Shown here piece by piece: positions 1 through 64,000 of a DNA stretch of 64,000 nt. The position numbers were made by a program, and so were the translations under genes. This DNA comes from Flagellimonas amoyensis (GTDB lineage: Bacteria; Bacteroidota; Bacteroidia; Flavobacteriales; Flavobacteriaceae): NCBI RefSeq assembly GCF_003058265.1, contig NZ_QBUK01000008.1:124001-188000 (forward strand). The letters are read 5' to 3'. The notes under the pieces were generated by a model. It searched no databases and was not told the DNA's origin. It saw only the letters and a program-made list of their open reading frames with translations. Numbering within the stretch: position 1 is the first letter of the stretch; the number at the start of each line of letters is the position of its first letter.

Positions 1-563
1 TTGAGCTCTTGGAGAATGATTACAGCAAAACAGTGTTGCTGCAAAGTTCGCCCCTTTCAAAAACAGATGGTGTGCCCAGACAGGTCAGTTTGGACATTCT
101 CAACACTCCGCCCAACAAAGAGCTGTACAACAATGGCAATCTTCCCTTGGCCGTTTTGGTCGAAGGTAATTTTTCTTCCATGTACAAGAACAGGGTGAAG
201 CCTTTGGATCTCCGGAACTCTTTGGATGATGGCCCGGCCAACCAAATGCTGGTGATTTCCGACGGTGATCTTATTAAAAACCAATTGCGGAACGGGAGGC
301 CCTTGGAGCTGGGCTATGACAAATGGACCAATAGTTTTTATGGCAACAAGGAATTCCTGATCAACAGTACCAACTACCTCTTGGACGATACCGGACTTAT
401 AAACATTAGGAACCGAAAAGTGTCCATTCCCTTGCTGGATGTTGAGAAAATAGTGGCCAAAAAAACAAAATGGCAGTTGATAAACATTGGAGTTCCAGTA
501 GTTTTGACCTTGATTTTTGGCGTGTTCTTCAACTTTTACCGAAAGCGGAAATTCAGCGCTTAA
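1..563 (+). CDS. gldG: GldG, gliding-associated ABC transporter component (3' end)
   Basis: Partial gene: the reading frame is open from base 3 and runs off the left edge, so only about the last 187 residues are present. The visible part is an extracytoplasmic domain (residues such as LAVLVEGNFSSMYKNR and QMLVISDGDLIKN) followed by one C-terminal membrane helix (about WQLINIGVPVVLTLIFGVFF) and a short basic tail. This is the typical end of GldG, the auxiliary subunit that works with GldA and GldF in the gliding-motility ABC transporter of Flavobacteriia. GldG proteins are usually well over 500 residues, so two thirds lie outside the window. It is followed by dnaN after 119 bases containing a candidate promoter. 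The family call is from recognition of the conserved C-terminal part. Confidence 0.85.
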   Translation, partial: ELLENDYSKTVLLQSSPLSKTDGVPRQVSLDILNTPPNKELYNNGNLPLAVLVEGNFSSMYKNRVKPLDLRNSLDDGPANQMLVISDGDLIKNQLRNGRPLELGYDKWTNSFYGNKEFLINSTNYLLDDTGLINIRNRKVSIPLLDVEKIVAKKTKWQLINIGVPVVLTLIFGVFFNFYRKRKFSA

Positions 564-601
564 TGTTAATAATTTTGTTTCTTTGCTAATCCCTTTTGGG
601 A

Positions 602-609
602 TATATTTG
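602..609 (+). promoter_or_regulatory. Candidate Bacteroidota -7 element (TATATTTG) for dnaN
   Basis: TATATTTG fits the Bacteroidota sigma-ABfr -7 consensus TAnnTTTG. A TTG at 583-585 lies 16 bases upstream, slightly short of the usual spacing of about 19. A start about 7 bases downstream would leave a leader of about 65 bases before dnaN. A second match (TAATTTTG) lies at 570-577. Either could be used; neither has an ideal -33 box. Confidence 0.4.
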
Positions 610-682
610 CTTTTATCTATTTTATATGGCCTGTTCAGGGAAATATCGACCGGATGGCCAACAATACTAAAGAATTTCTTTG

Positions 683-1801
683 ATGAAGTTTATCGTATCC
701 AGTACATATTTATTGAAACAATTGCAGGTTTTGGGAGGAGTTATTAACAATAGCAATACCCTGCCCATCCTCGACAATTTTTTGTTCGACCTGAAGAAAA
801 ACCAATTGACTGTTTCCGCATCGGACCTTGAAACCACCATAAGCTCAGTGCTGGAAGTGGATTCCGATGCCGAAGGTGCCATTGCCGTGCCCGCACGCTT
901 GTTGCTGGATACCTTAAAAACTTTTCCCGAACAGCCCCTCACCTTTGTGGTGGAGGACAACAATACGGTGGAAATCAGCTCCAACCATGGTAAATATGCC
1001 TTGGCCTATGCCGATGGTGCCGAGTTCCCCAAAGCAGTGGAAGTAGGCAATCCAAGCTCCACTACCCTTTTGGGCGATATTTTGGCAACAGCCATCAACA
1101 AGACCATTTTTGCCGCTGGGAACGATGACCTTCGTCCCGTGATGAGTGGTGTATTTTTTCAGTTCTCGACTGAGAATCTTACGTTTGTGGCCACAGATGC
1201 ACACAAATTGGTGAAATACCAACGTCAGGATGTCAGTGCTTCCCAAGTCGCCGAGTTCATCATGCCCAAGAAACCATTGAACCTTTTGAAGGGAATATTG
1301 GCCGGTTCAGAGTCCGAAGTGACCATAGAGTACAACGAAAGCAATGCCAAGTTCATTTTTGACAACACGGTACTCATCTGTAGGTTGATCGATGGGAAAT
1401 ACCCCAATTACGAAGCAGTAATTCCAAAGGAAAACCCCAATAAGCTCACCATTGCTAGAAACCAATTCTTGAGCTCGGTGCGCAGGGTTTCCATTTTCTC
1501 CAATAAGACCACACATCAGATACGTTTGAAGATTGCCGGAGCAGAACTCAATATTTCCGCGAAGGATGTGGATTACAGCAACAAGGCCGAGGAAAGACTC
1601 TCTTGTTCCTATCAAGGGGATGATATGCAGATAGGTTTCAACTCCAGGTTTTTGTTGGAAATGCTCAACAACCTCTCCTCGGACGATGTTTCCTTGGAAA
1701 TGAGTTTGCCCAACCGAGCTGGGATCCTTACCCCGATCGATGGATTGGATGAAGGTGAGCATGTGACCATGCTTGTAATGCCCGTGATGCTGAATAGTTG
1801 A
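683..1801 (+). CDS. dnaN: DNA polymerase III subunit beta (sliding clamp)
   Basis: 372 residues, the normal length for the clamp. It would form the ring-shaped homodimer that tethers DNA polymerase III to DNA and binds MutS, Hda-like and repair polymerases. The start chosen is ATG at 683 (MKFIVSSTYLL), not the TTG one codon upstream. Typical family segments are visible: NTLPILDNFLF near residue 30, VPARLLLDTLKTFPEQPL near 70, GNDDLRPVMSGVFF near 145, IDGKYPNYEAVIP near 235, and the C-terminal MLVMPVML before the end, matching the clamp's MPMRL-type tail. It sits between gldG and a convergent DUF4870 gene with a strong shared terminator downstream. Confidence 0.97.
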   Translation: MKFIVSSTYLLKQLQVLGGVINNSNTLPILDNFLFDLKKNQLTVSASDLETTISSVLEVDSDAEGAIAVPARLLLDTLKTFPEQPLTFVVEDNNTVEISSNHGKYALAYADGAEFPKAVEVGNPSSTTLLGDILATAINKTIFAAGNDDLRPVMSGVFFQFSTENLTFVATDAHKLVKYQRQDVSASQVAEFIMPKKPLNLLKGILAGSESEVTIEYNESNAKFIFDNTVLICRLIDGKYPNYEAVIPKENPNKLTIARNQFLSSVRRVSIFSNKTTHQIRLKIAGAELNISAKDVDYSNKAEERLSCSYQGDDMQIGFNSRFLLEMLNNLSSDDVSLEMSLPNRAGILTPIDGLDEGEHVTMLVMPVMLNS

Positions 1802-1837
1802 TTTACAGAACAATTAAACTCTTATTAAAAGAGGGAT

Positions 1838-1952
1838 GTCAGTTCGAGTTTTTTCCAAAGGGAAAAGTATCGAGAACAAAGTTTTTGACAATGAAATTCT
1901 GATTCTCGATACATTTTTTTGCTTTTACATTCAAAAAAACACTCGAATTGAC
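1838..1952. repeat. Nested inverted repeat, candidate dispersed palindromic element
   Basis: The outer arms are GTCAGTTCGAGT (1838-1849) and, in reverse complement, GTCAATTCGAGT (1941-1952), each running into a T/A run. The inner arms are GTATCGAGAA (1867-1876) and TTCTCGATAC (1903-1912), perfect over 10 bases. The element could fold into one long hairpin of about 115 bases. It lies in the non-coding gap between dnaN and DUF4870, does not overlap their shared terminator, and carries no open frame. Its form is that of REP/MITE-like palindromic repeats. No second copy was seen in this window, so dispersal is inference. Confidence 0.55.
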
Positions 1953-1998
1953 GAATTTCCATCAAAATAAACAGGGTATCCTCTATAATATGAAAGAC

Positions 1999-2026
1999 AA
2001 AAGCTGGAAAACATTTTCCAGCTTTT
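1999..2026. terminator. Bidirectional intrinsic terminator between dnaN and DUF4870
   Basis: A perfect 13-base inverted repeat (AAAAGCTGGAAAA / TTTTCCAGCTTTT) has only two bases between the arms and T/A runs on both sides. It lies 4 bases beyond the stop codon of the minus-strand DUF4870 gene and downstream of plus-strand dnaN, so it can end both transcripts. Confidence 0.85.
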
Positions 2027-2030
2027 TCTT

Positions 2031-2390
2031 TTAAAGAAATTTTATCGTCATGAAATACGAAGGAGCTTCTCCATTGGCCGCTTTCACCGCATTGACAATG
2101 GGAAGAACAAAGCCCATGATGCCAACCGCAATCAACCCCAATATACCCAATCCCAACAGCAATATGGCCGGAATGCTCAATATGATGTAGAGCAACAAGC
2201 TCAATTGCAGGTTGATGATCGCTTTTCCATGTTCATCCATTCCCTCGACACTTTTTCTGGATGCCAGCCAAATGATGAGCGGAACAATGAATCCCCCAAA
2301 GCCAGTCACGTAGTGCAAAAGCTGGGTAAGATGTGCAACGGACAACAGGGTAGTGTCCTTTCTAACGGTGGTTTGATTGATGACTTCCAT
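2031..2390 (-). CDS. DUF4870 domain-containing membrane protein
   Basis: 119 residues from ATG at 2390; a TTG eight codons upstream (2414) is possible but less likely. After a short soluble N terminus (MEVINQTTVRKD) come three hydrophobic segments: a first around the FGGFIVPLIIWLA region, a second around LSLLLYIILSIPAILLL and a third around IAVGIMGFVLPIVNAV. The H-G-K-A-I-I-N-L-Q-L pattern between the first two is the hallmark of the DUF4870/Tic20-like family. Function is unknown; the family is small integral membrane proteins common in Bacteroidota. It is convergent with dnaN and divergent from mnmE. Confidence 0.85.
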   Translation of the reverse strand: MEVINQTTVRKDTTLLSVAHLTQLLHYVTGFGGFIVPLIIWLASRKSVEGMDEHGKAIINLQLSLLLYIILSIPAILLLGLGILGLIAVGIMGFVLPIVNAVKAANGEAPSYFMTIKFL

Positions 2391-2463
2391 TTTTTGATTG
2401 TTTTGATGATTCAATTAATCAGTATGTAAATTCCTTAAAATGTTACAGCTTTCCACTAATTCG

Positions 2464-2471
2464 TACTTTTG
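2464..2471 (+). promoter_or_regulatory. Candidate -7 element (TACTTTTG) for mnmE
   Basis: TACTTTTG matches TAnnTTTG exactly and ends only 5 bases before the mnmE ATG at 2477. The expected transcription start would coincide with, or fall within a base or two of, the start codon, implying a leaderless or nearly leaderless mRNA. No clear TTG was found at -33. Confidence 0.4.
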
Positions 2472-2476
2472 TGCCC

Positions 2477-3847
2477 ATGTCATACGCAGATAACATAGTG
2501 GCCTTGGCAACTCCTTCGGGCACTGGGGCCATTGCTATAATTAGGGTCTCAGGAGCTGATGCCATTACTCTGGTGGACCATATTTTCCAGTCCATCAAAG
2601 GAAAAAAACTGAAAGACCAAAAAACCCATACCATTCATTTAGGACATATCGTAGATGAAAAAAAGGTTTTGGATGAGGCACTGGTGTCCATTTTCAAGGG
2701 ACCCCATTCGTATACAGGTGAAAATGTAGTGGAAATTTCCTGCCATGGTTCTCCCTTTATACAACAACAGATCATCCAGCTTTTGCTCCGAAATGGTTGT
2801 CGCTCCGCTTCCGCAGGGGAATTTACCCTTCGGGCCTTTCTGAATGGAAAGATGGATTTGAGCCAGGCCGAGGCCGTTGCCGATCTTATTGCCAGTGATA
2901 GCGAGGCCGCCCATGACATTGCCATGCAGCAAATGAGGGGAGGTTTCAGAAACGAAATCCAAAAATTGAGGGAAGAGTTGCTCAACTTTGCATCCCTCAT
3001 TGAACTGGAGCTCGATTTTTCCCAGGAGGATGTCGAATTTGCGGACCGCACCCAGTTCACCGAACTCTTGAACCGCATAAGCGAGGTCCTAAAAAAATTG
3101 ATTGATTCCTTTGCATTGGGCAATGTGATCAAAAATGGCATCCCCGTGGCCATCGTTGGTCAGCCCAATGTGGGAAAATCCACCCTTCTCAATGTGCTGC
3201 TGAATGAAGAACGGGCCATTGTGAGCGACATTGCAGGCACTACAAGGGATACCGTGGAAGACCATATCAGTATCAAGGGCATCAATTTTAGGTTTATCGA
3301 TACCGCAGGAATCAGGGAAACGCAGGATGTGGTCGAAAAAATTGGTATCGAACGGACTTTTGACAAAATTGACAAGGCCAGACTGATCATCTATCTTTTT
3401 GACCGGTTCGATTTTGATAGGAAAGAATTGGAACGAATCCAGAACAGGTATCCCAACAAGCAGTTATTGCCCATTTGCAATAAGATGGACCTTTTGGATG
3501 AGAAACAGATCCAGTTGTTGAAAACGCAGATTCCCAACGTGCTCTTCCTTTCCGCTAAACATAAAATCGGTATTGAGGAGCTTGAAAAGAAGTTGCTTGA
3601 CCTTGTGGATTCCGGGGCATTGAGTGGCGATAGCACCATCATTACCAATAGCAGGCATTATGATGCACTGCTGAAGGCATTGGAAGAAATCCAAAAAGTG
3701 AAAGAAGGCATGGATATGGATGTTTCCAGTGACCTATTGTCCATCGATATTCGCCAAGCGCTCTTCCACCTTGGGGAAATCACGGGCAGTGTCACCACCG
3801 ATGATCTATTGGGAAATATATTTTCCAATTTCTGCATCGGGAAATAG
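2477..3847 (+). CDS. mnmE: tRNA uridine-5-carboxymethylaminomethyl synthesis GTPase MnmE
   Basis: 456 residues, normal length. With MnmG it modifies U34 of tRNAs reading NNA/NNG codons. The N-terminal tetrahydrofolate-binding domain begins MSYADNIVALATPSG and contains the conserved GPHSYTGENVVEISCHG segment (about 75-91). A helical domain is split by the G domain: P-loop GQPNVGKST (228-236), switch I DIAGTTRDT (251-259), DTAG (275-278), NKMD base-recognition motif. The protein ends in CIGK, the invariant C-terminal CxGK whose cysteine is catalytic. ATG at 2477 is preferred over the GTG at 2471 because family members start there. It converges on the M1 peptidase gene with 8 bases between the two stops. 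Confidence 0.97.
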   Translation: MSYADNIVALATPSGTGAIAIIRVSGADAITLVDHIFQSIKGKKLKDQKTHTIHLGHIVDEKKVLDEALVSIFKGPHSYTGENVVEISCHGSPFIQQQIIQLLLRNGCRSASAGEFTLRAFLNGKMDLSQAEAVADLIASDSEAAHDIAMQQMRGGFRNEIQKLREELLNFASLIELELDFSQEDVEFADRTQFTELLNRISEVLKKLIDSFALGNVIKNGIPVAIVGQPNVGKSTLLNVLLNEERAIVSDIAGTTRDTVEDHISIKGINFRFIDTAGIRETQDVVEKIGIERTFDKIDKARLIIYLFDRFDFDRKELERIQNRYPNKQLLPICNKMDLLDEKQIQLLKTQIPNVLFLSAKHKIGIEELEKKLLDLVDSGALSGDSTIITNSRHYDALLKALEEIQKVKEGMDMDVSSDLLSIDIRQALFHLGEITGSVTTDDLLGNIFSNFCIGK

Positions 3848-3855
3848 ATTTCTTT

Positions 3856-6426
3856 TCAATCGATAGACCTTTCCTTGCCCATTTCCACAAAACGGTACAG
3901 GTCGTCCGTGGCCTGCAAGAGTTTTCCTTTCAATGATTCGTTCAGATTGGGGTTTTCCTTCAAAAAATGCTCTACCATGGAATAGGCCTCAGGCGATTGG
4001 TATTGGCCAACCGTGTTACTGAGCCACCCTTTGGGAAAGAAGATATCACCTGTTTTCTGAATCTCTTCCAGCAGTTTCAAGGCCAAGGGCAAATGCCTGA
4101 TCGCAGATGCCTGTCGCAAAGGGTGATGGACATACCCACAAGCCGTGAGCACCCACGATTCCTTTTCACGATTGCTTGCATCACTCAAAGACACAAAAAA
4201 GGCATCCCGTTCCGATTCGTCAGCGGAGAGTGCAGGCCTCAAAAAGTCAAAACGTTTTACCTTGTCGGGGTTGGACAATTGCGCCCTTGCCTTCTCCATG
4301 ATTTTATCGGTATCCTTGTGCCCAAAAAGGGCCAAGGTCATTGCCATATCGGTAAAATCGTCTTCGTTCAATTTAAGGTCCGGTATGGTCACTGCCTTGT
4401 TCCAAATGGTGAAAAGCTTTGCTCTGGCCCCATCCGAATAGGCCAATCCTTTCCATAGACCAAAAAGATTTTTCTTGATATTGGGTGTATGCTGTCCTTT
4501 CTTCAGTTGTTCCCACAACATTTTTTCCAACAAAGGCTGCTCTTTATTGCGTTCTTCCACTGTAAGATAGCTCCAGAAAATACCACTGGCCTGACCGCAC
4601 AACATCCCATGTATCAACTCATTGCGCTCTGCTTGCACCCCCTTGGCAAAAAAATCCAGTCCTTTCTTTGGGGGAATAGCGCCCGAAAGGATATTCTCAT
4701 AAGTGTTCAGATAGGCATGCCCCCTCGCTACCTCATTTTCCAATCGTTGTATGGTAGGGAAATCCGAAATCCCCATTGGAAAAATCCCATAGCCAAAGGC
4801 ATTGGAATTGTAGAGAATGGCCTCTGGTCTCGGTTTTCCAGCGGCTTGCGCCACGATGGCCGTACTGTCGGCAATGGTAACCGGTAGCACCAGCACACTG
4901 TCTGGATACACCAAAGTTATCTCAAAGGATTGTGGCCACAGCTTGTCACTTCCATCTTCCGCCTGCTGCGAAATGAAAAGCTGCTTTATCTTATCTTCTT
5001 CATAAGTGACTTCTTCTGTGAAAATGGGTCTTCCGGATTGGTTTACCCATACCTCGCTCCATTTTTTCAGATCATTGGACGTTTTCTCGTCCAAGATTTC
5101 CACCAAATCTTTCCATGTAGCATTGCCATAGGCAAATCGGGAGATGTATTCCCGAATGCCTTCCCGAAACCGGGCCTCCCCTATTGCTGCCTCCAATTGC
5201 CGCATCATGATCGGGGCTTTGTTGTAGATGATACCGCCGTACAGACTACCCGCATTCTTCAGGTTGTCCAGCCGTTGGCGGATAGGATTGGTGCCACGGG
5301 TCCTGTCCTCCGCATAGGCACCCCGGTAATGCGCGGTCATGAATTGCAATTGATGGTTGACATCGGGAAAAGTCGGGTTGATGATCTTGTCCGCCATAAA
5401 ATTGGCGAACACCTCTTTCATCCACACATCGTTGAACCAATCCATGGTGACCAAATCACCAAACCACATGTGGGCTGTTTCGTGCGCAATGAGCTTGGCC
5501 CTGCCCAGCTGTTGTCGCTCGGTGGCACTGGCGTCCAAAAACAGGGAAGATTCCCGATATTGGATGGCCCCCACATGCTCCATCCCTCCATATTGAAAAC
5601 CTGGAATGGCTGCAAAATCCAATTTTTGAAATGGAAATTCGTATTCGGTATACCCTTGTAAAAAATCAATGGAACGCTGGTGCAGATCATAAACGATGGG
5701 CAAACTGGGTCTGACCTTGGCCGTGTCGCTCTCCCGATAAAGAAAAGTCATATCGAAGATGCCCGGGTTCTCCGTGGATGATTCAAACTTGCCCGAAACC
5801 ATTGAAAAGAGATAAGTGCTCATAGGGTCGCTCTTCGCAAACTGATAGTGTACCTTGTCCGCCTCTTCTTTCCTATTTTCCAAAGTAGCTCCGCAAAGCA
5901 CTTTCCACTCCTTTGGGGCCGTGACGTCCAAAATATAGTTAGCCTTGATGTTGGGCTGGTCAAAGCAAGGAAAAAGGGTACTCGCCCGTTCCGGCACCAA
6001 CAACGTATAGAGGTAATCCTCATTACGGTTCAGGGACTGCTCCCCCGCATCAAACAAAACTTCTATCACATTATGGCCATTTTGGAGGCCTTCCGAGATG
6101 ATCAAATGTTCTTTTTTGTGATGGATTTCCTGCTCGTTGCCATTGACCGTCAGTTGCTTCAACAGCTTGGCATCTGCATTAAAATCGAGATACAAGGGTT
6201 GGGAAAGGTCATGGATTTCCAGTTCCAGTTTCAGCTTTGCAGGAATTGGCTGCGTTTTATCTTCGGGAATGTCAAAAGAAAGGCCATAGACCACATCGGA
6301 AACCTGTTCCTTGCGGTACTCGGCCATGGCAAGGGGTATTCCAACATCCAATAAGTCAACACGCTTGGGTTGGCACGAAAGGAAAGAAAGAGAAATCACA
6401 AGAAACAGGAGAACGGTCTTTTTCAT
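3856..6426 (-). CDS. M1 family metallopeptidase, lipoprotein
   Basis: 856 residues. Begins with a lipoprotein signal peptide (MKKTVLLFLVISLSFLSC, lipid-modified Cys 18), so it should be anchored in the envelope. The M1 aminopeptidase signature is complete: exopeptidase motif GGMEH (280-284, variant of GxMEN), zinc motif HETAH (315-319), and third zinc ligand Glu 338 eighteen residues further on. The N-terminal beta-saddle domain (about 40-220) and long alpha-helical C-terminal domain (about 500-856) are of expected size. Likely role: removing N-terminal residues from peptides outside the cytoplasm for nutrition. A possible promoter is GACTTTTG (minus strand 6455-6448, one mismatch to TAnnTTTG) with TTG 20 bases upstream. 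The exact substrate cannot be read. Confidence 0.92.
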   Translation of the reverse strand: MKKTVLLFLVISLSFLSCQPKRVDLLDVGIPLAMAEYRKEQVSDVVYGLSFDIPEDKTQPIPAKLKLELEIHDLSQPLYLDFNADAKLLKQLTVNGNEQEIHHKKEHLIISEGLQNGHNVIEVLFDAGEQSLNRNEDYLYTLLVPERASTLFPCFDQPNIKANYILDVTAPKEWKVLCGATLENRKEEADKVHYQFAKSDPMSTYLFSMVSGKFESSTENPGIFDMTFLYRESDTAKVRPSLPIVYDLHQRSIDFLQGYTEYEFPFQKLDFAAIPGFQYGGMEHVGAIQYRESSLFLDASATERQQLGRAKLIAHETAHMWFGDLVTMDWFNDVWMKEVFANFMADKIINPTFPDVNHQLQFMTAHYRGAYAEDRTRGTNPIRQRLDNLKNAGSLYGGIIYNKAPIMMRQLEAAIGEARFREGIREYISRFAYGNATWKDLVEILDEKTSNDLKKWSEVWVNQSGRPIFTEEVTYEEDKIKQLFISQQAEDGSDKLWPQSFEITLVYPDSVLVLPVTIADSTAIVAQAAGKPRPEAILYNSNAFGYGIFPMGISDFPTIQRLENEVARGHAYLNTYENILSGAIPPKKGLDFFAKGVQAERNELIHGMLCGQASGIFWSYLTVEERNKEQPLLEKMLWEQLKKGQHTPNIKKNLFGLWKGLAYSDGARAKLFTIWNKAVTIPDLKLNEDDFTDMAMTLALFGHKDTDKIMEKARAQLSNPDKVKRFDFLRPALSADESERDAFFVSLSDASNREKESWVLTACGYVHHPLRQASAIRHLPLALKLLEEIQKTGDIFFPKGWLSNTVGQYQSPEAYSMVEHFLKENPNLNESLKGKLLQATDDLYRFVEMGKERSID

Positions 6427-6474
6427 CTGGTTGTTTTCATCGTTTTACAAAAGTCGAAAAAATGCCCCGTTAAA

Positions 6475-7236
6475 TCAATCGGTCACTACATAATTGACCT
6501 TGTCCACTCCCGTATTGCCTGTGGTGGGGTCGTAGGCATAGACCGTCACTTCATAATAACCCGTCTCCGCTATCACCATCCGTCCTTCAAAAACATTTCG
6601 CGAAGGGTTGTCCAAAGGTATCTTGGCCAGCGTAGTTCCGTCCTTTTTCAGGATGGCCACCACTTCCATGGGCGTTGAATCCCAAGTGCCGTCTTTTTCT
6701 ATGGGACAACCGCACATCATCACCATGTTGGCACGGATGTCCAACCCATCACCAATGGATTGCTTCGGAATGTACTGATGGGTGTTAGGGGTTAGTATGT
6801 CGATAATAAAACCTGGGATCTCCAACACCACGCCATCCCCCAAAATATCCTTTCCAGGGATAAGCCACAGTTCGGTACTGGCATGTACCTGTGCATTTTT
6901 CTTGTTGTAGGGCGAAACGACCTCCACGCGTACAAAAGTGGGCTCGTCAATCTCCACCACAGCCAAAAAGCCCGCAGTCTTCTCATCCGTAAGCTGGGTA
7001 TTGCGGTCCATGGGCGTCTTCATAATAAGGTCCGTGTTCCCGGTGCTGCCCGAGGTAATGCCTTCGGCCAGTATTTGATTGTTGGTGCTGTTTCTGACCA
7101 TGACGTAGGCCCCGCCAATGGAACTGCCTATAAATTTGGCGTCCTTGGCCTTGGCCCTGATCATTAGTTTGGTCTCCGTGGCGGAAACGGTTAAACTTAA
7201 AGCCAATAATAGGGTCAGGAGAATGGATTTTTTCAT
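6475..7236 (-). CDS. Hypothetical secreted protein
   Basis: 253 residues with a Sec signal peptide (MKKSILLTLLLALSLTVSA, cleavage after about residue 19). The rest is beta-rich, with segments such as AYVMVRNSTNNQILAEG and the C-terminal AETGYYEVTVYAYDP suggesting two immunoglobulin-like or carboxypeptidase-regulatory-like sandwich domains joined by a region with a CGCPI motif (about residue 174). The cysteine pair might bind metal or form a disulfide. No family was recognised. It lies 48 bases upstream of the M1 peptidase on the same strand, so the two may be co-transcribed, although a possible promoter for the peptidase overlaps its 3' end. Function unknown. Confidence 0.75.
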   Translation of the reverse strand: MKKSILLTLLLALSLTVSATETKLMIRAKAKDAKFIGSSIGGAYVMVRNSTNNQILAEGITSGSTGNTDLIMKTPMDRNTQLTDEKTAGFLAVVEIDEPTFVRVEVVSPYNKKNAQVHASTELWLIPGKDILGDGVVLEIPGFIIDILTPNTHQYIPKQSIGDGLDIRANMVMMCGCPIEKDGTWDSTPMEVVAILKKDGTTLAKIPLDNPSRNVFEGRMVIAETGYYEVTVYAYDPTTGNTGVDKVNYVVTD

Positions 7237-7444
7237 GGGTTGATGGTGGTTTTATGGAACGAGAAGCGTGTGTGCTTTCCCTTTTTAAACTTAGTGTTTT
7301 TTATTGATTTTATGGTAAATTGGTAGGTGCGAATGGATTTTATGATTTATGCATAGAGAGCCAAGATCCAATCACCTTTTTTTCAATTTCGTACGGTCTT
7401 TGAACAGGTAGTAAAACCAACAACATGATAACCCATCGATAAAA

Positions 7445-8347
7445 ATGAAACAACCTTTCCCACTTCTCGGTTTGCTGCTTTTCATTTTGACCGCATGTAA
7501 CCACACAAAAACTGAACCCCAAAAAATGGAACCCACTGCACCAGAAGAACTGGCGTTTACCAGCGGATATTCCGAAGTGAACGGCCTAAAAATGTATTAT
7601 GAGATCCACCTGCCGGCCGGTCAAGCGGATGGACAGGGAAAACCCTTCGTCTTGATCCATGGGGGCGGTTCCACTATTCCTTCCAATTTTGGAAAAGTTA
7701 TCCCCTTATTCGCTAAAAACAGACAGGTGATTGCCGTGGAGCTTCAGGCGCACGGGCGCACAAACGACAGGGGCACGGACTCTTCCTTTGAGCAGGATGC
7801 CGACGATGTTGCAACACTCCTTCATAACCTAAAGGTGGACAAAGCCGACTTTTTCGGTTTCAGCAATGGCGGGACAACAACCTTGCAGATTGCCATTCGT
7901 CACCCAGAATTGGTCAACAAAATGGTTTTGGGTTCCGCGCTCGCCAAACGCCATGGGGTTCCCGAATGGTTTTGGGATTTTATGCAACAATCGAAACTGG
8001 AACACATGCCCGAGCAACTCCAAACTGCCTACAAAGAAGTGGCGGCGGATAGTGCTGGCTTACAGGTGATGCATGATAGGGATGCCAAACGGATGGTACA
8101 TTTCAAGGATATTCCCGACGGGCATATCGAAGCCATTCAAGCACCCACACTGATCATTATTGGCGATAAGGACATTATCACTCCTGAACACGCCATGGAA
8201 CTCCACCGACAAATCGCCCATTCGGAACTGGCCATCATCCCGGGTGGACATGGGGAATATATCGGGGAAATTACCACGATCCAACCGGGTTTTAAAGAAA
8301 GTCAACTCGTTGTCCCCATGATTGAAAAGTTTTTGGACAAAGAATAA
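7445..8347 (+). CDS. Alpha/beta hydrolase, lipoprotein
   Basis: 300 residues. A lipoprotein signal (MKQPFPLLGLLLFILTAC) gives an envelope location. The fold is a classical alpha/beta hydrolase: oxyanion-hole motif HGGGST, nucleophile elbow GFSNGG with the catalytic serine, a later strand IIIGDKDIITPEHA carrying the probable acidic residue, and GGHGEY with the catalytic histidine. Related proteins are carboxylesterases, lactonases or epoxide-hydrolase-like enzymes; the substrate is unknown. The cap domain is short. The gene is followed after 13 bases by a DinB-like gene on the same strand, probably one transcript. It is divergent from the hypothetical secreted protein; no clear TAnnTTTG promoter was found in the 208-base gap. 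Confidence 0.88.
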   Translation: MKQPFPLLGLLLFILTACNHTKTEPQKMEPTAPEELAFTSGYSEVNGLKMYYEIHLPAGQADGQGKPFVLIHGGGSTIPSNFGKVIPLFAKNRQVIAVELQAHGRTNDRGTDSSFEQDADDVATLLHNLKVDKADFFGFSNGGTTTLQIAIRHPELVNKMVLGSALAKRHGVPEWFWDFMQQSKLEHMPEQLQTAYKEVAADSAGLQVMHDRDAKRMVHFKDIPDGHIEAIQAPTLIIIGDKDIITPEHAMELHRQIAHSELAIIPGGHGEYIGEITTIQPGFKESQLVVPMIEKFLDKE

Positions 8348-8360
8348 AACAGGTATTCAG

Positions 8361-8846
8361 ATGAGCATAAAAATTACAGAAAATATCATCGTCCAGTTAA
8401 GGGACATCCAGAACGGAAAGACCTGGTACGATGACAACTTGGAAAACAAAATTGAACCGATATCGGAAACACAGGCCTTTGTAAGACCTATTCCCGCAGT
8501 CCATAGTGTGGCAGAACTAATTGCCCACATCTGGGTCTGGCGCATACATGCCATCAAATTACTCCAAGGCCAGAAATCCGACCTGAGCGTTGAAAGTCCT
8601 GACAATTGGAAAAGCAATGAGGCACTGAAAAAAATAGGATGGGAAAAGTTAAAGGCTGCACTCCGTGATAGCCAAACCGAATTGATCGCATGCCTCGCCG
8701 AGAAGGATGATGATTATCTGGAGAACAACACCTACAAACCCAATCATACGCTAAAATATCTGGTGGAAGGTATCGTCCATCACGACCTGTACCATTTGGG
8801 GCAAATCGGAATCACAATCAAACTTTTGGATATTAATAATAGGTAG
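8361..8846 (+). CDS. DinB family protein
   Basis: 161 residues from ATG at 8361, which follows the hydrolase stop by 13 bases. The DinB/YfiT four-helix fold is indicated by VHSVAELIAHIWVWR near residue 50 (first metal-ligand histidine) and the C-terminal HHDLYHLGQI motif (about 145) carrying the other two histidines of the three-histidine metal site. Members bind a divalent metal; some are bacillithiol- or mycothiol-dependent S-transferases. Because bshA, a bacillithiol biosynthesis gene, is in this same window, a bacillithiol-dependent transferase is possible, but that is inference. It ends 2 bases before a convergent gene. Confidence 0.88.
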   Translation: MSIKITENIIVQLRDIQNGKTWYDDNLENKIEPISETQAFVRPIPAVHSVAELIAHIWVWRIHAIKLLQGQKSDLSVESPDNWKSNEALKKIGWEKLKAALRDSQTELIACLAEKDDDYLENNTYKPNHTLKYLVEGIVHHDLYHLGQIGITIKLLDINNR

Positions 8847-8848
8847 GT

Positions 8849-9487
8849 TCAGTTCACTTTTCGCATCAGGTTGGTGCCCAAGAGGACCATATAGAGGAGC
8901 ACAACACCGTTTACAATCAAAAAGGCCAACTCCATTTTGGATAAAAATGCGTTCATCCCCAGGGAGCGGTTGGAGTTTTGGGTCATTTGTCCGCCTTCCG
9001 TGAACTGGACGCTTTCCAGGTCGTCCAAATTCTTTCGGATTTCCTGCAATTCCCGTTTTATGTCCCGGCGTATATCCAATGTGGGACCTTTTGGTCCAGA
9101 GGACAGTACCGTTTCAAGGGACATCAGTTCCACATAGTTTTTTTGAAGATCGATAAAAAAACCAGCCTCACTACGGGTAAGTTCGGTCTTGGAGAAACGG
9201 AGCAGCAATCGGTCAATGGAATCATTTTGATTGTGCCAGTGCGAATCGCTCCTATTTTCGCCCATGGACAACTGCTTTTGGTAGAAGAGATTACTGAGCT
9301 GGTAAATGTAATCTTGCGCCACGACGCGATCGTTATATACGGAGTTCACGTTGCGCCTCACATTGGAGAGGTACTTGTAATCGATAAGGTGGGCTGCCAA
9401 AATCAACAAAAAGGAGATTCCCAACACCATAGCGAAGCGAAAACGCCGCTTTTTGGATTCTCCCGATATGATCTTGGGTTCAAACAA
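8849..9487 (-). CDS. Membrane protein with MCP-type four-helix-bundle sensor domain
   Basis: 212 residues. Basic N terminus, first membrane helix near 20-36 (FAMVLGISFLLILAAHLI), about 150 residues of extracytoplasmic helical region, second membrane helix near 185-205 (ELAFLIVNGVVLLYMVLLG) and a very short cytoplasmic tail. The segment NVNSVYNDRVVAQDYIYQL is the classic N-terminal signature of the 4HB_MCP sensor domain of chemoreceptors and kinases. No HAMP, kinase or methyl-accepting domain follows, so this is a sensor bundle alone. It may act through protein partners; the ligand is unknown. No operon partner is evident: the downstream neighbour is convergent and the next minus-strand gene upstream (9601-9945) ends 113 bases away. 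Confidence 0.8.
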   Translation of the reverse strand: MFEPKIISGESKKRRFRFAMVLGISFLLILAAHLIDYKYLSNVRRNVNSVYNDRVVAQDYIYQLSNLFYQKQLSMGENRSDSHWHNQNDSIDRLLLRFSKTELTRSEAGFFIDLQKNYVELMSLETVLSSGPKGPTLDIRRDIKRELQEIRKNLDDLESVQFTEGGQMTQNSNRSLGMNAFLSKMELAFLIVNGVVLLYMVLLGTNLMRKVN

Positions 9488-9600
9488 GGTGATGTTATTT
9501 TAGATCATCATTTTTCCGAATAGGTGTTAGTACATCCCGGCCCCCATATGAGCAAATCCAAAAAGAGAACGGAGAGCCGGGAACAGTACATCACATCAAT

Positions 9601-9945
9601 CTATATTTTGAGCAGTTCTCCGGACTCCAGAGCTTTCTCAACATTGGCGGCCACTGACCAATGGCTTCCAAAAAATCGGTTTCCGTCGGCCCTTTTGATC
9701 TTTACCACCTTGGTTCCATCTTTCTTCTCCTTAATCGAAGTAACAACCACTTTTTGGCCTTCTACACTTTTATAGTTGGCAATCCCACCTCTTTTGACAA
9801 TAAAATTGGCCCTTGGAAACTCCAAATGGGCATATTGAGGGGAATCGGGCCTTCCTATCTCAAAAGTATCCCCTACCGCCACGTCTTGGGCCTGAAGGTT
9901 CAAGGCCGCTATAAACAATCCCAAAAACAAAAAATATTTCTTCAT
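9601..9945 (-). CDS. Small secreted hypothetical protein
   Basis: 114 residues. A clear Sec signal peptide (MKKYFLFLGLFIAALNLQA, cut before QDVAVGD) gives a mature protein of about 95 residues. It is rich in basic and beta-forming segments (NFIVKRGGIANYKSVEG, GQKVVVTSIKEKKDGTKVV) and looks like a small SH3-like or OB-like barrel. Proteins of this kind are found in Flavobacteriaceae without assigned function. It lies 41 bases downstream of the GreA/Rnk-like gene on the same strand and may share its transcript. Function not recognised. Confidence 0.72.
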   Translation of the reverse strand: MKKYFLFLGLFIAALNLQAQDVAVGDTFEIGRPDSPQYAHLEFPRANFIVKRGGIANYKSVEGQKVVVTSIKEKKDGTKVVKIKRADGNRFFGSHWSVAANVEKALESGELLKI

Positions 9946-9986
9946 AACTAACAGAATTTAAGGTGTATATAATTGAATTTAAATGT

Positions 9987-10412
9987 TCACTCCTTTAGCA
10001 TGGGCAGCTCTTCATCTTCGTTTATGGCCCATTTCACTTCCTTGATCTCGAGACTCAGAGGGCTATTGGGCATCCCCACCAGCACAACATCGCCTATGCT
10101 TCTGCCTATCAGTGCGGCTCCCAAGGTGCTCTTCACTGAAATCTGTCCTTCCTTGTTGTCCCCATCATCATGCAACATCACCTGAAAGGTGTTCCACCAG
10201 CCCGATTTCGTGGCGACGGTCACTTTGGACCTGAGCCTAACGACTCCCTTGGGCAGTTCGGCAGCGTCCAAGATCATGGTGTTTTCCAATTGCTCCCTCA
10301 GTGCATCCAAGGTTTCTTTGTGGGCATAATCCTGGTAGTGCTTGTGAAAGTTCAATACCTTTTTTATGGCCACGTAATCCGATTTCTCCATGATCAGATC
10401 ATTCCGCTTCAT
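9987..10412 (-). CDS. GreA/GreB/Rnk-like transcription elongation factor
   Basis: 141 residues, close to Rnk (about 136) and shorter than GreA (about 158). The C-terminal half carries the FKBP-like fold of the GreA/GreB family: GQISVKSTLGAALIGRSIGD matches the conserved core 'iSv.spLGaALlG..vGd'. The N-terminal part is a short helical segment without the full acidic coiled-coil finger of GreA, so transcript-cleavage activity is doubtful and an Rnk-type RNA-polymerase-binding role is more likely. The start MKRNDLIMEKSDY is kept because relatives begin with a similar MK(Y)xxLxLEK stretch; a second Met lies seven codons in. Confidence 0.8.
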   Translation of the reverse strand: MKRNDLIMEKSDYVAIKKVLNFHKHYQDYAHKETLDALREQLENTMILDAAELPKGVVRLRSKVTVATKSGWWNTFQVMLHDDGDNKEGQISVKSTLGAALIGRSIGDVVLVGMPNSPLSLEIKEVKWAINEDEELPMLKE

Positions 10413-10682
10413 ATTTGGTCTTTAGTGGTTTTCTGCTTTTCGAGCACCGTTTTCACACCATCCCCTACTTCGGATGCTACACAAAACATGGCATTTCCAA
10501 TTCGAAAAGTCAATGTGGTCGGTTATTTGGCAGAATAGGGCAAACCGTATGCCCAAAAAGAAATGAAAAGAATATCCATTTTCAATAAATTGAAAATCAG
10601 ATTATTATGGATTAATCGAAAATCAATCTGAAGAGATGTTCTGGGGAATTTTTACCCGCATGGGGAGTTTTTCCCCAGTGAA

Positions 10683-12002
10683 TTATTTGAGTTTTTCCCG
10701 AAGGGTCTTGCGGTCTATGCCAAGAATTTCGGCGGCCTTCGTCTTATTGTTTCCTGTGGAGGCCAGTACTTTGGTGATATGCTCCCTTTCGACCTCTTTC
10801 AAGGGTCTCAAGGCTTCTTCGGAAAACTCGATCTTGTACTTTACCTGTTCTGGCAAGTGCTTGACCTCTACCAGACCATCGCACATGATAACGGCGCGCT
10901 GTACCACATTCTCCAGTTCACGGATGTTGCCCGGCCAGGGATAACGTTCCAAAATCTTCAACGCTTCTGGGGACATACGGACCAAGCGATCCCTGTATTC
11001 CACGCCATATTTTTGCAGGAACCTGTCCACCAGCAAGTGAATGTCCGTGACCCTTTCCCTGAGTGGGGGGACCACAATGGAAACCACCGTCAACCGATAG
11101 TACAGATCTTCCCGAAAAAGTTTCTTTTGGATAAGCTCCTCCAAGTTGCTGTTGGTGGCCGCAATGACCCTCACGTTGAGTTTTTCGGGTTTCTGCGAGC
11201 CCACTTTGGTCACTTCCTTTTCTTGGAGCACCCGCAACAATTTTCCCTGGACGGCCAAGGATGCATTTCCGATCTCGTCCAAAAAAATGGTGCCATTGTC
11301 CGCTGCTTGGAAAAACCCTTTTCGGGTCTCATTGGCCCCCGTGAAAGCACCTTTGGTGTAGCCGAAAAGCTCTGCTTCCAAAAGGTTTTCAGGAATGGCC
11401 CCACAGTTGACCGGAATGAAGGGTGCCCGCGCGAACCTCCCCGAATAATGGATGGACCTTGCCACCAATTCTTTTCCGGTACCGCTCTCCCCTTGGACCA
11501 AGATTGTGGCGTGGTTGTCCTTCACGCGCTCGATGATCTCAACGATTTCCGAGAACGCTTCGGAAGCTCCTATCATTTCCCCATAACCATGGCCCTGTTT
11601 GGGTGTCGCTTTCTTTGCGGTTTTCTTTGGGGACCTACTTTCCAAGGATTTTTTGACCGCATCTGCCAATTCGTTCTTGGTGAAGGGTTTGGTAAGATAT
11701 TCCGTGGCCCCGGACCTGAACACGTCCATGGCATCGTCAATGGAAGGAAAGCCAGTGACGACCAACTTGGGCATATCGGGAAAATGCTCGGCAGTGTATT
11801 TGATCAATTGGATCCCGTTGATCTCCGGCATATTGATGTCGGTGATGAGCAGGTCTATTTCCGTATCCTTGAGGATGTAGAGGGCTTCTTTTACCGAAAC
11901 CGCACTGTACGTATGGTAATGCATGGAATTCAGATGCCGGTGCAAGAGTTCCAAAATCTGGATGTCATCATCCACCAGCAAAATGTTTTCCTTTTTGAGC
12001 AT
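10683..12002 (-). CDS. Sigma-54-dependent response regulator (NtrC family)
   Basis: 439 residues with three domains. The receiver domain (1-120) has the acidic pocket DDD (11-13) and phosphoacceptor Asp 55 (ITDINMP). The AAA+ domain has Walker A GESGTGKE (171-178), the sigma-54 contact loop GAFTGA (218-223), and FLDEIGN as Walker B. The C-terminal Fis-type helix-turn-helix has NNKTKAAEILGIDRKTL. It should activate sigma-54 promoters when phosphorylated by the kinase encoded 5 bases upstream. No sigma-54 promoter (TGGCAC-N5-TTGCA) was recognised nearby, so its targets are unknown. The downstream region contains short GGGGA/TCCCC inverted repeats (10641-10678) without a T run on the minus strand. 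Confidence 0.94.
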   Translation of the reverse strand: MLKKENILLVDDDIQILELLHRHLNSMHYHTYSAVSVKEALYILKDTEIDLLITDINMPEINGIQLIKYTAEHFPDMPKLVVTGFPSIDDAMDVFRSGATEYLTKPFTKNELADAVKKSLESRSPKKTAKKATPKQGHGYGEMIGASEAFSEIVEIIERVKDNHATILVQGESGTGKELVARSIHYSGRFARAPFIPVNCGAIPENLLEAELFGYTKGAFTGANETRKGFFQAADNGTIFLDEIGNASLAVQGKLLRVLQEKEVTKVGSQKPEKLNVRVIAATNSNLEELIQKKLFREDLYYRLTVVSIVVPPLRERVTDIHLLVDRFLQKYGVEYRDRLVRMSPEALKILERYPWPGNIRELENVVQRAVIMCDGLVEVKHLPEQVKYKIEFSEEALRPLKEVEREHITKVLASTGNNKTKAAEILGIDRKTLREKLK

Positions 12003-12007
12003 GTCCT

Positions 12008-13102
12008 TTAGAGGGTTTTGGGAAATTTGATGGTAAAGATAGTGCCTTTGGGGGTATTGGGCGAATGCGCTATCGTTCCCTGATGACTCTTCACGATACC
12101 ATGCACCACACTGAGTCCAAGGCCGCTACCCTCTCCCACTGGTTTTGTGGTGAAGAATGGAGCGAAAACGGTTTCTGCCTTGTCCTTGGGTATGCCCGTG
12201 CCCTCATCTGAAATTTTCAGGACCACATCCGCTTCTTTCTCCCTCACTTCGACCAAAATAGTGCTCTGTGGCGGGGAAAAATAAATGGCGTTCACAATAA
12301 GGTTGAACAAGACCTGGGTGAGTTGGATCTTGTCCATTTTAAGGACGATTTCCTTTTTGTTCGTGATGAGTTTACAGTTGATATCATTCTGTCGCAATGT
12401 GGTGCGCAACAGATCTATGGCATCCTCGATTACGGGCACAATGTTGAGACGGGTTCTTTCTTGGGGCATTTCGCAGGCAAAGAACATGAGCTTTTTGACC
12501 ACTTCCCGTGAAAAAATGGTGTTGGTGATGATCTTGTCCAGATCCTTTTCCGCCTTGGGGTCTCCTTCCACCCGTTCTTTCAGCAATTCCGTAAAGCCCA
12601 AAATATTGGCCAATGGGGTATTGAGTTCGTGGGCTATCCCAGCGGTTATCTCGCCAAGAATGCGCAATCGATCACCCTGCTCCACCTGTCTGCGGATTGC
12701 TTCTTGGTTTTCCTTGATTTCCTTTCGCTCCAACAAGTTGCCTACTTCCAGACAAATATTGTCCAACAATTGTTTTTCTTCGACCAAAAAGTCGTCCAGC
12801 GTGTATTTGGGGGATGGGTATCCTACCTTTATATATCCCCGTTCTTCATTGAACACCTTTATCGGAGATTGGAGAAACACATATTCCTCGGCTTTTTTCT
12901 CGGTCCTTATGGTGATCAAAGGGGTTTTTAGCTCCACATAGGTCTCCTCATTGAACTGCCATGCCCTTTGCATACACGATGCTATGGCCCGAAGGACTTC
13001 TTCAATCTGCTCGTAATCACTGTTCACGATCAATGAAGTGACTTCATAAAGACAGGTCAGCTCCTTGATGCGTTCCTTTAATTTCTGTTCTACGGTATGC
13101 AC
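12008..13102 (-). CDS. Sensor histidine kinase (NtrB-like, soluble)
   Basis: 364 residues without a membrane segment, so a cytoplasmic kinase. The N-terminal 125 residues look like a GAF-type sensor domain (CLYEVTSLIVNSDYEQIEE start, LLDNICLEVGNLLERKE end helix). The HisKA phosphoacceptor region has AHELNTPL with His 158. HATPase motifs are NLIVNAIYF (N box), DEGTGIP (G1), FFTTKP, and GSGLGL (G2). Its start is 63 bases after the small gene 13166-13399 and its stop is 5 bases before the NtrC-like regulator, so the pair forms one operon. The signal is unknown. Confidence 0.92.
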   Translation of the reverse strand: MHTVEQKLKERIKELTCLYEVTSLIVNSDYEQIEEVLRAIASCMQRAWQFNEETYVELKTPLITIRTEKKAEEYVFLQSPIKVFNEERGYIKVGYPSPKYTLDDFLVEEKQLLDNICLEVGNLLERKEIKENQEAIRRQVEQGDRLRILGEITAGIAHELNTPLANILGFTELLKERVEGDPKAEKDLDKIITNTIFSREVVKKLMFFACEMPQERTRLNIVPVIEDAIDLLRTTLRQNDINCKLITNKKEIVLKMDKIQLTQVLFNLIVNAIYFSPPQSTILVEVREKEADVVLKISDEGTGIPKDKAETVFAPFFTTKPVGEGSGLGLSVVHGIVKSHQGTIAHSPNTPKGTIFTIKFPKTL

Positions 13103-13165
13103 GGGTATTCTCTTTGATGGAAAATTACAAATTCCGATCCATAAAATGGAATGCGGTACCAGGAC

Positions 13166-13399
13166 CTATCGCGATTGCAACTTATGGATTTCCTCATCCG
13201 CTGCCGCAATGAGACTCTTCAGGTGGGGCACGTCCTTTTTGGGGCACGACTGTGCCAATTGGTACTCGGAACTTTCAATCAGTCGTTGGCAGTACGCTAT
13301 CTTCTCATTGACGGACAATTTGGATATGGCATTCATATAGAGATGGTCCAATTGCAGCAATGAGGCTTTTGGGGTATTATTTCGAAAAAAATTGAACAT
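13166..13399 (-). CDS. Small hypothetical protein between two two-component systems
   Basis: 77 residues, no signal peptide, mostly predicted helix (LSVNEKIAYCQRLIESSEYQLAQ and LKSLIAAADEEIHKLQS). No family recognised. It sits in tandem with, and 66 and 63 bases from, the flanking regulator and kinase genes on the same strand, which argues that it is real and co-transcribed. A possible promoter just upstream reads TTTG-N18-TAGTTTTTTG on the minus strand (the latter at 13411-13402), a near match to the Bacteroidota consensus. It might be a small partner of one of the signalling systems. Confidence 0.6.
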   Translation of the reverse strand: MFNFFRNNTPKASLLQLDHLYMNAISKLSVNEKIAYCQRLIESSEYQLAQSCPKKDVPHLKSLIAAADEEIHKLQSR

Positions 13400-13465
13400 T
13401 ACAAAAAACTAAGGTTGGGTTCGGTCATCCAAATGGGCCACAAAAACCAAGCCATGTTCATTCGT

Positions 13466-14167
13466 TTATTTTTCTTCCACCCGAAGCATGAATCCCCTTC
13501 GGTTGACATTCACTATACTCAATCGGGAATCCCTTCCCAAATGTTTCCGCAAATGGGATATGAAAACGTTGAGGCTCTTTTTGTTGAAGTAATCGTTCTT
13601 GTCCCAAATGGTGGTGAGGATTTCCTTGTGGGTACAGAGTTGGTTCTGGTTCATTGCCAAAAGGGCCAGTAGGTCAAATTCCTTTCCGGTCAGCTTCACG
13701 ATCTCCCCTTTGTACCTGAGTTCAAAATTGTCCGTGTCCAGGGTATAGTCCCCTATTTCATAATGGGAAAGTTGGGGGGCTTCATCGGTCTCCGTCACCA
13801 AACGGGCCAATAATGCATTGATGCGCACCACAAGCTCTTCCTCATCAATGGGCTTCTTCAAATAGTCCACTGCACCCAATGAGAATCCTTTGAGCACATC
13901 TATTTTGAGCGAGCGGGCGGTAAGGAAAATGAAAGGCAGTTCGGGGTTGATACCCTTAATCTTTTGGGAGAGTTCAAAACCGTCCATGTCCGGCAGCATC
14001 ACATCCAAAATGGCAAGGTCAAAGACATTGGTCTCGGTCTTCAGGAGGGCATCTTGGCCATTTTTTGCCCAGGTGACCACAAACCCCTTCATTCCCAAAT
14101 ATTCTGAAAGTAGATATCCCAGCGAAGCATCATCCTCTACCAAGATCAAGTTGTATTTTTTATCCAT
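13466..14167 (-). CDS. OmpR-family response regulator (RprY-like)
   Basis: 233 residues. The receiver domain has the EDD pocket (11-13) and phosphoacceptor Asp 55 (LAILDVMLPD), and KKP as the conserved lysine motif near 110. It is followed by a winged-helix DNA-binding domain (about 135-230; YTLDTDNFELRYKGEIVKLTGKE is the start, and FISHLRKHLGRD the recognition-helix region). The gene overlaps the 3' end of the histidine kinase by 8 bases, so the two are translationally coupled partners. Architecture resembles RprY of Bacteroidota. The target genes cannot be deduced; proximity to the EPS locus makes envelope control a reasonable guess. Confidence 0.93.
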   Translation of the reverse strand: MDKKYNLILVEDDASLGYLLSEYLGMKGFVVTWAKNGQDALLKTETNVFDLAILDVMLPDMDGFELSQKIKGINPELPFIFLTARSLKIDVLKGFSLGAVDYLKKPIDEEELVVRINALLARLVTETDEAPQLSHYEIGDYTLDTDNFELRYKGEIVKLTGKEFDLLALLAMNQNQLCTHKEILTTIWDKNDYFNKKSLNVFISHLRKHLGRDSRLSIVNVNRRGFMLRVEEK

Positions 14168-15434
14168 TGTTGGTCAATTTTAAGGAAACGACAAATGTGG
14201 TGCCCTCTCCCAGTTTACTTTCCACCGTGATCTTCCCACGGTGCATCCTCACTATCTTTTGCACATAAGAAAGGCCCAGTCCATGCCCCTTCACCTTGTG
14301 CACATTACCGTTTTTTACCCGGTAGTATTTCCGAAATATTTTCTTCTTGTCCTCTTTTGCAATGCCCTGCCCGTTGTCCGACACGCTTATGTGGAGCCTT
14401 CCTTTTTGTTTATGGGCCTCCAATCGCACCACAGGGTCGTCCGAATATTTTTTGGCGTTTTCCAATAGGTTACCGACCACATTTTCCAAATGGAACTTTT
14501 CGGCACGTATGGTATAGGGCCCTTCTTGCAGTTGATATCCAAAATCGATTTTCTCATGCTTGGCGAGGAGGGTAAAATCGTCGCATACTTTGAGCAGTAC
14601 CGGCCTGAAATCAATTTTGGCGAACTGCATCAGTTTTTTGCCCGACTCCAAACTGGACAGTTCCAATACTTTGTCAATATGCCCTTTCAATCGTTCTGTT
14701 TCCCTTCGGATGAGTTCCACCACAGGTCTTTTATCTTCCGTGACATTCTCTTCCAGAATTTTGCTGGCAAGTCCTATGGAAAATACAGGGGTCTTTAGCT
14801 CGTGGGTCAAGTTATTGATAAAATCGTTGGTGGTGGTGATCAGGCTGCTCTGCCAATAAAAAGAGCGCAACACCCAGATAACCACAACGATGATCGCTAT
14901 AAGAAAAAAAATGCTCGGAATGGTAAGCCCTTTCAACTGACCCAAAAAGTACCTGTTCAGGTCCTGAAAGCCAAGTTCCAAAATGATTTCTTTCTGCAAA
15001 AGTTCGGGCAAATACCCCTCAATCTTGATGGGATAGGTAAGCATGTCCTCCCCTCTCAGGTGCTGCTTGGCCGACCCAAGATACGCTGTGGAATCCCTGG
15101 TGTAGAGGGAATAGGTGAATGGTGCATCTATCCCGGAAACGCCCAATTGATAGGAAATGTAATCGTTGAGATAGTATTGGGATGCTCTTTGGAGGCTGTC
15201 CAGACCGAACTTGACTTCCGAAGTGTCCTTTCTGATGGTGTTTCCGATGGTATAGGTCAAGGAATTGAACTCGGAGAGTTCCTTCCCTATGTTGGTCCTG
15301 ACCCCATCCATCTTTTCTGAAAATTGGGCCTTGGCCAAGCCCAAGCCTACTCTCAAATACTGGTACTGAACCACAAAAAGGCCCACCACGGACACCGCAA
15401 AAACAAAAACATACAGATTTCTCTTGGTCAGCAT
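14160..15434 (-). CDS. Membrane sensor histidine kinase (RprX-like)
   Basis: 424 residues from ATG at 15434 (MLTKRNLYVFVFAV); an ATG eight codons upstream would put charged and cysteine residues before the first helix and is less likely. Two membrane helices (about 6-26 and 171-190) enclose a periplasmic sensor of about 145 residues. No HAMP domain is seen; the second helix leads directly to HisKA (NNLTHELKTP, His 211) and a HATPase domain (NLLENAKKY N box, DNGQGIA G1, GHGLGL G2). Its end overlaps the response regulator start by 8 bases. Confidence 0.93.
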   Translation of the reverse strand: MLTKRNLYVFVFAVSVVGLFVVQYQYLRVGLGLAKAQFSEKMDGVRTNIGKELSEFNSLTYTIGNTIRKDTSEVKFGLDSLQRASQYYLNDYISYQLGVSGIDAPFTYSLYTRDSTAYLGSAKQHLRGEDMLTYPIKIEGYLPELLQKEIILELGFQDLNRYFLGQLKGLTIPSIFFLIAIIVVVIWVLRSFYWQSSLITTTNDFINNLTHELKTPVFSIGLASKILEENVTEDKRPVVELIRRETERLKGHIDKVLELSSLESGKKLMQFAKIDFRPVLLKVCDDFTLLAKHEKIDFGYQLQEGPYTIRAEKFHLENVVGNLLENAKKYSDDPVVRLEAHKQKGRLHISVSDNGQGIAKEDKKKIFRKYYRVKNGNVHKVKGHGLGLSYVQKIVRMHRGKITVESKLGEGTTFVVSLKLTNNG

Positions 15435-15593
15435 GGTGCTAAATAAACAAAAAAACACCAGCTATTTACGCCTTGGTTAAGCGTATTAATCTTTCATTAG
15501 TCTTTTTGTCTTTTTCTTAATCCATCCGTGTTGTTCGGGAACCTATATTGGTCCTGAGTTTAGTTTGATACAATACATTCACAGTAGCGAATC

Positions 15594-15632
15594 CGTCAGG
15601 TCTGCCTTTAAAGGTGGACCTGACGTTTTTTT
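15594..15632 (+). terminator. Strong intrinsic terminator without an obvious upstream gene (candidate sRNA or leader)
   Basis: The stem CGTCAGGTC...GACCTGACG (15594-15602 with 15617-15625) continues inward through two G-U pairs to CCTTT/AAAGG and is followed by seven T residues (15626-15632), a textbook plus-strand terminator. The gene to the left is on the minus strand, so nothing annotated is terminated. Upstream, TTAGTTTG at 15560-15567 is one mismatch from TAnnTTTG, which would give a transcript of about 58 bases. Alternatives are a short regulatory RNA or an attenuator in the leader of the phosphatase gene at 15699. Confidence 0.6.
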
Positions 15633-15698
15633 ATCCCATGATCATCTTGCGGTGCGCATTCGTTCATATCGTTTATCTTTACACTCCAAATTTTAGGC

Positions 15699-16442
15699 AT
15701 GTTCAGTTTTTTTCAGAAGAAGACCTATCTGGTCGATTATCTACATGGTCTGGTGGATATGCACAACCATATCCTTCCCGGTATTGATGACGGGGCAAAA
15801 ACAGTTGATGATTCCATGGAACTGCTCAAAGGGTTCGGTGAGATGGGTGTGACCCATTTTATCTGTACGCCCCACATCATGCACAACCATTATGACAACA
15901 CGCCAAAGACCATCAGAGAGGCCCACAAGGCCCTGATGGCCAAATTGGAAAAGAGTCCTCTCACCAACACTTCCATTGCTTGTGCGGCCGAGCATATGAT
16001 CGATGACAATTTTGAGACCATTCTGGAAAATGGCCAGGTCATGGCCTTGAAGGATTCTTATCTTTTGATTGAAATGTCGTACCTGCAACCTTCCTTCAAT
16101 TTTGAGATTGCTGTGGAGAAAATGGCCAAGGCCAAGTATTTTCCTGTTCTGGCCCATCCGGAGCGGTACATGTACTTTCACCACAAATATGGGACCTATC
16201 AAAAAATGAGGGCGAATGGCATCCAGTTCCAACTGAACCTGTTGTCATTGACCCCAGAATCCTATGGCAGCGGTGTACAAAAAATGGCCCTGAAACTGTT
16301 ACAGGACCATTTGGTGGATTTTGTGGGTTCCGATGTCCACAATATGCGACATCTGGAACTATTGAAGGAAATCAGGATTCAGAACAAAACTTTGAACCTT
16401 TTGCTTCCCGTTATTGAAAATACGATAGAGACTTTTTATTGA
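15699..16442 (+). CDS. PHP-type tyrosine-protein phosphatase (CpsB/YwqE-like)
   Basis: 247 residues. This is the metal-dependent phosphatase type (PHP fold) that removes phosphate from the tyrosine tail of BY-kinases. Metal-binding motifs in order: VDMHNHILPGIDDG (His 22 and His 24), CTPHIMHNHY near 66, AAEHMIDD near 105, LAHPERY near 152, and SDVHN near 215. It faces the Wzc-like kinase gene tail to tail: the two stop codons are directly adjacent with no spacer. This kinase-phosphatase pairing is expected to control polymer length and export. It is preceded by an orphan terminator hairpin. Confidence 0.93.
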   Translation: MFSFFQKKTYLVDYLHGLVDMHNHILPGIDDGAKTVDDSMELLKGFGEMGVTHFICTPHIMHNHYDNTPKTIREAHKALMAKLEKSPLTNTSIACAAEHMIDDNFETILENGQVMALKDSYLLIEMSYLQPSFNFEIAVEKMAKAKYFPVLAHPERYMYFHHKYGTYQKMRANGIQFQLNLLSLTPESYGSGVQKMALKLLQDHLVDFVGSDVHNMRHLELLKEIRIQNKTLNLLLPVIENTIETFY

Positions 16443-18818
16443 TTACGAAAAGCTCCACCATTTTTTGATGGTCTTTCCATACCCGTAGCCATACTTTCCG
16501 CCATACCCGAGGTTGGATTGTTTCACCCCATTGACCACAAAGGAAAGGTGCTTGAGCTTGCCTTCGTTTTTGAGTTTTAATGGATACTCTATGATCTTTT
16601 TCTCTGTCACATTGGCTTTGGTGACATAGAGCACCTGATCTGCATATTGGCTGATGAGCAAGGTATCTGTGACCACCATCACTGGTGCCGTATCCACGAT
16701 AATGTAGTCATAGAGACCGGACATTTTTTCAAACAACTCCTTCATCCTGTCGCTCATCAACAATTCTGCTGGATTTGGTGGTATCTTTCCAGAATAGATG
16801 ACGTCTATATCGTTGGTGTTTGTTTCAGTACCTACGATGATTTCCTTTTCTGAAAGCGAGTTGTCGAATAGGTATTCCGTCAGTCCTTTACCTACATTTC
16901 TCTTGGGTTTGATTCCTGATCCATCTGCGTTCAAGGTTTCGGAAAAGAATGTATACAGTTTTGGGTTGCGGATATCAGCGCCTATCAACAATACTTTTTT
17001 ACCTGTATTTGCAAAAATTGTTGCCAAGTTGGATGACACGAAAGTTTTCCCTTCGCCAGGAACACTGGAAGTCACAAATACCACTTGCGCCCGATCCATA
17101 GTCTTTGTTTTGGACTTCAATATGTAGTCCAAATTTGTCCTCAGGATTCGCATAGACTCCGCCAATACAGACCGGTCTTCCGTAAGGATGACCTTACTCT
17201 CCTTTTTACCAAGCTTGGGAAGCTCGGCCAATACAGTGACATCACCCGCTATGGACTCCAAATCTATCTTATTGTGAATCTTGTCGTCCAGCACATCGTT
17301 TACATAAATGATAGAAAAGGGAATCAAAAGCCCAAGCATCAGTGCTGCCAGATAAACAATTTTGTTTTTTGGAGTCATGGGAAACGTCGAACTATAGGCA
17401 TAGTTGATTATTTTGGATTTAGGGGTGGCCGATGCAAATGTGATTTGAGATTCTTCACGCTTTTGGAGCAGGTACAGGTACAAGGATTCTGTAGTCTGCT
17501 GTTTTCTGGAAATATCCCTTAAGGCCCTTTCGTTACTTGGTGCTGCATATATCCTCGAATTGATTTGGGATAGTTGCTTGCTCAAACTGTTGACTTGTAA
17601 ATCCAAATTATTGGTCACGTTGTTCAAGCTAGACTGCATACCTCTTCTAAGACCATCCAGTTGTTGATCGAGTTTAACAATTACTGGGTTTTTCTCATTT
17701 GAGCTTTTCAACAATCTATTCCTTTGAGCCACAAGTTCATTATATTGTTGGGCTGCGCTTGCAATTCCAGGGTCGTTCAACCCAACATTGGTCGGGATGT
17801 AATCATAATTGCCTTGATCACTGACCAAATCCTTCATAGAGTTGGCTATATTCAATTGGATACTGGTTTCCTGTAGCTGTTTTTCACCTGCTGCACTTTG
17901 AGAGAAATTCACATTTGATTGAGAGCCCAAGTCAGCAATTCCCCTACTTTCTTTAAAAGATTCAGCGGTTTCATCAACGGATGATAGGTTGGTATAGATT
18001 TCTGATATTCGATCGTTGATGAACTGTGATGTTCTATCTGCTATAGCCTTTTTATCCGCCACGGCATTCTCATTATTGATTTCGACCAAGTTGTTCAATA
18101 TATCGATTGCCCTTTCCTTTTTGGAGTCCATCATCGAAATATCAATGATATTGGAAAATTCCGCAGCTACCTTCATCTTTGTAGATGCCCTTAATTTTTC
18201 CACCAACAATGGTAATGGTTTTACTTCAATTCTAATCGTTTCATTTTTGTACAAGGGCAGGTTCTGATTTTCGGGCACAAGTATGATATCACCTATTTTG
18301 GTCTTTATATTTGAACCAAAGGCATATTTCTCGAAGGCACCTTCTTCTTCTTCTGAATAATTGAACTCAGTAGCAGAAATAATCTTCACATAGAAAGTAT
18401 GCTCAAATTTATTGATGATTGAGTCTGGAGAAAGAAAATTTATGGCAAACGGATATTTGGATCCATAAATCTCGTTGTCCCTTATGTTGCCCGTAACGAA
18501 ATAACCAACATTTAATTTAAGCTTTTTGATGACCTTGATAAAGTTTTCCCTGGCCTTTAGCAATTCTATCTCATCTACGATTTTCGGGGCACCACTTCCT
18601 CCTGAAAAAACATCAAGATCTTTCAATATGGACAACTCGGAAGCAGCTCCTTTATCCTCCAATATTTGAATCTTGGCATAAGCCTCGTACTGAGGTATGG
18701 TGTATCTCAAATATATAAATGCCATCAAACAGGTTATGAAAACGGACAACACAAACCACTTCCATTGTTTTAAATAGGCATTGACAAGGCCTTTCAGGTC
18801 AATTTCTTTTTTGTTCAT
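16443..18818 (-). CDS. Wzc-like polysaccharide co-polymerase / tyrosine autokinase
   Basis: 791 residues, inner membrane. Wzz-type N terminus with first membrane helix about 20-38, a large periplasmic region with coiled coils (about 250-445) ending in the tip motif around APSNERALRDISRKQ, and second membrane helix about 487-506. The cytoplasmic BY-kinase domain has Walker A SVPGEGKT (585-592), Walker A' LIGADIRNP (611-619) and Walker B IIVDTAP (706-712). The C-terminal tail carries four tyrosines (772, 776, 778, 780) as autophosphorylation sites. It works with Wza (next gene upstream) in EPS polymerisation and export. Last gene of a minus-strand operon of aminotransferase, dehydratase, Wza and Wzc. 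Confidence 0.95.
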   Translation of the reverse strand: MNKKEIDLKGLVNAYLKQWKWFVLSVFITCLMAFIYLRYTIPQYEAYAKIQILEDKGAASELSILKDLDVFSGGSGAPKIVDEIELLKARENFIKVIKKLKLNVGYFVTGNIRDNEIYGSKYPFAINFLSPDSIINKFEHTFYVKIISATEFNYSEEEEGAFEKYAFGSNIKTKIGDIILVPENQNLPLYKNETIRIEVKPLPLLVEKLRASTKMKVAAEFSNIIDISMMDSKKERAIDILNNLVEINNENAVADKKAIADRTSQFINDRISEIYTNLSSVDETAESFKESRGIADLGSQSNVNFSQSAAGEKQLQETSIQLNIANSMKDLVSDQGNYDYIPTNVGLNDPGIASAAQQYNELVAQRNRLLKSSNEKNPVIVKLDQQLDGLRRGMQSSLNNVTNNLDLQVNSLSKQLSQINSRIYAAPSNERALRDISRKQQTTESLYLYLLQKREESQITFASATPKSKIINYAYSSTFPMTPKNKIVYLAALMLGLLIPFSIIYVNDVLDDKIHNKIDLESIAGDVTVLAELPKLGKKESKVILTEDRSVLAESMRILRTNLDYILKSKTKTMDRAQVVFVTSSVPGEGKTFVSSNLATIFANTGKKVLLIGADIRNPKLYTFFSETLNADGSGIKPKRNVGKGLTEYLFDNSLSEKEIIVGTETNTNDIDVIYSGKIPPNPAELLMSDRMKELFEKMSGLYDYIIVDTAPVMVVTDTLLISQYADQVLYVTKANVTEKKIIEYPLKLKNEGKLKHLSFVVNGVKQSNLGYGGKYGYGYGKTIKKWWSFS

Positions 18819-18864
18819 ATCCTTTGGGGAATAATAATCTTGGGGTTACCCGTGACTTGATATA

Positions 18865-19644
18865 TTAATTTCTTGTCAACAACACTACAGTTGATGTGAT
18901 CAATACAGAAATGATTGAAACGGCAATAGATGCTCTTTGGTCAAAATTCGATTGCGTCTTACCAGATTTATTAGGCTCCACGTAGACCACGTCATTCTGG
19001 GTCAAATAATATACTGGTGACTTCAAAGATTCCTTTTGGTTTAGGTTGATTCTATTGTACACTTTGGTGCCATCAAAGTCACGAATGACCATAACATTGT
19101 CCCTTCTACCCTTAATTCCTATATCCCCTGCATATCCCAATGCCTCCATAATGGTAATTTGCTCTCCGTTTATAGGGTATGTCCCTGGTCGGTTAACGGC
19201 TCCCAAAATTGTTACCGTAAAATTCCTGATCCTAATGTTGATTATGGGATCCTTGAGATAATCTGCCATTTTTTCCCTTAGCAAATCCTTGGTCTCACTA
19301 GGCGAAAGACCTTCAATTTTAACCTTACCAATGACTGGGAAGTCGATTTCACCATTTTTATCCACTAAATAATTGACCTGCTCAGGACGCATCCCAATGC
19401 CTTCCTCTGCACCTCTGAACAAATTAAATGGCGCACTGGCTTCTGGGTCCAAAGTTGATACATGAATGCTTACCAAGTCGTCAACCTTGAACTTGGTGCT
19501 AAAGGTATTGTCGTCAACCAGAGTCTCAAATTGGTCGGCATCTTGAAAATAAACAACGTCTTTGGTAGATGTGCATGAAGCAACTATGCATGTTGCTCCA
19601 AGGAAACATGCAACTTTTATTTTTTGGAACATTGATGTATACAT
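18865..19644 (-). CDS. Wza-like polysaccharide export lipoprotein
   Basis: 259 residues. Lipoprotein signal (VACFLGATCIVASC). Poly_export domain (about 45-130; FKVDDLVSIHVSTLDPEA and VNYLVDKNGEIDFPVIGKVKIEGLS) followed by a SLBB domain (about 140-215; TILGAVNRPGTYP and YVEPNKSGKTQ at its end). A C-terminal hydrophobic stretch (about 236-256) may be a membrane anchor instead of the amphipathic barrel helix of E. coli Wza. It forms the outer-membrane export channel partner of Wzc, encoded 46 bases downstream. Two in-frame ATGs (19644 and 19632) are possible; 19644 is used because an A-rich stretch precedes it. Confidence 0.93.
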   Translation of the reverse strand: MYTSMFQKIKVACFLGATCIVASCTSTKDVVYFQDADQFETLVDDNTFSTKFKVDDLVSIHVSTLDPEASAPFNLFRGAEEGIGMRPEQVNYLVDKNGEIDFPVIGKVKIEGLSPSETKDLLREKMADYLKDPIINIRIRNFTVTILGAVNRPGTYPINGEQITIMEALGYAGDIGIKGRRDNVMVIRDFDGTKVYNRINLNQKESLKSPVYYLTQNDVVYVEPNKSGKTQSNFDQRASIAVSIISVLITSTVVLLTRN

Positions 19645-19653
19645 TTTTAGTAT

Positions 19654-21594
19654 TTAGTTGAGAAATTCAGCCTTTGACGGCTTTTTCTGGCCAAGGTCTT
19701 GATCCTTTTTGTTGTCCAATTTACAAAAATCGGAATTGTTGGATATGTATTCTGGCACAATACTTTTCATCAATTGCACCACATTGTCCTTGAAGAAAAG
19801 GTTTGAAATACAAAGCTCATCTATCATGTTCTTGGTCCTGGAATAATCTATTTCCCTGACCTTGCTGATCATGATCTTGTCATGGTACGTTGGCAAGGTG
19901 TTCTCCCCATTGGCCAGCAACTCTTCATAGAGTTTCTCACCGGGTCTGAGACCTGTTACCTTGATATCGATATCATCTGGGTAATGTAGCCCTGACAATC
20001 GAATCATGTTCTTGGCCAAATCCATGATCTTGACGGATTCGCCCATGTCAAAGATGAAGATTTCCCCACCCTTGCCCATGGCACCGGCTTCCAATACCAA
20101 CTGGGATGCCTCTGGAATGGTCATAAAATATCGGGTAATATCCTTGTGCGTAACCGTTAAAGGCCCACCCTTCTCAATTTGTTTCCTGAACAATGGTATT
20201 ACAGACCCATTGGATCCCAATACATTCCCAAAACGGGTGGTGATGAACTTGGTTTTCCCTTCTTGCTGTCTACAGCTGATATACATTTCGGCTATCCGCT
20301 TGGTGGCCCCCATAATATTGGTGGGGTTCACTGCTTTGTCCGTGGAGACAAAAACAAATTTCTCCACATTGTATTCCACGGAAAGGTCAACAATGGTCTT
20401 TGTGCCCGCCACATTGATCTTGACCGCCTCGTATGGGTTTTGCTCCATGAGCGGCACATGTTTGTATGCAGCGGCATGGAAAATCCTATCCGGTCTATGC
20501 TCCTCAAACAGTACGCGCATCTTGTTCTTGTCGCGGATGTCCCCAACTATGGGCAAGAAGTTGAAAAAGCCAGCTTGTTTCAATTCCTGTTGAAGATCAT
20601 AAAGTGCAGATTCGGCCTGATCGATCACAATCAATGATCGATAGTTGTATTTACAGATCTGCCTGACCAACTCACTTCCAATAGATCCCGCTCCACCTGT
20701 GACCATGATGACCTTATCATCAAAGTCTTTCATCACCTTACTGTTCTTGATCTCAATGGGGGGCCTGTCCAAAAGATCCTCAATCTGTACTCTTTTGATC
20801 TGCGAGACCTTCAGTTCACCATTGATCCAATCCTCTACGGGAGGAACAATCTTTACTTTAACGGGAAGGTCCACAATCTCGTTGACCAAAGTCCGTAATT
20901 GCTTTGGGCTGATGGTCTGAATGGAAAATATGACCTCGGATATATTATGGAACTTTACAAATTCTTTGGTAAGTATGCTCTTATCATACACTTTCACCCC
21001 ATTGATCTGCTTTCCAACCTTTTGAAGGTTGTTGTCCACAAATCCCATGACCTTCACCCCCATTTGGGAATGGTTGGTCAACGTATTATAGGTGATGATG
21101 CCCGACTCGCCTGCACCATAAATCATGAGGTTCTTGGTAGGCCCTGAGTTATTGTTCATCAAGCTTTCATAACAGATCTTGAACACGTATCGGGATGTAG
21201 CCAAAGTGATGAAAGTCAACAAACTATTGATAATGATGATGGAAAGTGGTATGGTAAACCCATCCACTACTTCCATATACCTATTGGCCAAAACTGCCCC
21301 AATGGCACCTATACTTGCCAAACATACAGCGTTGAATATGGCATAGACATCTTTGATTCCCGTGTGCCGAACCACTCCTTTATAACTTCCAGAAACAAGG
21401 AACGCCAATAAAAAAAGGAACACTACCACGGGAAGCTGGGTCCAGAGACTTCCCACATCAAAATTGAAGCTCAAATTGAACCTTATGAAATAAGCCAAAA
21501 TAAAGGACACTGAAACGATACAAAGGTCTATGAAAAGTACCGTCCATTTGGATGCGTAACGCCTGCCCCTTCTAAAAAAGTATTCTTTGATCAT
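19654..21594 (-). CDS. Membrane-bound nucleoside-diphosphate-sugar 4,6-dehydratase (CapD/PglF/WbpM type)
   Basis: 646 residues. Four N-terminal membrane helices (about 17-138), a first Rossmann-like domain with GAGESGI (160-166) and a second, catalytic SDR domain with TGGAGSIG (299-306) binding NAD. As usual in this subfamily the catalytic tyrosine of SDR enzymes is replaced by methionine (NIMGATKR, Met 428, Lys 432). It should convert UDP-GlcNAc to the 4-keto-6-deoxy sugar, first step to bacillosamine- or QuiNAc-type sugars. The start of this gene overlaps the end of the aminotransferase gene by 4 bases, consistent with PglF followed by PglE acting in sequence. Confidence 0.93.
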   Translation of the reverse strand: MIKEYFFRRGRRYASKWTVLFIDLCIVSVSFILAYFIRFNLSFNFDVGSLWTQLPVVVFLFLLAFLVSGSYKGVVRHTGIKDVYAIFNAVCLASIGAIGAVLANRYMEVVDGFTIPLSIIIINSLLTFITLATSRYVFKICYESLMNNNSGPTKNLMIYGAGESGIITYNTLTNHSQMGVKVMGFVDNNLQKVGKQINGVKVYDKSILTKEFVKFHNISEVIFSIQTISPKQLRTLVNEIVDLPVKVKIVPPVEDWINGELKVSQIKRVQIEDLLDRPPIEIKNSKVMKDFDDKVIMVTGGAGSIGSELVRQICKYNYRSLIVIDQAESALYDLQQELKQAGFFNFLPIVGDIRDKNKMRVLFEEHRPDRIFHAAAYKHVPLMEQNPYEAVKINVAGTKTIVDLSVEYNVEKFVFVSTDKAVNPTNIMGATKRIAEMYISCRQQEGKTKFITTRFGNVLGSNGSVIPLFRKQIEKGGPLTVTHKDITRYFMTIPEASQLVLEAGAMGKGGEIFIFDMGESVKIMDLAKNMIRLSGLHYPDDIDIKVTGLRPGEKLYEELLANGENTLPTYHDKIMISKVREIDYSRTKNMIDELCISNLFFKDNVVQLMKSIVPEYISNNSDFCKLDNKKDQDLGQKKPSKAEFLN

Positions 21595-22724
21595 CTAAGC
21601 TCTTTTTTTATGATGTTGCAAACCCTTTCCAAATCTTCTTCCATCAAACTGGAACCGCTAGGCAAGCACAGGCCTCTTTCAAAAAGTGCCTCACTCACGC
21701 CGTTGACGTAAGATATGGCATCTTCAAAAACAGGCTGTGCATGCATGGGTTTCCACAGAGGCCTTGACTCTATGTTCTCGTTTTCCAAAGCCTTTCGAAT
21801 TCTCTCCCTATCCTCAAAAGAAGGGGTCAAAATGCAGGTGAGCCATCTATTGGAATAGCTGCCCTTGGGTTCCATGGCAAACGTAATGCCCGGAATGCCT
21901 GACAAGTGTTCTATATAATATTCAAAATTGTTTCTCCTTGCATCCACTCGGTTCTGGAGCACTTCCATTTGCCCCCTGCCGATCCCGGCCAGAACATTGC
22001 TCATTCTGTAATTGTGCCCTATGTGCGAATGCTGATAATGTGGCGCATTGTCCCTGGCTTGGGTGGCCAAAAAGACCGCTTTTTCCTTTAGCGCCTTATC
22101 CTTGCACAGCATTGCCCCTCCACCCGAAGTGGTAATGATCTTGTTCCCGTTGAAGGACAAAATACCAATGTCACCCAGACTTCCGCAGTTTAAACCCTTG
22201 TAAGAACTTCCCAATGCTTCTGCACTATCTTCAATGACAGGGATATCATATTGCTGGGCTATGGCATGGACTTCATCCACCTTATAGGGCATTCCATACA
22301 AATGGACCGCCACAATGGCCTTTGGTTTCTTCCCTTTGGCCAATCGATCCTTGATGGCCTGTTCCAACAATATGGGCGAAATGTTCCAAGTTTCTTCCTC
22401 GCTATCGATAAAAATGGGAGAGGCGCCAAGGTATGTAATGGGATTTGCCGAGGCCGCAAAAGTGAAGCTTTGACAAAGTACCTCATCCCCTGCGCTTACA
22501 CCTAGCAACTGCAGCCCCAAATGTATGGCTGCCGTTCCTGAACTCATGCACGCTGCATGGACATCGTTTCCAACAAATTCTTCTATAGATTGTTCAAATC
22601 GCTGCACGTTGGGGCCTAAGGGAGCGATCCAATTGGTATCAAAGGCTTCCTTCACATAGACTTCCTCGTTGTTTCCCATGTGAGGTGGAGATAACCAAAT
22701 TTTTTTCAATACAGTGGTTTCCAT
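21591..22724 (-). CDS. DegT/DnrJ/EryC1/StrS sugar aminotransferase (PglE-like)
   Basis: 377 residues, typical length. PLP-dependent fold: SSGTAAIHL (61-69) for phosphate binding, EDSAEALG (165-172) with the PLP-nitrogen aspartate, and Lys 195 in SFNGNKIITTSGGG as the Schiff-base lysine. It should transaminate the 4-keto product of the neighbouring dehydratase to a 4-amino-4,6-dideoxy-GlcNAc, as PglE does. First gene of the minus-strand operon; a TACTTTTG promoter element lies 42 bases upstream. The downstream gene overlaps by 4 bases. Confidence 0.93.
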   Translation of the reverse strand: METTVLKKIWLSPPHMGNNEEVYVKEAFDTNWIAPLGPNVQRFEQSIEEFVGNDVHAACMSSGTAAIHLGLQLLGVSAGDEVLCQSFTFAASANPITYLGASPIFIDSEEETWNISPILLEQAIKDRLAKGKKPKAIVAVHLYGMPYKVDEVHAIAQQYDIPVIEDSAEALGSSYKGLNCGSLGDIGILSFNGNKIITTSGGGAMLCKDKALKEKAVFLATQARDNAPHYQHSHIGHNYRMSNVLAGIGRGQMEVLQNRVDARRNNFEYYIEHLSGIPGITFAMEPKGSYSNRWLTCILTPSFEDRERIRKALENENIESRPLWKPMHAQPVFEDAISYVNGVSEALFERGLCLPSGSSLMEEDLERVCNIIKKELR

Positions 22725-22765
22725 TTTAGTTTTGGGTTGATATAAGTAGGCGAGATTTTTGTTCT

Positions 22766-22773
22766 CAAAAGTA
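22766..22773 (-). promoter_or_regulatory. Candidate -7 element (TACTTTTG) of the aminotransferase-PglF-wza-wzc operon
   Basis: On the minus strand TACTTTTG matches TAnnTTTG. TTTG at 22799-22796 lies 22 bases upstream, a little longer than ideal. The expected leader to the ATG at 22724 is about 35 bases. Confidence 0.5.
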
Positions 22774-22924
22774 AAAGTAACAGTAAAATTGGCCTCAAAG
22801 GTTATTTTGACCCACTATTCGCCCAAGACAAAAAAAAATCGATTAAGTGTTAAACTAAAGAAAGGAAAATTATCCAAATACCAACATATTCATATGTATT
22901 CCATTCAAAGATATCACCTATATA

Positions 22925-22960
22925 CAAAGAAACAGGGGGCTTAAGCCCCCTGTTTCTTTG
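22925..22960 (-). terminator. Perfect palindromic terminator after the pectate-lyase-like gene
   Basis: A perfect 36-base palindrome with arms CAAAGAAACAGGGGGCTT and its complement. It starts 19 bases after the minus-strand stop of the pectate-lyase-like gene and would isolate it from the downstream aminotransferase operon. The GC core and T-rich arm fit an intrinsic terminator. Confidence 0.8.
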
Positions 22961-22979
22961 TAAGAATATATGGTCATTG

Positions 22980-24551
22980 TTAAACATCGATCAAGTTCAG
23001 GAACTCCTCAAGGTTGGTATAACCATCAGCGTCCATATCCCCTGAACTGTCATCAATATCTGGGTTAAGTCCATTGGCTACTTCCCAAACATCTGGCATC
23101 CCATCCATATCTGTGTCATAAGATTCCGACCTTGAACTTCTTTGAATTGTTGGCGGGTCATATCTACCCATATCAAAACCATAATCACTGCCCGAACCAT
23201 TGCTATTGTTCCCACTCCTTACATCTGCTATATATTGTTCCTGTTTGGCATCATATATAATTCGCGTGGAGCCATTTGAGCTTAAATACTTTCTAGCACC
23301 CGTATTCCCAAGAACATATTCATATGCTTGTCCGTTCTGCATAATATCAGGTCTCAATCCAGCCAAATCAACCGGACTTGCCAGACTCCATGATGAAACT
23401 GGTGGCTGGGATGTTTTGGCCCTATTTGTACCACTCTGGGCTGCATTAAAAATGTCTGTGGGGGTATCTGAAGTACTTTCCACCACTCCGCTCATAAATG
23501 ACCAATAGGTGTCATCCACATACACGTTTGCACCATCATCGTCCCTGACAAGATTGACTCTGTCCGCAATACTAAAATACGTTGCAGGCCCTGCCTTGTA
23601 ATAGTTTCCATAAAAATTGGCTTGGGCCGTACAGCTCACACGTGACAATCTTGCCCTTGAATTGTATACCACGTTATTTATACTCTCCCCTTTCACGCTG
23701 GCCGTAAAATTTGGATGCCGATGACTAATGTGGACAAACAAGTTTTGTATTGCCGAATACTCACCCCCTAGATTCGTATTACATTCATCCCCTCCCATAA
23801 GGACTCCAGTGTCTCCCTCACCTATGAGACAATGTTGCATGGTTGCACCACCGGCAACAAAGTTCTCACTGCTCCAAAAATTCATGGCCTCATTGGCATT
23901 AAAGACAAAATCACAGTTATCGACCACTACATTTTCGGGTGAAACAAATTGAATCAATGGTCTCCTGGCGGATGAAGGGTCGTTAGGGGCTATCACTTTT
24001 GAAGGATCCCCATAAAACTTCATATGCCTGAAAACCGCCTCGTTCAAATTGGAAGCGTACATGCTATATCCCTTGATCATGATACCGTTTGGCGATGTTT
24101 GACCCGCAACGTATACATTCGAGTTTCTATTGCTAAGGACAATTCGACCACTAAGTTCAATTTCACCTGAAACGTCAAAGACTATGATTCTTGGGAAGTC
24201 CCTGGTTATAGCCCAGCGCCATGTGCCTTCACTTACATTTCTGTAGTCATCTTCCAAAGAAGTGACATGTATTACCTGACCGCCTCTAAAGCCATTGGCA
24301 TATGCTCCTGCACCAAATGCAGAAGGAAATGCCTTTAATTCCGTTGCAGCACCGGGGTCTGTAACTGGGTTACCATCAGGCTCTTGATTGTTATCATCAG
24401 GAACTTGTCCTTCTTGGTCCTTTTGATCGTCAATTTCCTTATCTATATTATCTTCTATAGCTTCTGCAAATAAATCTTGATCTTTCCCACAAGAGAGTGT
24501 AAGAAGCAGGGCAAAGAAACATAAGGGCCAGTACAATTTGAGGTTTTTCAT
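22980..24551 (-). CDS. Pectate-lyase-like (PL1-type) surface lipoprotein
   Basis: 523 residues from ATG at 24551. Lipoprotein signal (MKNLKLYWPLCFFALLLTLSC) followed by G-K-D-Q-D, close to the acidic export signal of surface lipoproteins in Bacteroidota, then an acidic linker. The catalytic part has the features of Bacteroidota PL1-type right-handed beta-helix lyases: GFRGGQVIHVTSLEDD, FPRIIVFDVSGEIEL, NVYVAGQTSPNGIMIKG, and repeating N-V-V-V-D-N-C-D strand motifs. The C terminus holds a calcium-binding thrombospondin-3/dockerin-like segment with DTDMDGMPDVWE and DMDADGYTNLEEF. Predicted to cleave a uronate-containing polymer at the cell surface by beta-elimination. It is transcribed alone; its location inside the EPS locus suggests the locus's own polymer as substrate. 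PL subfamily not certain. Confidence 0.85.
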   Translation of the reverse strand: MKNLKLYWPLCFFALLLTLSCGKDQDLFAEAIEDNIDKEIDDQKDQEGQVPDDNNQEPDGNPVTDPGAATELKAFPSAFGAGAYANGFRGGQVIHVTSLEDDYRNVSEGTWRWAITRDFPRIIVFDVSGEIELSGRIVLSNRNSNVYVAGQTSPNGIMIKGYSMYASNLNEAVFRHMKFYGDPSKVIAPNDPSSARRPLIQFVSPENVVVDNCDFVFNANEAMNFWSSENFVAGGATMQHCLIGEGDTGVLMGGDECNTNLGGEYSAIQNLFVHISHRHPNFTASVKGESINNVVYNSRARLSRVSCTAQANFYGNYYKAGPATYFSIADRVNLVRDDDGANVYVDDTYWSFMSGVVESTSDTPTDIFNAAQSGTNRAKTSQPPVSSWSLASPVDLAGLRPDIMQNGQAYEYVLGNTGARKYLSSNGSTRIIYDAKQEQYIADVRSGNNSNGSGSDYGFDMGRYDPPTIQRSSRSESYDTDMDGMPDVWEVANGLNPDIDDSSGDMDADGYTNLEEFLNLIDV

Positions 24552-24572
24552 GTCAAAAATGATTTCGGGATT

Positions 24573-24580
24573 CAAAATTA
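24573..24580 (-). promoter_or_regulatory. Candidate -7 element (TAATTTTG) for the pectate-lyase-like gene
   Basis: TAATTTTG on the minus strand matches TAnnTTTG and ends 21 bases before the ATG at 24551, giving a leader of about 15 bases. It overlaps the alternative upstream start (24575), which therefore should not be used. No clear -33 TTG. Confidence 0.5.
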
Positions 24581-24904
24581 ATGTTTACTTAAAAAAAATA
24601 GATGAAAAACTGATTTATTCGATGAAATGCAATTTTATTTAAAAAACAACTACAGTTTTTATTTTTAAGATTGTTGAACATTTCAGTAAAATCAAGACCA
24701 ATAATTCCACGATGTTACGTAGAACAACGATGAAATGGATCTCTTCATCGATTTTTTTAACAAAAAAAGACCTTATAATCGATGAAATACAGTTTTCATT
24801 AACATCTATTGGCAAAATGAAGACGTGCCTAATCGAAGAAATCGAAATAAATATTTTCCTGTTTATTCCGTTATACAATCCAAGAACATTTGTTCATCTT
24901 TTTC

Positions 24905-24912
24905 TAAATTTG
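24905..24912 (+). promoter_or_regulatory. Candidate -7 element (TAAATTTG) for the epimerase gene
   Basis: TAAATTTG matches TAnnTTTG and ends 17 bases before the epimerase ATG at 24930, giving a short leader of about 10 bases. A TTTG at 24889-24892 is too close to be a normal -33 box. Confidence 0.45.
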
Positions 24913-24929
24913 AAACCTCAACATTCTCT

Positions 24930-25955
24930 ATGAAAATTCTTGTGACAGGCGCAGCAGGCTTTATTGGATACCATGTATCACAAAAACTACTGCAAAACCA
25001 ACATTACGTGGTTGGTTTGGACAATATCAATAGCTACTATGATGTGGATCTAAAATATGCCAGACTGGAACAATTGGGCATAAACAGGGAAAAGGCAGAA
25101 TCCTTTAATGTGCCGGTAAAAAGTGATTCCTCTGAAAAATTTCAATTTGTTCGCATGAATCTGGAAGACCGGGAACAGTTACCCAAACTTTTTGAAATTG
25201 AAAAGTTCGATGTTGTTTGCAACCTAGCTGCACAAGCCGGTGTGCGTTACAGCCTTGAAAACCCGGAAAGTTATGTTGACAGCAATATTGTTGGGTTTTT
25301 AAACATTCTGGAATGCTGTAGAAACAATGGAATAAAACATCTGGTTTACGCCAGTAGTTCCAGTGTTTATGGCTTGAACAAGAAAGTACCATTTGAGACC
25401 TCTGACCATGTGGACCACCCGATCAGCCTGTACGCTGCCTCGAAAAAAAGCAACGAGCTTATGGCCCACACCTACAGTCATTTATTTGGTTTTCAAACAA
25501 CAGGCCTCCGTTTTTTTACCGTTTATGGGCCATGGGGCCGTCCGGATATGGCCATGTTCCTTTTCACCAAGGCTATTTTGGACAATGAACCCATTAAAGT
25601 GTTCAATAATGGGAAGATGGAACGTGACTTTACTTATATAGATGATATTGTGACGGGGGTTGTGCGGATCATACAGAATGATCATACAGAAAGCTATGAC
25701 CCGGACAAAAAATATAAAGTCTATAATATAGGTAACAATGACTCAGTAAGGTTGATGGATTTCATTTCTGCCATTGAAAACAAGCTAAACATTACATCTC
25801 AAAAGAACATGTTGCCGATACAACCGGGTGATGTCGAAAAAACTTGGGCAGATGTCTCCTCACTCATAAACGATTACGGATATGCACCAAATACATCTAT
25901 TGAGGAAGGTGTAGGTAATTTCATTGATTGGTACAAGAGCTTCTATAACATATAA
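24930..25955 (+). CDS. NAD-dependent epimerase, probably UDP-glucuronate 4-epimerase
   Basis: 341 residues from the ATG at 24930; the frame is open upstream but that part lies over the promoter. Extended SDR: GAAGFIG (7-13) for NAD, SSSSVYG near 130, and the catalytic YAASKK (Tyr/Lys) near 158. The insertion SYYDVDLKYARLEQLG after the first beta-alpha unit is characteristic of the UDP-glucuronate 4-epimerase group (CapI/LpsL type) rather than GalE. It would turn UDP-GlcA into UDP-GalA. With the UDP-glucose dehydrogenase gene 266 bases downstream, it forms a uronic acid supply route for the EPS. Confidence 0.9.
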   Translation: MKILVTGAAGFIGYHVSQKLLQNQHYVVGLDNINSYYDVDLKYARLEQLGINREKAESFNVPVKSDSSEKFQFVRMNLEDREQLPKLFEIEKFDVVCNLAAQAGVRYSLENPESYVDSNIVGFLNILECCRNNGIKHLVYASSSSVYGLNKKVPFETSDHVDHPISLYAASKKSNELMAHTYSHLFGFQTTGLRFFTVYGPWGRPDMAMFLFTKAILDNEPIKVFNNGKMERDFTYIDDIVTGVVRIIQNDHTESYDPDKKYKVYNIGNNDSVRLMDFISAIENKLNITSQKNMLPIQPGDVEKTWADVSSLINDYGYAPNTSIEEGVGNFIDWYKSFYNI

Positions 25956-26025
25956 TGTTATAGTTATGGAAATACAATGCCCCTTTATCGAGTATAATGG
26001 AATCTTGTATTGTTTTTGATGAATA

Positions 26026-26184
26026 ATGAAAACCTTTTTGAAACTTTGCACGCCGAAAAAGACAATAAACACGACCATGATACATGTCTTTGACAATCGC
26101 TATGACTCTTTTGCCCCAAATGTCATCCAAACCGTCAGGTCTTTCAGGTTGGTTGTCGTTTATAGACAAGAATTTAATAAGTAA
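26026..26184 (+). CDS. Possible small ORF or gene remnant
   Basis: 52 codons starting ATG at 26026, with a second ATG at 26077, in the 266-base gap between the epimerase and UDP-glucose dehydrogenase. The translation after the second Met (MIHVFDNRYDSFAPNVIQ...) has a balanced composition unlike random AT-rich DNA, but no family was recognised and no promoter was found. It may be chance, a small unannotated protein, or the N-terminal remnant of a lost gene. Confidence 0.2.
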   Translation: MKTFLKLCTPKKTINTTMIHVFDNRYDSFAPNVIQTVRSFRLVVVYRQEFNK

Positions 26185-26221
26185 ACATTTTCAATAAACA
26201 CCAAAATCTAATAAATAGACG

Positions 26222-27565
26222 ATGAGATTAACCGTAATTGGAACAGGCTATGTTGGTTTAGTAAGTGGAACGTGTTTCGCAGAAATGGGAAATACCGTAA
26301 CATGCATAGATGTCGATTCCAAAAAGATTGAAAATTTAAAAAATGGGGTCATCCCAATCTACGAGCCCGGTTTGGAACCCATGGTACATCGAAATATCAA
26401 GAACAAAACCTTGTTTTTCAGTACCGATTTGGGAGAAAGCCTCAAAGCTTGCGACATTGCCTTCATTGCAGTTGGAACGCCCATGGGCGAAGATGGTTCT
26501 GCAGATCTAAAATATGTGCTACAAGTAGCCAAAGAAATTGGACAGAAGATGGTATCCCCACTCATTGTGGTAGATAAATCCACAGTTCCTGTAGGTACCG
26601 CCGAAAAAGTGCATGACACAATTGCCCACGAACTGGAAAAAAGAAAAGTTGATATCGAGTTCCATGTAGTCTCCAATCCAGAATTTTTGAAAGAAGGTGA
26701 TGCCATCAGTGATTTCATGAAGCCCGACAGAGTTGTGGTAGGGGCGGACAGTGATGCAGCGGCATCCAAAATGAGAAACCTTTATTCCCCTTTCTTTAGG
26801 AGCAGTATGGATAGGTTGATAACCATGGATGTGAAATCTGCAGAAATGACCAAATATGTTGCCAATGCCATGTTGGCCACAAAGATTTCGTTCATGAACG
26901 AAATTGCGAACATTTGTGAATTGGTAGGTGCCGATGTGAACAAGGTAAGAATAGGCATTGGATCTGATAGCAGGATTGGATACAGTTTCATCTATCCAGG
27001 AAGTGGATATGGCGGTTCTTGTTTTCCAAAAGATGTTAAGGCACTCAAAAGAACTGCTGAACAAAATGGGTATACGCCCCATCTGATCAAAGCCGTTGAA
27101 GATGTGAACGATGTTCAAAAATTGGTCATCGCAAAAAAAATAATAGCAAGGTTTGGGGAAAATCTATCCAACTACACCTTTGCCGTTTGGGGCCTAGCCT
27201 TTAAGCCAGGCACCGATGACATGAGGGAAGCACCTGCTATCTATATCATCAAAGAGCTGGTCAAACGTGGCGCAAAAATTAGGGCATATGACCCAAAGGC
27301 CATGGGTGAGGCCCAGCACTTCTACCTGAAAGATGTGGAGAACGTATCCTATCTTGATTCCAAATATGAAACAATCTCTGGAGCGGATGCAATGATTCTG
27401 TTGACTGAATGGAAAGAGTTCAGAACCCCGGATTTTGACGAACTGAAAAAGCAACTCAATAAACCTATCATATTTGATGGTCGGAACCAATATGATGAAA
27501 CTTCCCTTTCGCAAATGGGCATAGAGTACCATCAAATCGGAAAAGCAATCGCCCAAGTAAATTAA
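26222..27565 (+). CDS. UDP-glucose 6-dehydrogenase family protein
   Basis: 447 residues, usual length. N-terminal NAD domain MRLTVIGTGYVGLVSGTCFAE with GTGYVG, ECIDVD-like strand end (CIDVDSKKI), conserved YEPGLEP, VGTPMGEDGSADL, and SNPEFLKEGDAI. The catalytic cysteine lies in GYGGSCFPKDV (about residue 260). The C-terminal domain includes LAFKPGTDDMREAP and SGADAMILLTEWKEF. The two-step oxidation of UDP-glucose to UDP-glucuronate is the likely reaction; GDP-mannose dehydrogenase is related but less likely beside a UDP-glucuronate epimerase. A hairpin terminator follows. Confidence 0.94.
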   Translation: MRLTVIGTGYVGLVSGTCFAEMGNTVTCIDVDSKKIENLKNGVIPIYEPGLEPMVHRNIKNKTLFFSTDLGESLKACDIAFIAVGTPMGEDGSADLKYVLQVAKEIGQKMVSPLIVVDKSTVPVGTAEKVHDTIAHELEKRKVDIEFHVVSNPEFLKEGDAISDFMKPDRVVVGADSDAAASKMRNLYSPFFRSSMDRLITMDVKSAEMTKYVANAMLATKISFMNEIANICELVGADVNKVRIGIGSDSRIGYSFIYPGSGYGGSCFPKDVKALKRTAEQNGYTPHLIKAVEDVNDVQKLVIAKKIIARFGENLSNYTFAVWGLAFKPGTDDMREAPAIYIIKELVKRGAKIRAYDPKAMGEAQHFYLKDVENVSYLDSKYETISGADAMILLTEWKEFRTPDFDELKKQLNKPIIFDGRNQYDETSLSQMGIEYHQIGKAIAQVN

Positions 27566-27572
27566 AGCAATG

Positions 27573-27617
27573 GTCCCGCACTACTTCACAACGCTATATC
27601 ATGTTGTAGTGCGGGAC
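27573..27617 (+). terminator. Hairpin terminator after UDP-glucose dehydrogenase
   Basis: GTCCCGCACTAC (27573-27584) and GTAGTGCGGGAC (27606-27617) are perfect 12-base inverted repeats separated by 21 bases and followed by TATTTT. It begins 8 bases after the stop codon. The long loop and short T run make it weaker than the other terminators here. Confidence 0.65.
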
Positions 27618-27745
27618 TATTTTCCAATACCGATTTAGCCCCAATTGTTTTTCCCATTGGTACATAACATATGTATTATAGTATTTCAAGTTCAACAACG
27701 TTTGAAGGAACTGTCTAAAAATTCCTAGTGCCACAAAACAACTGT

Positions 27746-28864
27746 ATGGGAGGTAAACAAAAAATTGCATTTGTAATCGGTTCGCTCACTTCTGGTGGAG
27801 CCGAAAGAGTTGTGACCACACTTTCCCGATCGCTTTCCCATAACTATGATGTGACCATTTTCACCTTTCAAAAGGGAGAAACGGTATACAGGCTGGATGA
27901 CTCGGTAAAAGTAATCTCTTGCATGGATGAAATTCCACCCTCCAAAACGGTTTTGCATTCACTGATCTTGAACTATAAACTATACAGGAGATTGACATCT
28001 ATGTTAAAGTCCCATCAGATAGAACTTGTAATTGGTTTTATTACCATGGCCAATGTACTGACCATTCTTGCGGCAAAAACATTGAAGATCCCATGCATCG
28101 TTAGCGAGCGCAATAATCCATATACAGACGCAACGCCTAGGTTTTGGAAACTTTGCAGACGATTAACCTATCCATATGCAGGATTTCTTGTAGTCCAGAC
28201 AGAGCTTATAAAAGATTTTTATAAAGACCTGATAGACCCTCGGAAAATCGGGGTACTTCCCAATCCCATTTCACAAGACCTTACCAAGAACCGCAAAGAA
28301 AACCAACCAAAAGAGAATGTGGTTTTGAATGTTGGAAAGTTACATGACCAAAAAAACCAGGCATTCCTTATCAGGGCATTTCACACTTTGGACTTCAAGG
28401 ACTGGAAATTGATCATCATTGGAGAAGGTGAAAGACGAAAATCACTGGAAAACCTAATAGTTGAGCTCAAACTTGAGAGCAATGTGTTCCTGTTGGGAAG
28501 AAAGAATAACATACATGACTTTTACAATAGGTCCAAAATTTTTGCTTTTTCATCAAACTATGAAGGCTTCCCAAATGCTTTGATAGAAGCCATGCACTTT
28601 GGACTCCCTTGCATATCCACAGATTGTCCTACCGGACCATCCGAGTTGATCCATGATGGTGACAATGGGTTTCTGACACCGGTCGGTGATATGGAACAGT
28701 TCGGAAACAAATTGCAGGAACTTATGGACAACCCAGAATTGCGGGACAAGTTCTCTAAGAAAGCTATGGACACAACCTCTAAATTTGAGGTCCAGTATGT
28801 AACGGTAAAATGGGAAAAAGTAATTGAAAGTGTCCTTTTGCCGATTGAAAAAACAATTACTTAG
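27746..28864 (+). CDS. Glycosyltransferase family 4 protein
   Basis: 372 residues from ATG at 27746 (MGGKQKIAFVIGSLTSGGAERV); a GTG six codons upstream is possible. GT-B fold: N-terminal SGGAERV, typical of GT4 acceptor domains, and C-terminal donor domain with VLNVGKLHDQKN, LIIIGEGERR and the E-x7-E nucleotide-sugar motif around SSNYEGFPNALIEAMHFGLP. Cytoplasmic, adding one sugar to the lipid-linked repeat unit; donor and linkage unknown. First gene of a plus-strand run of eight genes to 37204 in which spacers are 20 bases or less and several genes overlap by 4 bases, so it probably marks the start of an operon. The next gene starts directly after its stop. Confidence 0.9.
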   Translation: MGGKQKIAFVIGSLTSGGAERVVTTLSRSLSHNYDVTIFTFQKGETVYRLDDSVKVISCMDEIPPSKTVLHSLILNYKLYRRLTSMLKSHQIELVIGFITMANVLTILAAKTLKIPCIVSERNNPYTDATPRFWKLCRRLTYPYAGFLVVQTELIKDFYKDLIDPRKIGVLPNPISQDLTKNRKENQPKENVVLNVGKLHDQKNQAFLIRAFHTLDFKDWKLIIIGEGERRKSLENLIVELKLESNVFLLGRKNNIHDFYNRSKIFAFSSNYEGFPNALIEAMHFGLPCISTDCPTGPSELIHDGDNGFLTPVGDMEQFGNKLQELMDNPELRDKFSKKAMDTTSKFEVQYVTVKWEKVIESVLLPIEKTIT

Positions 28865-30208
28865 ATGGGTATAAAGGCACTTTTTTCAAGATTAAAAGGC
28901 AAATTTAAAATCTCGGTTGTCCGCAATATAGTAATTGTTGGTTCAATAACCCTTTTTGTCAAATTGGCCGGCTTCTACAAAGAAACTTTTGTTGCCTCTA
29001 GTTTTGGTTTGTCGGAACTTCTGGATTCTTTTTATGTGGCCATTTTGATACCTTCCTTTATCCAGGCAGTTTTCATCAGTTCGGTAAAAAACATCTTCAT
29101 ACCCAATTACATTACAGAAATCAAAGTTGGCAAGACCGAGAACATCGGCGGTTTCCAGACCTTGGGCTTTCTTCTGATTTCTGCCATAGTCCTTGTCTTC
29201 ATGGGACTCACATACTTATTTGGTCATTTTTTTTTAGATATTGTTTTTCCTGGCCATACACCCTATTTTTATTCCATCACTAAATCACAGCTCTATATAA
29301 TGACCCCTTGCCTCCTTTTTTGGGGAGGGTCGTCACTTCTTAGCGCTCTTTTGGACATAGACACCAAATTCCTCTCGTCTGCTCTATATCCTATTTTCAC
29401 TGCGATATGTACCATTGTTTTTCTGGTGTTCTTCAAAGAAGCCATCGGCGAAATGGTCTTGGCCATCGGGACCTTGGTTGGAAGTCTCATCGGCTTTGTT
29501 TTTCTGTTGTGGGTGACCTTAAAACATAAACTCATTTTATTTGGCCCTCCCCTGATCAATGACAACACTAGAATGATGATCAAACAGCTTCCGCCAAAAA
29601 TCAGTTCTGGTTTTTTGACCGGCATGAACCAATTCATCGATCAGTTCTTTGCGGCACAATTGGTCGTGGGATCTATTTCCGCCATCAACTATGGGATAAA
29701 GATTCCGTCTTTTATACTTACCTTGTCCATGATAGCCACGGGGACCGTACTTCTTCCTTATTTTTCAAAAAAAATAAATGAGGATAGGCTACAGGCCTTC
29801 AAAGATCTTTTTAGGATTTTAAAAGTTGTTTTTCTTGCAGGACTGGTCGTAACATTGATTATTTTTATTTTTTCATATGATATTATCAAATTCCTATTTG
29901 AAAAGAACGAATTTACCAGTAAGGATACCTATACAGTTTCGTTGATACAGCAAATAATATTGGTGTATGTGCCGTTTTACTTGTGTGGGAATCTCTTGGG
30001 GAAGTTTCTTACCAGTATCAACAAAAACAGCTTCATGGCCTGGGTCTCTTTGTATAATTTGATAGCCAACATTGTTTTTAATATCATCTTCATGAAATTG
30101 TATGGTGTGTACGGGCTCGCAATAAGTACTTCCTTGGTCATCACTATAAGTAGTTTTATATATCTCTATTTTACCTATAAGCAATACAAAATCATAGGAA
30201 CAGAATGA
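28865..30208 (+). CDS. MurJ/MviN-family (MVF) flippase, putative Wzx function
   Basis: 447 residues with about 12 hydrophobic segments and no soluble domain. The N-terminal region VIVGSITLFVKLAGFYKETFVASSFGLSELLDSFYVA fits the MurJ/MviN lipid II flippase group of the MOP superfamily (conserved G-x-x-R/K-E and D-x-F/Y motifs). No other Wzx candidate is present in the locus, so it is the likely flippase for the undecaprenyl-linked repeat unit rather than the housekeeping lipid II flippase. It begins on the base after the upstream stop and overlaps the polymerase gene by 4 bases. Confidence 0.85.
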   Translation: MGIKALFSRLKGKFKISVVRNIVIVGSITLFVKLAGFYKETFVASSFGLSELLDSFYVAILIPSFIQAVFISSVKNIFIPNYITEIKVGKTENIGGFQTLGFLLISAIVLVFMGLTYLFGHFFLDIVFPGHTPYFYSITKSQLYIMTPCLLFWGGSSLLSALLDIDTKFLSSALYPIFTAICTIVFLVFFKEAIGEMVLAIGTLVGSLIGFVFLLWVTLKHKLILFGPPLINDNTRMMIKQLPPKISSGFLTGMNQFIDQFFAAQLVVGSISAINYGIKIPSFILTLSMIATGTVLLPYFSKKINEDRLQAFKDLFRILKVVFLAGLVVTLIIFIFSYDIIKFLFEKNEFTSKDTYTVSLIQQIILVYVPFYLCGNLLGKFLTSINKNSFMAWVSLYNLIANIVFNIIFMKLYGVYGLAISTSLVITISSFIYLYFTYKQYKIIGTE

Positions 30209-31314
30209 TGACCGCATTACGATATATCGTTCTCTATTTATTTGTAATGAATGTCTCCAGTGGAGCCTTAGTGTATCTAGGGGGGGCAATAGGTTCAATC
30301 ACAAGCTATCTGTCGTTCATCCTGTTGCTGGTCTATTACTTTTTTGTCAATAAAGGGAAAGCAAATTTGTGGATGATAGTTCTGGGGATTCTTTATTTTT
30401 CCATTTCTGGCTTACAGTATTATGAGGACACCGGGTACTTTTTAAATGTTACCATAAAGTATTTCATCATTATTCTTGGTGGTTATGAAGTCGTTAAAAG
30501 AACTTCCAATCGTGAATTCTTGGTGGTCCTATTATTGGGCGCAACGACGATATTCTTGCATGCTGCATTTTTGGGAGGAGGCTCTGCTGACTATGGTAGG
30601 TTCAGTGGCTTCTATATCAATCCCAATGCCGCTGGCTTTATCTGCATATCAGGTTATGCACTGGCCTATTCCATAGAGAACAAAAGGTTTCGCCTACTGG
30701 CCCAGATAATCTTTACGATCATGGGGCTGCTGACCCTGTCAAGAACTTTTATTGCACTTTGGATTTTGCTCAATTTGATTTCTTTAAAAATAAACATCAA
30801 GAACATCAGGATTTTTTTATACGGGTTCGGCCTTCTGTCCCTGCTATTGGTATTCAGTGAGTTCTTGCCTGTCGAGAATCCAAGAATAGAACAGCTCAAA
30901 GCACTTACGAGCAGCAATGAGGAAGTAACGGTCAGTGAGTTGAACGAAGATTCGCGAACGGATACATGGAGCAAATATTTCAACGACATTGGTGAGAAGC
31001 CTTTCTTTGGGAGTGGGTTCACCTCTTTCACTTCAAAATCCTTTCTTAGCGAGAAAGTAGGTATACACAATACTTTTTTACTGGTATTGGGGGAGGCTGG
31101 GTTCATCCCGTTCATTGTGATTGTCATCTTCTATGCAAGAATGCTGGTTTTGAGTTTACGCCTTTTCAACCATGCGCCAAACTTATTGATGCAATCCATC
31201 GGACTGTTTTTTTTCCTCATGGCATCCCATGTTTTTTTCACCCATGCCTTTATTTTGTTCATCTCCATGTGGATACAAAATCAAATAGAACAAAAAAAAC
31301 ACCTTTTGCAATGA
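30205..31314 (+). CDS. O-antigen/EPS polymerase (Wzy-like) membrane protein
   Basis: 369 residues, about ten membrane segments and one larger extracytoplasmic loop near residues 225-275 ([18 protein letters not shown]...). Wzy proteins are poorly conserved; the call rests on the topology, the Wzy_C-like segment ending in [24 protein letters not shown], where G-x-G-F/H and H-N-x-x-L are typical of ligase/polymerase proteins, and the position between flippase and glycosyltransferases. It overlaps the flippase gene by 4 bases (ATGA) and its own stop overlaps the next gene in the same way. Confidence 0.85.
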
Positions 31315-31856
31315 AAAAGTTATTCCAGAAACTAATGGCATATTACCATCGCCACTCTAAGAACAATGAGGACTATGCAAGGCATCTTGGAGTGGAAATC
31401 GGAAAGAACTGTAGAATTTATATCCGAGATTTCGGCTCCGAACCATGGCTGGTCAAAATTGGGGACAAAGTGACCGTGACACATGGGGTCAGGTTCATCA
31501 ATCATGATGGTTCCACTTGGTTGATCAGTGATCAAAAAGGGAGACGCCAACTCTTCAGAAGAATCAGCATTGGAAACAATGTCTTCATTGGGATGAACAG
31601 TATCATACTCCCTGGAGTGAAAATAGGGGACAACGTCATTATAGCAGCAGGAAGTGTAGTCACAAAATCAGTGCCATCAGGCCATATCATCGGGGGAAAT
31701 CCCGCAAAGATCATCATGGACTTTGAATCCTATAGAACAAGGGCATTGGAAACCTATGTAAGCAATCAAGAAATGGATTTTTCTAAAAGCTACAAAGAAC
31801 GTGTCCTAGAAATTCTTGACGAATCCTTTAAGCCTGATTTAAAGCCAAAACCTTAA
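31311..31856 (+). CDS. Acyltransferase of the left-handed beta-helix family
   Basis: 181 residues from ATG at 31311, overlapping the polymerase stop by 4 bases. Hexapeptide repeats are visible: [60 protein letters not shown] and the closing GNPAKII. HDG may include the catalytic histidine of O-acetyltransferases of the WbbJ/LacA group. Likely acetylates a sugar of the repeat unit using acetyl-CoA; other acyl donors cannot be excluded given the ACP gene later in the locus. Confidence 0.88.
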
Positions 31857-31862
31857 ATTTGA

Positions 31863-32954
31863 ATGACAGTTAACACCAAAAAAAAGGTTTGTTTCGTCCT
31901 TCCGTCGTTGGGGGCCGGCGGAGCTGAAAGGGTTATTTCCTATGTGGCCCAGAATGTAGATGCTTCCAAGTTCGAGGCTGAACTCGTGATCATCGGTTTT
32001 GAAAAGGATTCCCAGTTCACCATTGAGGGAATTGACCTGCACTATTTGAACAAACCCAGGGTACTGGCCTCCGTGCCAAAACTATATGCCCATCTTAGGC
32101 AAAATCGACCTGATATCGTACTTAGTGCAATTGGCCACCTAAATACCATCATGGCCTTGCTTTCTCCCTTTTTCAGAAAAACAAAGTTTATTGGCAGGGA
32201 GGTCAATGTGCTCAGTGTTTTGAAAAATTATTCGCATACTCCTAAGAAAAGATGGATAAACTTCCCCAACTATATCAAACTATGTTATCCATTGTTGGAT
32301 AAAATCATATGTCAATCCAATGATATGGCCAATGATTTGATCAAAAATTTCAACATTGATCCTTTGAAAATACAGGTCATAAACAATCCGATCACTGGTG
32401 ATTTCAATTTAAAGAAGCCAGGTGATTTTTCTAAAGGGCATGTATTCAAGTTGATAACCGTAGGAAGACTGGCCAAACAAAAAGGGCACTTACGAATACT
32501 GGAGGCCTTGAAGTTGCTCGACCTTCCCTTCCACTATACGATCATAGGCAACGGTCACGAAAAGGACAGCATATTTGAGAAACTGGAGGAACTTGGCCTT
32601 TCACAACAGGTGACACACGTCCCTCATACCAATAAGGTGTCGGATTTTTTATGTGAAAGCGATCTTTTTGTTCAAGGCTCATATGTGGAAGGTTTTCCCA
32701 ATGCGCTTCTGGAGAGCTGTGCCGTTGGAACCCCAGTGGTCGCTTATAGGGCTTTGGGCGGAATTGACGAAATCATCGAAGATGGTGTAAACGGTTATAT
32801 TGCCGAAGACATCGAAGATTTTGCCCATAAGATAACCCTGGTGTTATCTTCGCTACAACAGTGGGCACCAAAGACTGTAAGCAAATCGGTCTATGAAAAG
32901 TATGGATCCACGGTGATTATGTCCAAATACAACAGTTTACTTGAAACTATTTAA
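31863..32954 (+). CDS. Glycosyltransferase family 4 protein
   Basis: 363 residues, GT-B fold. The acceptor domain begins FVLPSLGAGGAERVISYVAQ; the donor domain has FKLITVGRLAKQKGHLRILEA, YTIIGNGHEKD, and SYVEGFPNALLESCAVGTPVV with the E-x7-E pair. It belongs to the same GT4 group as the proteins encoded at 27746 and 32975 but is clearly distinct from them. Six bases separate it from the acyltransferase gene and 20 from the next GT gene, all in one operon. Sugar specificity is not readable. Confidence 0.9.
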   Translation: MTVNTKKKVCFVLPSLGAGGAERVISYVAQNVDASKFEAELVIIGFEKDSQFTIEGIDLHYLNKPRVLASVPKLYAHLRQNRPDIVLSAIGHLNTIMALLSPFFRKTKFIGREVNVLSVLKNYSHTPKKRWINFPNYIKLCYPLLDKIICQSNDMANDLIKNFNIDPLKIQVINNPITGDFNLKKPGDFSKGHVFKLITVGRLAKQKGHLRILEALKLLDLPFHYTIIGNGHEKDSIFEKLEELGLSQQVTHVPHTNKVSDFLCESDLFVQGSYVEGFPNALLESCAVGTPVVAYRALGGIDEIIEDGVNGYIAEDIEDFAHKITLVLSSLQQWAPKTVSKSVYEKYGSTVIMSKYNSLLETI

Positions 32955-32974
32955 CCCAGGTACTTCTTGATATA

Positions 32975-34129
32975 ATGAGATCCCAAAAAAGACTATCGAT
33001 TTTCATCAATAACCTGAGCCATGGTGGTGCCCAAAAAATCGCCTCTGTGTTGGCCAAGGAACTTTCACAAGAGTTCGAAATTTATCTCGTGCTCCTAACA
33101 AGTAACATTGTGTATGACATTCCCGACAACATCAAGATCGAGGTGCTCTCCAAAGGAAAAAAAAGGAATCTTCTGGATAAGTTAATGAGTGTTCATAGGT
33201 ACTATTCCTTTTGCAAGGAAAATAATATCGATGTTTCATTATCCTTATTGACACAACCCAACTACATCGCAGCATTGACAAAAGTCTTGGGGTCAAAGAC
33301 CAAGGTCGTACTCAGTGAGCACACATATCAATCCCTATGGAGGGCCAATGAAAGACAATATGCAAGGGTGAAAAAAATCATCATCCGATATTTGTACAAT
33401 AAGGCTGACAAGGTCATTACCGTATCCAACAAGATCAGATTGGACCTGATGGATAACTATGGTATCAAAAAGGAAAGACTTGTCACCATTTTCAATCCCT
33501 ATCCCATTAAGAAAATCAATGATCTATCCAAATCCGGGTTTGAAAACCTGACAAAATCCAAATCGTTCAATTTCATAACAGTAGGGACACTCTATCACGT
33601 TAAAAACCAAGAACTTTTACTGCGTTCCTTTGCCAAATTAAAGGAACGGGATGCGCATTTGACCATAGTCGGGGACGGAGAGCTCAGGGAACATCTGACC
33701 CAGTTGAGCCAGCAATTAGGCCTTGATGACAAGGTCAATTTTGTGGGCTTTACAGACAATCCCTTTAAATATTTGGGCGCTTCTGACGTTTTTGTCCTTA
33801 GCTCAAACAATGAAGGTCTGCCCAATGTAATCATTGAGGCTTTGGCCTGCGAGTGCCCTGTCATTTCAACGGATTGTATTTCTGGTCCCAGAGAAATTTT
33901 GGCCCCACAGACCCCTATAGATTTTCAATTGGAAAATTCAATTGAACATGCCGAGTTTGGGGTTCTTGTCCCAATCAAAAATGAGGTCCTGATGGCAAAG
34001 GCCATGGAAATGCTAATGGAAAACAAGGCCCTCTTTTTAAAATATAAAGAAATGGCTTTTGACAGAGCGTTGTACTTTGATTCTAAAAACTCCATAACGA
34101 GTTACATTAAAAATTTACATCTAAGCTAA
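32975..34129 (+). CDS. Glycosyltransferase family 4 protein
   Basis: 384 residues, GT-B fold: N-terminal FINNLSHGGAQKIASVLAKE, donor-domain start FNFITVGTLYHVKNQELLLRSF, LTIVGDGELREHL and SSNNEGLPNVIIEALACECPVI with the E-x7-E motif. The SGPREILAP segment after it is typical of N-acetylgalactosamine or related HexNAc transferases of GT4 but is not decisive. It is the third of four GT4 genes in the operon and is followed after 16 bases by the AsnB-like gene. Confidence 0.9.
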   Translation: MRSQKRLSIFINNLSHGGAQKIASVLAKELSQEFEIYLVLLTSNIVYDIPDNIKIEVLSKGKKRNLLDKLMSVHRYYSFCKENNIDVSLSLLTQPNYIAALTKVLGSKTKVVLSEHTYQSLWRANERQYARVKKIIIRYLYNKADKVITVSNKIRLDLMDNYGIKKERLVTIFNPYPIKKINDLSKSGFENLTKSKSFNFITVGTLYHVKNQELLLRSFAKLKERDAHLTIVGDGELREHLTQLSQQLGLDDKVNFVGFTDNPFKYLGASDVFVLSSNNEGLPNVIIEALACECPVISTDCISGPREILAPQTPIDFQLENSIEHAEFGVLVPIKNEVLMAKAMEMLMENKALFLKYKEMAFDRALYFDSKNSITSYIKNLHLS

Positions 34130-34145
34130 AAACACCAACATACCT

Positions 34146-36053
34146 ATGTGCGGAATCAATGGAATATTAACCACAGAGCAGACCTCAAAAAATGAGATGA
34201 CAGGTCTTTTGACCAAAATGAACAATCTCATCATACATAGGGGTCCCGATCAGGACGGTACTTATGTTGATGTTTCCCCACATGGCTCCATAGGCATGGC
34301 CATGAGGCGGCTGTCCATCATTGACCTTACTTCTGGAAAACAGCCCATCTATTCCGATGATGGCCAGATGGCGATAGTGTTCAATGGTGAAATTTATAAC
34401 TATCGTAAACTAAAATCCGAACTTGAAGCCAAAGGGGTCAAATTCAAAACCACCAGCGATACAGAGGTAATCCTCAAGCTCTATGAACTGGAAGGACCGG
34501 ATTCCTTCAAAAAACTAGATGGAATGTTCGCTTTTAGCATACATGACAAAAACATTGACAAAGTTTATATTGCCCGAGACTTTTTTGGGGAGAAACCGCT
34601 TTATTATACAAAGTATAAAAACAAATTTATGTGGGCTTCAGAGTTAAAGTCCATCATAAATCTTATGGACACGAAACCCCAGATATCGCCTAAAGGCATT
34701 AATCTTTTTTTTAGGCTCACTTATATCCCATCTCCACATACCATTTATGAAGGCATCCATAAATTGGACTCCAATCATTACATGGAATATAATGTCCTTT
34801 CCCATGAAGTTACCATTCAACAAATAAACCCTGAGCCTACACCCAAAACCATCAACATTTCTTTTGGTGAGGCACAAGAAAAAGTAAAGCAAAAAGTCTA
34901 CGAAAGTGTTGAAAGTCGTTCCGTTTCCGATGTTCCGTTGGGCACCTTCCTTTCAGGTGGAGTAGATTCCTCCATAATCTCGCTCTGTCTATCCCAAGCG
35001 ACCGATAAAAGAATTGAAACTTTTTCAATCGGTTTTAAAAAAGCAAGTTTCGATGAAACGGATAAGTCACAACTGGTTGCAAAGTTGATAAACAGCAATC
35101 ACCATGAGTTTGTTATCGATGAGGATGACCTCAAGGACAATGTCCATGAAATTCTCTTAAATTTTGACGAACCATTTTCTGATACCGCTGCACTACCAAC
35201 CTATCTCGTTTCAAAAAAGACGCGCGAATTTGTGACCGTTGCATTGACTGGTGATGGAGGTGATGAAGTTTTTGGAGGGTATAACAAATATTATATCGGC
35301 AAAATGAACGACCGTTATACAAAGATAGTACCCAAAAGTGTCCATGAACCGCTCAGAAAATTGGCCAATTCCGTATTGACAACAAAAGACGACAATCGGG
35401 GAAAGCGGTTCAAATTAAGAAAGCTCCTCAACAGTATAGATTATAATGGCCAGTTTTACTGGGACATTATTTCACTTGCCAACACGCATGATCAACTTTC
35501 AGAAATACTTTTACCCAATCTTTTGGATTCGAACATATTCTCGGAATACAAAGAAAGGCTCAATCTGGAAAAGGCAACTTCCTTGACCCATTTCAGGCAA
35601 ATAGACAAAATAGTGAGTTTGGAAGGCGGTATGCTGCCAAAGGTGGACAGGACAAGTATGCAGAATTCGCTTGAGTGCCGCGCCCCTTTCCTCAACAGGG
35701 AATTATGGGAATTCACAAACAGTCTTCCAGAGAGTTTCCTTATGAAGGGATGGAATAAAAAATATATACTAAAAGAGGCTTTCAAGGATCAATTCCCCGA
35801 TCAGTTCCTGGAGAAAAGTAAAAGTGGATTTGGCTCACCGCTGGGTGATTGGCTTAGAAGTAGCCTTAAAAAGGAACTGGAAAGCTATATCGAGCCCCAC
35901 AAAATAGACACGCAGGGTATTTTCAAAAAAGAAGAGATAACCAAACTTGTGCGAAACCACCTTAGTGGCAAACAAGACAATACATTTAGGGTTTGGGCTT
36001 TTTACTGTTTCCAAAAATGGTACTGGAACATCTATCTGGGGACACATATTTAA
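34146..36053 (+). CDS. asnB: Asparagine synthase (glutamine-hydrolysing) family amidotransferase
   Basis: 635 residues. Class II glutaminase domain with the N-terminal nucleophile Cys 2 (MCGINGIL), RGPDQDG (32-38), and the FNGEIYNY glutamine site (79-86). The synthetase domain has the PP-loop SGGVDSS (270-276) and a DGGDEVFGGY segment near 373. Genuine asparagine synthetases and polysaccharide-locus amidotransferases (WbpS-like) share this architecture. Its place between GT4 genes argues for the latter: ATP-dependent amidation of a sugar carboxylate, for example a hexuronic acid made by the dehydrogenase/epimerase pair. The role is inference; the fold is sure. Confidence 0.9.
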   Translation: MCGINGILTTEQTSKNEMTGLLTKMNNLIIHRGPDQDGTYVDVSPHGSIGMAMRRLSIIDLTSGKQPIYSDDGQMAIVFNGEIYNYRKLKSELEAKGVKFKTTSDTEVILKLYELEGPDSFKKLDGMFAFSIHDKNIDKVYIARDFFGEKPLYYTKYKNKFMWASELKSIINLMDTKPQISPKGINLFFRLTYIPSPHTIYEGIHKLDSNHYMEYNVLSHEVTIQQINPEPTPKTINISFGEAQEKVKQKVYESVESRSVSDVPLGTFLSGGVDSSIISLCLSQATDKRIETFSIGFKKASFDETDKSQLVAKLINSNHHEFVIDEDDLKDNVHEILLNFDEPFSDTAALPTYLVSKKTREFVTVALTGDGGDEVFGGYNKYYIGKMNDRYTKIVPKSVHEPLRKLANSVLTTKDDNRGKRFKLRKLLNSIDYNGQFYWDIISLANTHDQLSEILLPNLLDSNIFSEYKERLNLEKATSLTHFRQIDKIVSLEGGMLPKVDRTSMQNSLECRAPFLNRELWEFTNSLPESFLMKGWNKKYILKEAFKDQFPDQFLEKSKSGFGSPLGDWLRSSLKKELESYIEPHKIDTQGIFKKEEITKLVRNHLSGKQDNTFRVWAFYCFQKWYWNIYLGTHI

Positions 36054-36067
36054 ACAAAAACAAAATA

Positions 36068-37204
36068 ATGGTAGGAAAAAAAATTCTGATCATATGCTCA
36101 TATGCCAACTCCTTGATACATTTTAGAGGAGATTTTATTGCCGATTTACTGAAGAACGGTTTTATGGTGTATGGGGTGGCACCAGACATGAGCCAGGAAA
36201 TCCACAGCAAATTGACAGAAATGGGAGCCATTCCACTGGAATACCAATTACAAAGGACTGGCATGAACCCGCTCAAAGATCTTAAATCCATTCTCGAACT
36301 GAGAAAAATAATCAAAGCCCATGACATTGACCTGGTTTTTCCTTACACCATAAAACCTGTAATATATGGGTCCATCGCAGCCAATATGTCCAAAATACCT
36401 GCTGTTTCATTGATCACCGGTTTGGGCTTTACTTTTACTGGCACATCCAAAAAAGCAAGGACATTGCAAAAAATAACCGAATTACTTTACAAAGTTTCCA
36501 TCAGAAAGAACAAGCTGGTCATTTTTCAAAACAGGGATGACCATGAACTCTTTCTAGAAAGAAACATTATCAAAGAAGACAACAAAGTTGATTTTGTCAG
36601 TGGTTCTGGAGTAAACCTTAACTTATACCCTACCCGCGTCAACAATAAAACAACGGATAAAATAATCTTCATACTTGTGGCCAGATTGATCAGGGAAAAA
36701 GGTATCCACTTGTTCATCGAGGCGGCAAGTTTGCTTAAAAAGGAATTTCCAAATGCGGAATTCCACGTCATAGGCAAACCGGATCTGTCACCTTCCGCGA
36801 TTCGTTTGGAACAATTGCACAAACTCAATGAACAAGGCACCATTGTATATCATGGACGGCAAAAGAATGTTGCCGAGTTCCTTTTCAACTCAGATATTTT
36901 TGTATTGCCCACATTTTATCGGGAAGGCGTGCCCCGTTCCATATTGGAGGCACTTTCTGTAGGAATGCCCATAATCACCACGGATTCTCCCGGTTGTAGG
37001 GAAACTGTGGTGAAAGGAGAAAATGGGATATTGGTTGCCCCACAGGATTTGGACTCACTGGTGGAAGCCATGCGGTTTTTCTTGGAAAACCCCAAGCAAA
37101 TTGAGATCAAGGGTTCCAAAAGCCGAGAATTGGCCGAGCAAAAATTCGATGTTAAGATCATCAATGCCAAATTGATTTCGCTTCTTTCTGAAGAACTCAA
37201 ATGA
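36068..37204 (+). CDS. Glycosyltransferase family 4 protein (PglA-like)
   Basis: 378 residues from ATG at 36068; the upstream extension of the frame overlaps asnB and is not used. The pattern ANSLIHFRGDFIADLLKNG, LQRTGMNPLKDLKSI and LITGLGFTFTG follows the PglA group, which adds a HexNAc to undecaprenyl-diphospho-bacillosamine. Donor domain: ILVARLIREKGIHLFIEAA, and LPTFYREGVPRSILEALSVGMPII with E-x7-E. This makes it the best candidate for the second sugar of the repeat, after the PglC-like transferase encoded 10 kb away. Last gene of the operon; it converges on a CapK-like gene with 23 bases between the stops. Confidence 0.88.
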   Translation: MVGKKILIICSYANSLIHFRGDFIADLLKNGFMVYGVAPDMSQEIHSKLTEMGAIPLEYQLQRTGMNPLKDLKSILELRKIIKAHDIDLVFPYTIKPVIYGSIAANMSKIPAVSLITGLGFTFTGTSKKARTLQKITELLYKVSIRKNKLVIFQNRDDHELFLERNIIKEDNKVDFVSGSGVNLNLYPTRVNNKTTDKIIFILVARLIREKGIHLFIEAASLLKKEFPNAEFHVIGKPDLSPSAIRLEQLHKLNEQGTIVYHGRQKNVAEFLFNSDIFVLPTFYREGVPRSILEALSVGMPIITTDSPGCRETVVKGENGILVAPQDLDSLVEAMRFFLENPKQIEIKGSKSRELAEQKFDVKIINAKLISLLSEELK

Positions 37205-37227
37205 GAACCTCTTCTGGGAGAAAACCA

Positions 37228-38604
37228 TTAAATCAAGGCATCACTGCATTTTGATGGCACATTCGGTTTCTCATTGAGCTTGTTTTCACTGGGCTTGTAG
37301 TTGTTGATGACCAATTTTCGCTTGCCAGAGGGCAATAGGGATATATTGTCCACATATTCAACATTGACTATTGCATCTTGTCCAAAATATCCTTTGTACT
37401 GTTCAATAATATTTTTTTCATCCTTATGGTCATAAGAGGGTGTCACCTTCAACTTAATGGTGTACTCCCCTTTCTCGTCTTCAATAAATTGAAATTGGTC
37501 AATGCCGGAATATTGTAGAATATGATGTATGATATGGGACGAAACATATTCACCCTTGGTATTGGTGAACATATCCATTTTTCTACCTTCAATTTTAGTG
37601 AATACCAAACTTCCGGTAACAGAATCCTTTTCCATGACACCAACATCGCCCGTATCATACCTGATCAAAGGCATACTGTAGTTGAAAAAATCTGTGATGA
37701 CTATTCGTCCTTTCTCTCCCAGCCTTACCGGCTTGTCTTCATTAAAATCCAAAAGTTCTATATGATAACTTGCCCAATTGATCTCAAAGTTTCCTGTATC
37801 ACTATTGGTCTTTTGTTGGGCAAATATGCCATTTTCACTATTGGAATATCTCGAAACAGGGTCTTCACCCAAATATTTCCGCGTTCTTCCCTTTAAGTCC
37901 AGACTTAGTCCCTCCGCAATGGATATGATGGAATCAACCTTGCAGTTGAGGGGTCTGCCCAAATGTTCCTCGATATATTTACAAACCGTGTCCAGGGCAG
38001 AGGAATAAGCAATGATGTTCACACTGGAACCATAATTTTCCATCTCCGACACCATCATGGCCAAATTTTCTTCGGTAAGATCATCCACAGAGTAAGCGGC
38101 AATATTCTGGATCTTGGCCAACATCTTCTTCTTTTGGTACTGTTTGTCCCACAGTCTTAAATAGAAAAGCCGACTTCCCAACTCATATCCAGCTTTTTCG
38201 GCAAAAAAACAGGTGTCGGCCGTATTTCTTTTCCTTTTGTTCTTGTCATGCAAAATCTTGAACGGCTTTCCGGTAGATCCGCTGGTAGTAACTTCATGGG
38301 CATAAGCATTGATATAGGTTTGACTCCTAAAGAGTTCAAAATTATCCCTCACCGTTTGCTTGTCTATAATTGGAAAATCATGAAGGCTCAACGAGTCGTG
38401 GGAAATATTGGAATAATACGGTACCGTGGTTGCAGAGTGTTCCAAGACATTGTATAAGTTTTGAGACTTGATTTTCTTGCTCATATCAGACTCCGGATTT
38501 TCCAAGACCCATTTGATCTCATCAAAATGTTTTCTGATTTTCCCTCCATTCAAAGTGTCAACGAACCAAAAGGCGCTTTTTCGGAGTTTGTGCAATATTC
38601 CCAT
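37228..38604 (-). CDS. CapK/PaaK-like adenylate-forming protein (copy 1)
   Basis: 458 residues. Phenylacetate-CoA-ligase-like fold: P-loop TSGSTGKPFKI near residue 108, a central SNSENGIFAQQ-type segment near 250, RYDTGDVGVM near 315 as the A8-like hinge motif, and a C-terminal subdomain of about 110 residues. CapK-type proteins occur in capsule loci and are thought to adenylate a carboxylate or aid polymer modification; the reaction is unproven. It is clearly paralogous to the gene at 45555 (shared RNTAD, YLRLW and RYDTGDVG blocks). It is transcribed against the preceding GT operon. Confidence 0.88.
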   Translation of the reverse strand: MGILHKLRKSAFWFVDTLNGGKIRKHFDEIKWVLENPESDMSKKIKSQNLYNVLEHSATTVPYYSNISHDSLSLHDFPIIDKQTVRDNFELFRSQTYINAYAHEVTTSGSTGKPFKILHDKNKRKRNTADTCFFAEKAGYELGSRLFYLRLWDKQYQKKKMLAKIQNIAAYSVDDLTEENLAMMVSEMENYGSSVNIIAYSSALDTVCKYIEEHLGRPLNCKVDSIISIAEGLSLDLKGRTRKYLGEDPVSRYSNSENGIFAQQKTNSDTGNFEINWASYHIELLDFNEDKPVRLGEKGRIVITDFFNYSMPLIRYDTGDVGVMEKDSVTGSLVFTKIEGRKMDMFTNTKGEYVSSHIIHHILQYSGIDQFQFIEDEKGEYTIKLKVTPSYDHKDEKNIIEQYKGYFGQDAIVNVEYVDNISLLPSGKRKLVINNYKPSENKLNEKPNVPSKCSDALI

Positions 38605-38649
38605 ATACTGTAAACTTTTAAGTCTCAGAAGTTTGTCAAAAATTGTTCA

Positions 38650-39015
38650 TTATTTGTCGCCAGCATAAGAGCTGACATATATTATACCATTGTTCAAACT
38701 GTCCACCACATAGGTGTAGTACTTCGTACTTTCCTCCGGGATTTTCAGGTATCTACCATAATTGGTTTTTTCAATGATGCAATAGATAAGGGGATCGTGC
38801 CTTAATGGGTCATAACTGAGTTCTTTGTAACCTGATGTATCCTTGGGTTTTAAATCTCCAAAGGTCATTGAAAACAATGATACATGGCTCAAGAAAAAAC
38901 TGCTGTTGTTTATTACCCGAATTTGGGTCTTTGTATTCTTCGGGGGAATTGCGCTACACGCAAAAAGAAAACAAAAGACAACACCCAAAAAAGTAATGGC
39001 ATAATTTTTTACCAT
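38650..39015 (-). CDS. Hypothetical lipoprotein
   Basis: 121 residues from ATG at 39015; the upstream frame extension is not supported. Lipoprotein signal MVKNYAITFLGVVFCFLFAC followed by S-A-I-P-P. The remainder is a single small domain with alternating hydrophobic residues (IRVINNSSFFLSHVSLFSMTFGDL, ESTKYYTYVVDSLNNGIIYVSSY), probably a beta sandwich. No family was recognised. It lies 45 bases upstream of the CapK-like gene on the same strand and may be in the same transcript. It is divergent from the TonB receptor gene. Confidence 0.7.
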   Translation of the reverse strand: MVKNYAITFLGVVFCFLFACSAIPPKNTKTQIRVINNSSFFLSHVSLFSMTFGDLKPKDTSGYKELSYDPLRHDPLIYCIIEKTNYGRYLKIPEESTKYYTYVVDSLNNGIIYVSSYAGDK

Positions 39016-39200
39016 TTCAAGCACAATAATCCATCCATAAAATGCGATACTAAAATTACTGTTTGACAACTCATCATGATTTTTAATTCTGCCAAAAGCC
39101 AAAAAAATCTATGAACTGCGATCCAGTGTTAAAATAGTGGAAATAATCGATTTATGAATCACGAAAAGTGTAGTTTTATGACAAATATAATCCACTGAGG

Positions 39201-41438
39201 ATGAGATTTCCCTTGGTCACCTTCCTGCTTTTTATCAATGTTTTATCTTATTCCCAATTTCAGGTCTCTGGAAGGGTTTTGGAGTATAGTGAGAAAGGAA
39301 AAACCATACCGGTGGCCAACGCAAGTGTTTATTGGCTTTCCAGTACGATTGGCACTACTACCGATTTTGAAGGAAACTTCAACACTCCCTACCAATCGAA
39401 CATAAGACAATTGGTCATCAGCTCCATGGGATACCGTTCGGATACCATTCCTGTCAACCGACCCAATTTAGGGAACATTGTACTCTATCCCAATGTGGTC
39501 CTGGACGAGGTGGTCGTGGAAAAAGAAGTGGCCCCCATCCAAAAGTCATTGTTCAAGGTACAGAATGTGGTGGCCGTGGATAGCAGGGAAATGCTCAAGG
39601 CGGCCTGCTGCAACCTCTCCGAAAGTTTTGAGACCAACCCTACTGTGGATGTGAATGTGTCCGACGCCATTTTAGGGGCCAAGCAAATACAGATGCTGGG
39701 ACTGAACAGTCCTTATCTGATGTTCACCCAAGAAAACATGCCTTCCATTAGGGGGGCTTCCCAAGTTTTTGGCCTGTCGTTTACCCCAGGATCATGGATC
39801 GAGAGCATTCAGATCACCAAAGGTGCTGGGAGTGTGCTGAACGGCTTTGAGAGCATTTCCGGTCATATCAATACCGAACTTATGAAGCCTCTGATAGACA
39901 AGCGATTCTTTTTGAACATGTATGCCAACAATTATGAACGGTATGAATTCAACTCTCGGTTCAACCACAATATCACGGATGAGCTAGGGGTAGGCCTATA
40001 TGTCCATGCCAATTTGAGGAATGGCCATATCGATGATAATGGGGATTCGTTCCTGGATACCCCGTTGGCCAACCAGGTCAATTTGATGAACCGGTGGCAA
40101 TACCTGAACCCCGAGAACGGATGGGTGGCCTATGCCAACATCCAGTACCTCGCTGATGACAAAGAAATGGGGCAAACGGATTTTGACCCTGATACCGATA
40201 AACTCACCACAAATGCATGGGGGAGCGAAATCAACACTTCCCGACTGGATCTATCGGCCAAATTGGGTTATGTGTTCCCAGACCTACCCTATCAAAGTTT
40301 TGGGTTCCAAACAGCCTATAGTACACATGATCAGGATTCCTATTATGGCCTGAACCTATACGACATCAACCACAAGTCCTTTTATTCCAATCTTATTTTC
40401 AACAGCATTATCGGGAGCACCCAACATAAGTTCAAAACAGGTGTCAGTTATACGCATGACACATTTGGCGAAATGGTGAACACAACAGCTTATGGCCGTA
40501 CGGACAATTCCGTGGGTGCCTTTTTCGAATATACCTTTGACAACTTGGAGGGTTTGGGCTTTGAGGCAGGCCTTCGGGCGGACCACCACAACAATTTGGG
40601 CAATTTCTTGACCCCTAGGTTCCACCTGAGGTATTCCCTTTGGGACAAGGCCACCTTCAGGGCCTCTTTTGGCAGGGGGAAACGGGGTGCCAATATTTTT
40701 GCCGAGAACCAACAACTCTTCGCATCGTCAAGACAAATCGTGATCGATGGAACTGGTGGCAACTATTATGGGTTGGATTCTGAAAAAGCATGGAACTATG
40801 GGGTGAGCTTTATCCAGAAACTATATGTTTGGAACAGGGTGCTGGATTTTTCCGTTGATTTTTACAGGACCCAGTTCGAGGACCAGATTGTGGTGGATTG
40901 GGAAAACCCCAGGGAGATATCATTCTATAATCTCGAAGGGAAAAGCTATTCCAACAGCCTCCAGGTAGATTTGAACTACGAAGTACTTCAGGATTTTCAC
41001 CTCAGGTCCACTTACAAGTTCTTTGATGTGGCCACAGATTATACCAGTGGTACCTTGGACAAGCCCCTACAACCATCGTATCGTTTTTTTGTCAATCTCA
41101 GCTATGAAACGCCCAAAGTACGCGAGGGTGCCCAATGGCGGTTTGATTTTACCACCAATTGGTTGGGCAGACAGCGATTGCCCAACACAACTGCGAATCC
41201 CGAAGAATTCCAGCTCCCCTCCCACTCTTCCTCGTACATGTTGATGAATGCCCAGGTCACTAAGGTGTTCTCCAATAAGTTTGAATGCTACGTAGGAGGT
41301 GAGAACATGGGGAACTTTACACAAGATTCCCCAATTTTGTCAAGTAACGATCCCTTTGGCACTTATTTTGACAGTACCCTTTTGTATGCCCCCGTACTTA
41401 GAAGTACCTACTACGCAGGGTTTAGATATAAAATTTAA
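39201..41438 (+). CDS. TonB-dependent receptor, probable metal (copper) uptake
   Basis: 745 residues, outer membrane. Signal peptide (about 1-18), carboxypeptidase-regulatory-like domain (about 20-95; VSGRVLEY...TDFEGNF), plug domain with QIQMLGLNSPYLMFTQENMPSIRG and the SIQITKGAGSVLNG motif, then a 22-strand-type barrel ending in YAGFRYKI. A CC pair lies in the plug start (KAACCNLSESFETN). This receptor type is often linked to heavy-metal-associated proteins in Bacteroidota, and here such a gene follows after 10 bases. Copper is suggested by the tyrosinase next door; zinc or other metals are possible. The gene looks richer in GC than the surrounding EPS genes. TAGTTTTA (39171-39178) is a one-mismatch promoter element. 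Confidence 0.9.
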   Translation: MRFPLVTFLLFINVLSYSQFQVSGRVLEYSEKGKTIPVANASVYWLSSTIGTTTDFEGNFNTPYQSNIRQLVISSMGYRSDTIPVNRPNLGNIVLYPNVVLDEVVVEKEVAPIQKSLFKVQNVVAVDSREMLKAACCNLSESFETNPTVDVNVSDAILGAKQIQMLGLNSPYLMFTQENMPSIRGASQVFGLSFTPGSWIESIQITKGAGSVLNGFESISGHINTELMKPLIDKRFFLNMYANNYERYEFNSRFNHNITDELGVGLYVHANLRNGHIDDNGDSFLDTPLANQVNLMNRWQYLNPENGWVAYANIQYLADDKEMGQTDFDPDTDKLTTNAWGSEINTSRLDLSAKLGYVFPDLPYQSFGFQTAYSTHDQDSYYGLNLYDINHKSFYSNLIFNSIIGSTQHKFKTGVSYTHDTFGEMVNTTAYGRTDNSVGAFFEYTFDNLEGLGFEAGLRADHHNNLGNFLTPRFHLRYSLWDKATFRASFGRGKRGANIFAENQQLFASSRQIVIDGTGGNYYGLDSEKAWNYGVSFIQKLYVWNRVLDFSVDFYRTQFEDQIVVDWENPREISFYNLEGKSYSNSLQVDLNYEVLQDFHLRSTYKFFDVATDYTSGTLDKPLQPSYRFFVNLSYETPKVREGAQWRFDFTTNWLGRQRLPNTTANPEEFQLPSHSSSYMLMNAQVTKVFSNKFECYVGGENMGNFTQDSPILSSNDPFGTYFDSTLLYAPVLRSTYYAGFRYKI

Positions 41439-41448
41439 TTCAGATAAA

Positions 41449-41811
41449 ATGAAAACAACACTACTTACACTTTTGGCTCTGGTTGTAATGGGAATTGGCC
41501 ATGCCCAGGAAAAGAACAAGTCGGTCAGCTTTGAGGTAAAAGGCAATTGCGGGATGTGCAAAAGCCGGATAGAAAAGACTGCCATAAAAATGAAAGGGGT
41601 CAAGTTTGCCACTTGGAATGCAGACACAAAAGCGTTTGAAGCTATCATTGATGAAAGAAAATGTTCCATCAATGACATCAAAAAGCAAATAGCAGAAGTG
41701 GGCCACGATTCCGAGGGTTTTACGGCTCCGCAGGAGGTTTACGACAATTTGCCCGAGTGCTGTAAGTACCGTGATCCAGAGACCCAGAAGATGGACCATG
41801 GCAAACACTGA
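41449..41811 (+). CDS. Secreted heavy-metal-associated (HMA) domain protein
   Basis: 120 residues from ATG at 41449; the longer upstream frame overlaps the receptor gene and is not used. Signal peptide MKTTLLTLLALVVMGIGHA. The HMA ferredoxin-like domain has the metal motif GNCGMCKSR (Cys 34, Cys 37), and a further cysteine at 72. The C-terminal tail has LPECCKYR (Cys 104, 105) and ends HGKH, both possible extra metal ligands. The natural reading is a periplasmic metal (most likely Cu+) carrier taking metal from the TonB receptor encoded 10 bases upstream. A strong bidirectional terminator follows. Confidence 0.9.
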   Translation: MKTTLLTLLALVVMGIGHAQEKNKSVSFEVKGNCGMCKSRIEKTAIKMKGVKFATWNADTKAFEAIIDERKCSINDIKKQIAEVGHDSEGFTAPQEVYDNLPECCKYRDPETQKMDHGKH

Positions 41812-41820
41812 CCGTAGGAC

Positions 41821-41865
41821 ATATATAAAAAAGGGGAGCCAATTTTGCTCCCCTTTTTTATATAT
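41821..41865. terminator. Bidirectional terminator between HMA protein and tyrosinase genes
   Basis: Perfect 19-base inverted repeat (41821-41839 and 41847-41865; core AAAAAAGGGGAGC / GCTCCCCTTTTTT) with a 7-base loop. It has A/T runs on both sides, so it can end both converging transcripts. Confidence 0.9.
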
Positions 41866-41881
41866 TCCATTAAGGCCTACA

Positions 41882-43270
41882 TTACATCTTTACTATCCTT
41901 TTGACCACTAAAATCTCCCCATTGGAATCCGTGACCCGGATCACATAAAACCCAGAAGACAATCCATATAGGTTTTTGATGACCATGGTGTCCGTATTCT
42001 GGAAAGCCTCTTCCCTGATCAACATCCCCATCATGTTGAACACCTCTATCACACAGTCCTTACGTTTGTTCAGTTTAATGGTAATTTTTTCAGTAAAAGG
42101 GTTTGGAGCAGCAGTAAGGATAATGGGTTTGTCATCCAAAAGGTCTCCCCCTTCTTCCCAAACAATGGACTCATTGATCTTTTCAGAGTAAGGGTATGGG
42201 TTCTTGGCACGGGTGATGGCTCCTTTGGAAAAAGATCTATTCATCATACCTCCATTTTCGGTATCAATGATAGCTTCAAACGAAGATCCAGGCGACGCTT
42301 CAAAACCGGGAACAAGATTGATCTCGTTCACAGATTTAAATCTGGCAACGGTACCGGCAGGCACAATGAAATTATTACCTGCTTGTATATTGAATTGATA
42401 ATAGAAAATCTCTTCTGGGTTATACGCATTGCTCACAATATAGTTGTCCAATTCGGCAAGTCCATCCTCCCCATAAAACACTCCATATACCCTGGAATCC
42501 GTAATATCATTGGGGTCGACCAAGGGTAAAGTCTCCCCATCAAACACATAAGTCCCATCATATCTCAACATGGATGTGGTTATGAATGACGAAGTACCAT
42601 GCATGTCCTCCCAATCCTTCCATATTTTATCCACGAATGAATGGTGAAAATAAAACACAGGGTCTCTTGGGGATAATGGAGTGGGCATGGCACCACCGGT
42701 CCATACGTGAGCACCCCTGTGCACAGGGCGCCTTTCCAGTTCGTTCGAGAATTCGAAAAAATTGTTCATCGCCATGAGATTGCTCACATTCAATGGTGTG
42801 GGAAGCGGACCGTCCTCTGCCAAATTTCTCCCCAGATTCCAATTCACATTGAAACTTCCCAAAAGCTCTTCGTCCCAAAGTGCATCTGTTGGTGACTGGT
42901 ACTCCGAAGAATCCCAATAAGCAAGACTAATCTCGGGATTTATTTCTTTTACCGCTTGTTCCATTTCGAACATTTGCCTTCTGTGCCAAGCCAGAAAAAT
43001 TTCCCTTTCCGGTTCATCGGGAAGATTAAAGTGTAAATCCAATCGGGTAGGATCAGCTGTTTCATCAAAATTGAAAAACTGGGCATGGAACTGAGCCAAA
43101 TCGTTGAATAGGTCCGGTCCGTTTCGCAATTCGTAAAAAGCATTGACCAATTCTGTTATCTCATAGTCCGTCATTTCGTCAAAACTTTTTCGGATACTTT
43201 GTCCGAAACTTACTTGCAAACAGAACAAGTAGCAAATGGCGTTGATGTAGAAAAAGTATTTTTTTATCAT
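41882..43270 (-). CDS. Tyrosinase family protein with type IX secretion C-terminal domain
   Basis: 462 residues from ATG at 43270. Signal peptide about 1-24. Type-3 dicopper centre: CuA ligands probably His 62, His 80 and His 96 (FLAWHRRQ); CuB ligands His 184 and His 188 (VHRGAHVW) and His 210 (DPVFYFHH), with the 4- and 22-residue spacing of known tyrosinases. A beta-rich middle (about 290-370) is followed by a type A sorting domain (last 80 residues: APNPFTEKITI, FNMMGMLI, LSSGFYVIRV, KRIVKM) directing export by the type IX system and cell-surface attachment. Expected to oxidise phenols, such as tyrosyl or catechol groups, to quinones. It shares a terminator with the metal-uptake genes. 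Confidence 0.92.
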   Translation of the reverse strand: MIKKYFFYINAICYLFCLQVSFGQSIRKSFDEMTDYEITELVNAFYELRNGPDLFNDLAQFHAQFFNFDETADPTRLDLHFNLPDEPEREIFLAWHRRQMFEMEQAVKEINPEISLAYWDSSEYQSPTDALWDEELLGSFNVNWNLGRNLAEDGPLPTPLNVSNLMAMNNFFEFSNELERRPVHRGAHVWTGGAMPTPLSPRDPVFYFHHSFVDKIWKDWEDMHGTSSFITTSMLRYDGTYVFDGETLPLVDPNDITDSRVYGVFYGEDGLAELDNYIVSNAYNPEEIFYYQFNIQAGNNFIVPAGTVARFKSVNEINLVPGFEASPGSSFEAIIDTENGGMMNRSFSKGAITRAKNPYPYSEKINESIVWEEGGDLLDDKPIILTAAPNPFTEKITIKLNKRKDCVIEVFNMMGMLIREEAFQNTDTMVIKNLYGLSSGFYVIRVTDSNGEILVVKRIVKM

Positions 43271-43344
43271 AGAGCAAGATATACTGGGCATTTATTTTTC
43301 TGTTATGGTTTGGAATCTCATCTTTTAAACAAACGATTCGAAAA

Positions 43345-45153
43345 TTATCTGTTTTGCTGGCCTTTTTCCAACTCTTCTATTCTTTTCAAAATGTCATTGA
43401 TCTGTGAGTTCTCTTTTTTCAATATTTCAATTTCATTCTGTTGGGATAGAATGTACAGTGTAAGTTCTTCTATTTTCTGCAACAATTTGGCATTCATCTG
43501 TCCAAGATCTATACCTTCCTTCTGGACTTCTTCGGCACTTGGAATATTGGGCAAATGTCCATGCTCTGCGATAAAGGCTCTTACTTTCCAAAGGTCCATT
43601 AAATCAAATCCGTTCTCAAAGACAAAATCGGGCCAGTTCCCTTGCAATTCCACTTTTACGCCTTCGGCTATCACATTCCCTGCCACTGCCAATCTATATC
43701 CTTGGGTATCGGTTGTTCCTATACCAATGTTCCTATCTGCGAATAAGTCCCTTGCTGTCCAATCCACTGTTTCAATATTGGCATTTTCGGAAGTATAGTC
43801 AACAATTCCATTACCAACAGAAGTCACTATGGTTACCGTATTGCTTACAGGAGAAAGATTACCTGCTGCATCCTCGGCCACCACCGTAAAATCATAGCTT
43901 GTACTCGGTGCAAGCCCGGTCACATTGAACCCAGTGGTGGTGCCCGTATTGGCAATGCTGTTCCCGTCCTGGAAGACCTCATAGTTCACTACTCCAACAT
44001 TATCCGTGGATGCGGTCCATGAAAGCTGGGTCCCGACAGAAGTAGTGTTGGATGACGAGACAACAACGGCAGTAGGGGACTCATTGTCTGGGACTCCATC
44101 CGTGGTCACGCTCAAAATGTTACTTGATGGAGAAAGGTTACCTGCAGCATCCTCGGCCACCACCGTAAAATTATAGCTTGTACTCGGTGCAAGCCCGGTC
44201 ACATTGAACCCTGTGGTTGTACCCGTATTGGCAATGCTGTTCCCGTTTCTGAAAACCTCATAGTTCACCACCCCAACATTATCGGTAGATGCGGTCCATG
44301 AAAGCTCAGTACTCGTTGTTGTGGTATTCGAAGAAGAAAGTACAACAGCTGTTGGTGCCTGTGTATCGGGTGGGTTCAAGGTATTTATCGTTTCAACATT
44401 GCTGACGGGCGAAAGGTTTCCTGCAGCATCTTCAGCGACCACTGTAAAGTTATAACTTGTACTCGGCGTTAGTCCGGTCACATTGAACCCAGTGGTGGTA
44501 CCCGTATTGGCTATACTGTTTCCATCTTGAAAAACCTCATAGTTCACTACTCCAACATTATCAGTAGATGCGGTCCAAGAAAGCTGGGTCCCGGTAGAAG
44601 TAGTGTTGGATGATGAGACAACAACGGCTGTTGGGGGTTGATTATCGGAATTGGGAGTAGTAATCGAAACAGCATCTACGAACACTTGGTTGCCCGCTTG
44701 GCTTCCACTGATTGGTGATGAATAGACATTTATCACAGGAGTGGCATTGGTTGCTGTGAGAGACCAGTTATATTGTGTCCAAGCTGCCGAGTTTATCGTA
44801 GTTGTTGCAAAACCTGCAAAACCAGTCCAATTGGCAAATGCAGGACTATTGGCAAGGTTACCCTGTCTAGCCCAAATACTGATGTTATATACCTGACCAA
44901 CCACCGCATTGAAAGTGTAGGACATATTCCTACCTGTCGATGCATTCCCTTGAGTTGCCACCAAACTTATGGCATAGGTGCCCTGAAAAGGATTGGTCGT
45001 CGATGAAGTGATATTACCCGTACCTGTCCAACCTGTGGTAGAATTGGCCTCATTGTCAATTGATGCCGCATTGGCTTGCGAATGCAAATTCTGGGCAAAA
45101 GCCCCAAAAACACTAAATAGGAAAAAATATAGAAAAAGTAATTTTTTACTCAT
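43345..45153 (-). CDS. FN3-repeat surface protein with carbohydrate-binding-like N terminus and tail-fibre-like C terminus
   Basis: 602 residues. Signal peptide (1-20, ends GAFA). N-terminal jelly-roll module (about 22-168; GWTGTGNITSSTTNPFQGTYAI...) resembling CBM4/9-type carbohydrate-binding domains. Three nearly identical fibronectin type III repeats (about 170-262, 263-355, 356-448), each beginning D-N-x-x-P-T-A-V. The C-terminal 150 residues have IGIGTTDTQGYRLAVAGNV, NWPDFVFE, HGHLPNIPSAEEV and a coiled coil (550-600), as in Bacteroidota proteins related to tail-fibre/endosialidase chaperone regions. No type IX sorting domain. Likely a surface adhesin or polymer-binding protein; exact role unknown. 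The preceding tyrosinase gene has the same direction but lies downstream by 74 bases. Confidence 0.85.
   Translation of the reverse strand: MSKKLLFLYFFLFSVFGAFAQNLHSQANAASIDNEANSTTGWTGTGNITSSTTNPFQGTYAISLVATQGNASTGRNMSYTFNAVVGQVYNISIWARQGNLANSPAFANWTGFAGFATTTINSAAWTQYNWSLTATNATPVINVYSSPISGSQAGNQVFVDAVSITTPNSDNQPPTAVVVSSSNTTSTGTQLSWTASTDNVGVVNYEVFQDGNSIANTGTTTGFNVTGLTPSTSYNFTVVAEDAAGNLSPVSNVETINTLNPPDTQAPTAVVLSSSNTTTTSTELSWTASTDNVGVVNYEVFRNGNSIANTGTTTGFNVTGLAPSTSYNFTVVAEDAAGNLSPSSNILSVTTDGVPDNESPTAVVVSSSNTTSVGTQLSWTASTDNVGVVNYEVFQDGNSIANTGTTTGFNVTGLAPSTSYDFTVVAEDAAGNLSPVSNTVTIVTSVGNGIVDYTSENANIETVDWTARDLFADRNIGIGTTDTQGYRLAVAGNVIAEGVKVELQGNWPDFVFENGFDLMDLWKVRAFIAEHGHLPNIPSAEEVQKEGIDLGQMNAKLLQKIEELTLYILSQQNEIEILKKENSQINDILKRIEELEKGQQNR
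43810..44646 (-). repeat. Three tandem 279-base repeats encoding FN3 domains
   Basis: Three in-frame units of 93 codons show very high nucleotide similarity in their central parts (for example the segments coding for STDNVGVVNYEVF and TSYNFTVVAEDAAGNLSP). Units 1 and 3 are more alike to each other (VFQDGNSI) than to unit 2 (VFRNGNSI), consistent with recent duplication or gene conversion. Copy number could vary between strains by recombination. Confidence 0.85.
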
Positions 45154-45554
45154 GGGAGGTTGATTTTTAATAGGTTGTATAAGTATTCATAAACAAATTT
45201 ATGATACACTACAGCTAGAGGGGGTTTTTTGATGGATAATATCGATGAAACGCAAAAAAAACACTTTGAGTGACAAACCAAAAAAAGAAAATCATACCAG
45301 GTTGAAATATTCCTTTACTGAAATTTTCAAAGGACAGAAACCCTTGTCCAAGTATGGGTAAAAATCATAAGCAAAAAGAGTTTGTAATCCATTGTTCAAT
45401 TTGGATCGTATGTATGTAGATATGTACTATCATCAAAAATTTGATGAAAATGTGACATTACCATTGAAATTGTTTCTAAGAAGTTACCAGCTTATTGAGT
45501 ACTTTTACAAAAAATAAAGCCCTATTTTTCAAACCCCAAACATTAACCTCAAGT
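45154..45554. other. 401-base divergent intergenic region with a palindromic operator candidate
   Basis: AT-rich spacer between the FN3 protein gene and the second CapK-like gene. It holds the promoter element of the FN3 gene (45194-45201), a copy of ATCGATGAAA (45241-45250) like those near 24.7 kb, and an 18-base palindrome TCATCAAA-AA-TTTGATGA (45430-45447). On the plus strand TACTTTTA (45500-45507) is one mismatch from TAnnTTTG and may serve the CapK-like gene. No gene was seen. Confidence 0.5.
45194..45201 (-). promoter_or_regulatory. Candidate -7 element (TAAATTTG) for the FN3 protein gene
   Basis: TAAATTTG on the minus strand matches TAnnTTTG, 40 bases before the ATG at 45153, leader about 34 bases. 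No -33 TTG is visible. Confidence 0.45.
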
Positions 45555-46889
45555 ATGAAGACTAGTCTTTCAAACCAAATAAGGCAATTTGCTTTTTGGG
45601 CAAAAGATGCCATAAAGGGTGGGGAAATCAAAAGTAACCTACAGGACATTGAAGAGTCTTTTGCTTTGGAATCTTTTCAGGCCCTTGAGAAAAAGAACGA
45701 CAAGTATCTTCATGGACTGTTGAAAAAAGCCACTTCAAAAACTAAATTCTATGCACATCTAAAGGGGCAAGAATCCCTCCATAACTTCCCTGTTGTGGAC
45801 AAAAATGTCATTAGGGCCAATTTTGATGACCTACAGATGGATACATCGTCCCACACCGTCTTCACCAGCGGCTCCACAGGTACTCCTTTCATGGTGCATC
45901 AGACCCAAAAGAAAAAAAGTAGAAATACTGCCGATACCTTGTACTTTGCCGGAAGGGCCGGATATGTATTAGGGGACAAACTGCTCTATCTAAGACTCTG
46001 GTCAAAAAAATTGAAGAAAAAAAGATTTCTGGCAACGCTTCAGAATATCGTACAACTGGATATAGAAAATCTAGAGGAACAGCAGATAAAAGATTTATTG
46101 AAAGGGCTTCAAAAAGATAATTCCAAAAAGGGATGGCTGGGATATCCTTCCGGTTTGGAAAAAATATGCGATTATCTTGATTCAACAAACTCCGGACCGT
46201 TGGACTGTAACATTGGATCAATAATCGGGATATCGGAAAACCTGAGTGGGCATGTCAAAAGTAAAATGGGACATTATTTTGGAGTTCCCATGGTATCCAG
46301 ATACTCGAATACCGAAAATGGGATATTGGCACAACAGCCTATGGGCAGTGACTATTTTACCATAAATTGGGCAAGCTATATAGTAGAGATATTGGATTTC
46401 AATGAAGATAGCCCCGTGAAAAATGGAGAACTTGGACGGATCGTGATAACGGACCTGTTCAACGAGGCTACCCCGATGATCAGATACGATACAGGGGATG
46501 TAGGGTCTATGTCCATAAAACCAGAACATCCTTTTCCTGTCCTGAACACAGTCGAAGGAAGACAGTCAGATATCCTTTTTGACACCAAGGGAGCATTGGT
46601 CAGCCCGTTTAAGATAATGAGTATTGTACTGGATTTTCCCGAAGTAAGACAACTGCAAGTAATCCAGACGGACATATCCAAATACACAGTCAAGGTGAAC
46701 AATGATGGGAAGTTTGACAGAGAAACTGAACTTAGCTCGATTCTCAGGTCATATGTTGGAAATGATGCCCACATTACTGTTGACTATGTTGATGAAATAC
46801 CTTCGTTAAGCTCAAAAAAACAAAAAATATCCAGAAATTTACTTGTTGAAAAAAGTAAGCCATCAAAAGAAAACATGATGACCGTATAA
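45555..46889 (+). CDS. CapK/PaaK-like adenylate-forming protein (copy 2)
   Basis: 444 residues from ATG at 45555; the frame is open 20 codons further but that part covers the probable promoter. P-loop TSGSTGTPFMV near residue 100, RYSNTENGILAQQ near 250, and RYDTGDVGSM near 310. It shares long blocks with the protein encoded at 37228-38604, including RNTAD, the YLRLW segment and the AFW/GG N-terminal pattern, so the two are paralogues in inverted orientation 7 kb apart. Predicted cytoplasmic, adenylating an unknown carboxylate. It precedes the PglC-like gene by 159 bases, but that gene has its own promoter candidate. Confidence 0.88.
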   Translation: MKTSLSNQIRQFAFWAKDAIKGGEIKSNLQDIEESFALESFQALEKKNDKYLHGLLKKATSKTKFYAHLKGQESLHNFPVVDKNVIRANFDDLQMDTSSHTVFTSGSTGTPFMVHQTQKKKSRNTADTLYFAGRAGYVLGDKLLYLRLWSKKLKKKRFLATLQNIVQLDIENLEEQQIKDLLKGLQKDNSKKGWLGYPSGLEKICDYLDSTNSGPLDCNIGSIIGISENLSGHVKSKMGHYFGVPMVSRYSNTENGILAQQPMGSDYFTINWASYIVEILDFNEDSPVKNGELGRIVITDLFNEATPMIRYDTGDVGSMSIKPEHPFPVLNTVEGRQSDILFDTKGALVSPFKIMSIVLDFPEVRQLQVIQTDISKYTVKVNNDGKFDRETELSSILRSYVGNDAHITVDYVDEIPSLSSKKQKISRNLLVEKSKPSKENMMTV

Positions 46890-46997
46890 CCCCTTGCCGA
46901 CACAAATGGGCTTTTTATGAAGAGGGAACATGTAGATTGGAACATGGTATCTTAACTTCCTTTATTGGACTTTAATCCATATTGTTTTTCTGTCTTA

Positions 46998-47005
46998 TAA
47001 TTTTG
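46998..47005 (+). promoter_or_regulatory. Candidate -7 element (TAATTTTG) for the PglC-PglD-ACP-ligase operon
   Basis: TAATTTTG matches TAnnTTTG, 43 bases before the ATG at 47049. The only upstream TTG nearby (46982-46984) is 13 bases away, too close. It would drive four genes spaced by 9 to 43 bases. Confidence 0.45.
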
Positions 47006-47048
47006 TGCCAATTTTGGTCAACATTTATACAACACCAACCCTAAACAT

Positions 47049-47654
47049 ATGTACGCTGGTTTTTTCAAACGCTTCATCGATGCCATAATAGCTTTTATAC
47101 TTATTTGTATTTCCTTGCCCATATTGATCTTATTGATCATTCTTCTCTATTTTTCAAATGGAGGAAAGCCTTTTTTCTTCCAAAATCGACCTGGGAAGAA
47201 CGGCAAAGTATTCAAAATCATAAAGTTCAAGACAATGAACGATAGAACTGACAGTGAAGGCAACTTGCTCCCCAACAAGGACAGGATCACAAAAATAGGT
47301 GGCATTGTACGAAAATCCTCTCTTGATGAGATTCCACAATTATTCAATGTCCTCAAGGGTGATATGAGCCTTATTGGCCCGCGACCTCTCCTAGTGGACT
47401 ATCTCAAGCTATATACCACGCAACAGTCCAGGCGCCATGAGGTGAGACCTGGAATTACTGGTTGGGCACAGGTCAATGGAAGGAATGCCATTTCTTGGGA
47501 AAAAAAATTTGAACTGGATGTATGGTATGTAGATCATGTTTCGCTTTTACTGGACTTGAAAATCATGTGGCTTACGGTTCTAAAAGTGGTCAAATCCGAA
47601 GGAATATCTGCTTCGGCGGAAGTGACCATGGAACGCTTTCAGGGCACTGCCTAA
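47049..47654 (+). CDS. Undecaprenyl-phosphate sugar-1-phosphate transferase (PglC-like)
   Basis: 201 residues, the size of minimal monotopic phosphoglycosyl transferases. An N-terminal re-entrant hydrophobic helix (about 8-34; DAIIAFILICISLPILILLI) is followed by the catalytic domain: FQNRPGKNGKVFKIIKFKTM (44-63) and SLDEIPQLFNVLKGDMSLIGPRPL, in which Asp 93-Glu 94 is the catalytic dyad, and RPGITGWAQVNGRN. It transfers a sugar phosphate, most likely diacetylbacillosamine-1-phosphate, to undecaprenyl phosphate, starting the EPS repeat unit. The next gene is PglD-like, supporting that sugar. Confidence 0.93.
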   Translation: MYAGFFKRFIDAIIAFILICISLPILILLIILLYFSNGGKPFFFQNRPGKNGKVFKIIKFKTMNDRTDSEGNLLPNKDRITKIGGIVRKSSLDEIPQLFNVLKGDMSLIGPRPLLVDYLKLYTTQQSRRHEVRPGITGWAQVNGRNAISWEKKFELDVWYVDHVSLLLDLKIMWLTVLKVVKSEGISASAEVTMERFQGTA

Positions 47655-47697
47655 ACAACTTTCCTTAACCAACAATTATATTAGGATAATTTAGCAT

Positions 47698-48354
47698 ATG
47701 GAAAACCATAAACGAAAGAAAAAGCTCTACATCATTGGCGCAGGTGGTTTCGGAAGGCAATTGGAAAGCTATCTGGACCAACATCCCAAAGAAAAGGTCG
47801 ACTGGGAATTGATGGGATATATTGACGATAATCCCAATGCCCTGGAGAATGTGGGCTCAGATTATCAAATACTTGGAAATGTGCATACCTACGATTTTCA
47901 AGAAGGGGATATGGTCTTGATCGCCATTGCCGATCTGAAGGCAAAAATGAAGATTGTGGAGCTCCTTAGAAACAAGATAACTTTTTTCACTTACGTATCG
48001 GACACCGCATTGGTCGGAAAAAATGTCAAGTTGGGTGAAGGATCTGTCATATGTCCTGGCGCAAAAATCGGTTCCAATGTGTCCATTGGGGAATTTTGCA
48101 TAATCAACCTTGACACCATTATCGGGCATGATTCAACAATCGGAAAAAACAATTCCATCATGCCGCACGTAGATGTGGGTGGAGGGTCCATTATAGGTGA
48201 CAACATATTTATGGGCACAAAGGCCACCATATCCCCACGCCTCAATGTTGTGGACAATACCCACATTGGCGTTGGGGCCGTGGTCATCAAAGATGTACTG
48301 GAACCAGGTACATACTTTGGCAACCCTGCAAGACGAATGATTTCATCAAATTAA
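47698..48354 (+). CDS. PglD-like sugar N-acyltransferase
   Basis: 218 residues, typical PglD/NeuD architecture. N-terminal Rossmann-like domain binding the UDP-sugar (LYIIGAGGFGRQLESYL) and a C-terminal left-handed beta-helix of hexapeptide repeats (GKNVKLGEGSVICPGAKIGSN...), with a probable catalytic histidine in TIIGHDSTIGKN. In the pathway it would acylate the 4-amino group produced by the aminotransferase. The usual donor is acetyl-CoA; the acyl carrier protein gene that follows after 9 bases raises the possibility of an acyl-ACP donor. 43 bases separate it from the PglC-like gene. Confidence 0.9.
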   Translation: MENHKRKKKLYIIGAGGFGRQLESYLDQHPKEKVDWELMGYIDDNPNALENVGSDYQILGNVHTYDFQEGDMVLIAIADLKAKMKIVELLRNKITFFTYVSDTALVGKNVKLGEGSVICPGAKIGSNVSIGEFCIINLDTIIGHDSTIGKNNSIMPHVDVGGGSIIGDNIFMGTKATISPRLNVVDNTHIGVGAVVIKDVLEPGTYFGNPARRMISSN

Positions 48355-48363
48355 TTTACTTTC

Positions 48364-48603
48364 ATGAACGATAACAATACCGAACTTCTCATTGATGCAT
48401 TTGCAAATACCTTGGAAATAGAAAAAAACATGGTCAACGATCATCTTGAATATCAAGGGATTCCACAATGGGATTCCATTACACATATGATCTTGATCAG
48501 TGAAATTGAGAACACCTTCCATATTGAAATCGATGCTGACGATGTACTTGAAATGAACAGTTTTCAAAAAACGAAGGAAATACTTTCAAAATATAATCTT
48601 TGA
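48364..48603 (+). CDS. Acyl carrier protein
   Basis: 79 residues, acidic, four-helix pattern. The phosphopantetheine site is Ser 38 in QWDSITHM, a WDS variant of the DSL motif. Helix II/III features ISEIENTFHIEIDADDVLEMNSF are typical of specialised carrier proteins. It is not the fatty-acid AcpP (no DSLDTVE). It is encoded between a PglD-like acyltransferase and an AMP-dependent ligase, so the ligase likely loads this protein with an acyl or aminoacyl group for transfer to a sugar. Confidence 0.9.
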   Translation: MNDNNTELLIDAFANTLEIEKNMVNDHLEYQGIPQWDSITHMILISEIENTFHIEIDADDVLEMNSFQKTKEILSKYNL

Positions 48604-48624
48604 TATTGACCATAAAATAAATAG

Positions 48625-50010
48625 ATGGGACTCTTAAAACAAATGGCCGATAATGACCATCTGAACTTTTTGGATGTTGTTACCGGCAATACGTTTTCTT
48701 TGGAGGAAATGTTTTTTGCAATACCTGAAATAGGTGCCTTGGACAAGCATTTGGTGTTTCTATACCTTGACAATAAGATTGAATCAACAGCAATATATCT
48801 AAGCTTTTTAGGGACTGGACATTCAACAGTATTACTGAGCAATGGTCTTGACATATCGCTAAAAGAAAGTCTGGAAGCGGAATACACCCCTTCTGCTATT
48901 TTTGATCAAACACGTCCGGCCATTCATGGATATGAACAAAATGTTTTAAAGAACAGCTGGTCTACGACAACGCTTTTTATCGGTTATCACTCCCCGACAC
49001 GGGTACATCCAAATTGCAAAGTCTTGTTGTCCACATCAGGAACAACAGGATCACCAAAATTTGTAAAGCTATCCGAGAGCAATCTTTTGGAGAATGCCAA
49101 ATCCATTTGCGCATATCTACCGATCACCAGAGAGGACATAACCCCCCTTAATCTCCCTTTGTTCTATTCGTATGGGCTCTCCGTACTGCACACCAATGCT
49201 ATTTCGGGTGGGACCATGGTCTGTGGCCTTCCTGATATCTTGCAAAAGGATTTTTGGAATCTAATGGACAAACATGGATTCACTTCCATTGCCGGGGTTC
49301 CGTTTATCTATGAAATGCTCAATAGAATAGGATTCTTAAAAAAGCAATATCCTTCACTTCGATATATTTCCCAGGCAGGAGGCAATCTAAGCCACAATAT
49401 TAAGGAGAAATTCAACCACTACTGTCTACAAAACAAAATGGACTTTTATGTGATGTATGGACAAACAGAAGCCTCCGCCAGAATTTCGTATGTGCCGCCG
49501 GAATCTTTGGAAAGCAAAATCACATCCATTGGAATCCCCATTAAAAATGGCAAGCTTAGCTTAGACCCTGAAACAGGCGAATTACTTTATAGTGGGCCCA
49601 ATGTTTTTGGTGGCTATAGCGAAAAGAAACAAGACCTCTCAAATTGGGAGGACATTGAAGTATTAAGGACCGGCGATTTGGCCAAAATGGATGAAGATGG
49701 CTTCTATTTTATCATAGGTAGGTTGAAAAGGTTTGTGAAGATTTTTGGAAATCGTGTTAATTTGGACGAGATTGAGCGATTCTTAAAAACCACCTTGGAT
49801 ATAGGCCTAGTAGCTTGTATTGGCATTGAAGATCAGTTCATACTGGTTTCGCACTGTGAAAACCAAGTGGATGATACAGAAATCAAGAAAGCCCTTTTCG
49901 AGAAGTTCAAAATCCACCAAACATCGGTTAAAGTACAGCTACTCAATGAAATGCCCCTCACAAGCAATGGCAAAGTCGATTACAAAAAAATAACTGCTGA
50001 CAAAGACTGA
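48625..50010 (+). CDS. AMP-dependent acyl-adenylating ligase (ANL superfamily)
   Basis: 461 residues. ANL signatures: P-loop STSGTTGSPKFVKLS near residue 136 (A3), VMYGQTEASARISY near 280 (A5), RTGDLAKMDEDGFY near 350 (A7), GRLKRFVKIFGNRVN near 368 (A8), and a final SNGKVDYKKI with the catalytic C-terminal lysine (A10). Slightly short compared with acyl-CoA synthetases, as is usual for carrier-protein ligases. It follows the ACP gene by 21 bases, so the ACP is its likely acceptor. The acyl substrate cannot be read from the sequence. Ends at a strong bidirectional terminator. Confidence 0.9.
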   Translation: MGLLKQMADNDHLNFLDVVTGNTFSLEEMFFAIPEIGALDKHLVFLYLDNKIESTAIYLSFLGTGHSTVLLSNGLDISLKESLEAEYTPSAIFDQTRPAIHGYEQNVLKNSWSTTTLFIGYHSPTRVHPNCKVLLSTSGTTGSPKFVKLSESNLLENAKSICAYLPITREDITPLNLPLFYSYGLSVLHTNAISGGTMVCGLPDILQKDFWNLMDKHGFTSIAGVPFIYEMLNRIGFLKKQYPSLRYISQAGGNLSHNIKEKFNHYCLQNKMDFYVMYGQTEASARISYVPPESLESKITSIGIPIKNGKLSLDPETGELLYSGPNVFGGYSEKKQDLSNWEDIEVLRTGDLAKMDEDGFYFIIGRLKRFVKIFGNRVNLDEIERFLKTTLDIGLVACIGIEDQFILVSHCENQVDDTEIKKALFEKFKIHQTSVKVQLLNEMPLTSNGKVDYKKITADKD

Positions 50011-50042
50011 TTTAACGGACAATTTGTCCCAATACAACTATA

Positions 50043-50082
50043 AATAAATGGGCCCGATCTAAATAGATCGGGCCCATTTATT
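50043..50082. terminator. Bidirectional terminator closing the EPS locus
   Basis: Perfect 18-base inverted repeat (arms AATAAATGGGCCCGATCT and its complement, 50043-50060 and 50065-50082) with the loop AAAT. It lies between the converging ligase and OmpA-family genes and marks the right end of the EPS locus. Confidence 0.9.
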
Positions 50083-50100
50083 ATAGAGCTGTTTTATCTT

Positions 50101-51270
50101 CTAAAATTTCGTGATCAAAAACTCCGATCTTCTATTCTTGGAGTGTTTATCCTCGGTACAGTAAACGCCATCCCCGCACTCGTTCACCAATTGGGTCTCT
50201 CCAAAAGCTTCATGCCTTATCCTTTCTGTAGCGATACCCTTGGATACCACATATTCCACCGTCCGTTCTGCCCTACGCTCCGATAGCCATTGGTTATATT
50301 GGTTCGTTCCTCGAGAGTCCGTGTGTGCTGTTATCTTGATGGCAATACTGGGTTCGCTTTCCATAATGGCCACCAGTTGGTCCAACAGTTCCTTGTCCTT
50401 GGTGGTAAGATATGAGGAGTTCAACTTGAAATAGACATTGCCCAAGTTGTTGATCTTGTTCTGAAGTGCAGCACGCCTAGCGTCTTCTGCATCTTTTTTG
50501 GCTTTTTCAGCAGCGGCCAGCTCAGCAGCTTCTTTTTCTTTTTGCAAGCGTTCAGCCAGTAAACGGGCTTCTTCGTCTGCCTTGGCTATGGAATCCTGCA
50601 CCCTTTGTTGCTCTTTCTCCATTTCTTCCAAAAGCGCCAATTTCTCCTCCCCTTTTCTGGAAAGCCCTTTTTCCACCTCGAACCTATAGGCCACTCCCAA
50701 TGCATGCTGGATATGGTTGGTGGCGTTTTCGGTACTCATGGCCCACTTTCCAGTAGAGTTGAAATCCAATCCCCAATGATCGGAAAACCAAGTCCTGAAA
50801 CCGACCACGGCATTGTAAGTTCCCCTTCCTTGGTTATTGGCATCCGTATAACCTGCTCCAATACCAATATAGGGATCAAAGAAGCCAGTCTCCCCCAAAA
50901 TCATGTTCAAATCGTAGCTCACCCTAAAATCCAGACCAAAATAGTCCACATCTTCAGGGTTCACCACCTTATCAATAATCTTTCCTTCCTTATATTTATT
51001 ATAGGTTCCGATAGCTTCCAAGCCCAAACCATTCTTAAAATAACGTCCGACACTGATTCTGGAAGGGTAAGGAACCATGTTCCAAGCATCATCCACATCA
51101 AATAGTCTACTGAACTCGTGGCCGGAATCGTCCACAATGTTGGTTCCTAAAGATACCAACCAAAAACTCTGGACAATACTGTCCTTTTTGGTAAGTTGAA
51201 GGTCTTGCGCAAAGGCAGATAGGGCAAAACAAAATGCCACGGCCACTAGGGCAGGTCTAGAAATATTCAT
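50101..51270 (-). CDS. OmpA family outer-membrane protein
   Basis: 389 residues. Signal peptide (1-21, SAFA|QD). N-terminal beta-barrel domain (about 35-200; aromatic alternation and GIGAGYTDANN, VGFRTWFSDHWGLDFN), then a highly charged coiled-coil linker (about 205-275; repeats of EEARLLAERLQKEKEAAELAA type) and a C-terminal OmpA peptidoglycan-binding domain (about 278-389; ITAHTDSRGTNQYNQWLSERRAERTVEYV). Predicted to tether the outer membrane to peptidoglycan. A TAGATTTG promoter lies 29 bases upstream of the start, and the transcript would end at the terminator shared with the EPS ligase. Confidence 0.92.
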   Translation of the reverse strand: MNISRPALVAVAFCFALSAFAQDLQLTKKDSIVQSFWLVSLGTNIVDDSGHEFSRLFDVDDAWNMVPYPSRISVGRYFKNGLGLEAIGTYNKYKEGKIIDKVVNPEDVDYFGLDFRVSYDLNMILGETGFFDPYIGIGAGYTDANNQGRGTYNAVVGFRTWFSDHWGLDFNSTGKWAMSTENATNHIQHALGVAYRFEVEKGLSRKGEEKLALLEEMEKEQQRVQDSIAKADEEARLLAERLQKEKEAAELAAAEKAKKDAEDARRAALQNKINNLGNVYFKLNSSYLTTKDKELLDQLVAIMESEPSIAIKITAHTDSRGTNQYNQWLSERRAERTVEYVVSKGIATERIRHEAFGETQLVNECGDGVYCTEDKHSKNRRSEFLITKF

Positions 51271-51298
51271 ACTGCTCGATTTGAGGGTTTATCGACTA

Positions 51299-51306
51299 CA
51301 AATCTA
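51299..51306 (-). promoter_or_regulatory. Candidate -7 element (TAGATTTG) for the OmpA-family gene
   Basis: TAGATTTG on the minus strand matches TAnnTTTG, 28 bases from the ATG at 51270; leader about 22 bases. A short inverted repeat GCACTT-TT-AAGTGC (51334-51347) lies upstream and could be an operator. Confidence 0.5.
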
Positions 51307-51389
51307 CTTTGACTCTGTACTAAGCTAAATTTTGCACTTTTAAGTGCGCTTATATTCGATAAGAAGTAAAAAAGGTCTTTTCTGGACCA

Positions 51390-51824
51390 TTAATCGCTTG
51401 TTTGAAAAATGACCGTTTTGTCGACAAGAGGCATTTTATATAGGTAAAAGGGTGTTTGGGTGGCCAATGGCCCCTGTGGCTTGGCTTCCAATACCACTCC
51501 TATGAAGATTTCGGTGTCGGTTTCTTTAATTTTGGACAGCCGTACCGATGGCTTTCCTTGCTGTGCACCCAAGCATACCAAGAGGACCATTTCTTTAGAA
51601 AAATCGATCATAGGCACGGGAAGTCCCGGCTTTCGGGTCTTGTTGATCTGGGAATAAAATCTATGGAGTGATTTGGTCTCCCGTATTTCCCTGGCCTCAA
51701 AGACCTCTACCCCTGAATAGCCATCCTGTTCCACCAAGACCAAGCCTTGAATCTCCTCACCCATATTTTTCTGGGCATTGCAGGAGAGCAGACATATGCA
51801 GGCAAGGAACAGAAAACGTTTCAT
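51390..51824 (-). CDS. PrcB-like hypothetical lipoprotein
   Basis: 144 residues from ATG at 51824, 2 bases after the bshA stop. Lipoprotein signal MKRFLFLACICLLSC. The C-terminal part (about 70-140) follows the pattern of the PrcB C-terminal domain: DFSKEMVLLVCLGAQQGKPSVRLSKIKETDTEIFIGVVLEAKPQGP. The typical glycine-rich 'GGY' in that family is replaced by QGKPS here. PrcB is an accessory subunit of an extracytoplasmic protease in spirochaetes; the function in Bacteroidota is unknown. Probably co-transcribed with bshA. Confidence 0.75.
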   Translation of the reverse strand: MKRFLFLACICLLSCNAQKNMGEEIQGLVLVEQDGYSGVEVFEAREIRETKSLHRFYSQINKTRKPGLPVPMIDFSKEMVLLVCLGAQQGKPSVRLSKIKETDTEIFIGVVLEAKPQGPLATQTPFYLYKMPLVDKTVIFQTSD

Positions 51825-51826
51825 GG

Positions 51827-52969
51827 TCAAAAGGTATTCTTGAAACGTGACTTGTATGCTTTTTCGTAGATTTCTTCGTAGAGGGGCAAAATATGGACAA
51901 TGTCAAACTTGGAGGCCACTTTGTAAGCATTTTGCTTGAACTTTTCCAGGACTGCATCGTCTCTTAATATCTGCAAGGCCTTTGCCGCCATGTCCTCCAC
52001 ATCGCCCACATTGGAAAGGAATCCGGATACTCCATCCACATTCACTTCGGGAATACCCCCGGTGTTGCTGGAAACTACGGCCACCTTGTTGATCATGGCC
52101 TCCAAAGCGGCCAACCCGAAACTCTCCGTCTCCGAAGGCAAAAGGAAGAGATCGGAAAAACAAAGAATACGGTCGATTTCGGTACTATTTCCCAAAAACA
52201 GCACCTTGTCCTTGAGTCCAAGCTTATCGCACAACTGCTCTGCTTTTTCCTTTTCAGGTCCTTCGCCCACCATGATCAGCTTTGCTGGAATTTCTTTCTG
52301 GATGCGATGGAATACATGGATCACATCGGGAATACGCTTTACCTTCCTAAAATTACTGATATGGGTTATGATGCGCTCATTTTCCTTGGCCATCAAAGTG
52401 CGTTGGCAATCGGAATAGTTGGGACTGTATTTGGAAGCCTCGATAAAATTCGGCACCACTTCTATTTCCCTTTCAATATCGAACAGTTCCAAGGTACTTT
52501 TTTTAAGGGCCTCTGAAACCGAGGTCACCACATCGGACTTATTGATGCTGAACGTTACCGCTGGCTTATAGAATGGGTGCTTGCCCACCAAAGTGATGTC
52601 GGTACCGTGCAAGGTGGTGATCATCGGGATAAAAATGCCATATTCCTGGAGCATCTTTTTGGCCATATACCCTGCATAGGCATGTGGAATGGCATAATGC
52701 ACATGCAACAGCTCTATATCATATTGTTTGATGGTATCCACCAACTTACTGGACAGTGCCAGTTCATAGGGTTGGTAATGGAACAATGGATATTCCGGTA
52801 CGTGCACTTCATGAAAATGGATATTGTTGTCCAAAAGCCCCAAACGGACCGGTTGTTTATAGGTCACAAAGTGTACTTCGTGCCCCCTTTCCGCCAAGGC
52901 GATGCCCAATTCCGTGGCAACCACTCCACTACCTCCGAAGGTAGGGTAACAAACAATCGCAATTTTCAT
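51827..52969 (-). CDS. bshA: N-acetyl-alpha-D-glucosaminyl L-malate synthase BshA
   Basis: 380 residues. GT4 enzyme making GlcNAc-malate from UDP-GlcNAc and L-malate, the first step of bacillithiol synthesis. The N terminus MKIAIVCYPTFGGSGVVATELG is diagnostic of BshA, with VTYKQPVRLG, HVHYAIPHAYAGYMA, and TTLHGTDITLVG further on. The donor domain has ISNFRKVKRIPDVI, MVGEGPEK and SETESFGLAALEAMINKVAVVSS with the E-x7-E motif. Located between the GH3-serine hydrolase gene (110 bases upstream) and the PrcB-like gene (2 bases downstream) on the same strand. Implies the organism uses bacillithiol as its low-molecular-weight thiol. Confidence 0.95.
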   Translation of the reverse strand: MKIAIVCYPTFGGSGVVATELGIALAERGHEVHFVTYKQPVRLGLLDNNIHFHEVHVPEYPLFHYQPYELALSSKLVDTIKQYDIELLHVHYAIPHAYAGYMAKKMLQEYGIFIPMITTLHGTDITLVGKHPFYKPAVTFSINKSDVVTSVSEALKKSTLELFDIEREIEVVPNFIEASKYSPNYSDCQRTLMAKENERIITHISNFRKVKRIPDVIHVFHRIQKEIPAKLIMVGEGPEKEKAEQLCDKLGLKDKVLFLGNSTEIDRILCFSDLFLLPSETESFGLAALEAMINKVAVVSSNTGGIPEVNVDGVSGFLSNVGDVEDMAAKALQILRDDAVLEKFKQNAYKVASKFDIVHILPLYEEIYEKAYKSRFKNTF

Positions 52970-53079
52970 TTGTCAGTATCTATTTTTGGTTTGGCCATTG
53001 CCGTGTCATTGTCCATTATGAACAGGCCATTCCATCAGGAAGGCTTATATCGAAACAAATCTAAGGCAATATTTATTGT

Positions 53080-55992
53080 CTAATTGATAATGGAATCATA
53101 AATAGCCTTCTGTACTCGTGTGCGCAACGCAGAACTTATCAGTAATGTATTGGTCGCGGACGGATAGGTCCTGTTCGATAAAAACACATAGACCAGTTCC
53201 GCATCGGGGTCTGCCCACGTGAACGTACCCGTAAAGCCACTATGCCCAAAACTTTTTCTGGATACACAGCCACAGGTTGGGCCACTACTACCCAATTGGG
53301 GCTTATCAAAGCCCACTCCCCTTCTCACATCATTGTTGCAGAAGTAGCAGGTGTTGAATTTTTTGATGGTCCGCTCGTTCAAAAAGCGTTCCCCTCCATA
53401 ATAACCACCCTGCAGGTACATCTGCATGATCTTCGCTACTTCATTGGCCGTGCTGAAAAGTCCTGCATGTCCGCCTACCCCGCCCTGCATGGCAGCTCCC
53501 ATATCATGGACATAGCCCTGCACGGTCTGATATCTGTAATAGTCGTCCTCTTCGGAGGGAACTATCTCATCTTTTGGAATTTTTTTTAGGGGGTTGAAAG
53601 TGGTCCGCTGTAGACCCATGGGCTTGTAGAAAAATTCATCCGCCAATTCGTTTATCGGCCTTTGATAGGTATCCTCAATATATTCCTTAAAGACATAATA
53701 GGCTAGATCACTGTATCGATAACGATTGGACTTCAAACTTTGCCTGCCTATGCGGTTATGGATGGAGTCCTTGTAGGACCTAGTGAGGTACAAATGTTCC
53801 GCAACCTTGTATGGGAAGGCCTCCGAAGGATTGTTGCTGTAAAACTCCGGGGAAGGTTTTCTGTCCTTGGTCAAGGTGTCGATATAAAAAGCGATCCATG
53901 CCGGAAGTCGACCGTAATGCGACAGTGCTTTCAAAACAGTGACATCCTTCAGCTCGGTGTCCGCATATCCGGGAATCAAATCTTTAAAGGTATCGTTGAG
54001 CGCAATTTTCCCTTCTTCCTCCATCTTCATGATGATGGGCAGCGTAGACAAGATCTTGGTCAATGAGGCCAGGTCATAAACGGATTTTTCCGTAATATCC
54101 AAATCTGAATTGTACGCAGGCTTGCCAAAGCTCTTGTTGTAGATGACCTTTCCCTTTCTGGCCACCAATACCTGTGCCCCGGGATACATCAGTGAGTCCA
54201 GGCCTTGTTGTAGCAAGGTATCCACTTGGGCCAGTTTCTCCGAGCTCATGCCCACCCGCTCGGGAATACTATATCCCAACCGTTGGATGGCCTCCAACTT
54301 GGTCCCTGTGCCCACTGGAAATTCGGCATGGGCGGAAACGGGCAGCTTACCTGTGGAACCTATGGCACCAAAAATAACCTCGGCGGCCTTTTCCTGTGCA
54401 ATTTTACTGTTCTGATAAGCGACCACAACTCCATCCATGGCATCAAAGTTGACCACATCCAAAAGTGCGTAGGGCTTTGCGAACAAAGCCAATATGGTAT
54501 TGCTGGTACGGAGTCTGGATATTTCCTCCATCCAGAAAAGTTCGTTTTTGGAGAACTTATAGCCCTTCCATGGGCTTTCATTGTTTTTGTGCAGACCGAT
54601 GATGACCAAATTGTAATCGGCCAGTTCATTTTTGTAGGCCGCAATATCCTTTGCCTTGATTTGGGTGACCTTGTAATACTTGTTCATGGTTTCCAAAAAA
54701 GTGGAACCGGAGTCGTCCCCAAACTGGACATAGGCAATCTTTTTATTGTCCAATTTTCTAATGGGCATCAGGGAAAAATTGTTCTTGGCCACGGTCATGG
54801 CCCCCTCGATGGCCTCTTCGTAGATCACATCGTTTTCAAGGGTATTCAGGTCTTCATACAGGTTTTCCAAGGGCACGGGCTGGTAATTGTTTAAGCCTAC
54901 CTTGTACTTGGCCATCAATATTTTCTTCACGGTCAGGGCCAATCTTTCTTCGGTGATGACACCTTCATTGTACGCCAAAATGAGTCTATTCTTTGCCTTG
55001 GAGACATTTTCGGGCATCAACAACATATCGTTCCCCGCCAAAAAGGCTTCCAGTTCCACCTCACCTTCATCCGCAAATTGGGAAACCGCTTTCATGTTCA
55101 AGGCATCGGTGAATATCAAACCCCGGAAACCCATTTCTTCTTGCAGCAATCCCGTAATGATTTCCTTGGAGAGTGAGGAAGGATGGCCTTCCCTGCTTTC
55201 CAGACTGGGTACGTCCAAATGGGCGATCATCACAGAACTCAATCCATGCTGCAGCACTTTTTGGAATGGGCGAAGCTCGATGGAATCCAGTACTTCCCTA
55301 GATGAATTGATGATCGGGAGTGCCTTGTGCGAATCCGTGGCGGTGTCCCCATGACCCGGAAAATGCTTGCCGCAGGAAAGTACCCCGGCCGCTTCCATTC
55401 CCTTCACAAAGGCAGCACCCTTTTTTGCCACATTCACAGGGTCTTCACCAAAGGAACGATTGCCAATGATCGGGTTCTGCGGATTGTTGTTCACATCCAG
55501 GTCGGGCGCAAAATTGATGTGTACCCCAAGACGTTTGGCATGTTTACCAATCTGATGCCCCACTTTTTCCACCAAAGTACTGTCTTGAACGGCTCCCAAG
55601 GTCATGTTCCAAGGAAAAGCATAAGTAGAATCCAGCCGCATGGCCAAGCCCCACTCCGCATCCATGCCGATCAACAATGGAATCTTGGATTTTGATTGGT
55701 ATGCATTGGTCAATTTGGCCTGACGTACGGGTGTTCCGGTCAAAAAAATAACCCCGCCAATACCCTCTTCGGCCACAAGTTTCTGTATGTTGTCCGTAGA
55801 GGCCTTGTCCTGGTTGGACGCCACACTCACCATGAACAACTGGCCAATACGCTCTTGAAGGGACATGCTATTGTACCTGTTCTCCACCCATGCCATTTGG
55901 GCAATGGAATCTTGCGTCACAAGAGGATTCTCTTGACCAAAGACTTGGAAACTAAGTAATATGAAAAGGGGGAAATATAGGTTTGACCGCAT
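53080..55992 (-). CDS. Glycoside hydrolase family 3 / serine hydrolase (beta-lactamase-like) fusion
   Basis: 970 residues with signal peptide (1-19). The GH3 N-terminal TIM-barrel domain (about 40-370) has the NagZ-type motif KHFPGHGDT (209-217), with the catalytic His in the loop, and the nucleophile Asp 296 (IFTDALNM). A GH3 C-terminal alpha/beta domain (about 385-570) is followed by a class C beta-lactamase-like domain (about 582-965) with the SxxK motif SLTK (643-646) and a YxN-type YSD segment near 757. Fusion of an N-acetylhexosaminidase with a peptidase/esterase domain is a known Bacteroidota arrangement, probably for turnover of cell-wall muropeptides in the periplasm. Both catalytic sets look intact. 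Confidence 0.93.
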   Translation of the reverse strand: MRSNLYFPLFILLSFQVFGQENPLVTQDSIAQMAWVENRYNSMSLQERIGQLFMVSVASNQDKASTDNIQKLVAEEGIGGVIFLTGTPVRQAKLTNAYQSKSKIPLLIGMDAEWGLAMRLDSTYAFPWNMTLGAVQDSTLVEKVGHQIGKHAKRLGVHINFAPDLDVNNNPQNPIIGNRSFGEDPVNVAKKGAAFVKGMEAAGVLSCGKHFPGHGDTATDSHKALPIINSSREVLDSIELRPFQKVLQHGLSSVMIAHLDVPSLESREGHPSSLSKEIITGLLQEEMGFRGLIFTDALNMKAVSQFADEGEVELEAFLAGNDMLLMPENVSKAKNRLILAYNEGVITEERLALTVKKILMAKYKVGLNNYQPVPLENLYEDLNTLENDVIYEEAIEGAMTVAKNNFSLMPIRKLDNKKIAYVQFGDDSGSTFLETMNKYYKVTQIKAKDIAAYKNELADYNLVIIGLHKNNESPWKGYKFSKNELFWMEEISRLRTSNTILALFAKPYALLDVVNFDAMDGVVVAYQNSKIAQEKAAEVIFGAIGSTGKLPVSAHAEFPVGTGTKLEAIQRLGYSIPERVGMSSEKLAQVDTLLQQGLDSLMYPGAQVLVARKGKVIYNKSFGKPAYNSDLDITEKSVYDLASLTKILSTLPIIMKMEEEGKIALNDTFKDLIPGYADTELKDVTVLKALSHYGRLPAWIAFYIDTLTKDRKPSPEFYSNNPSEAFPYKVAEHLYLTRSYKDSIHNRIGRQSLKSNRYRYSDLAYYVFKEYIEDTYQRPINELADEFFYKPMGLQRTTFNPLKKIPKDEIVPSEEDDYYRYQTVQGYVHDMGAAMQGGVGGHAGLFSTANEVAKIMQMYLQGGYYGGERFLNERTIKKFNTCYFCNNDVRRGVGFDKPQLGSSGPTCGCVSRKSFGHSGFTGTFTWADPDAELVYVFLSNRTYPSATNTLLISSALRTRVQKAIYDSIIN

Positions 55993-56083
55993 AAATATCT
56001 TGTCTAGGACATGAACTTATAGCTGATAAAAATATTGCATTTGGTCGAGAAATGCACAGAAATTAAGATACTTTAAGATTGTC

Positions 56084-56566
56084 CTAAACAAACCTGGAAT
56101 GCCAACTTTCACTGGCGGGCACTTCCCAATGTTCCAAATATTCCTGTTTGGTGGCCACCAAATTGTTGAACACTATCGTATTGGGGGAAACGGACTTGTC
56201 CTTGGCCATCTTCTTGAAATCCGTCAGCGGCTTGTACGCGATGTACTCACCCTGTTTGAAGGAAACGTTCATCCGGTCCATGAGTTCCACGTTGTATCTT
56301 TTTTCCAAAGTCTGTATAAAATGGACCGAGGCATCAATGGAACACCCGGATGCACTGGCACTGGTCTGGTCCAACCCTATCACGATAAATCGTTTGTACT
56401 TCATCTCAAACCCGGCATGGAGTTCACTGCCATGGGCCGTCCATTCCTTTAGGAAGCTGTCCAACTCTTCCTTGATTTCCTCTTGCTCAGCATCCGTGAA
56501 ACTACGATTGGATTGATAGATCCAAATCCTTGAGTGCTCCGGTAATTCATTAAAATCTACCAACAT
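56084..56566 (-). CDS. Conserved Bacteroidota protein, often labelled 'ABC transporter ATPase'
   Basis: 160 residues, soluble, no signal peptide. Opens MLVDFNELPEHSRIWIYQSNRSFTD; includes HAGFEMKYKRFIVIGLDQTSASASGCSIDASVHFIQ and ends in SWHSRF. The family is conserved in Bacteroidota and is commonly given the ABC-ATPase name in databases, but no Walker A, signature or Walker B motif is present, so that name is not supported. The GCSIDASVHF segment, with its conserved Cys and His, suggests a catalytic or binding site. Encoded 1 base after the CCG protein, so it belongs to that operon. Function unknown. Confidence 0.8.
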   Translation of the reverse strand: MLVDFNELPEHSRIWIYQSNRSFTDAEQEEIKEELDSFLKEWTAHGSELHAGFEMKYKRFIVIGLDQTSASASGCSIDASVHFIQTLEKRYNVELMDRMNVSFKQGEYIAYKPLTDFKKMAKDKSVSPNTIVFNNLVATKQEYLEHWEVPASESWHSRFV

Positions 56567-56567
56567 A

Positions 56568-57353
56568 TCAAATAGAGTTTGCTAAAAGTTCGGCTACGTC
56601 CAAGACCGTAACCCTTTCTTCTTTTTCATGGGCCTTGATACCATCTGTCATCATCGTGTTGCAGTACGGGCAACCCGTTGCAATAATATCGGGATTGGTT
56701 TCCAAGGCATCCTTGGTGCGTAAAACATTGATGTCCATATCCCCTTTTTCGGGTTCCTTGAACATTTGGGCCCCTCCTGCCCCACAACACAATGCAGTTT
56801 TCTTGTGGCGTTTCATTTCCACCAATGCGGCATTGGTCTTGGTAAGCACCTCCCTGGGGGCCTCGTAAACGGAATTGGCCCTGCCCAGATAACATGGATC
56901 GTGGAAGGTAATGCGTTTTCCTTTATAGGTTTCCCCTTTCAGGGTCAAACGGCCCTGATCCAAAAGTTCTTTCAGGTATTGAGTATGGTGGACGACCTCG
57001 TAGGTACCCCCCAAGCCAGGATATTCGTTTTTAAGGGTATTGAAGGAATGTGGATCGCAGGTCACAATGCGTTTGATCTCATAACCGTTCAACAGTTCGA
57101 TGTTCATCATGGCCTGCATTTGGAACAAGAACTCATTGCCTGCCCGTTTGGCCACATCTCCGGTTGAACTCTCCTCCTGTCCCAACACGGCAAAATCGAC
57201 ATTGGCCCGGTTCAACAACTTCACAAAGGCCCTGGATATTTTTTTTGCCCTATCGTCATAACTTCCGGCCGAACCTACCCAAAACAATATCTCGGGCTGT
57301 TTGCCTTCCGCCATAAACTCCTGCATGGTCTTCACCTTCAATTGTTCGTCCAT
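56568..57353 (-). CDS. (Fe-S)-binding protein with CCG domains, first CCG motif degenerate
   Basis: 261 residues, soluble. Related to HdrB/GlpC/LutA-type cysteine-rich (CCG) proteins that handle electrons or disulfides. The C-terminal CCG motif is complete: Cys 153 (HDPCYLGR), Cys 189-Cys 190-Gly (LCCGAGG), Cys 228 and Cys 231 (GCPYCNTM). The N-terminal motif has serine at the positions where relatives, as remembered, have cysteine: VGSAG (Ser 28), ESSTGD (near 62), and TCDPHS (98-103), where a CPHC-like pair is expected. It probably still binds one cluster. Partner of the membrane Fe-S protein encoded 10 bases upstream. Confidence 0.88.
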   Translation of the reverse strand: MDEQLKVKTMQEFMAEGKQPEILFWVGSAGSYDDRAKKISRAFVKLLNRANVDFAVLGQEESSTGDVAKRAGNEFLFQMQAMMNIELLNGYEIKRIVTCDPHSFNTLKNEYPGLGGTYEVVHHTQYLKELLDQGRLTLKGETYKGKRITFHDPCYLGRANSVYEAPREVLTKTNAALVEMKRHKKTALCCGAGGAQMFKEPEKGDMDINVLRTKDALETNPDIIATGCPYCNTMMTDGIKAHEKEERVTVLDVAELLANSI

Positions 57354-57363
57354 AGTGCTCGTT

Positions 57364-58689
57364 TTATTCGTTTACCCAGTTCAAACGGTCCATCTGGTTG
57401 TATGGCCAAGGTGCCCCGTTGTTTTCGATATTGGACATCATGTTGTTCAGTTCCATGGGCGCAGCGGATTGCTCCATCACCAAATACCTACGCATTTCCA
57501 CAATGATGGACAGGGGATCTATGCTCACAGGGCATGCCTGTACGCAGGCGTTGCAAGTGGTGCACGCCCAAAGTTCTTCCCGACTGATGTAATCGTCGAG
57601 CAATTGTTTTCCGTCGGACACAAATTCTCCCTTGTTGGCCTCCATATTCTTGCCCACTTCCTCCAAACGGTCGCGGGTGTCCATCATAATCTTTCTGGGG
57701 GACAATTTTTTCCCTGTCTGGTTGGCAGGGCACTCGGAGGTACAGCGGCCACACTCGGTACAGGTATATGCATTGAGCAATTGCACCCAATTCAGGTCCA
57801 TCACATCGGAAGCCCCAAACTTTTCCGGTGCAGCGGCGTTTGGATCGGCAGGTGCCGCAAAGGGGTCTGCATTGGGATCCATCATCAATTTCACCTCATT
57901 GGTCACCGATTCCAGATTGTTGAACTGCCCTTGGGGCCTCAGTTTTCCATAATAGGTGTTCGGAAAGGCCAATAGGATATGGAGATGCTTGGAATAGTAG
58001 AGGTAGTTCAAAAAGGTCAATATCCCCAAGATGTGTAACCACCAAGCCGTCCTTTCGATAAATATCAGCGTAGGGACCGAGAGACCCTCAAATAAAGGGG
58101 TTATGAATTGACTGATGGGGAAAGCCCCTGCCTGTACGTAATGATCGGCACCCATCTGCTGCAATTGGAAATCTGCGGCATTCATGGTCAGGAAAAGGAC
58201 CATCAATACAAATTCTATGTAAAGGATCATGTTGCCATCTTTTTTGGGCCAACCCTTCATCTCTGGTTTGATGAACCGTTGGAGCTTGATGATGTTCCTT
58301 CGTACCCAAAAAACGGTCACGGCGACTATGACGAGAAAGGCCAATATTTCAAAAGAACCTATCAAAACATCATACAATTGCCCGATTGGGGAAAACAACC
58401 TGTGGGTACCCAAAATACCGTCCAAAATAATCTCCAACACTTCTATGTTGATGATGATAAAGCCCACATAAACAATGATGTGCATAAGACCCGCAATGGG
58501 ACGCACCACCATTTTGGTCTGTCCCAAGGCAATCTTTGCCATGTTCTTCCATCGCTGGGGCTTGTTGTCCCCCACATCGACCTTTTTGCCCAACTTGATG
58601 TTTCTGATGAGCTTCTTCACATTGCGCACAAAGAACCCAATGCCCAGAGCAAGGGCTATGGCGAACACTATGTTTGGGAGGTATTCCAT
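57364..58689 (-). CDS. Membrane-bound 4Fe-4S protein (heterodisulfide reductase-like)
   Basis: 441 residues. About five membrane helices in the N-terminal 245 residues resemble the cytochrome b-like subunit of nitrate reductase; several helix histidines (for example His 70, His 219, His 237) are potential haem ligands. The cytoplasmic C-terminal part has two ferredoxin-type clusters: CTECGRCTSEC (Cys 310, 313, 316, 320) and CTTCNACVQAC (Cys 376, 379, 382, 386), each followed by P. Together with the CCG protein it forms a likely membrane oxidoreductase linked to the quinone pool; donor and acceptor are unknown. A proline/alanine-rich linker lies at 270-290. The gene begins on the base after the MCE gene's stop. 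Confidence 0.9.
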   Translation of the reverse strand: MEYLPNIVFAIALALGIGFFVRNVKKLIRNIKLGKKVDVGDNKPQRWKNMAKIALGQTKMVVRPIAGLMHIIVYVGFIIINIEVLEIILDGILGTHRLFSPIGQLYDVLIGSFEILAFLVIVAVTVFWVRRNIIKLQRFIKPEMKGWPKKDGNMILYIEFVLMVLFLTMNAADFQLQQMGADHYVQAGAFPISQFITPLFEGLSVPTLIFIERTAWWLHILGILTFLNYLYYSKHLHILLAFPNTYYGKLRPQGQFNNLESVTNEVKLMMDPNADPFAAPADPNAAAPEKFGASDVMDLNWVQLLNAYTCTECGRCTSECPANQTGKKLSPRKIMMDTRDRLEEVGKNMEANKGEFVSDGKQLLDDYISREELWACTTCNACVQACPVSIDPLSIIVEMRRYLVMEQSAAPMELNNMMSNIENNGAPWPYNQMDRLNWVNE

Positions 58690-59658
58690 TTAATTCTCTT
58701 GATTTTCTTCTGCCGGATCGTCCTCGGGGAGTGTATATTCCTTTTGCTTTTTCCCGAATACGGACACGTTCACGTATCGCTTGGGATTAAGCCTGAAATC
58801 CTGCAACAAAAGGTCCAATTCCCTGGATGCTGCGGCCAAATTATTGTAGAGTGCATCATCCTTGTGCAATTTGCCCAACGAGCCTTCCCCCTGCTCTATC
58901 TTCGCCAAGATGCCGTTCAGCTTGTCCACTGTGGTCTGGAAGTTGGTCAGGGTGCCGGCAAGGTCCACATTGGCCAAGGAATCGGAAAGTTTTGAAAAGT
59001 TGGAGGTGATGTTGTCCACATTCTTCAATGAATTGTCCAACTGCTCCTTGTTGTTTTCCAAAAGCACGTTCAGCTTGTCCGCACTGCCTTTGAAGGCCCC
59101 TATCAATTGGTTGAGGGATACTATGGTTTCCTTGAGCTCCCTTTTGGTGGGGTCGTCCAATATATCGTTGACGTTCATCAAGAGTGAATCGGCGTGCGAT
59201 ACCGCTCCTTCCACTTTTTGCTGCAAGGGGGTCAGTTTTTGCTGCACCAGATCGGTGAGTCCCGGTTTGATCTTGGATTGTAGAGTATCCCCAGACTTGG
59301 CATTGGGTGCTTGGTCAAAAACAGGAATGATCTGTATGCCCTTGCCCCCGATGATGCCCGTATCAAATAGTTCGGCGACACTGTTCTGGGAAAAATCGAA
59401 CTCATTGCTCACGGTAAAAGTGACCAATAATTTTCCTGAACTGTCCTTAAAATTGATTCCGGTGACGTTACCAACGCCATAGCCATTGATGGAAACCTGT
59501 GTTCCAGCTTGCAGCCCGCCCACGTTCTCATAAACAGCGTAAAATGTTTTGTTATTTTCGAAAAGTGGGGAGGATTTTAGATAGCTCAGCCCAAAAATAA
59601 AGGCCACAATCCCAGCAATCACGATAATCCCAGTTTTAATTTCCCTGGATAGCTTCAA
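58690..59658 (-). CDS. MlaD family (MCE domain) lipid-transport protein
   Basis: 322 residues starting at a TTG codon (59658). The reason for this start: the family begins MK(I/L)xREIKTG directly before the membrane helix (here 8-26), and a TAATTTTG promoter lies 24 bases upstream; no ATG is available closer than one far inside the upstream gene. The MCE domain spans about 37-115 (YAVYENVGGLQAGTQVSINGYGVGNVTGI), followed by a long helical/coiled-coil region (150-285). Anchored in the inner membrane and facing the periplasm, it should act with MlaE/MlaF-type partners in phospholipid transport; those are not in the window. Confidence 0.9.
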   Translation of the reverse strand: MKLSREIKTGIIVIAGIVAFIFGLSYLKSSPLFENNKTFYAVYENVGGLQAGTQVSINGYGVGNVTGINFKDSSGKLLVTFTVSNEFDFSQNSVAELFDTGIIGGKGIQIIPVFDQAPNAKSGDTLQSKIKPGLTDLVQQKLTPLQQKVEGAVSHADSLLMNVNDILDDPTKRELKETIVSLNQLIGAFKGSADKLNVLLENNKEQLDNSLKNVDNITSNFSKLSDSLANVDLAGTLTNFQTTVDKLNGILAKIEQGEGSLGKLHKDDALYNNLAAASRELDLLLQDFRLNPKRYVNVSVFGKKQKEYTLPEDDPAEENQEN

Positions 59659-59681
59659 AAGATTCGGTTTATGGTTTAAAA

Positions 59682-59689
59682 CAAAATTA
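59682..59689 (-). promoter_or_regulatory. Candidate -7 element (TAATTTTG) for the MCE-FeS-CCG genes
   Basis: On the minus strand TAATTTTG matches TAnnTTTG and lies 24 bases from the TTG start at 59658, giving a leader of about 17 bases. It sits in the 70-base gap after the amidase gene and supports the TTG start. Confidence 0.5.
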
Positions 59690-59728
59690 GGAATATTTTT
59701 TACAAGGTACCCACAGATATTTTTTCTC

Positions 59729-60940
59729 TTACTCCTGGACTTGGGCCAAGGGCACCCGCTCACCGTTCTTGTAGGCCACAATGTAGGAGGTGGTATAGCC
59801 TTTGGCATCAGCCTTGGCCTTCAAGCGCTTGGCCTCTTCCAAGGTGCTGGCATTGCCATAAAGATAACGGTACAGGTTCTTATACGGTTCCTTGGACAAT
59901 TGGTCCAATCCATTGAAATTTTCTCCATTTAGCGGTATGTTCTTCGCGCTGGCCATAAGTTGCACCTTGAACACCACGCCAGATTTGGCGGCAGGTGCCA
60001 CATCCTCCTTCTCTTTGACCGGCACGGTGGCCACTTCCGGTTCCTTCTCTTTCTGTACTTCCTTAGTCGTGGTCTCTTTCTTCTCTTCAACCTCCTCGGG
60101 AACATTTACAGGGACTTTGGTATCTTCCACCACGGGGGTATCAATGGTCAAACCACCTCCTGTTCCCCCTTCATTTTTATAAGCCAATATGGCATCGGCA
60201 ATGGCAGCGCCCATTTCATCCTGTCCTTTTTTGGAATTGAGATACCCTCCTTCACTCTTATTGGTCAAGAACCCTGCTTCGACCAGAACACTGGGCATAA
60301 AGGTCTGGTGCAGTACAATAAAGCCTGCCTGTTTTACCTTTCGGTCCTTTCTGCTGAGTTTTTTGGTGAAATTGTCCTGAAGTTTTTTTCCCAACTGTAT
60401 GCTCTGGTCCAAAAATTCCTCTTGCATGATGGTCAACCCGATAACGGATTCCGGGGAATTGATGTCATATTCCGCATAGCGCTGCGCGTAGTCGTCCTCC
60501 AAATAGATTACGGAGTTCTCCTTTTTGGCCACCTCAAAATTCTGTCGGTTGGCATGCAGACCCAGCACATAGGTTTCCGCACCAAAGGCGTCAGAACTGT
60601 GTGCATTGCAATGTACCGATACAAAAAGGTCGGCTCCTGCCTCATTGGCAATCTTTCCCCGAACAAAAAGGTCAATGAAGGTGTCATCATCCCTGGTATA
60701 GACCACTTTAATGCCCGGATGCTTTTTGAGTTCCTCCCCGATTTTGAGCACAATGGCGAGAGAAATATCCTTTTCGAGGTAACCATTTCCTATGTTTCCT
60801 GGATCATGTCCACCATGGCCAGCGTCCAATACCACCACAAATTCATCCTGCGGGGGCTCATCGTTTTCATTTTTGGAAAAAGAGGCCAACGGAAGGACCA
60901 TAAGGATGAAAACTAGAAATGCTGACCGACTTTTATTCAT
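59729..60940 (-). CDS. N-acetylmuramoyl-L-alanine amidase with SPOR-like C terminus
   Basis: 403 residues from ATG at 60940; the frame extends upstream over the divergent promoter region and that part is not used. Signal peptide about 1-22. Amidase_3 domain (about 34-255): zinc-ligand motif LDAGHGGHD (His 42), a Glu near 56 (YLEKD), SVHCNAH (His 110) and the catalytic Glu 221 in VEAGFLTN. A long Thr/Glu/Lys/Val-rich linker (about 262-318) leads to a SPOR-like domain (about 325-403; FKVQLMASAKNIPL, YRYLYGNASTLEEAKRLKAKADAKGY) that would target denuded septal glycan. Role: splitting peptide stems from glycan strands in cell separation. Divergent from lptD. Confidence 0.92.
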   Translation of the reverse strand: MNKSRSAFLVFILMVLPLASFSKNENDEPPQDEFVVVLDAGHGGHDPGNIGNGYLEKDISLAIVLKIGEELKKHPGIKVVYTRDDDTFIDLFVRGKIANEAGADLFVSVHCNAHSSDAFGAETYVLGLHANRQNFEVAKKENSVIYLEDDYAQRYAEYDINSPESVIGLTIMQEEFLDQSIQLGKKLQDNFTKKLSRKDRKVKQAGFIVLHQTFMPSVLVEAGFLTNKSEGGYLNSKKGQDEMGAAIADAILAYKNEGGTGGGLTIDTPVVEDTKVPVNVPEEVEEKKETTTKEVQKEKEPEVATVPVKEKEDVAPAAKSGVVFKVQLMASAKNIPLNGENFNGLDQLSKEPYKNLYRYLYGNASTLEEAKRLKAKADAKGYTTSYIVAYKNGERVPLAQVQE

Positions 60941-61016
60941 AAGAACTGAGTAATTATAGTGTCCCGATAAGGTTAAAAATATTCTAATCCGCCGTAAGTA
61001 GACCAAAAAATATATG

Positions 61017-61024
61017 TAAGTTTG
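61017..61024 (+). promoter_or_regulatory. Candidate -7 element (TAAGTTTG) for lptD
   Basis: TAAGTTTG matches TAnnTTTG, 46 bases before the TTG start at 61071. The in-frame stop TGA at 61023-61025 overlaps its last bases, so translation cannot start upstream of it. Confidence 0.5.
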
Positions 61025-61070
61025 AGGCCAAAAACTGGGCCAAACTAGCACAAAAATAGGATTTATCACG

Positions 61071-63758
61071 TTGCAAGCAAATAAACATCTTTTAGTTTTC
61101 CTATTTGTTCTTCTATGTGGCAAGGCAACGCTAATAGCTCAGGAGAACCCCATTGTCCCTTTGCCCATCAAGGCCGTGGGCGACACCCTGACCGCTCCCC
61201 TCATCCCTGCAGATTTCCTCAAAAAGACGGTTGCCACCGATTCTGTTGAAACCGATACCGTCCCCGAAAAACAGCCGTTGTTGCTGGACAAGATTAAGTA
61301 CAAGGCGAAGGATTATGTAAAGCTCAGCCAAAAGGACAACAAAATTTACCTTTACGATGAAGCTGAGATCTATTACCAAGACACTGAACTAAAGGCCGGG
61401 GTCATTGTGATGGATTATGTGAAAAATGAGGTCTATGCCGGACGGATGAAGGACTCTTTGGGAAATTATTCCCAGCTACCCTATTTCAAACAAGGGGAAA
61501 ACGAGGTGAGACCAGATTCCATTCGTTTTAATTTTGATACCCAAAAGGCACTCATCTGGAACTCCAGGACCGAGCAGGAAGCGGGCTTGGGGCAACTGGG
61601 AAGTGATGCCATGAAGGTCTATGCGGAGATCACCAAAAAGGAGAACGATTCCGTGTACTTTTTATACGAAGGAAAACTCACCACCTCCAAGGACACTGTG
61701 GACCCCGATTATTACATCAGGGTGCGGAAGGCCAAGTTTGTGCCCAAAAAGAAGATCATTGCCGGATACAGCAACATGTACATCGTGGACGTGCCCACGC
61801 CCATTGCGTTGCCATTCGCCTATTTTCCCCTGACCACGGGACGTGCGCCGGGTCTGATATTCCCTACTTTCGGAAACGATCCCCAAAGGGGATATTTCAT
61901 CCAGAACGGGGGGTACTACCTACCCATCAGTGATTATGTGGACCTCAGTGTGACCGGGGATTTCTACACCAATGGAAGTTATGGTTTCAGGGGGCAGTCC
62001 ATCTACTCCAAACGCTACAAGTTCAGGGGCAATGTCAATGTGAGCTACGAAAACCTGATCCAGAGTCAACTTGGTTTCAGCGACTACAGCCGGACGAGCA
62101 ACTATAACATCCGAATATCGCACACCCAAGACCCAAAGGCCAGTCCAAATTCGAGGTTTTCAGCCTCTGTGAACCTTGGGAGTAGCCAATTTTACACAAA
62201 CTCGCTCAACCAGATCAACCGAAACAATACGCAGACGAACACCTTTGCCTCGTCCATCAGTTATTCCAAGACTTTTCCAGCCTATCCTTCGGTCAATACC
62301 AGTTTGACGTTGAGCCATACCCAAAACTCCAGGACGCAACAAATCAATATGTCATTGCCTACCTTCCAGGCGAGCATGGAACGTATTTTTCCATTTGCCA
62401 AACGGGACGGTATCAAAAAGGGAATCATCCAAAACGTGAACTTTCAATACGATGTGAACGCCCAGAACAGCATCACCACTACGGAAGAGGACTTTTTTAC
62501 CAGTAAGATGTTCGATGACGCAAGGGTCGGTGCCCGGCACAGGATTCCCATCGGTACCAACTTCAAAGTGGCCAAATATTTCAGTGTGAGCTTGAACGGA
62601 AGCTATGAGGACGTTTGGACCTTGGAGACCATCCGCAGGCAATATAATATGGAAGAGGAACGGGTGGTAACGGATACCATCCCAGGATTTGACCGTTTCA
62701 ACAGGTATAACCTTGGAGCCAGTATAGGTACCACTATGTATGGTACCTGGAATTTTGGGGAGGGAAAAAAAATACAGGCCCTTCGCCACGTTATGAGGCC
62801 TTCTGTGAGCTATAGCTATGCACCCTCCTTTGAGCAATTCTATGACACCTATGTGGATGAGGATGGCGACCATGTACAGTATACGCCCTTTGAGACAAGT
62901 ATCTATGGAAGACCTTCCTTGAGCAGGGGAAGTTCCCTTAGCTTCTCTTTGCAGAACTCTTTGGAGGCCAAGGTCCGGGATAAGGATTCAACCGCAACGG
63001 AACCCAAAAAGGTCAGCATCTTGAGCAACCTCACGTTTTCCGCAAGTTATAACCTTGAAGCTGATTCCTTGAAATTAAGTCCCATCAGCATGAGCGGTGC
63101 AACAGAGATCATCAAAAATGTCCCCATCAACTTTGCAGCCACTTTTGACCCCTATGCCATTGACAATAGTGGACGAAGGATAAACACCCTGAACATCAAA
63201 AATGGTGGTGGTCTAGCCCGATTGACCTCGGCCCGGTTCAACACCGGTTTTTCCCTGGACAGCGAGATGTTCCAAAAGGGAGGAGCAAAGAAAAAAGACC
63301 CCAATGAGCAAGAGGAACCCGATTATGGGGCCAACCCTTTTGAACTGGACGGGTCACGCACAGGTGAACCCCATTTCAACAAAGGGGAAGGTGAAAATAC
63401 GGAAAATCCCATATACAACACCAGACTACCTTGGGATGCACGGTTTACTTATGTGGCCACTTACAACAACAATAACAGACAAGGGGAAATCACCAACCAC
63501 TCCCTTATGTTTTCAGGGAATATCCAATTGTCCCCTAAATGGGAGATGGGCTTCAATTCAGGGTACGATCTTAAAAATCAAGGTTTTGCCGATACCCGAT
63601 TCAATTTCAAGCGAGATTTGGGAAGTTTTAGGCTAAGCTTTGACTGGACCCCTTTCGGACGGTATGAAAGATGGTATTTCTTTGTAGGTATAAAAAGCTC
63701 CATACTCCAAGACCTCAAATGGGAAAACAGGAGTCAACCCTTCAGGAACAACAGATAG
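61071..63758 (+). CDS. lptD: LPS-assembly protein LptD (OstA-like)
   Basis: 895 residues, normal for Bacteroidota LptD. It starts at TTG 61071: the frame is closed at 61023-61025 and no ATG or GTG precedes the signal peptide (MQANKHLLVFLFVLLCGKATLIA). N-terminal OstA-like jelly roll (about 90-230; IYYQDTELKAGVIVMDYVKNEVYAG), then a conserved junction PTPIALPFAYFPLTTGRAPGLIFPTFG near 245 and a large C-terminal barrel (about 270-895). Inserts LPS at the outer face of the outer membrane. Divergent from the amidase gene and followed by a RidA-family gene after 41 bases. Confidence 0.93.
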   Translation: MQANKHLLVFLFVLLCGKATLIAQENPIVPLPIKAVGDTLTAPLIPADFLKKTVATDSVETDTVPEKQPLLLDKIKYKAKDYVKLSQKDNKIYLYDEAEIYYQDTELKAGVIVMDYVKNEVYAGRMKDSLGNYSQLPYFKQGENEVRPDSIRFNFDTQKALIWNSRTEQEAGLGQLGSDAMKVYAEITKKENDSVYFLYEGKLTTSKDTVDPDYYIRVRKAKFVPKKKIIAGYSNMYIVDVPTPIALPFAYFPLTTGRAPGLIFPTFGNDPQRGYFIQNGGYYLPISDYVDLSVTGDFYTNGSYGFRGQSIYSKRYKFRGNVNVSYENLIQSQLGFSDYSRTSNYNIRISHTQDPKASPNSRFSASVNLGSSQFYTNSLNQINRNNTQTNTFASSISYSKTFPAYPSVNTSLTLSHTQNSRTQQINMSLPTFQASMERIFPFAKRDGIKKGIIQNVNFQYDVNAQNSITTTEEDFFTSKMFDDARVGARHRIPIGTNFKVAKYFSVSLNGSYEDVWTLETIRRQYNMEEERVVTDTIPGFDRFNRYNLGASIGTTMYGTWNFGEGKKIQALRHVMRPSVSYSYAPSFEQFYDTYVDEDGDHVQYTPFETSIYGRPSLSRGSSLSFSLQNSLEAKVRDKDSTATEPKKVSILSNLTFSASYNLEADSLKLSPISMSGATEIIKNVPINFAATFDPYAIDNSGRRINTLNIKNGGGLARLTSARFNTGFSLDSEMFQKGGAKKKDPNEQEEPDYGANPFELDGSRTGEPHFNKGEGENTENPIYNTRLPWDARFTYVATYNNNNRQGEITNHSLMFSGNIQLSPKWEMGFNSGYDLKNQGFADTRFNFKRDLGSFRLSFDWTPFGRYERWYFFVGIKSSILQDLKWENRSQPFRNNR

Positions 63759-63799
63759 TTTTTTTGTATAATTTTCAGCACCTAAATTCAGTACAGACC

Positions 63800-64000
63800 A
63801 TGAAAAAAATCATCAACACCTCCAAGGCTCCGGCCCCAATAGGCCCGTACAACCAAGCCATACTCGTAAACGGTATCCTATATGTCTCCGGTCAGGTTCC
63901 GATGGATCCCACATCAGGAAAGTTAGTGGAAGGTGACATCAAGAAAGAGACCCAACAGTGCATGGAAAACCTGAAAGCGATTCTGGAAGAGGCCGAAATG
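63800..64000 (+). CDS. RidA family protein (5' part)
   Basis: The first 67 codons of a gene cut by the right edge. The translation starts MKKIINTSKAPAPIGPYNQA and continues ILVNGILYVSGQVPMDP and CMENLKAILEEAEM, which is the highly conserved N-terminal half of the RidA/YjgF/UK114 family (about 126 residues). RidA hydrolyses reactive enamine/imine intermediates from PLP enzymes. Start chosen at ATG 63800, 41 bases after lptD, probably in the same transcript; TAATTTTC at 63767 is one mismatch from a promoter element. The catalytic Arg lies beyond the window. Confidence 0.93.
   Translation, partial: MKKIINTSKAPAPIGPYNQAILVNGILYVSGQVPMDPTSGKLVEGDIKKETQQCMENLKAILEEAEM

Follow-up and report, generated by a model that had tools for sequence, protein, structure and literature searches.

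In alginate producers, the lyase AlgL is encoded beside the genes making its substrate, and VexL is encoded in a capsule locus. VexL of Achromobacter denitrificans (PDB 6fi2, PL1_13) is described as a depolymerase of PL1 fold that degrades Vi antigen and comes from an organism producing this polymer (PMC9597891). WceF of Pantoea stewartii is a beta-helix protein resembling phage tailspikes, is encoded in the exopolysaccharide (EPS) cluster and cuts the EPS of its own strain, and its knockouts produce longer chains (PMC7949094). RbmB of Vibrio cholerae is reported to be a lyase acting on the biofilm polysaccharide of its own species (PMC11637428). The characterised pectin lyases of PL1 subfamily 2 (PL1_2), including PfPL1, serve pectin use (PMC11229556).

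The window, i.e., the whole analysed stretch of 64,000 nucleotides from Flagellimonas amoyensis, has a PL1-type lipoprotein gene in an EPS synthesis locus. We consider it probable that this predicted surface PL1_2-like lipoprotein cuts the acidic EPS of its own locus, being an exchangeable tagged part whose phage copies are depolymerases. The sequence evidence for this reading comprises the locus residence, the lipoprotein signal with its tag, the fold, the catalytic Arg, the alternative domains of other loci, and the prophage copies with their host match.

Lipoprotein gene and EPS locus

The gene at 22980-24551 (reverse strand) encodes a PL1-type (PL1_2-like) lipoprotein, a putative own-EPS lyase at the cell surface. 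The listed ORF starts with TTG at 24575, and the ATG start gives 523 aa. No Pfam match of the protein was found at E<=0.01. By phmmer against PDB, residues 73-325 matched 9buj, labelled 'Pectate lyase' (E 1.3e-22). NCBIfam PelZ scored 51.5 bits, far under its cut-off of 840, so the protein is related to PelZ but is not PelZ. It also matched PHROG 27797 'pectate lyase' (E 2.7e-17). Eight records, all unannotated and with 27-41% identity, were found when a phage collection was queried with the protein, and relatives were carried on nine viral contigs. Between the window copy and its 75% orthologue dN was 0.19; dS was not computable and was read as saturated.

The EPS core (15699-22724) consists of five genes, i.e., CpsB/CapC-like (15699-16442, forward), Wzc-like (16443-18818, reverse), Wza-like export protein (18865-19644, reverse), PglF/CapD-like (19654-21594, reverse) and DegT aminotransferase (21591-22724, reverse). 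The polymer-specific part (27728-37204, forward) includes four group-1 glycosyltransferases, a MurJ/MatE-type flippase (28865-30208), a Wzy-like protein (30205-31314), a hexapeptide transferase (31269-31856) and an Asn-synthase-like protein (34146-36053), all forward. The locus is of the Wzx/Wzy type. The original prediction of a pectate-lyase-like lipoprotein within an EPS locus was confirmed. A perfect terminator had also been claimed, and a perfect 40-nt palindrome, terminator-like in both directions and also found by the terminator scan, lies at 22923-22962, where it separates the lipoprotein gene from the DegT-PglF-Wza-Wzc genes. The gene had been given its own promoter as well, a claim that was not supported; sigma-70-like sites between 22000 and 28000 were at chance level (16 observed, shuffle mean 16.0), with one TANNTTTG box at 24580 on the reverse strand.

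Divergent from the lipoprotein gene, a nucleotide-sugar epimerase, probably UDP-glucuronate 4-epimerase, is encoded at 24930-25955 on the forward strand (listed ORF 24825-25955, likely ATG at 24930). Its best PDB match was 5u4q, labelled by the depositors as dTDP-glucose 4,6-dehydratase; the next matches, among them 6zl6 and 6zla, carry the label 'Epimerase domain-containing protein'. The TDE motif is a mark of dehydratases. Because SSSSVYG stands in its place here, the epimerase reading is favoured over the dehydratase. UDP-glucose 6-dehydrogenase (UGD) is encoded at 26222-27565, also forward (PDB 2y0e, E 1.1e-157). The predicted pair of divergent sugar genes was thus found, UGD clearly and the epimerase as the favoured family, for which UDP-GlcA would be the substrate.

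The original prediction also had no SusC/SusD pair in the locus. Pfam detected no SusD in the 20 window proteins covered, and the TonB receptor encoded at 39201 scored 54.5 bits against a SusC cut-off of 368. Elsewhere in the same genome (G000:C4), a polysaccharide utilization locus (PUL) has SusC, SusD, pectinesterase and a 765-aa PL1-type paralogue.

PL1-type copies across the genus

The PL1-type family was surveyed in 71 Flagellimonas genomes. The 48 matches became 46 copies after removal of two N-terminal pieces of genes already counted (G029 392017, G037 1364719). Within 40 kb of Wza or the epimerase were 33 of the 46, spread over 32 genomes. Two further copies (G030, G044) were on short contigs, and by eye the G044 copy adjoins flippase- and polymerase-like genes. 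EPS-locus residence was kept across the genus at approximately 27-38% identity. For a relative in a Deltaproteobacteria MAG (L067), no recognised EPS neighbours were found.

The presence of the epimerase was rejected as a predictor of the lyase, since it was found in 68 of the 71 genomes with or without a PL1-type enzyme. PL1 is therefore associated with the locus and has no particular tie to galacturonate synthesis. The original prediction of a surface lyase serving the cell's own uronate polymer was supported: locus residence, the tagged stand-ins, several of them with polysaccharide-active domains, and the tendency of prophage copies to match their host agree with it. Its tie to galacturonate synthesis had to be corrected, and galacturonic acid is a putative component of the polymer.

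Enzyme identity was compared with the gene repertoire of 30 loci (435 pairs). Locus pairs with enzymes at least 50% identical (n=16) had on average 72-79% of variable genes in common, against 11-12% for pairs with enzymes below 35% (n=364). The Mantel correlation was rho 0.20 (p 0.0015), and the partial test on 27 loci was weak (r 0.15, p 0.047).

N-terminal tag and alternative lipoproteins

From the lipid-bearing Cys21, the window protein starts with C-G-K-D-Q-D-L-F (24468-24491, reverse; genome position G000:C21:148468-148491). The optimum of the lipoprotein export signal (LES) in Capnocytophaga is C-X-K-(D/E)2-X after the lipid Cys (PMC5080379). K at +3 and D at +4 agree with it, whereas Q is at +5 and D at +6, so the LES of the window protein is partial.

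The pattern C-x-K-D-x-D-L-F gave 68 matches in the 71 genomes, against 8 for the reversed pattern as genome-wide control, and the window tag was the sole match in its own genome. Of these 68, 47 (one per genome) were within 50 kb of the locus core and 21 were away from it, including the three short-contig cases in which a lipoprotein of this type is present (G030, G044, G002). The strict match was absent near the core in 23 of 70 genomes with a located core. The pattern missed looser tags in several of the 65 genomes counted below, e.g., SCSQDEDLI, SCSDEEIF and SCSAEDVF.

Outside Flagellimonas, 49 matches were found in 247 genomes, and seven were within 60 kb of a Wza match when the 37 genomes whose Wza matches were strongest were considered. 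Five of these seven stretches had a tagged lipoprotein (L196, L197, L198, L199, L201), two of them PL1-type; L200 had ordinary chromosomal genes and L202 had no tagged lipoprotein start. On these numbers, the tag is sparse beyond the genus and most outside matches are probably due to chance.

In EPS loci without a PL1-type enzyme, another lipoprotein was found, whose N-terminal tag is identical or similar and whose C-terminal domain differs. The alternative domains were a tail-spike-like PF13229 beta-helix, a PF14099 polysaccharide lyase and others without assignment; a PF01522 deacetylase was the second of two tandem lipoproteins. By hand count, 65 of the 71 genomes had a lipoprotein of the tagged series in the EPS locus, i.e., PL1-type in 32, a 680-aa family in 14, PF13229 type in 10 (including G066 and G067), PF14099 type in G028 and G033, other or unassigned domains in G003, G011, G015, G025, G026 and G055, and one more in G024. 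The count leaves out G030, G044 and G002, where the lipoprotein is on short contigs. In the fragmented assemblies G006, G014 and G038, no lipoprotein of the series was located.

When 21 alternative EPS-locus lipoproteins were tested against Pfam, 9 had no meaningful match, so polysaccharide activity is predicted for some of them and not for all. Two alternative families (one member each) matched PHROG tail or tail-spike proteins at E approximately 2e-25. By phmmer against PDB, one member from each of three alternative families had no match. The profile of the 680-aa family had a single weak PDB match, to a peptidyl-prolyl isomerase in the N-terminal part (E 0.0045). Any match over 100 columns was enough to join alternative lipoproteins into a cluster, and some members of cluster 0 may therefore be connected by a common accessory domain; two genes were each present twice (L171/L193, L158/L180). 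Among the PF13229 matches listed, most genomes had a copy far from the locus, and at least 10 places were within approximately 22 kb of the epimerase in genomes without PL1. Heparinase II/III (PF07940) was tried as a stand-in enzyme and rejected; it was present in 26 of 71 genomes, and visual inspection showed none of its 38 listed places near the epimerase on the same contig.

Fold and active-site residues

The predicted model of the lipoprotein had pLDDT 78 and pTM 0.78. A right-handed beta-helix part was assigned to residues 73-325 (23577-24335, reverse) by phmmer, the predicted model and structural match. PfPL1 (9buj), of PL1 subfamily 2, was the top structural match (Foldseek E 1.7e-16; Z 37.8 over 379 residues), with 24% identity over the structural alignment, and on the model it is the closest solved structure. 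Arg278 (codon 23718-23720, reverse) aligned with Arg220 of PfPL1, which is catalytic (PMC11229556), and was invariant in 30/30 and 36/36 sequences of two alignments (A1, A3). The same paper names Arg235 in PfPL1, and this number is Glu in the chain as indexed here. A C-terminal D-x-D-x-DG-x-x-D-x-W-E motif, residues 479-490 (23082-23117, reverse), aligned with the pseudo-EF-hand region of PfPL1 (PMC11229556).

Two conserved groove positions, on which no published subfamily definition rests, are H and D in the family alignment but Asn in the window copy (N212, N220). In the orthologue L033, position 212 is H and position 220 is N. Asn281 stands in the window copy for the second Arg of R-x-P-R in PfPL1. 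These three residues may alter or abolish catalysis or metal-assisted binding. The window copy keeps the catalytic Arg with two groove residues replaced, and a non-catalytic polymer-binding role is possible for it.

Such a role would make the protein an anchor, i.e., a lectin-like relative which holds the cell's own EPS on the outer membrane with weak or no cutting; the need to bind the polymer would then make the domain change along with it. The near-LES lipoprotein start, H212N, D220N and N281, and the 9 of 21 alternative lipoproteins without a recognised domain fit this idea, as do the lectin-like agglutination and slow cleavage of WceF (PMC7949094). However, Arg278 is invariant across all aligned relatives, a polysaccharide lyase family and a deacetylase occur among the alternative domains, and phages carry the domain, which cutting fits better than binding alone. 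Such an anchor is considered unlikely.

Prophage copies and host match

Eight further PL1-type copies were found in prophages or prophage-like elements of six of the 71 genomes, with baseplate hub, portal, virion protein, endolysin and head protease genes as neighbours. None matched the tag pattern, and the genome to which the window belongs yielded no phage copy. When the EPS-locus enzymes of 33 genomes (including G030 despite its short contig) were ranked for each phage copy, the own-host enzyme had ranks 1, 1, 1, 1, 2, 2, 9 and 32 (permutation p approximately 0.0005), and in the four firmest prophages 1, 1, 1 and 9 (p 0.0004). A separate per-copy ranking covered the 36-37 EPS enzymes giving a match. 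For four of the eight, host and phage enzymes within one genome were 50-85% identical, among them the pairs L205/L058 (85%) and L061/L064 (78%). Two of the eight had no match to the EPS enzyme of their carrier. Two phage copies of G043, which are mutually related, matched their own host at 36-39%, near a tie with G059.

In the tree, which has long branches (L190 above all), phage copies of G053, G039 and G042 were sister to the EPS enzyme of their own host (support 100/100, 100/100 and 100/98). The 16 rows from A3 labelled PUL as a group, many though not all of which are adjoined by SusC/SusD, formed their own starred clade apart from EPS enzymes; the exception was Zobellia L093, in an EPS-like locus. 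In a prophage-like block common to L204, L205 and L207, the lyase was replaced and other genes were kept, which is in line with domain trade between host and phage. Based on the locus comparison and phage-host matching, the host's own polymer is most likely the substrate of the lipoprotein.

Repeated phage-host pairs, and the resemblance of other EPS-locus lipoproteins to tail and tail-spike proteins, would also suit a phage-related role, in which a depolymerase-like lipoprotein strips or masks the receptor polymer of phages, or a captured phage gene controls superinfection. We consider this improbable, because lipoproteins of the series are in nearly all genomes against phage PL1 copies in 6 of 71, the locus position is stable, and the tag pattern is unmatched in phage copies.

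A uronan C5-epimerase or other beta-helix modifier, as AlgG/AlgE in alginate loci, would alter the chain instead of cutting it. Epimerases and lyases have fold and chemistry in common, and the model matched AlgE4/E6 (Z approximately 16), an alginate epimerase/lyase (17.9) and AlgG (E 0.02). PL1 lyases matched far better (Z approximately 25-38), and such a modifier is very improbable. That the protein is an ordinary pectin-scavenging enzyme beside EPS genes by incident is hardly credible, for although characterised PL1_2 members are so far pectin lyases (PMC11229556) and a pectin-type PUL is in the same genome, this PUL has its own 765-aa copy, the PUL-labelled clade is separate save for Zobellia L093, and EPS-locus residence recurs in 32 of 71 genomes.

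Proposed role and comparison with known systems

For own-EPS cutting, the predicted surface exposure, catalysis, substrate and biological role would be as follows. The PL1_2-like beta-helix, carried on an outer-surface lipoprotein, would use its Arg to drive beta-elimination at a uronate residue of the acidic polysaccharide that its own locus produces, and the cell's own coat would be trimmed, loosened or released. The lipoprotein would be this locus's version of an exchangeable part, in which the N-terminal tag is conserved and the C-terminal domain varies between loci, being in many cases of a polysaccharide-active type. Phages infecting these hosts would carry the PL1-type domain most simply as depolymerases to cross that coat, and genes would pass between host and phage pools. 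In a broader form, every EPS locus of the genus would have a matching polymer-acting surface lipoprotein on one tag, its domain traded with phage tails or cargo from a common polymer-typed pool; we hold the chances of this to be even.

If true, EPS loci of marine Flavobacteriia could be read for the cutting enzyme of each polymer. They would be a ready source of polymer-specific lyases and would predict which phage depolymerase fits which host. The origin of phage depolymerases and their tracking of host surface changes would become testable on pairs of host and phage enzymes.

The precedents AlgL, VexL and WceF are known; novelty seems to lie in the exchangeable series of tagged lipoproteins and in the match between host and phage enzymes. 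The window protein has the beta-helix, the C-terminal pseudo-EF-hand and the aligned catalytic Arg of PfPL1 and the PL1_2 pectin lyases (PelZ, BT_4115/4116/4119). Unlike these enzymes of pectin use, it is a lipoprotein bearing the tag and is encoded in a locus for EPS synthesis, and it differs from PfPL1 by Asn for the second Arg of R-x-P-R and by replaced H212 and D220. VexL resembles the model (Z 29.6) but is periplasmic, belongs to another PL1 subfamily and acts with an ABC-transporter-dependent capsule (PDB title). AlgL is of another fold and family (PL5), periplasmic, and acts on a single polymer. RbmB is a more distant fold match (Z 18.5), and WceF differs as a hydrolase with a trimeric tailspike fold, a Tat signal and one polymer. 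To our knowledge, neither WceF nor RbmB belongs to a lipoprotein tag series such as that of the Flagellimonas EPS loci.

Predicted Surface Lipoprotein of the EPS Locus

The ORF at 22980-24551(-) was read as a 523-aa protein, and the best explanation of the evidence below is that this lipoprotein probably cuts the EPS of its own producer at the cell surface. It has a lipoprotein signal (LTLSC, Cys21), an acidic-residue-rich linker, a beta-helix (residues 73-325), and a C-terminal D-x-D-x-DG segment. Its candidate surface-lipoprotein export signal (LES) is near, and not identical to, the optimum described in Capnocytophaga, i.e., C-X-K-(D/E)2-X (PMC5080379). In sequence search, the protein matched the PL1 enzyme PfPL1 (PDB 9buj, E 1.3e-22), and a 36-sequence profile matched 9buj (E 2.2e-116) and VexL (E 1.4e-21). 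The predicted model (pLDDT 78, pTM 0.78) found its best structural matches in 9buj (Z 37.8), Jun a 1 (Z 31.2), and VexL (Z 29.6).

A terminator-like 40-nt palindrome (22923-22962) was found on one flank of the gene, and beyond it DegT, PglF/CapD, Wza, and Wzc genes share the direction of the lipoprotein gene; names such as Wza and Wzc rest on Pfam matches. The other flank is a divergent set, first epimerase and UGD, then four glycosyltransferases, a flippase, Wzy, a hexapeptide transferase, and an Asn-synthase-like gene. The original prediction of a pectate-lyase-like lipoprotein inside an EPS locus was supported by the sequence match, the model, and this gene content, and its divergence from the epimerase and UGD was seen in the gene order. 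Elsewhere in the genome, a separate polysaccharide utilisation locus (PUL) encodes SusC, SusD, a pectinesterase, and a 765-aa PL1-type protein. A protein that combines a Tyrosinase domain with a tail for type IX secretion is encoded close to the EPS locus (41882-43291(-)), and homologues lie close to the EPS-locus lyase in three other loci (L044, L045, L050).

Predicted Catalytic and Groove Residues

PL1 subfamily 2 obtained its first structure with PfPL1, whose Arg220 was proposed to take the C5 proton in a mechanism without metal requirement (PMC11229556). Arg278 of the window protein aligns with it, and the position is Arg in all sequences of both family alignments (30/30 and 36/36). The window copy has Asn at 212 and 220, where most relatives have H212 and D220, and Asn281 stands in for the second Arg of the R-x-P-R motif; at 212, the 75% orthologue carries His. 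The counterpart of another conserved Asp is alignment-dependent, i.e., D191 across an insertion in the 36-sequence alignment and Arg/Pro in another. The window copy may bind without metal, favour a different substrate, or have weak activity. The main rival explanation, a role in holding the polymer, is rather unlikely in our judgment. Between the window copy and the orthologue, dN was 0.19 and dS was not computable; taken as saturation, this would point to retention of the protein.

PL1-Type Copies in Flagellimonas

By profile search (E<=1e-20) of 71 Flagellimonas genomes, matches were found in 34. The 48 rows became 46 copies once two N-terminal pieces were removed, and 33 of these, from 32 genomes, are no more than 40 kb away from a Wza or epimerase gene. 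Identity to the window protein is ~27-38%, except for the 75% orthologue in genome G048, yet residence in the locus is kept, so position outlasts sequence. The remaining 13 copies were placed on short contigs (two; G030, G044), in PUL settings (three; G000, i.e., the window's own genome, G051, G058), and in prophage or prophage-like settings (eight). In G004, two tagged PL1-type lipoproteins stand in tandem within one EPS locus (L042, 8148-11622). Long PL1-type proteins (899-2363 aa) near EPS-like genes of Subsaxibacter (L069), Winogradskyella (L125), and a Bacteroidia MAG (L068) showed no tag in the first 70 residues, and are perhaps secreted, not lipid-anchored.

Similarity of the enzymes was compared with locus gene content. 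The 16 locus pairs with enzymes at least 50% identical share 72-79% of variable genes, and the 364 pairs below 35% share 11-12%. The overall correlation was modest, with rho 0.20 in the Mantel test (p 0.0015) and r 0.15 in the partial test given epimerase identity (p 0.047).

Tagged Series of Alternative Lipoproteins

Where a genome has no PL1-type copy, the region past the epimerase usually has a different lipoprotein whose N-terminus resembles that of the window protein, i.e., the tag SC-x-K-D-x-D-L-F or looser variants. The 71 genomes were scanned at the DNA level for C-x-[KQ]-D-x-D-x-F, which gave 68 matches. Of these, 47, each in a different genome, were no more than 50 kb away from the locus core; the reversed pattern gave 8 anywhere. 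The single match in the window's genome is the window lipoprotein gene. By hand count, 65/71 genomes have a series lipoprotein in the EPS locus; of the other six, three carry such a protein on a short contig, and the rest are fragmented assemblies in which none was located.

Besides the PL1 type, the C-terminal types include a 680-aa family from 14 genomes that lacks any meaningful Pfam hit, PF13229 beta-helices (at least 10 genomes), and PF14099 polysaccharide lyases, two over the Pfam cut-off and a third (L191) under it. A meaningful Pfam hit was absent for 9 of 21 alternative lipoproteins tested. A deacetylase with a similar tag is a second tandem lipoprotein of the EPS locus, assigned by PF01522 match at L179 2427-3500 and by similarity at L187 1-1089.

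One member of each type was searched against phage protein families (PHROG). The 680-aa member matched tail protein 21199 (E 2.4e-25), and among phage records it weakly matched Cellulophaga phage tail proteins (11 records, 24-25% identity). The PF13229-type member matched tail spike 2234 (E 1.9e-25), and outside PHROG it matched Bacillus phages (132 records, several annotated as tail spike) and, by profile, tail fibre gp22 (7qoj, E 3.6e-22). The PF14099-type member had no PHROG match. In profile comparison, the N-terminal parts of the 680-aa and PF13229 families, including the tag, align with 95% probability.

Prophage Copies and Host Matching

The eight prophage or prophage-like copies are spread over six genomes. 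None matched the tag pattern; the L205 copy begins with lipobox-like SCGQE. Their neighbours are baseplate hub and portal genes (L053, L061), virion proteins and endolysin (L063), portal and head protease (L203), a phage-family protein of unknown function with a reverse transcriptase (L206), and a weak tail-fibre match (L207). L204, L205, and L207 have a common block of homologous genes and homologous chromosomal flanks in three species. L204 has a holin-family protein, and the three tested proteins of L204 and L205 had no PHROG hit; few known-family matches (holin-family protein, weak tail-fibre) were found among six proteins tested of these elements. A neighbour gene of L204 and L205 is 82% identical but the lyases are 29% identical, which suggests that the lyase was swapped while the element persisted. 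The L206 reverse transcriptase region of G070 (16435-17523(-) and 17505-18229; PHROG 1423, E 8.5e-123) has imperfect direct repeats nearby (225 nt at 80%, and 80 nt in three copies), and looks like a diversity-generating retroelement; the PL1-type gene of the phage is ~6 kb away.

For each phage copy, the EPS-locus enzymes of 33 genomes were ranked. The enzyme of its own carrier ranked first in G053 (50%), G039/L061 (78%), G043/L203 (39%), and G042 (85%), second in G070 (67% vs 69% for the top) and G043/L204 (36% vs 38%), ninth in G027 (33%), and 32nd in G039/L207 (23%). Those from G043 are related to each other and non-independent. By random re-pairing, the rank sum gave p ~0.0005 for all eight, p 0.0036 for six (L204 and L205 left out), and p 0.0004 for the four firmest prophages; with re-pairing limited to the six carriers, 2 of 720 orders reached it. 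Phage copies are dispersed over the tree (8 rows, 7 changes). Three of them are sister to the copy of their own host (support 98-100), and PUL-labelled rows, with one exception, form a separate clade. The likeness between phage and host enzymes would be most simply explained by action of both on a common substrate, the host's EPS.

Comparison with Known Self-Depolymerases

In titles and abstract openings of the open-access papers searched, the terms used found no report of an exchangeable lipoprotein series with a common tag in Flavobacteriia, nor of such host-phage pairs. AlgL is a self-depolymerase, and the VexL gene is positioned in a capsule locus. Self-depolymerases are known among exopolysaccharide and capsule makers, including VexL, which has the same fold as the window protein (PMC9597891, PMC7949094), and RbmB is a further one (PMC11637428). 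WceF has a tailspike fold and is encoded in its own EPS cluster (PMC7949094).
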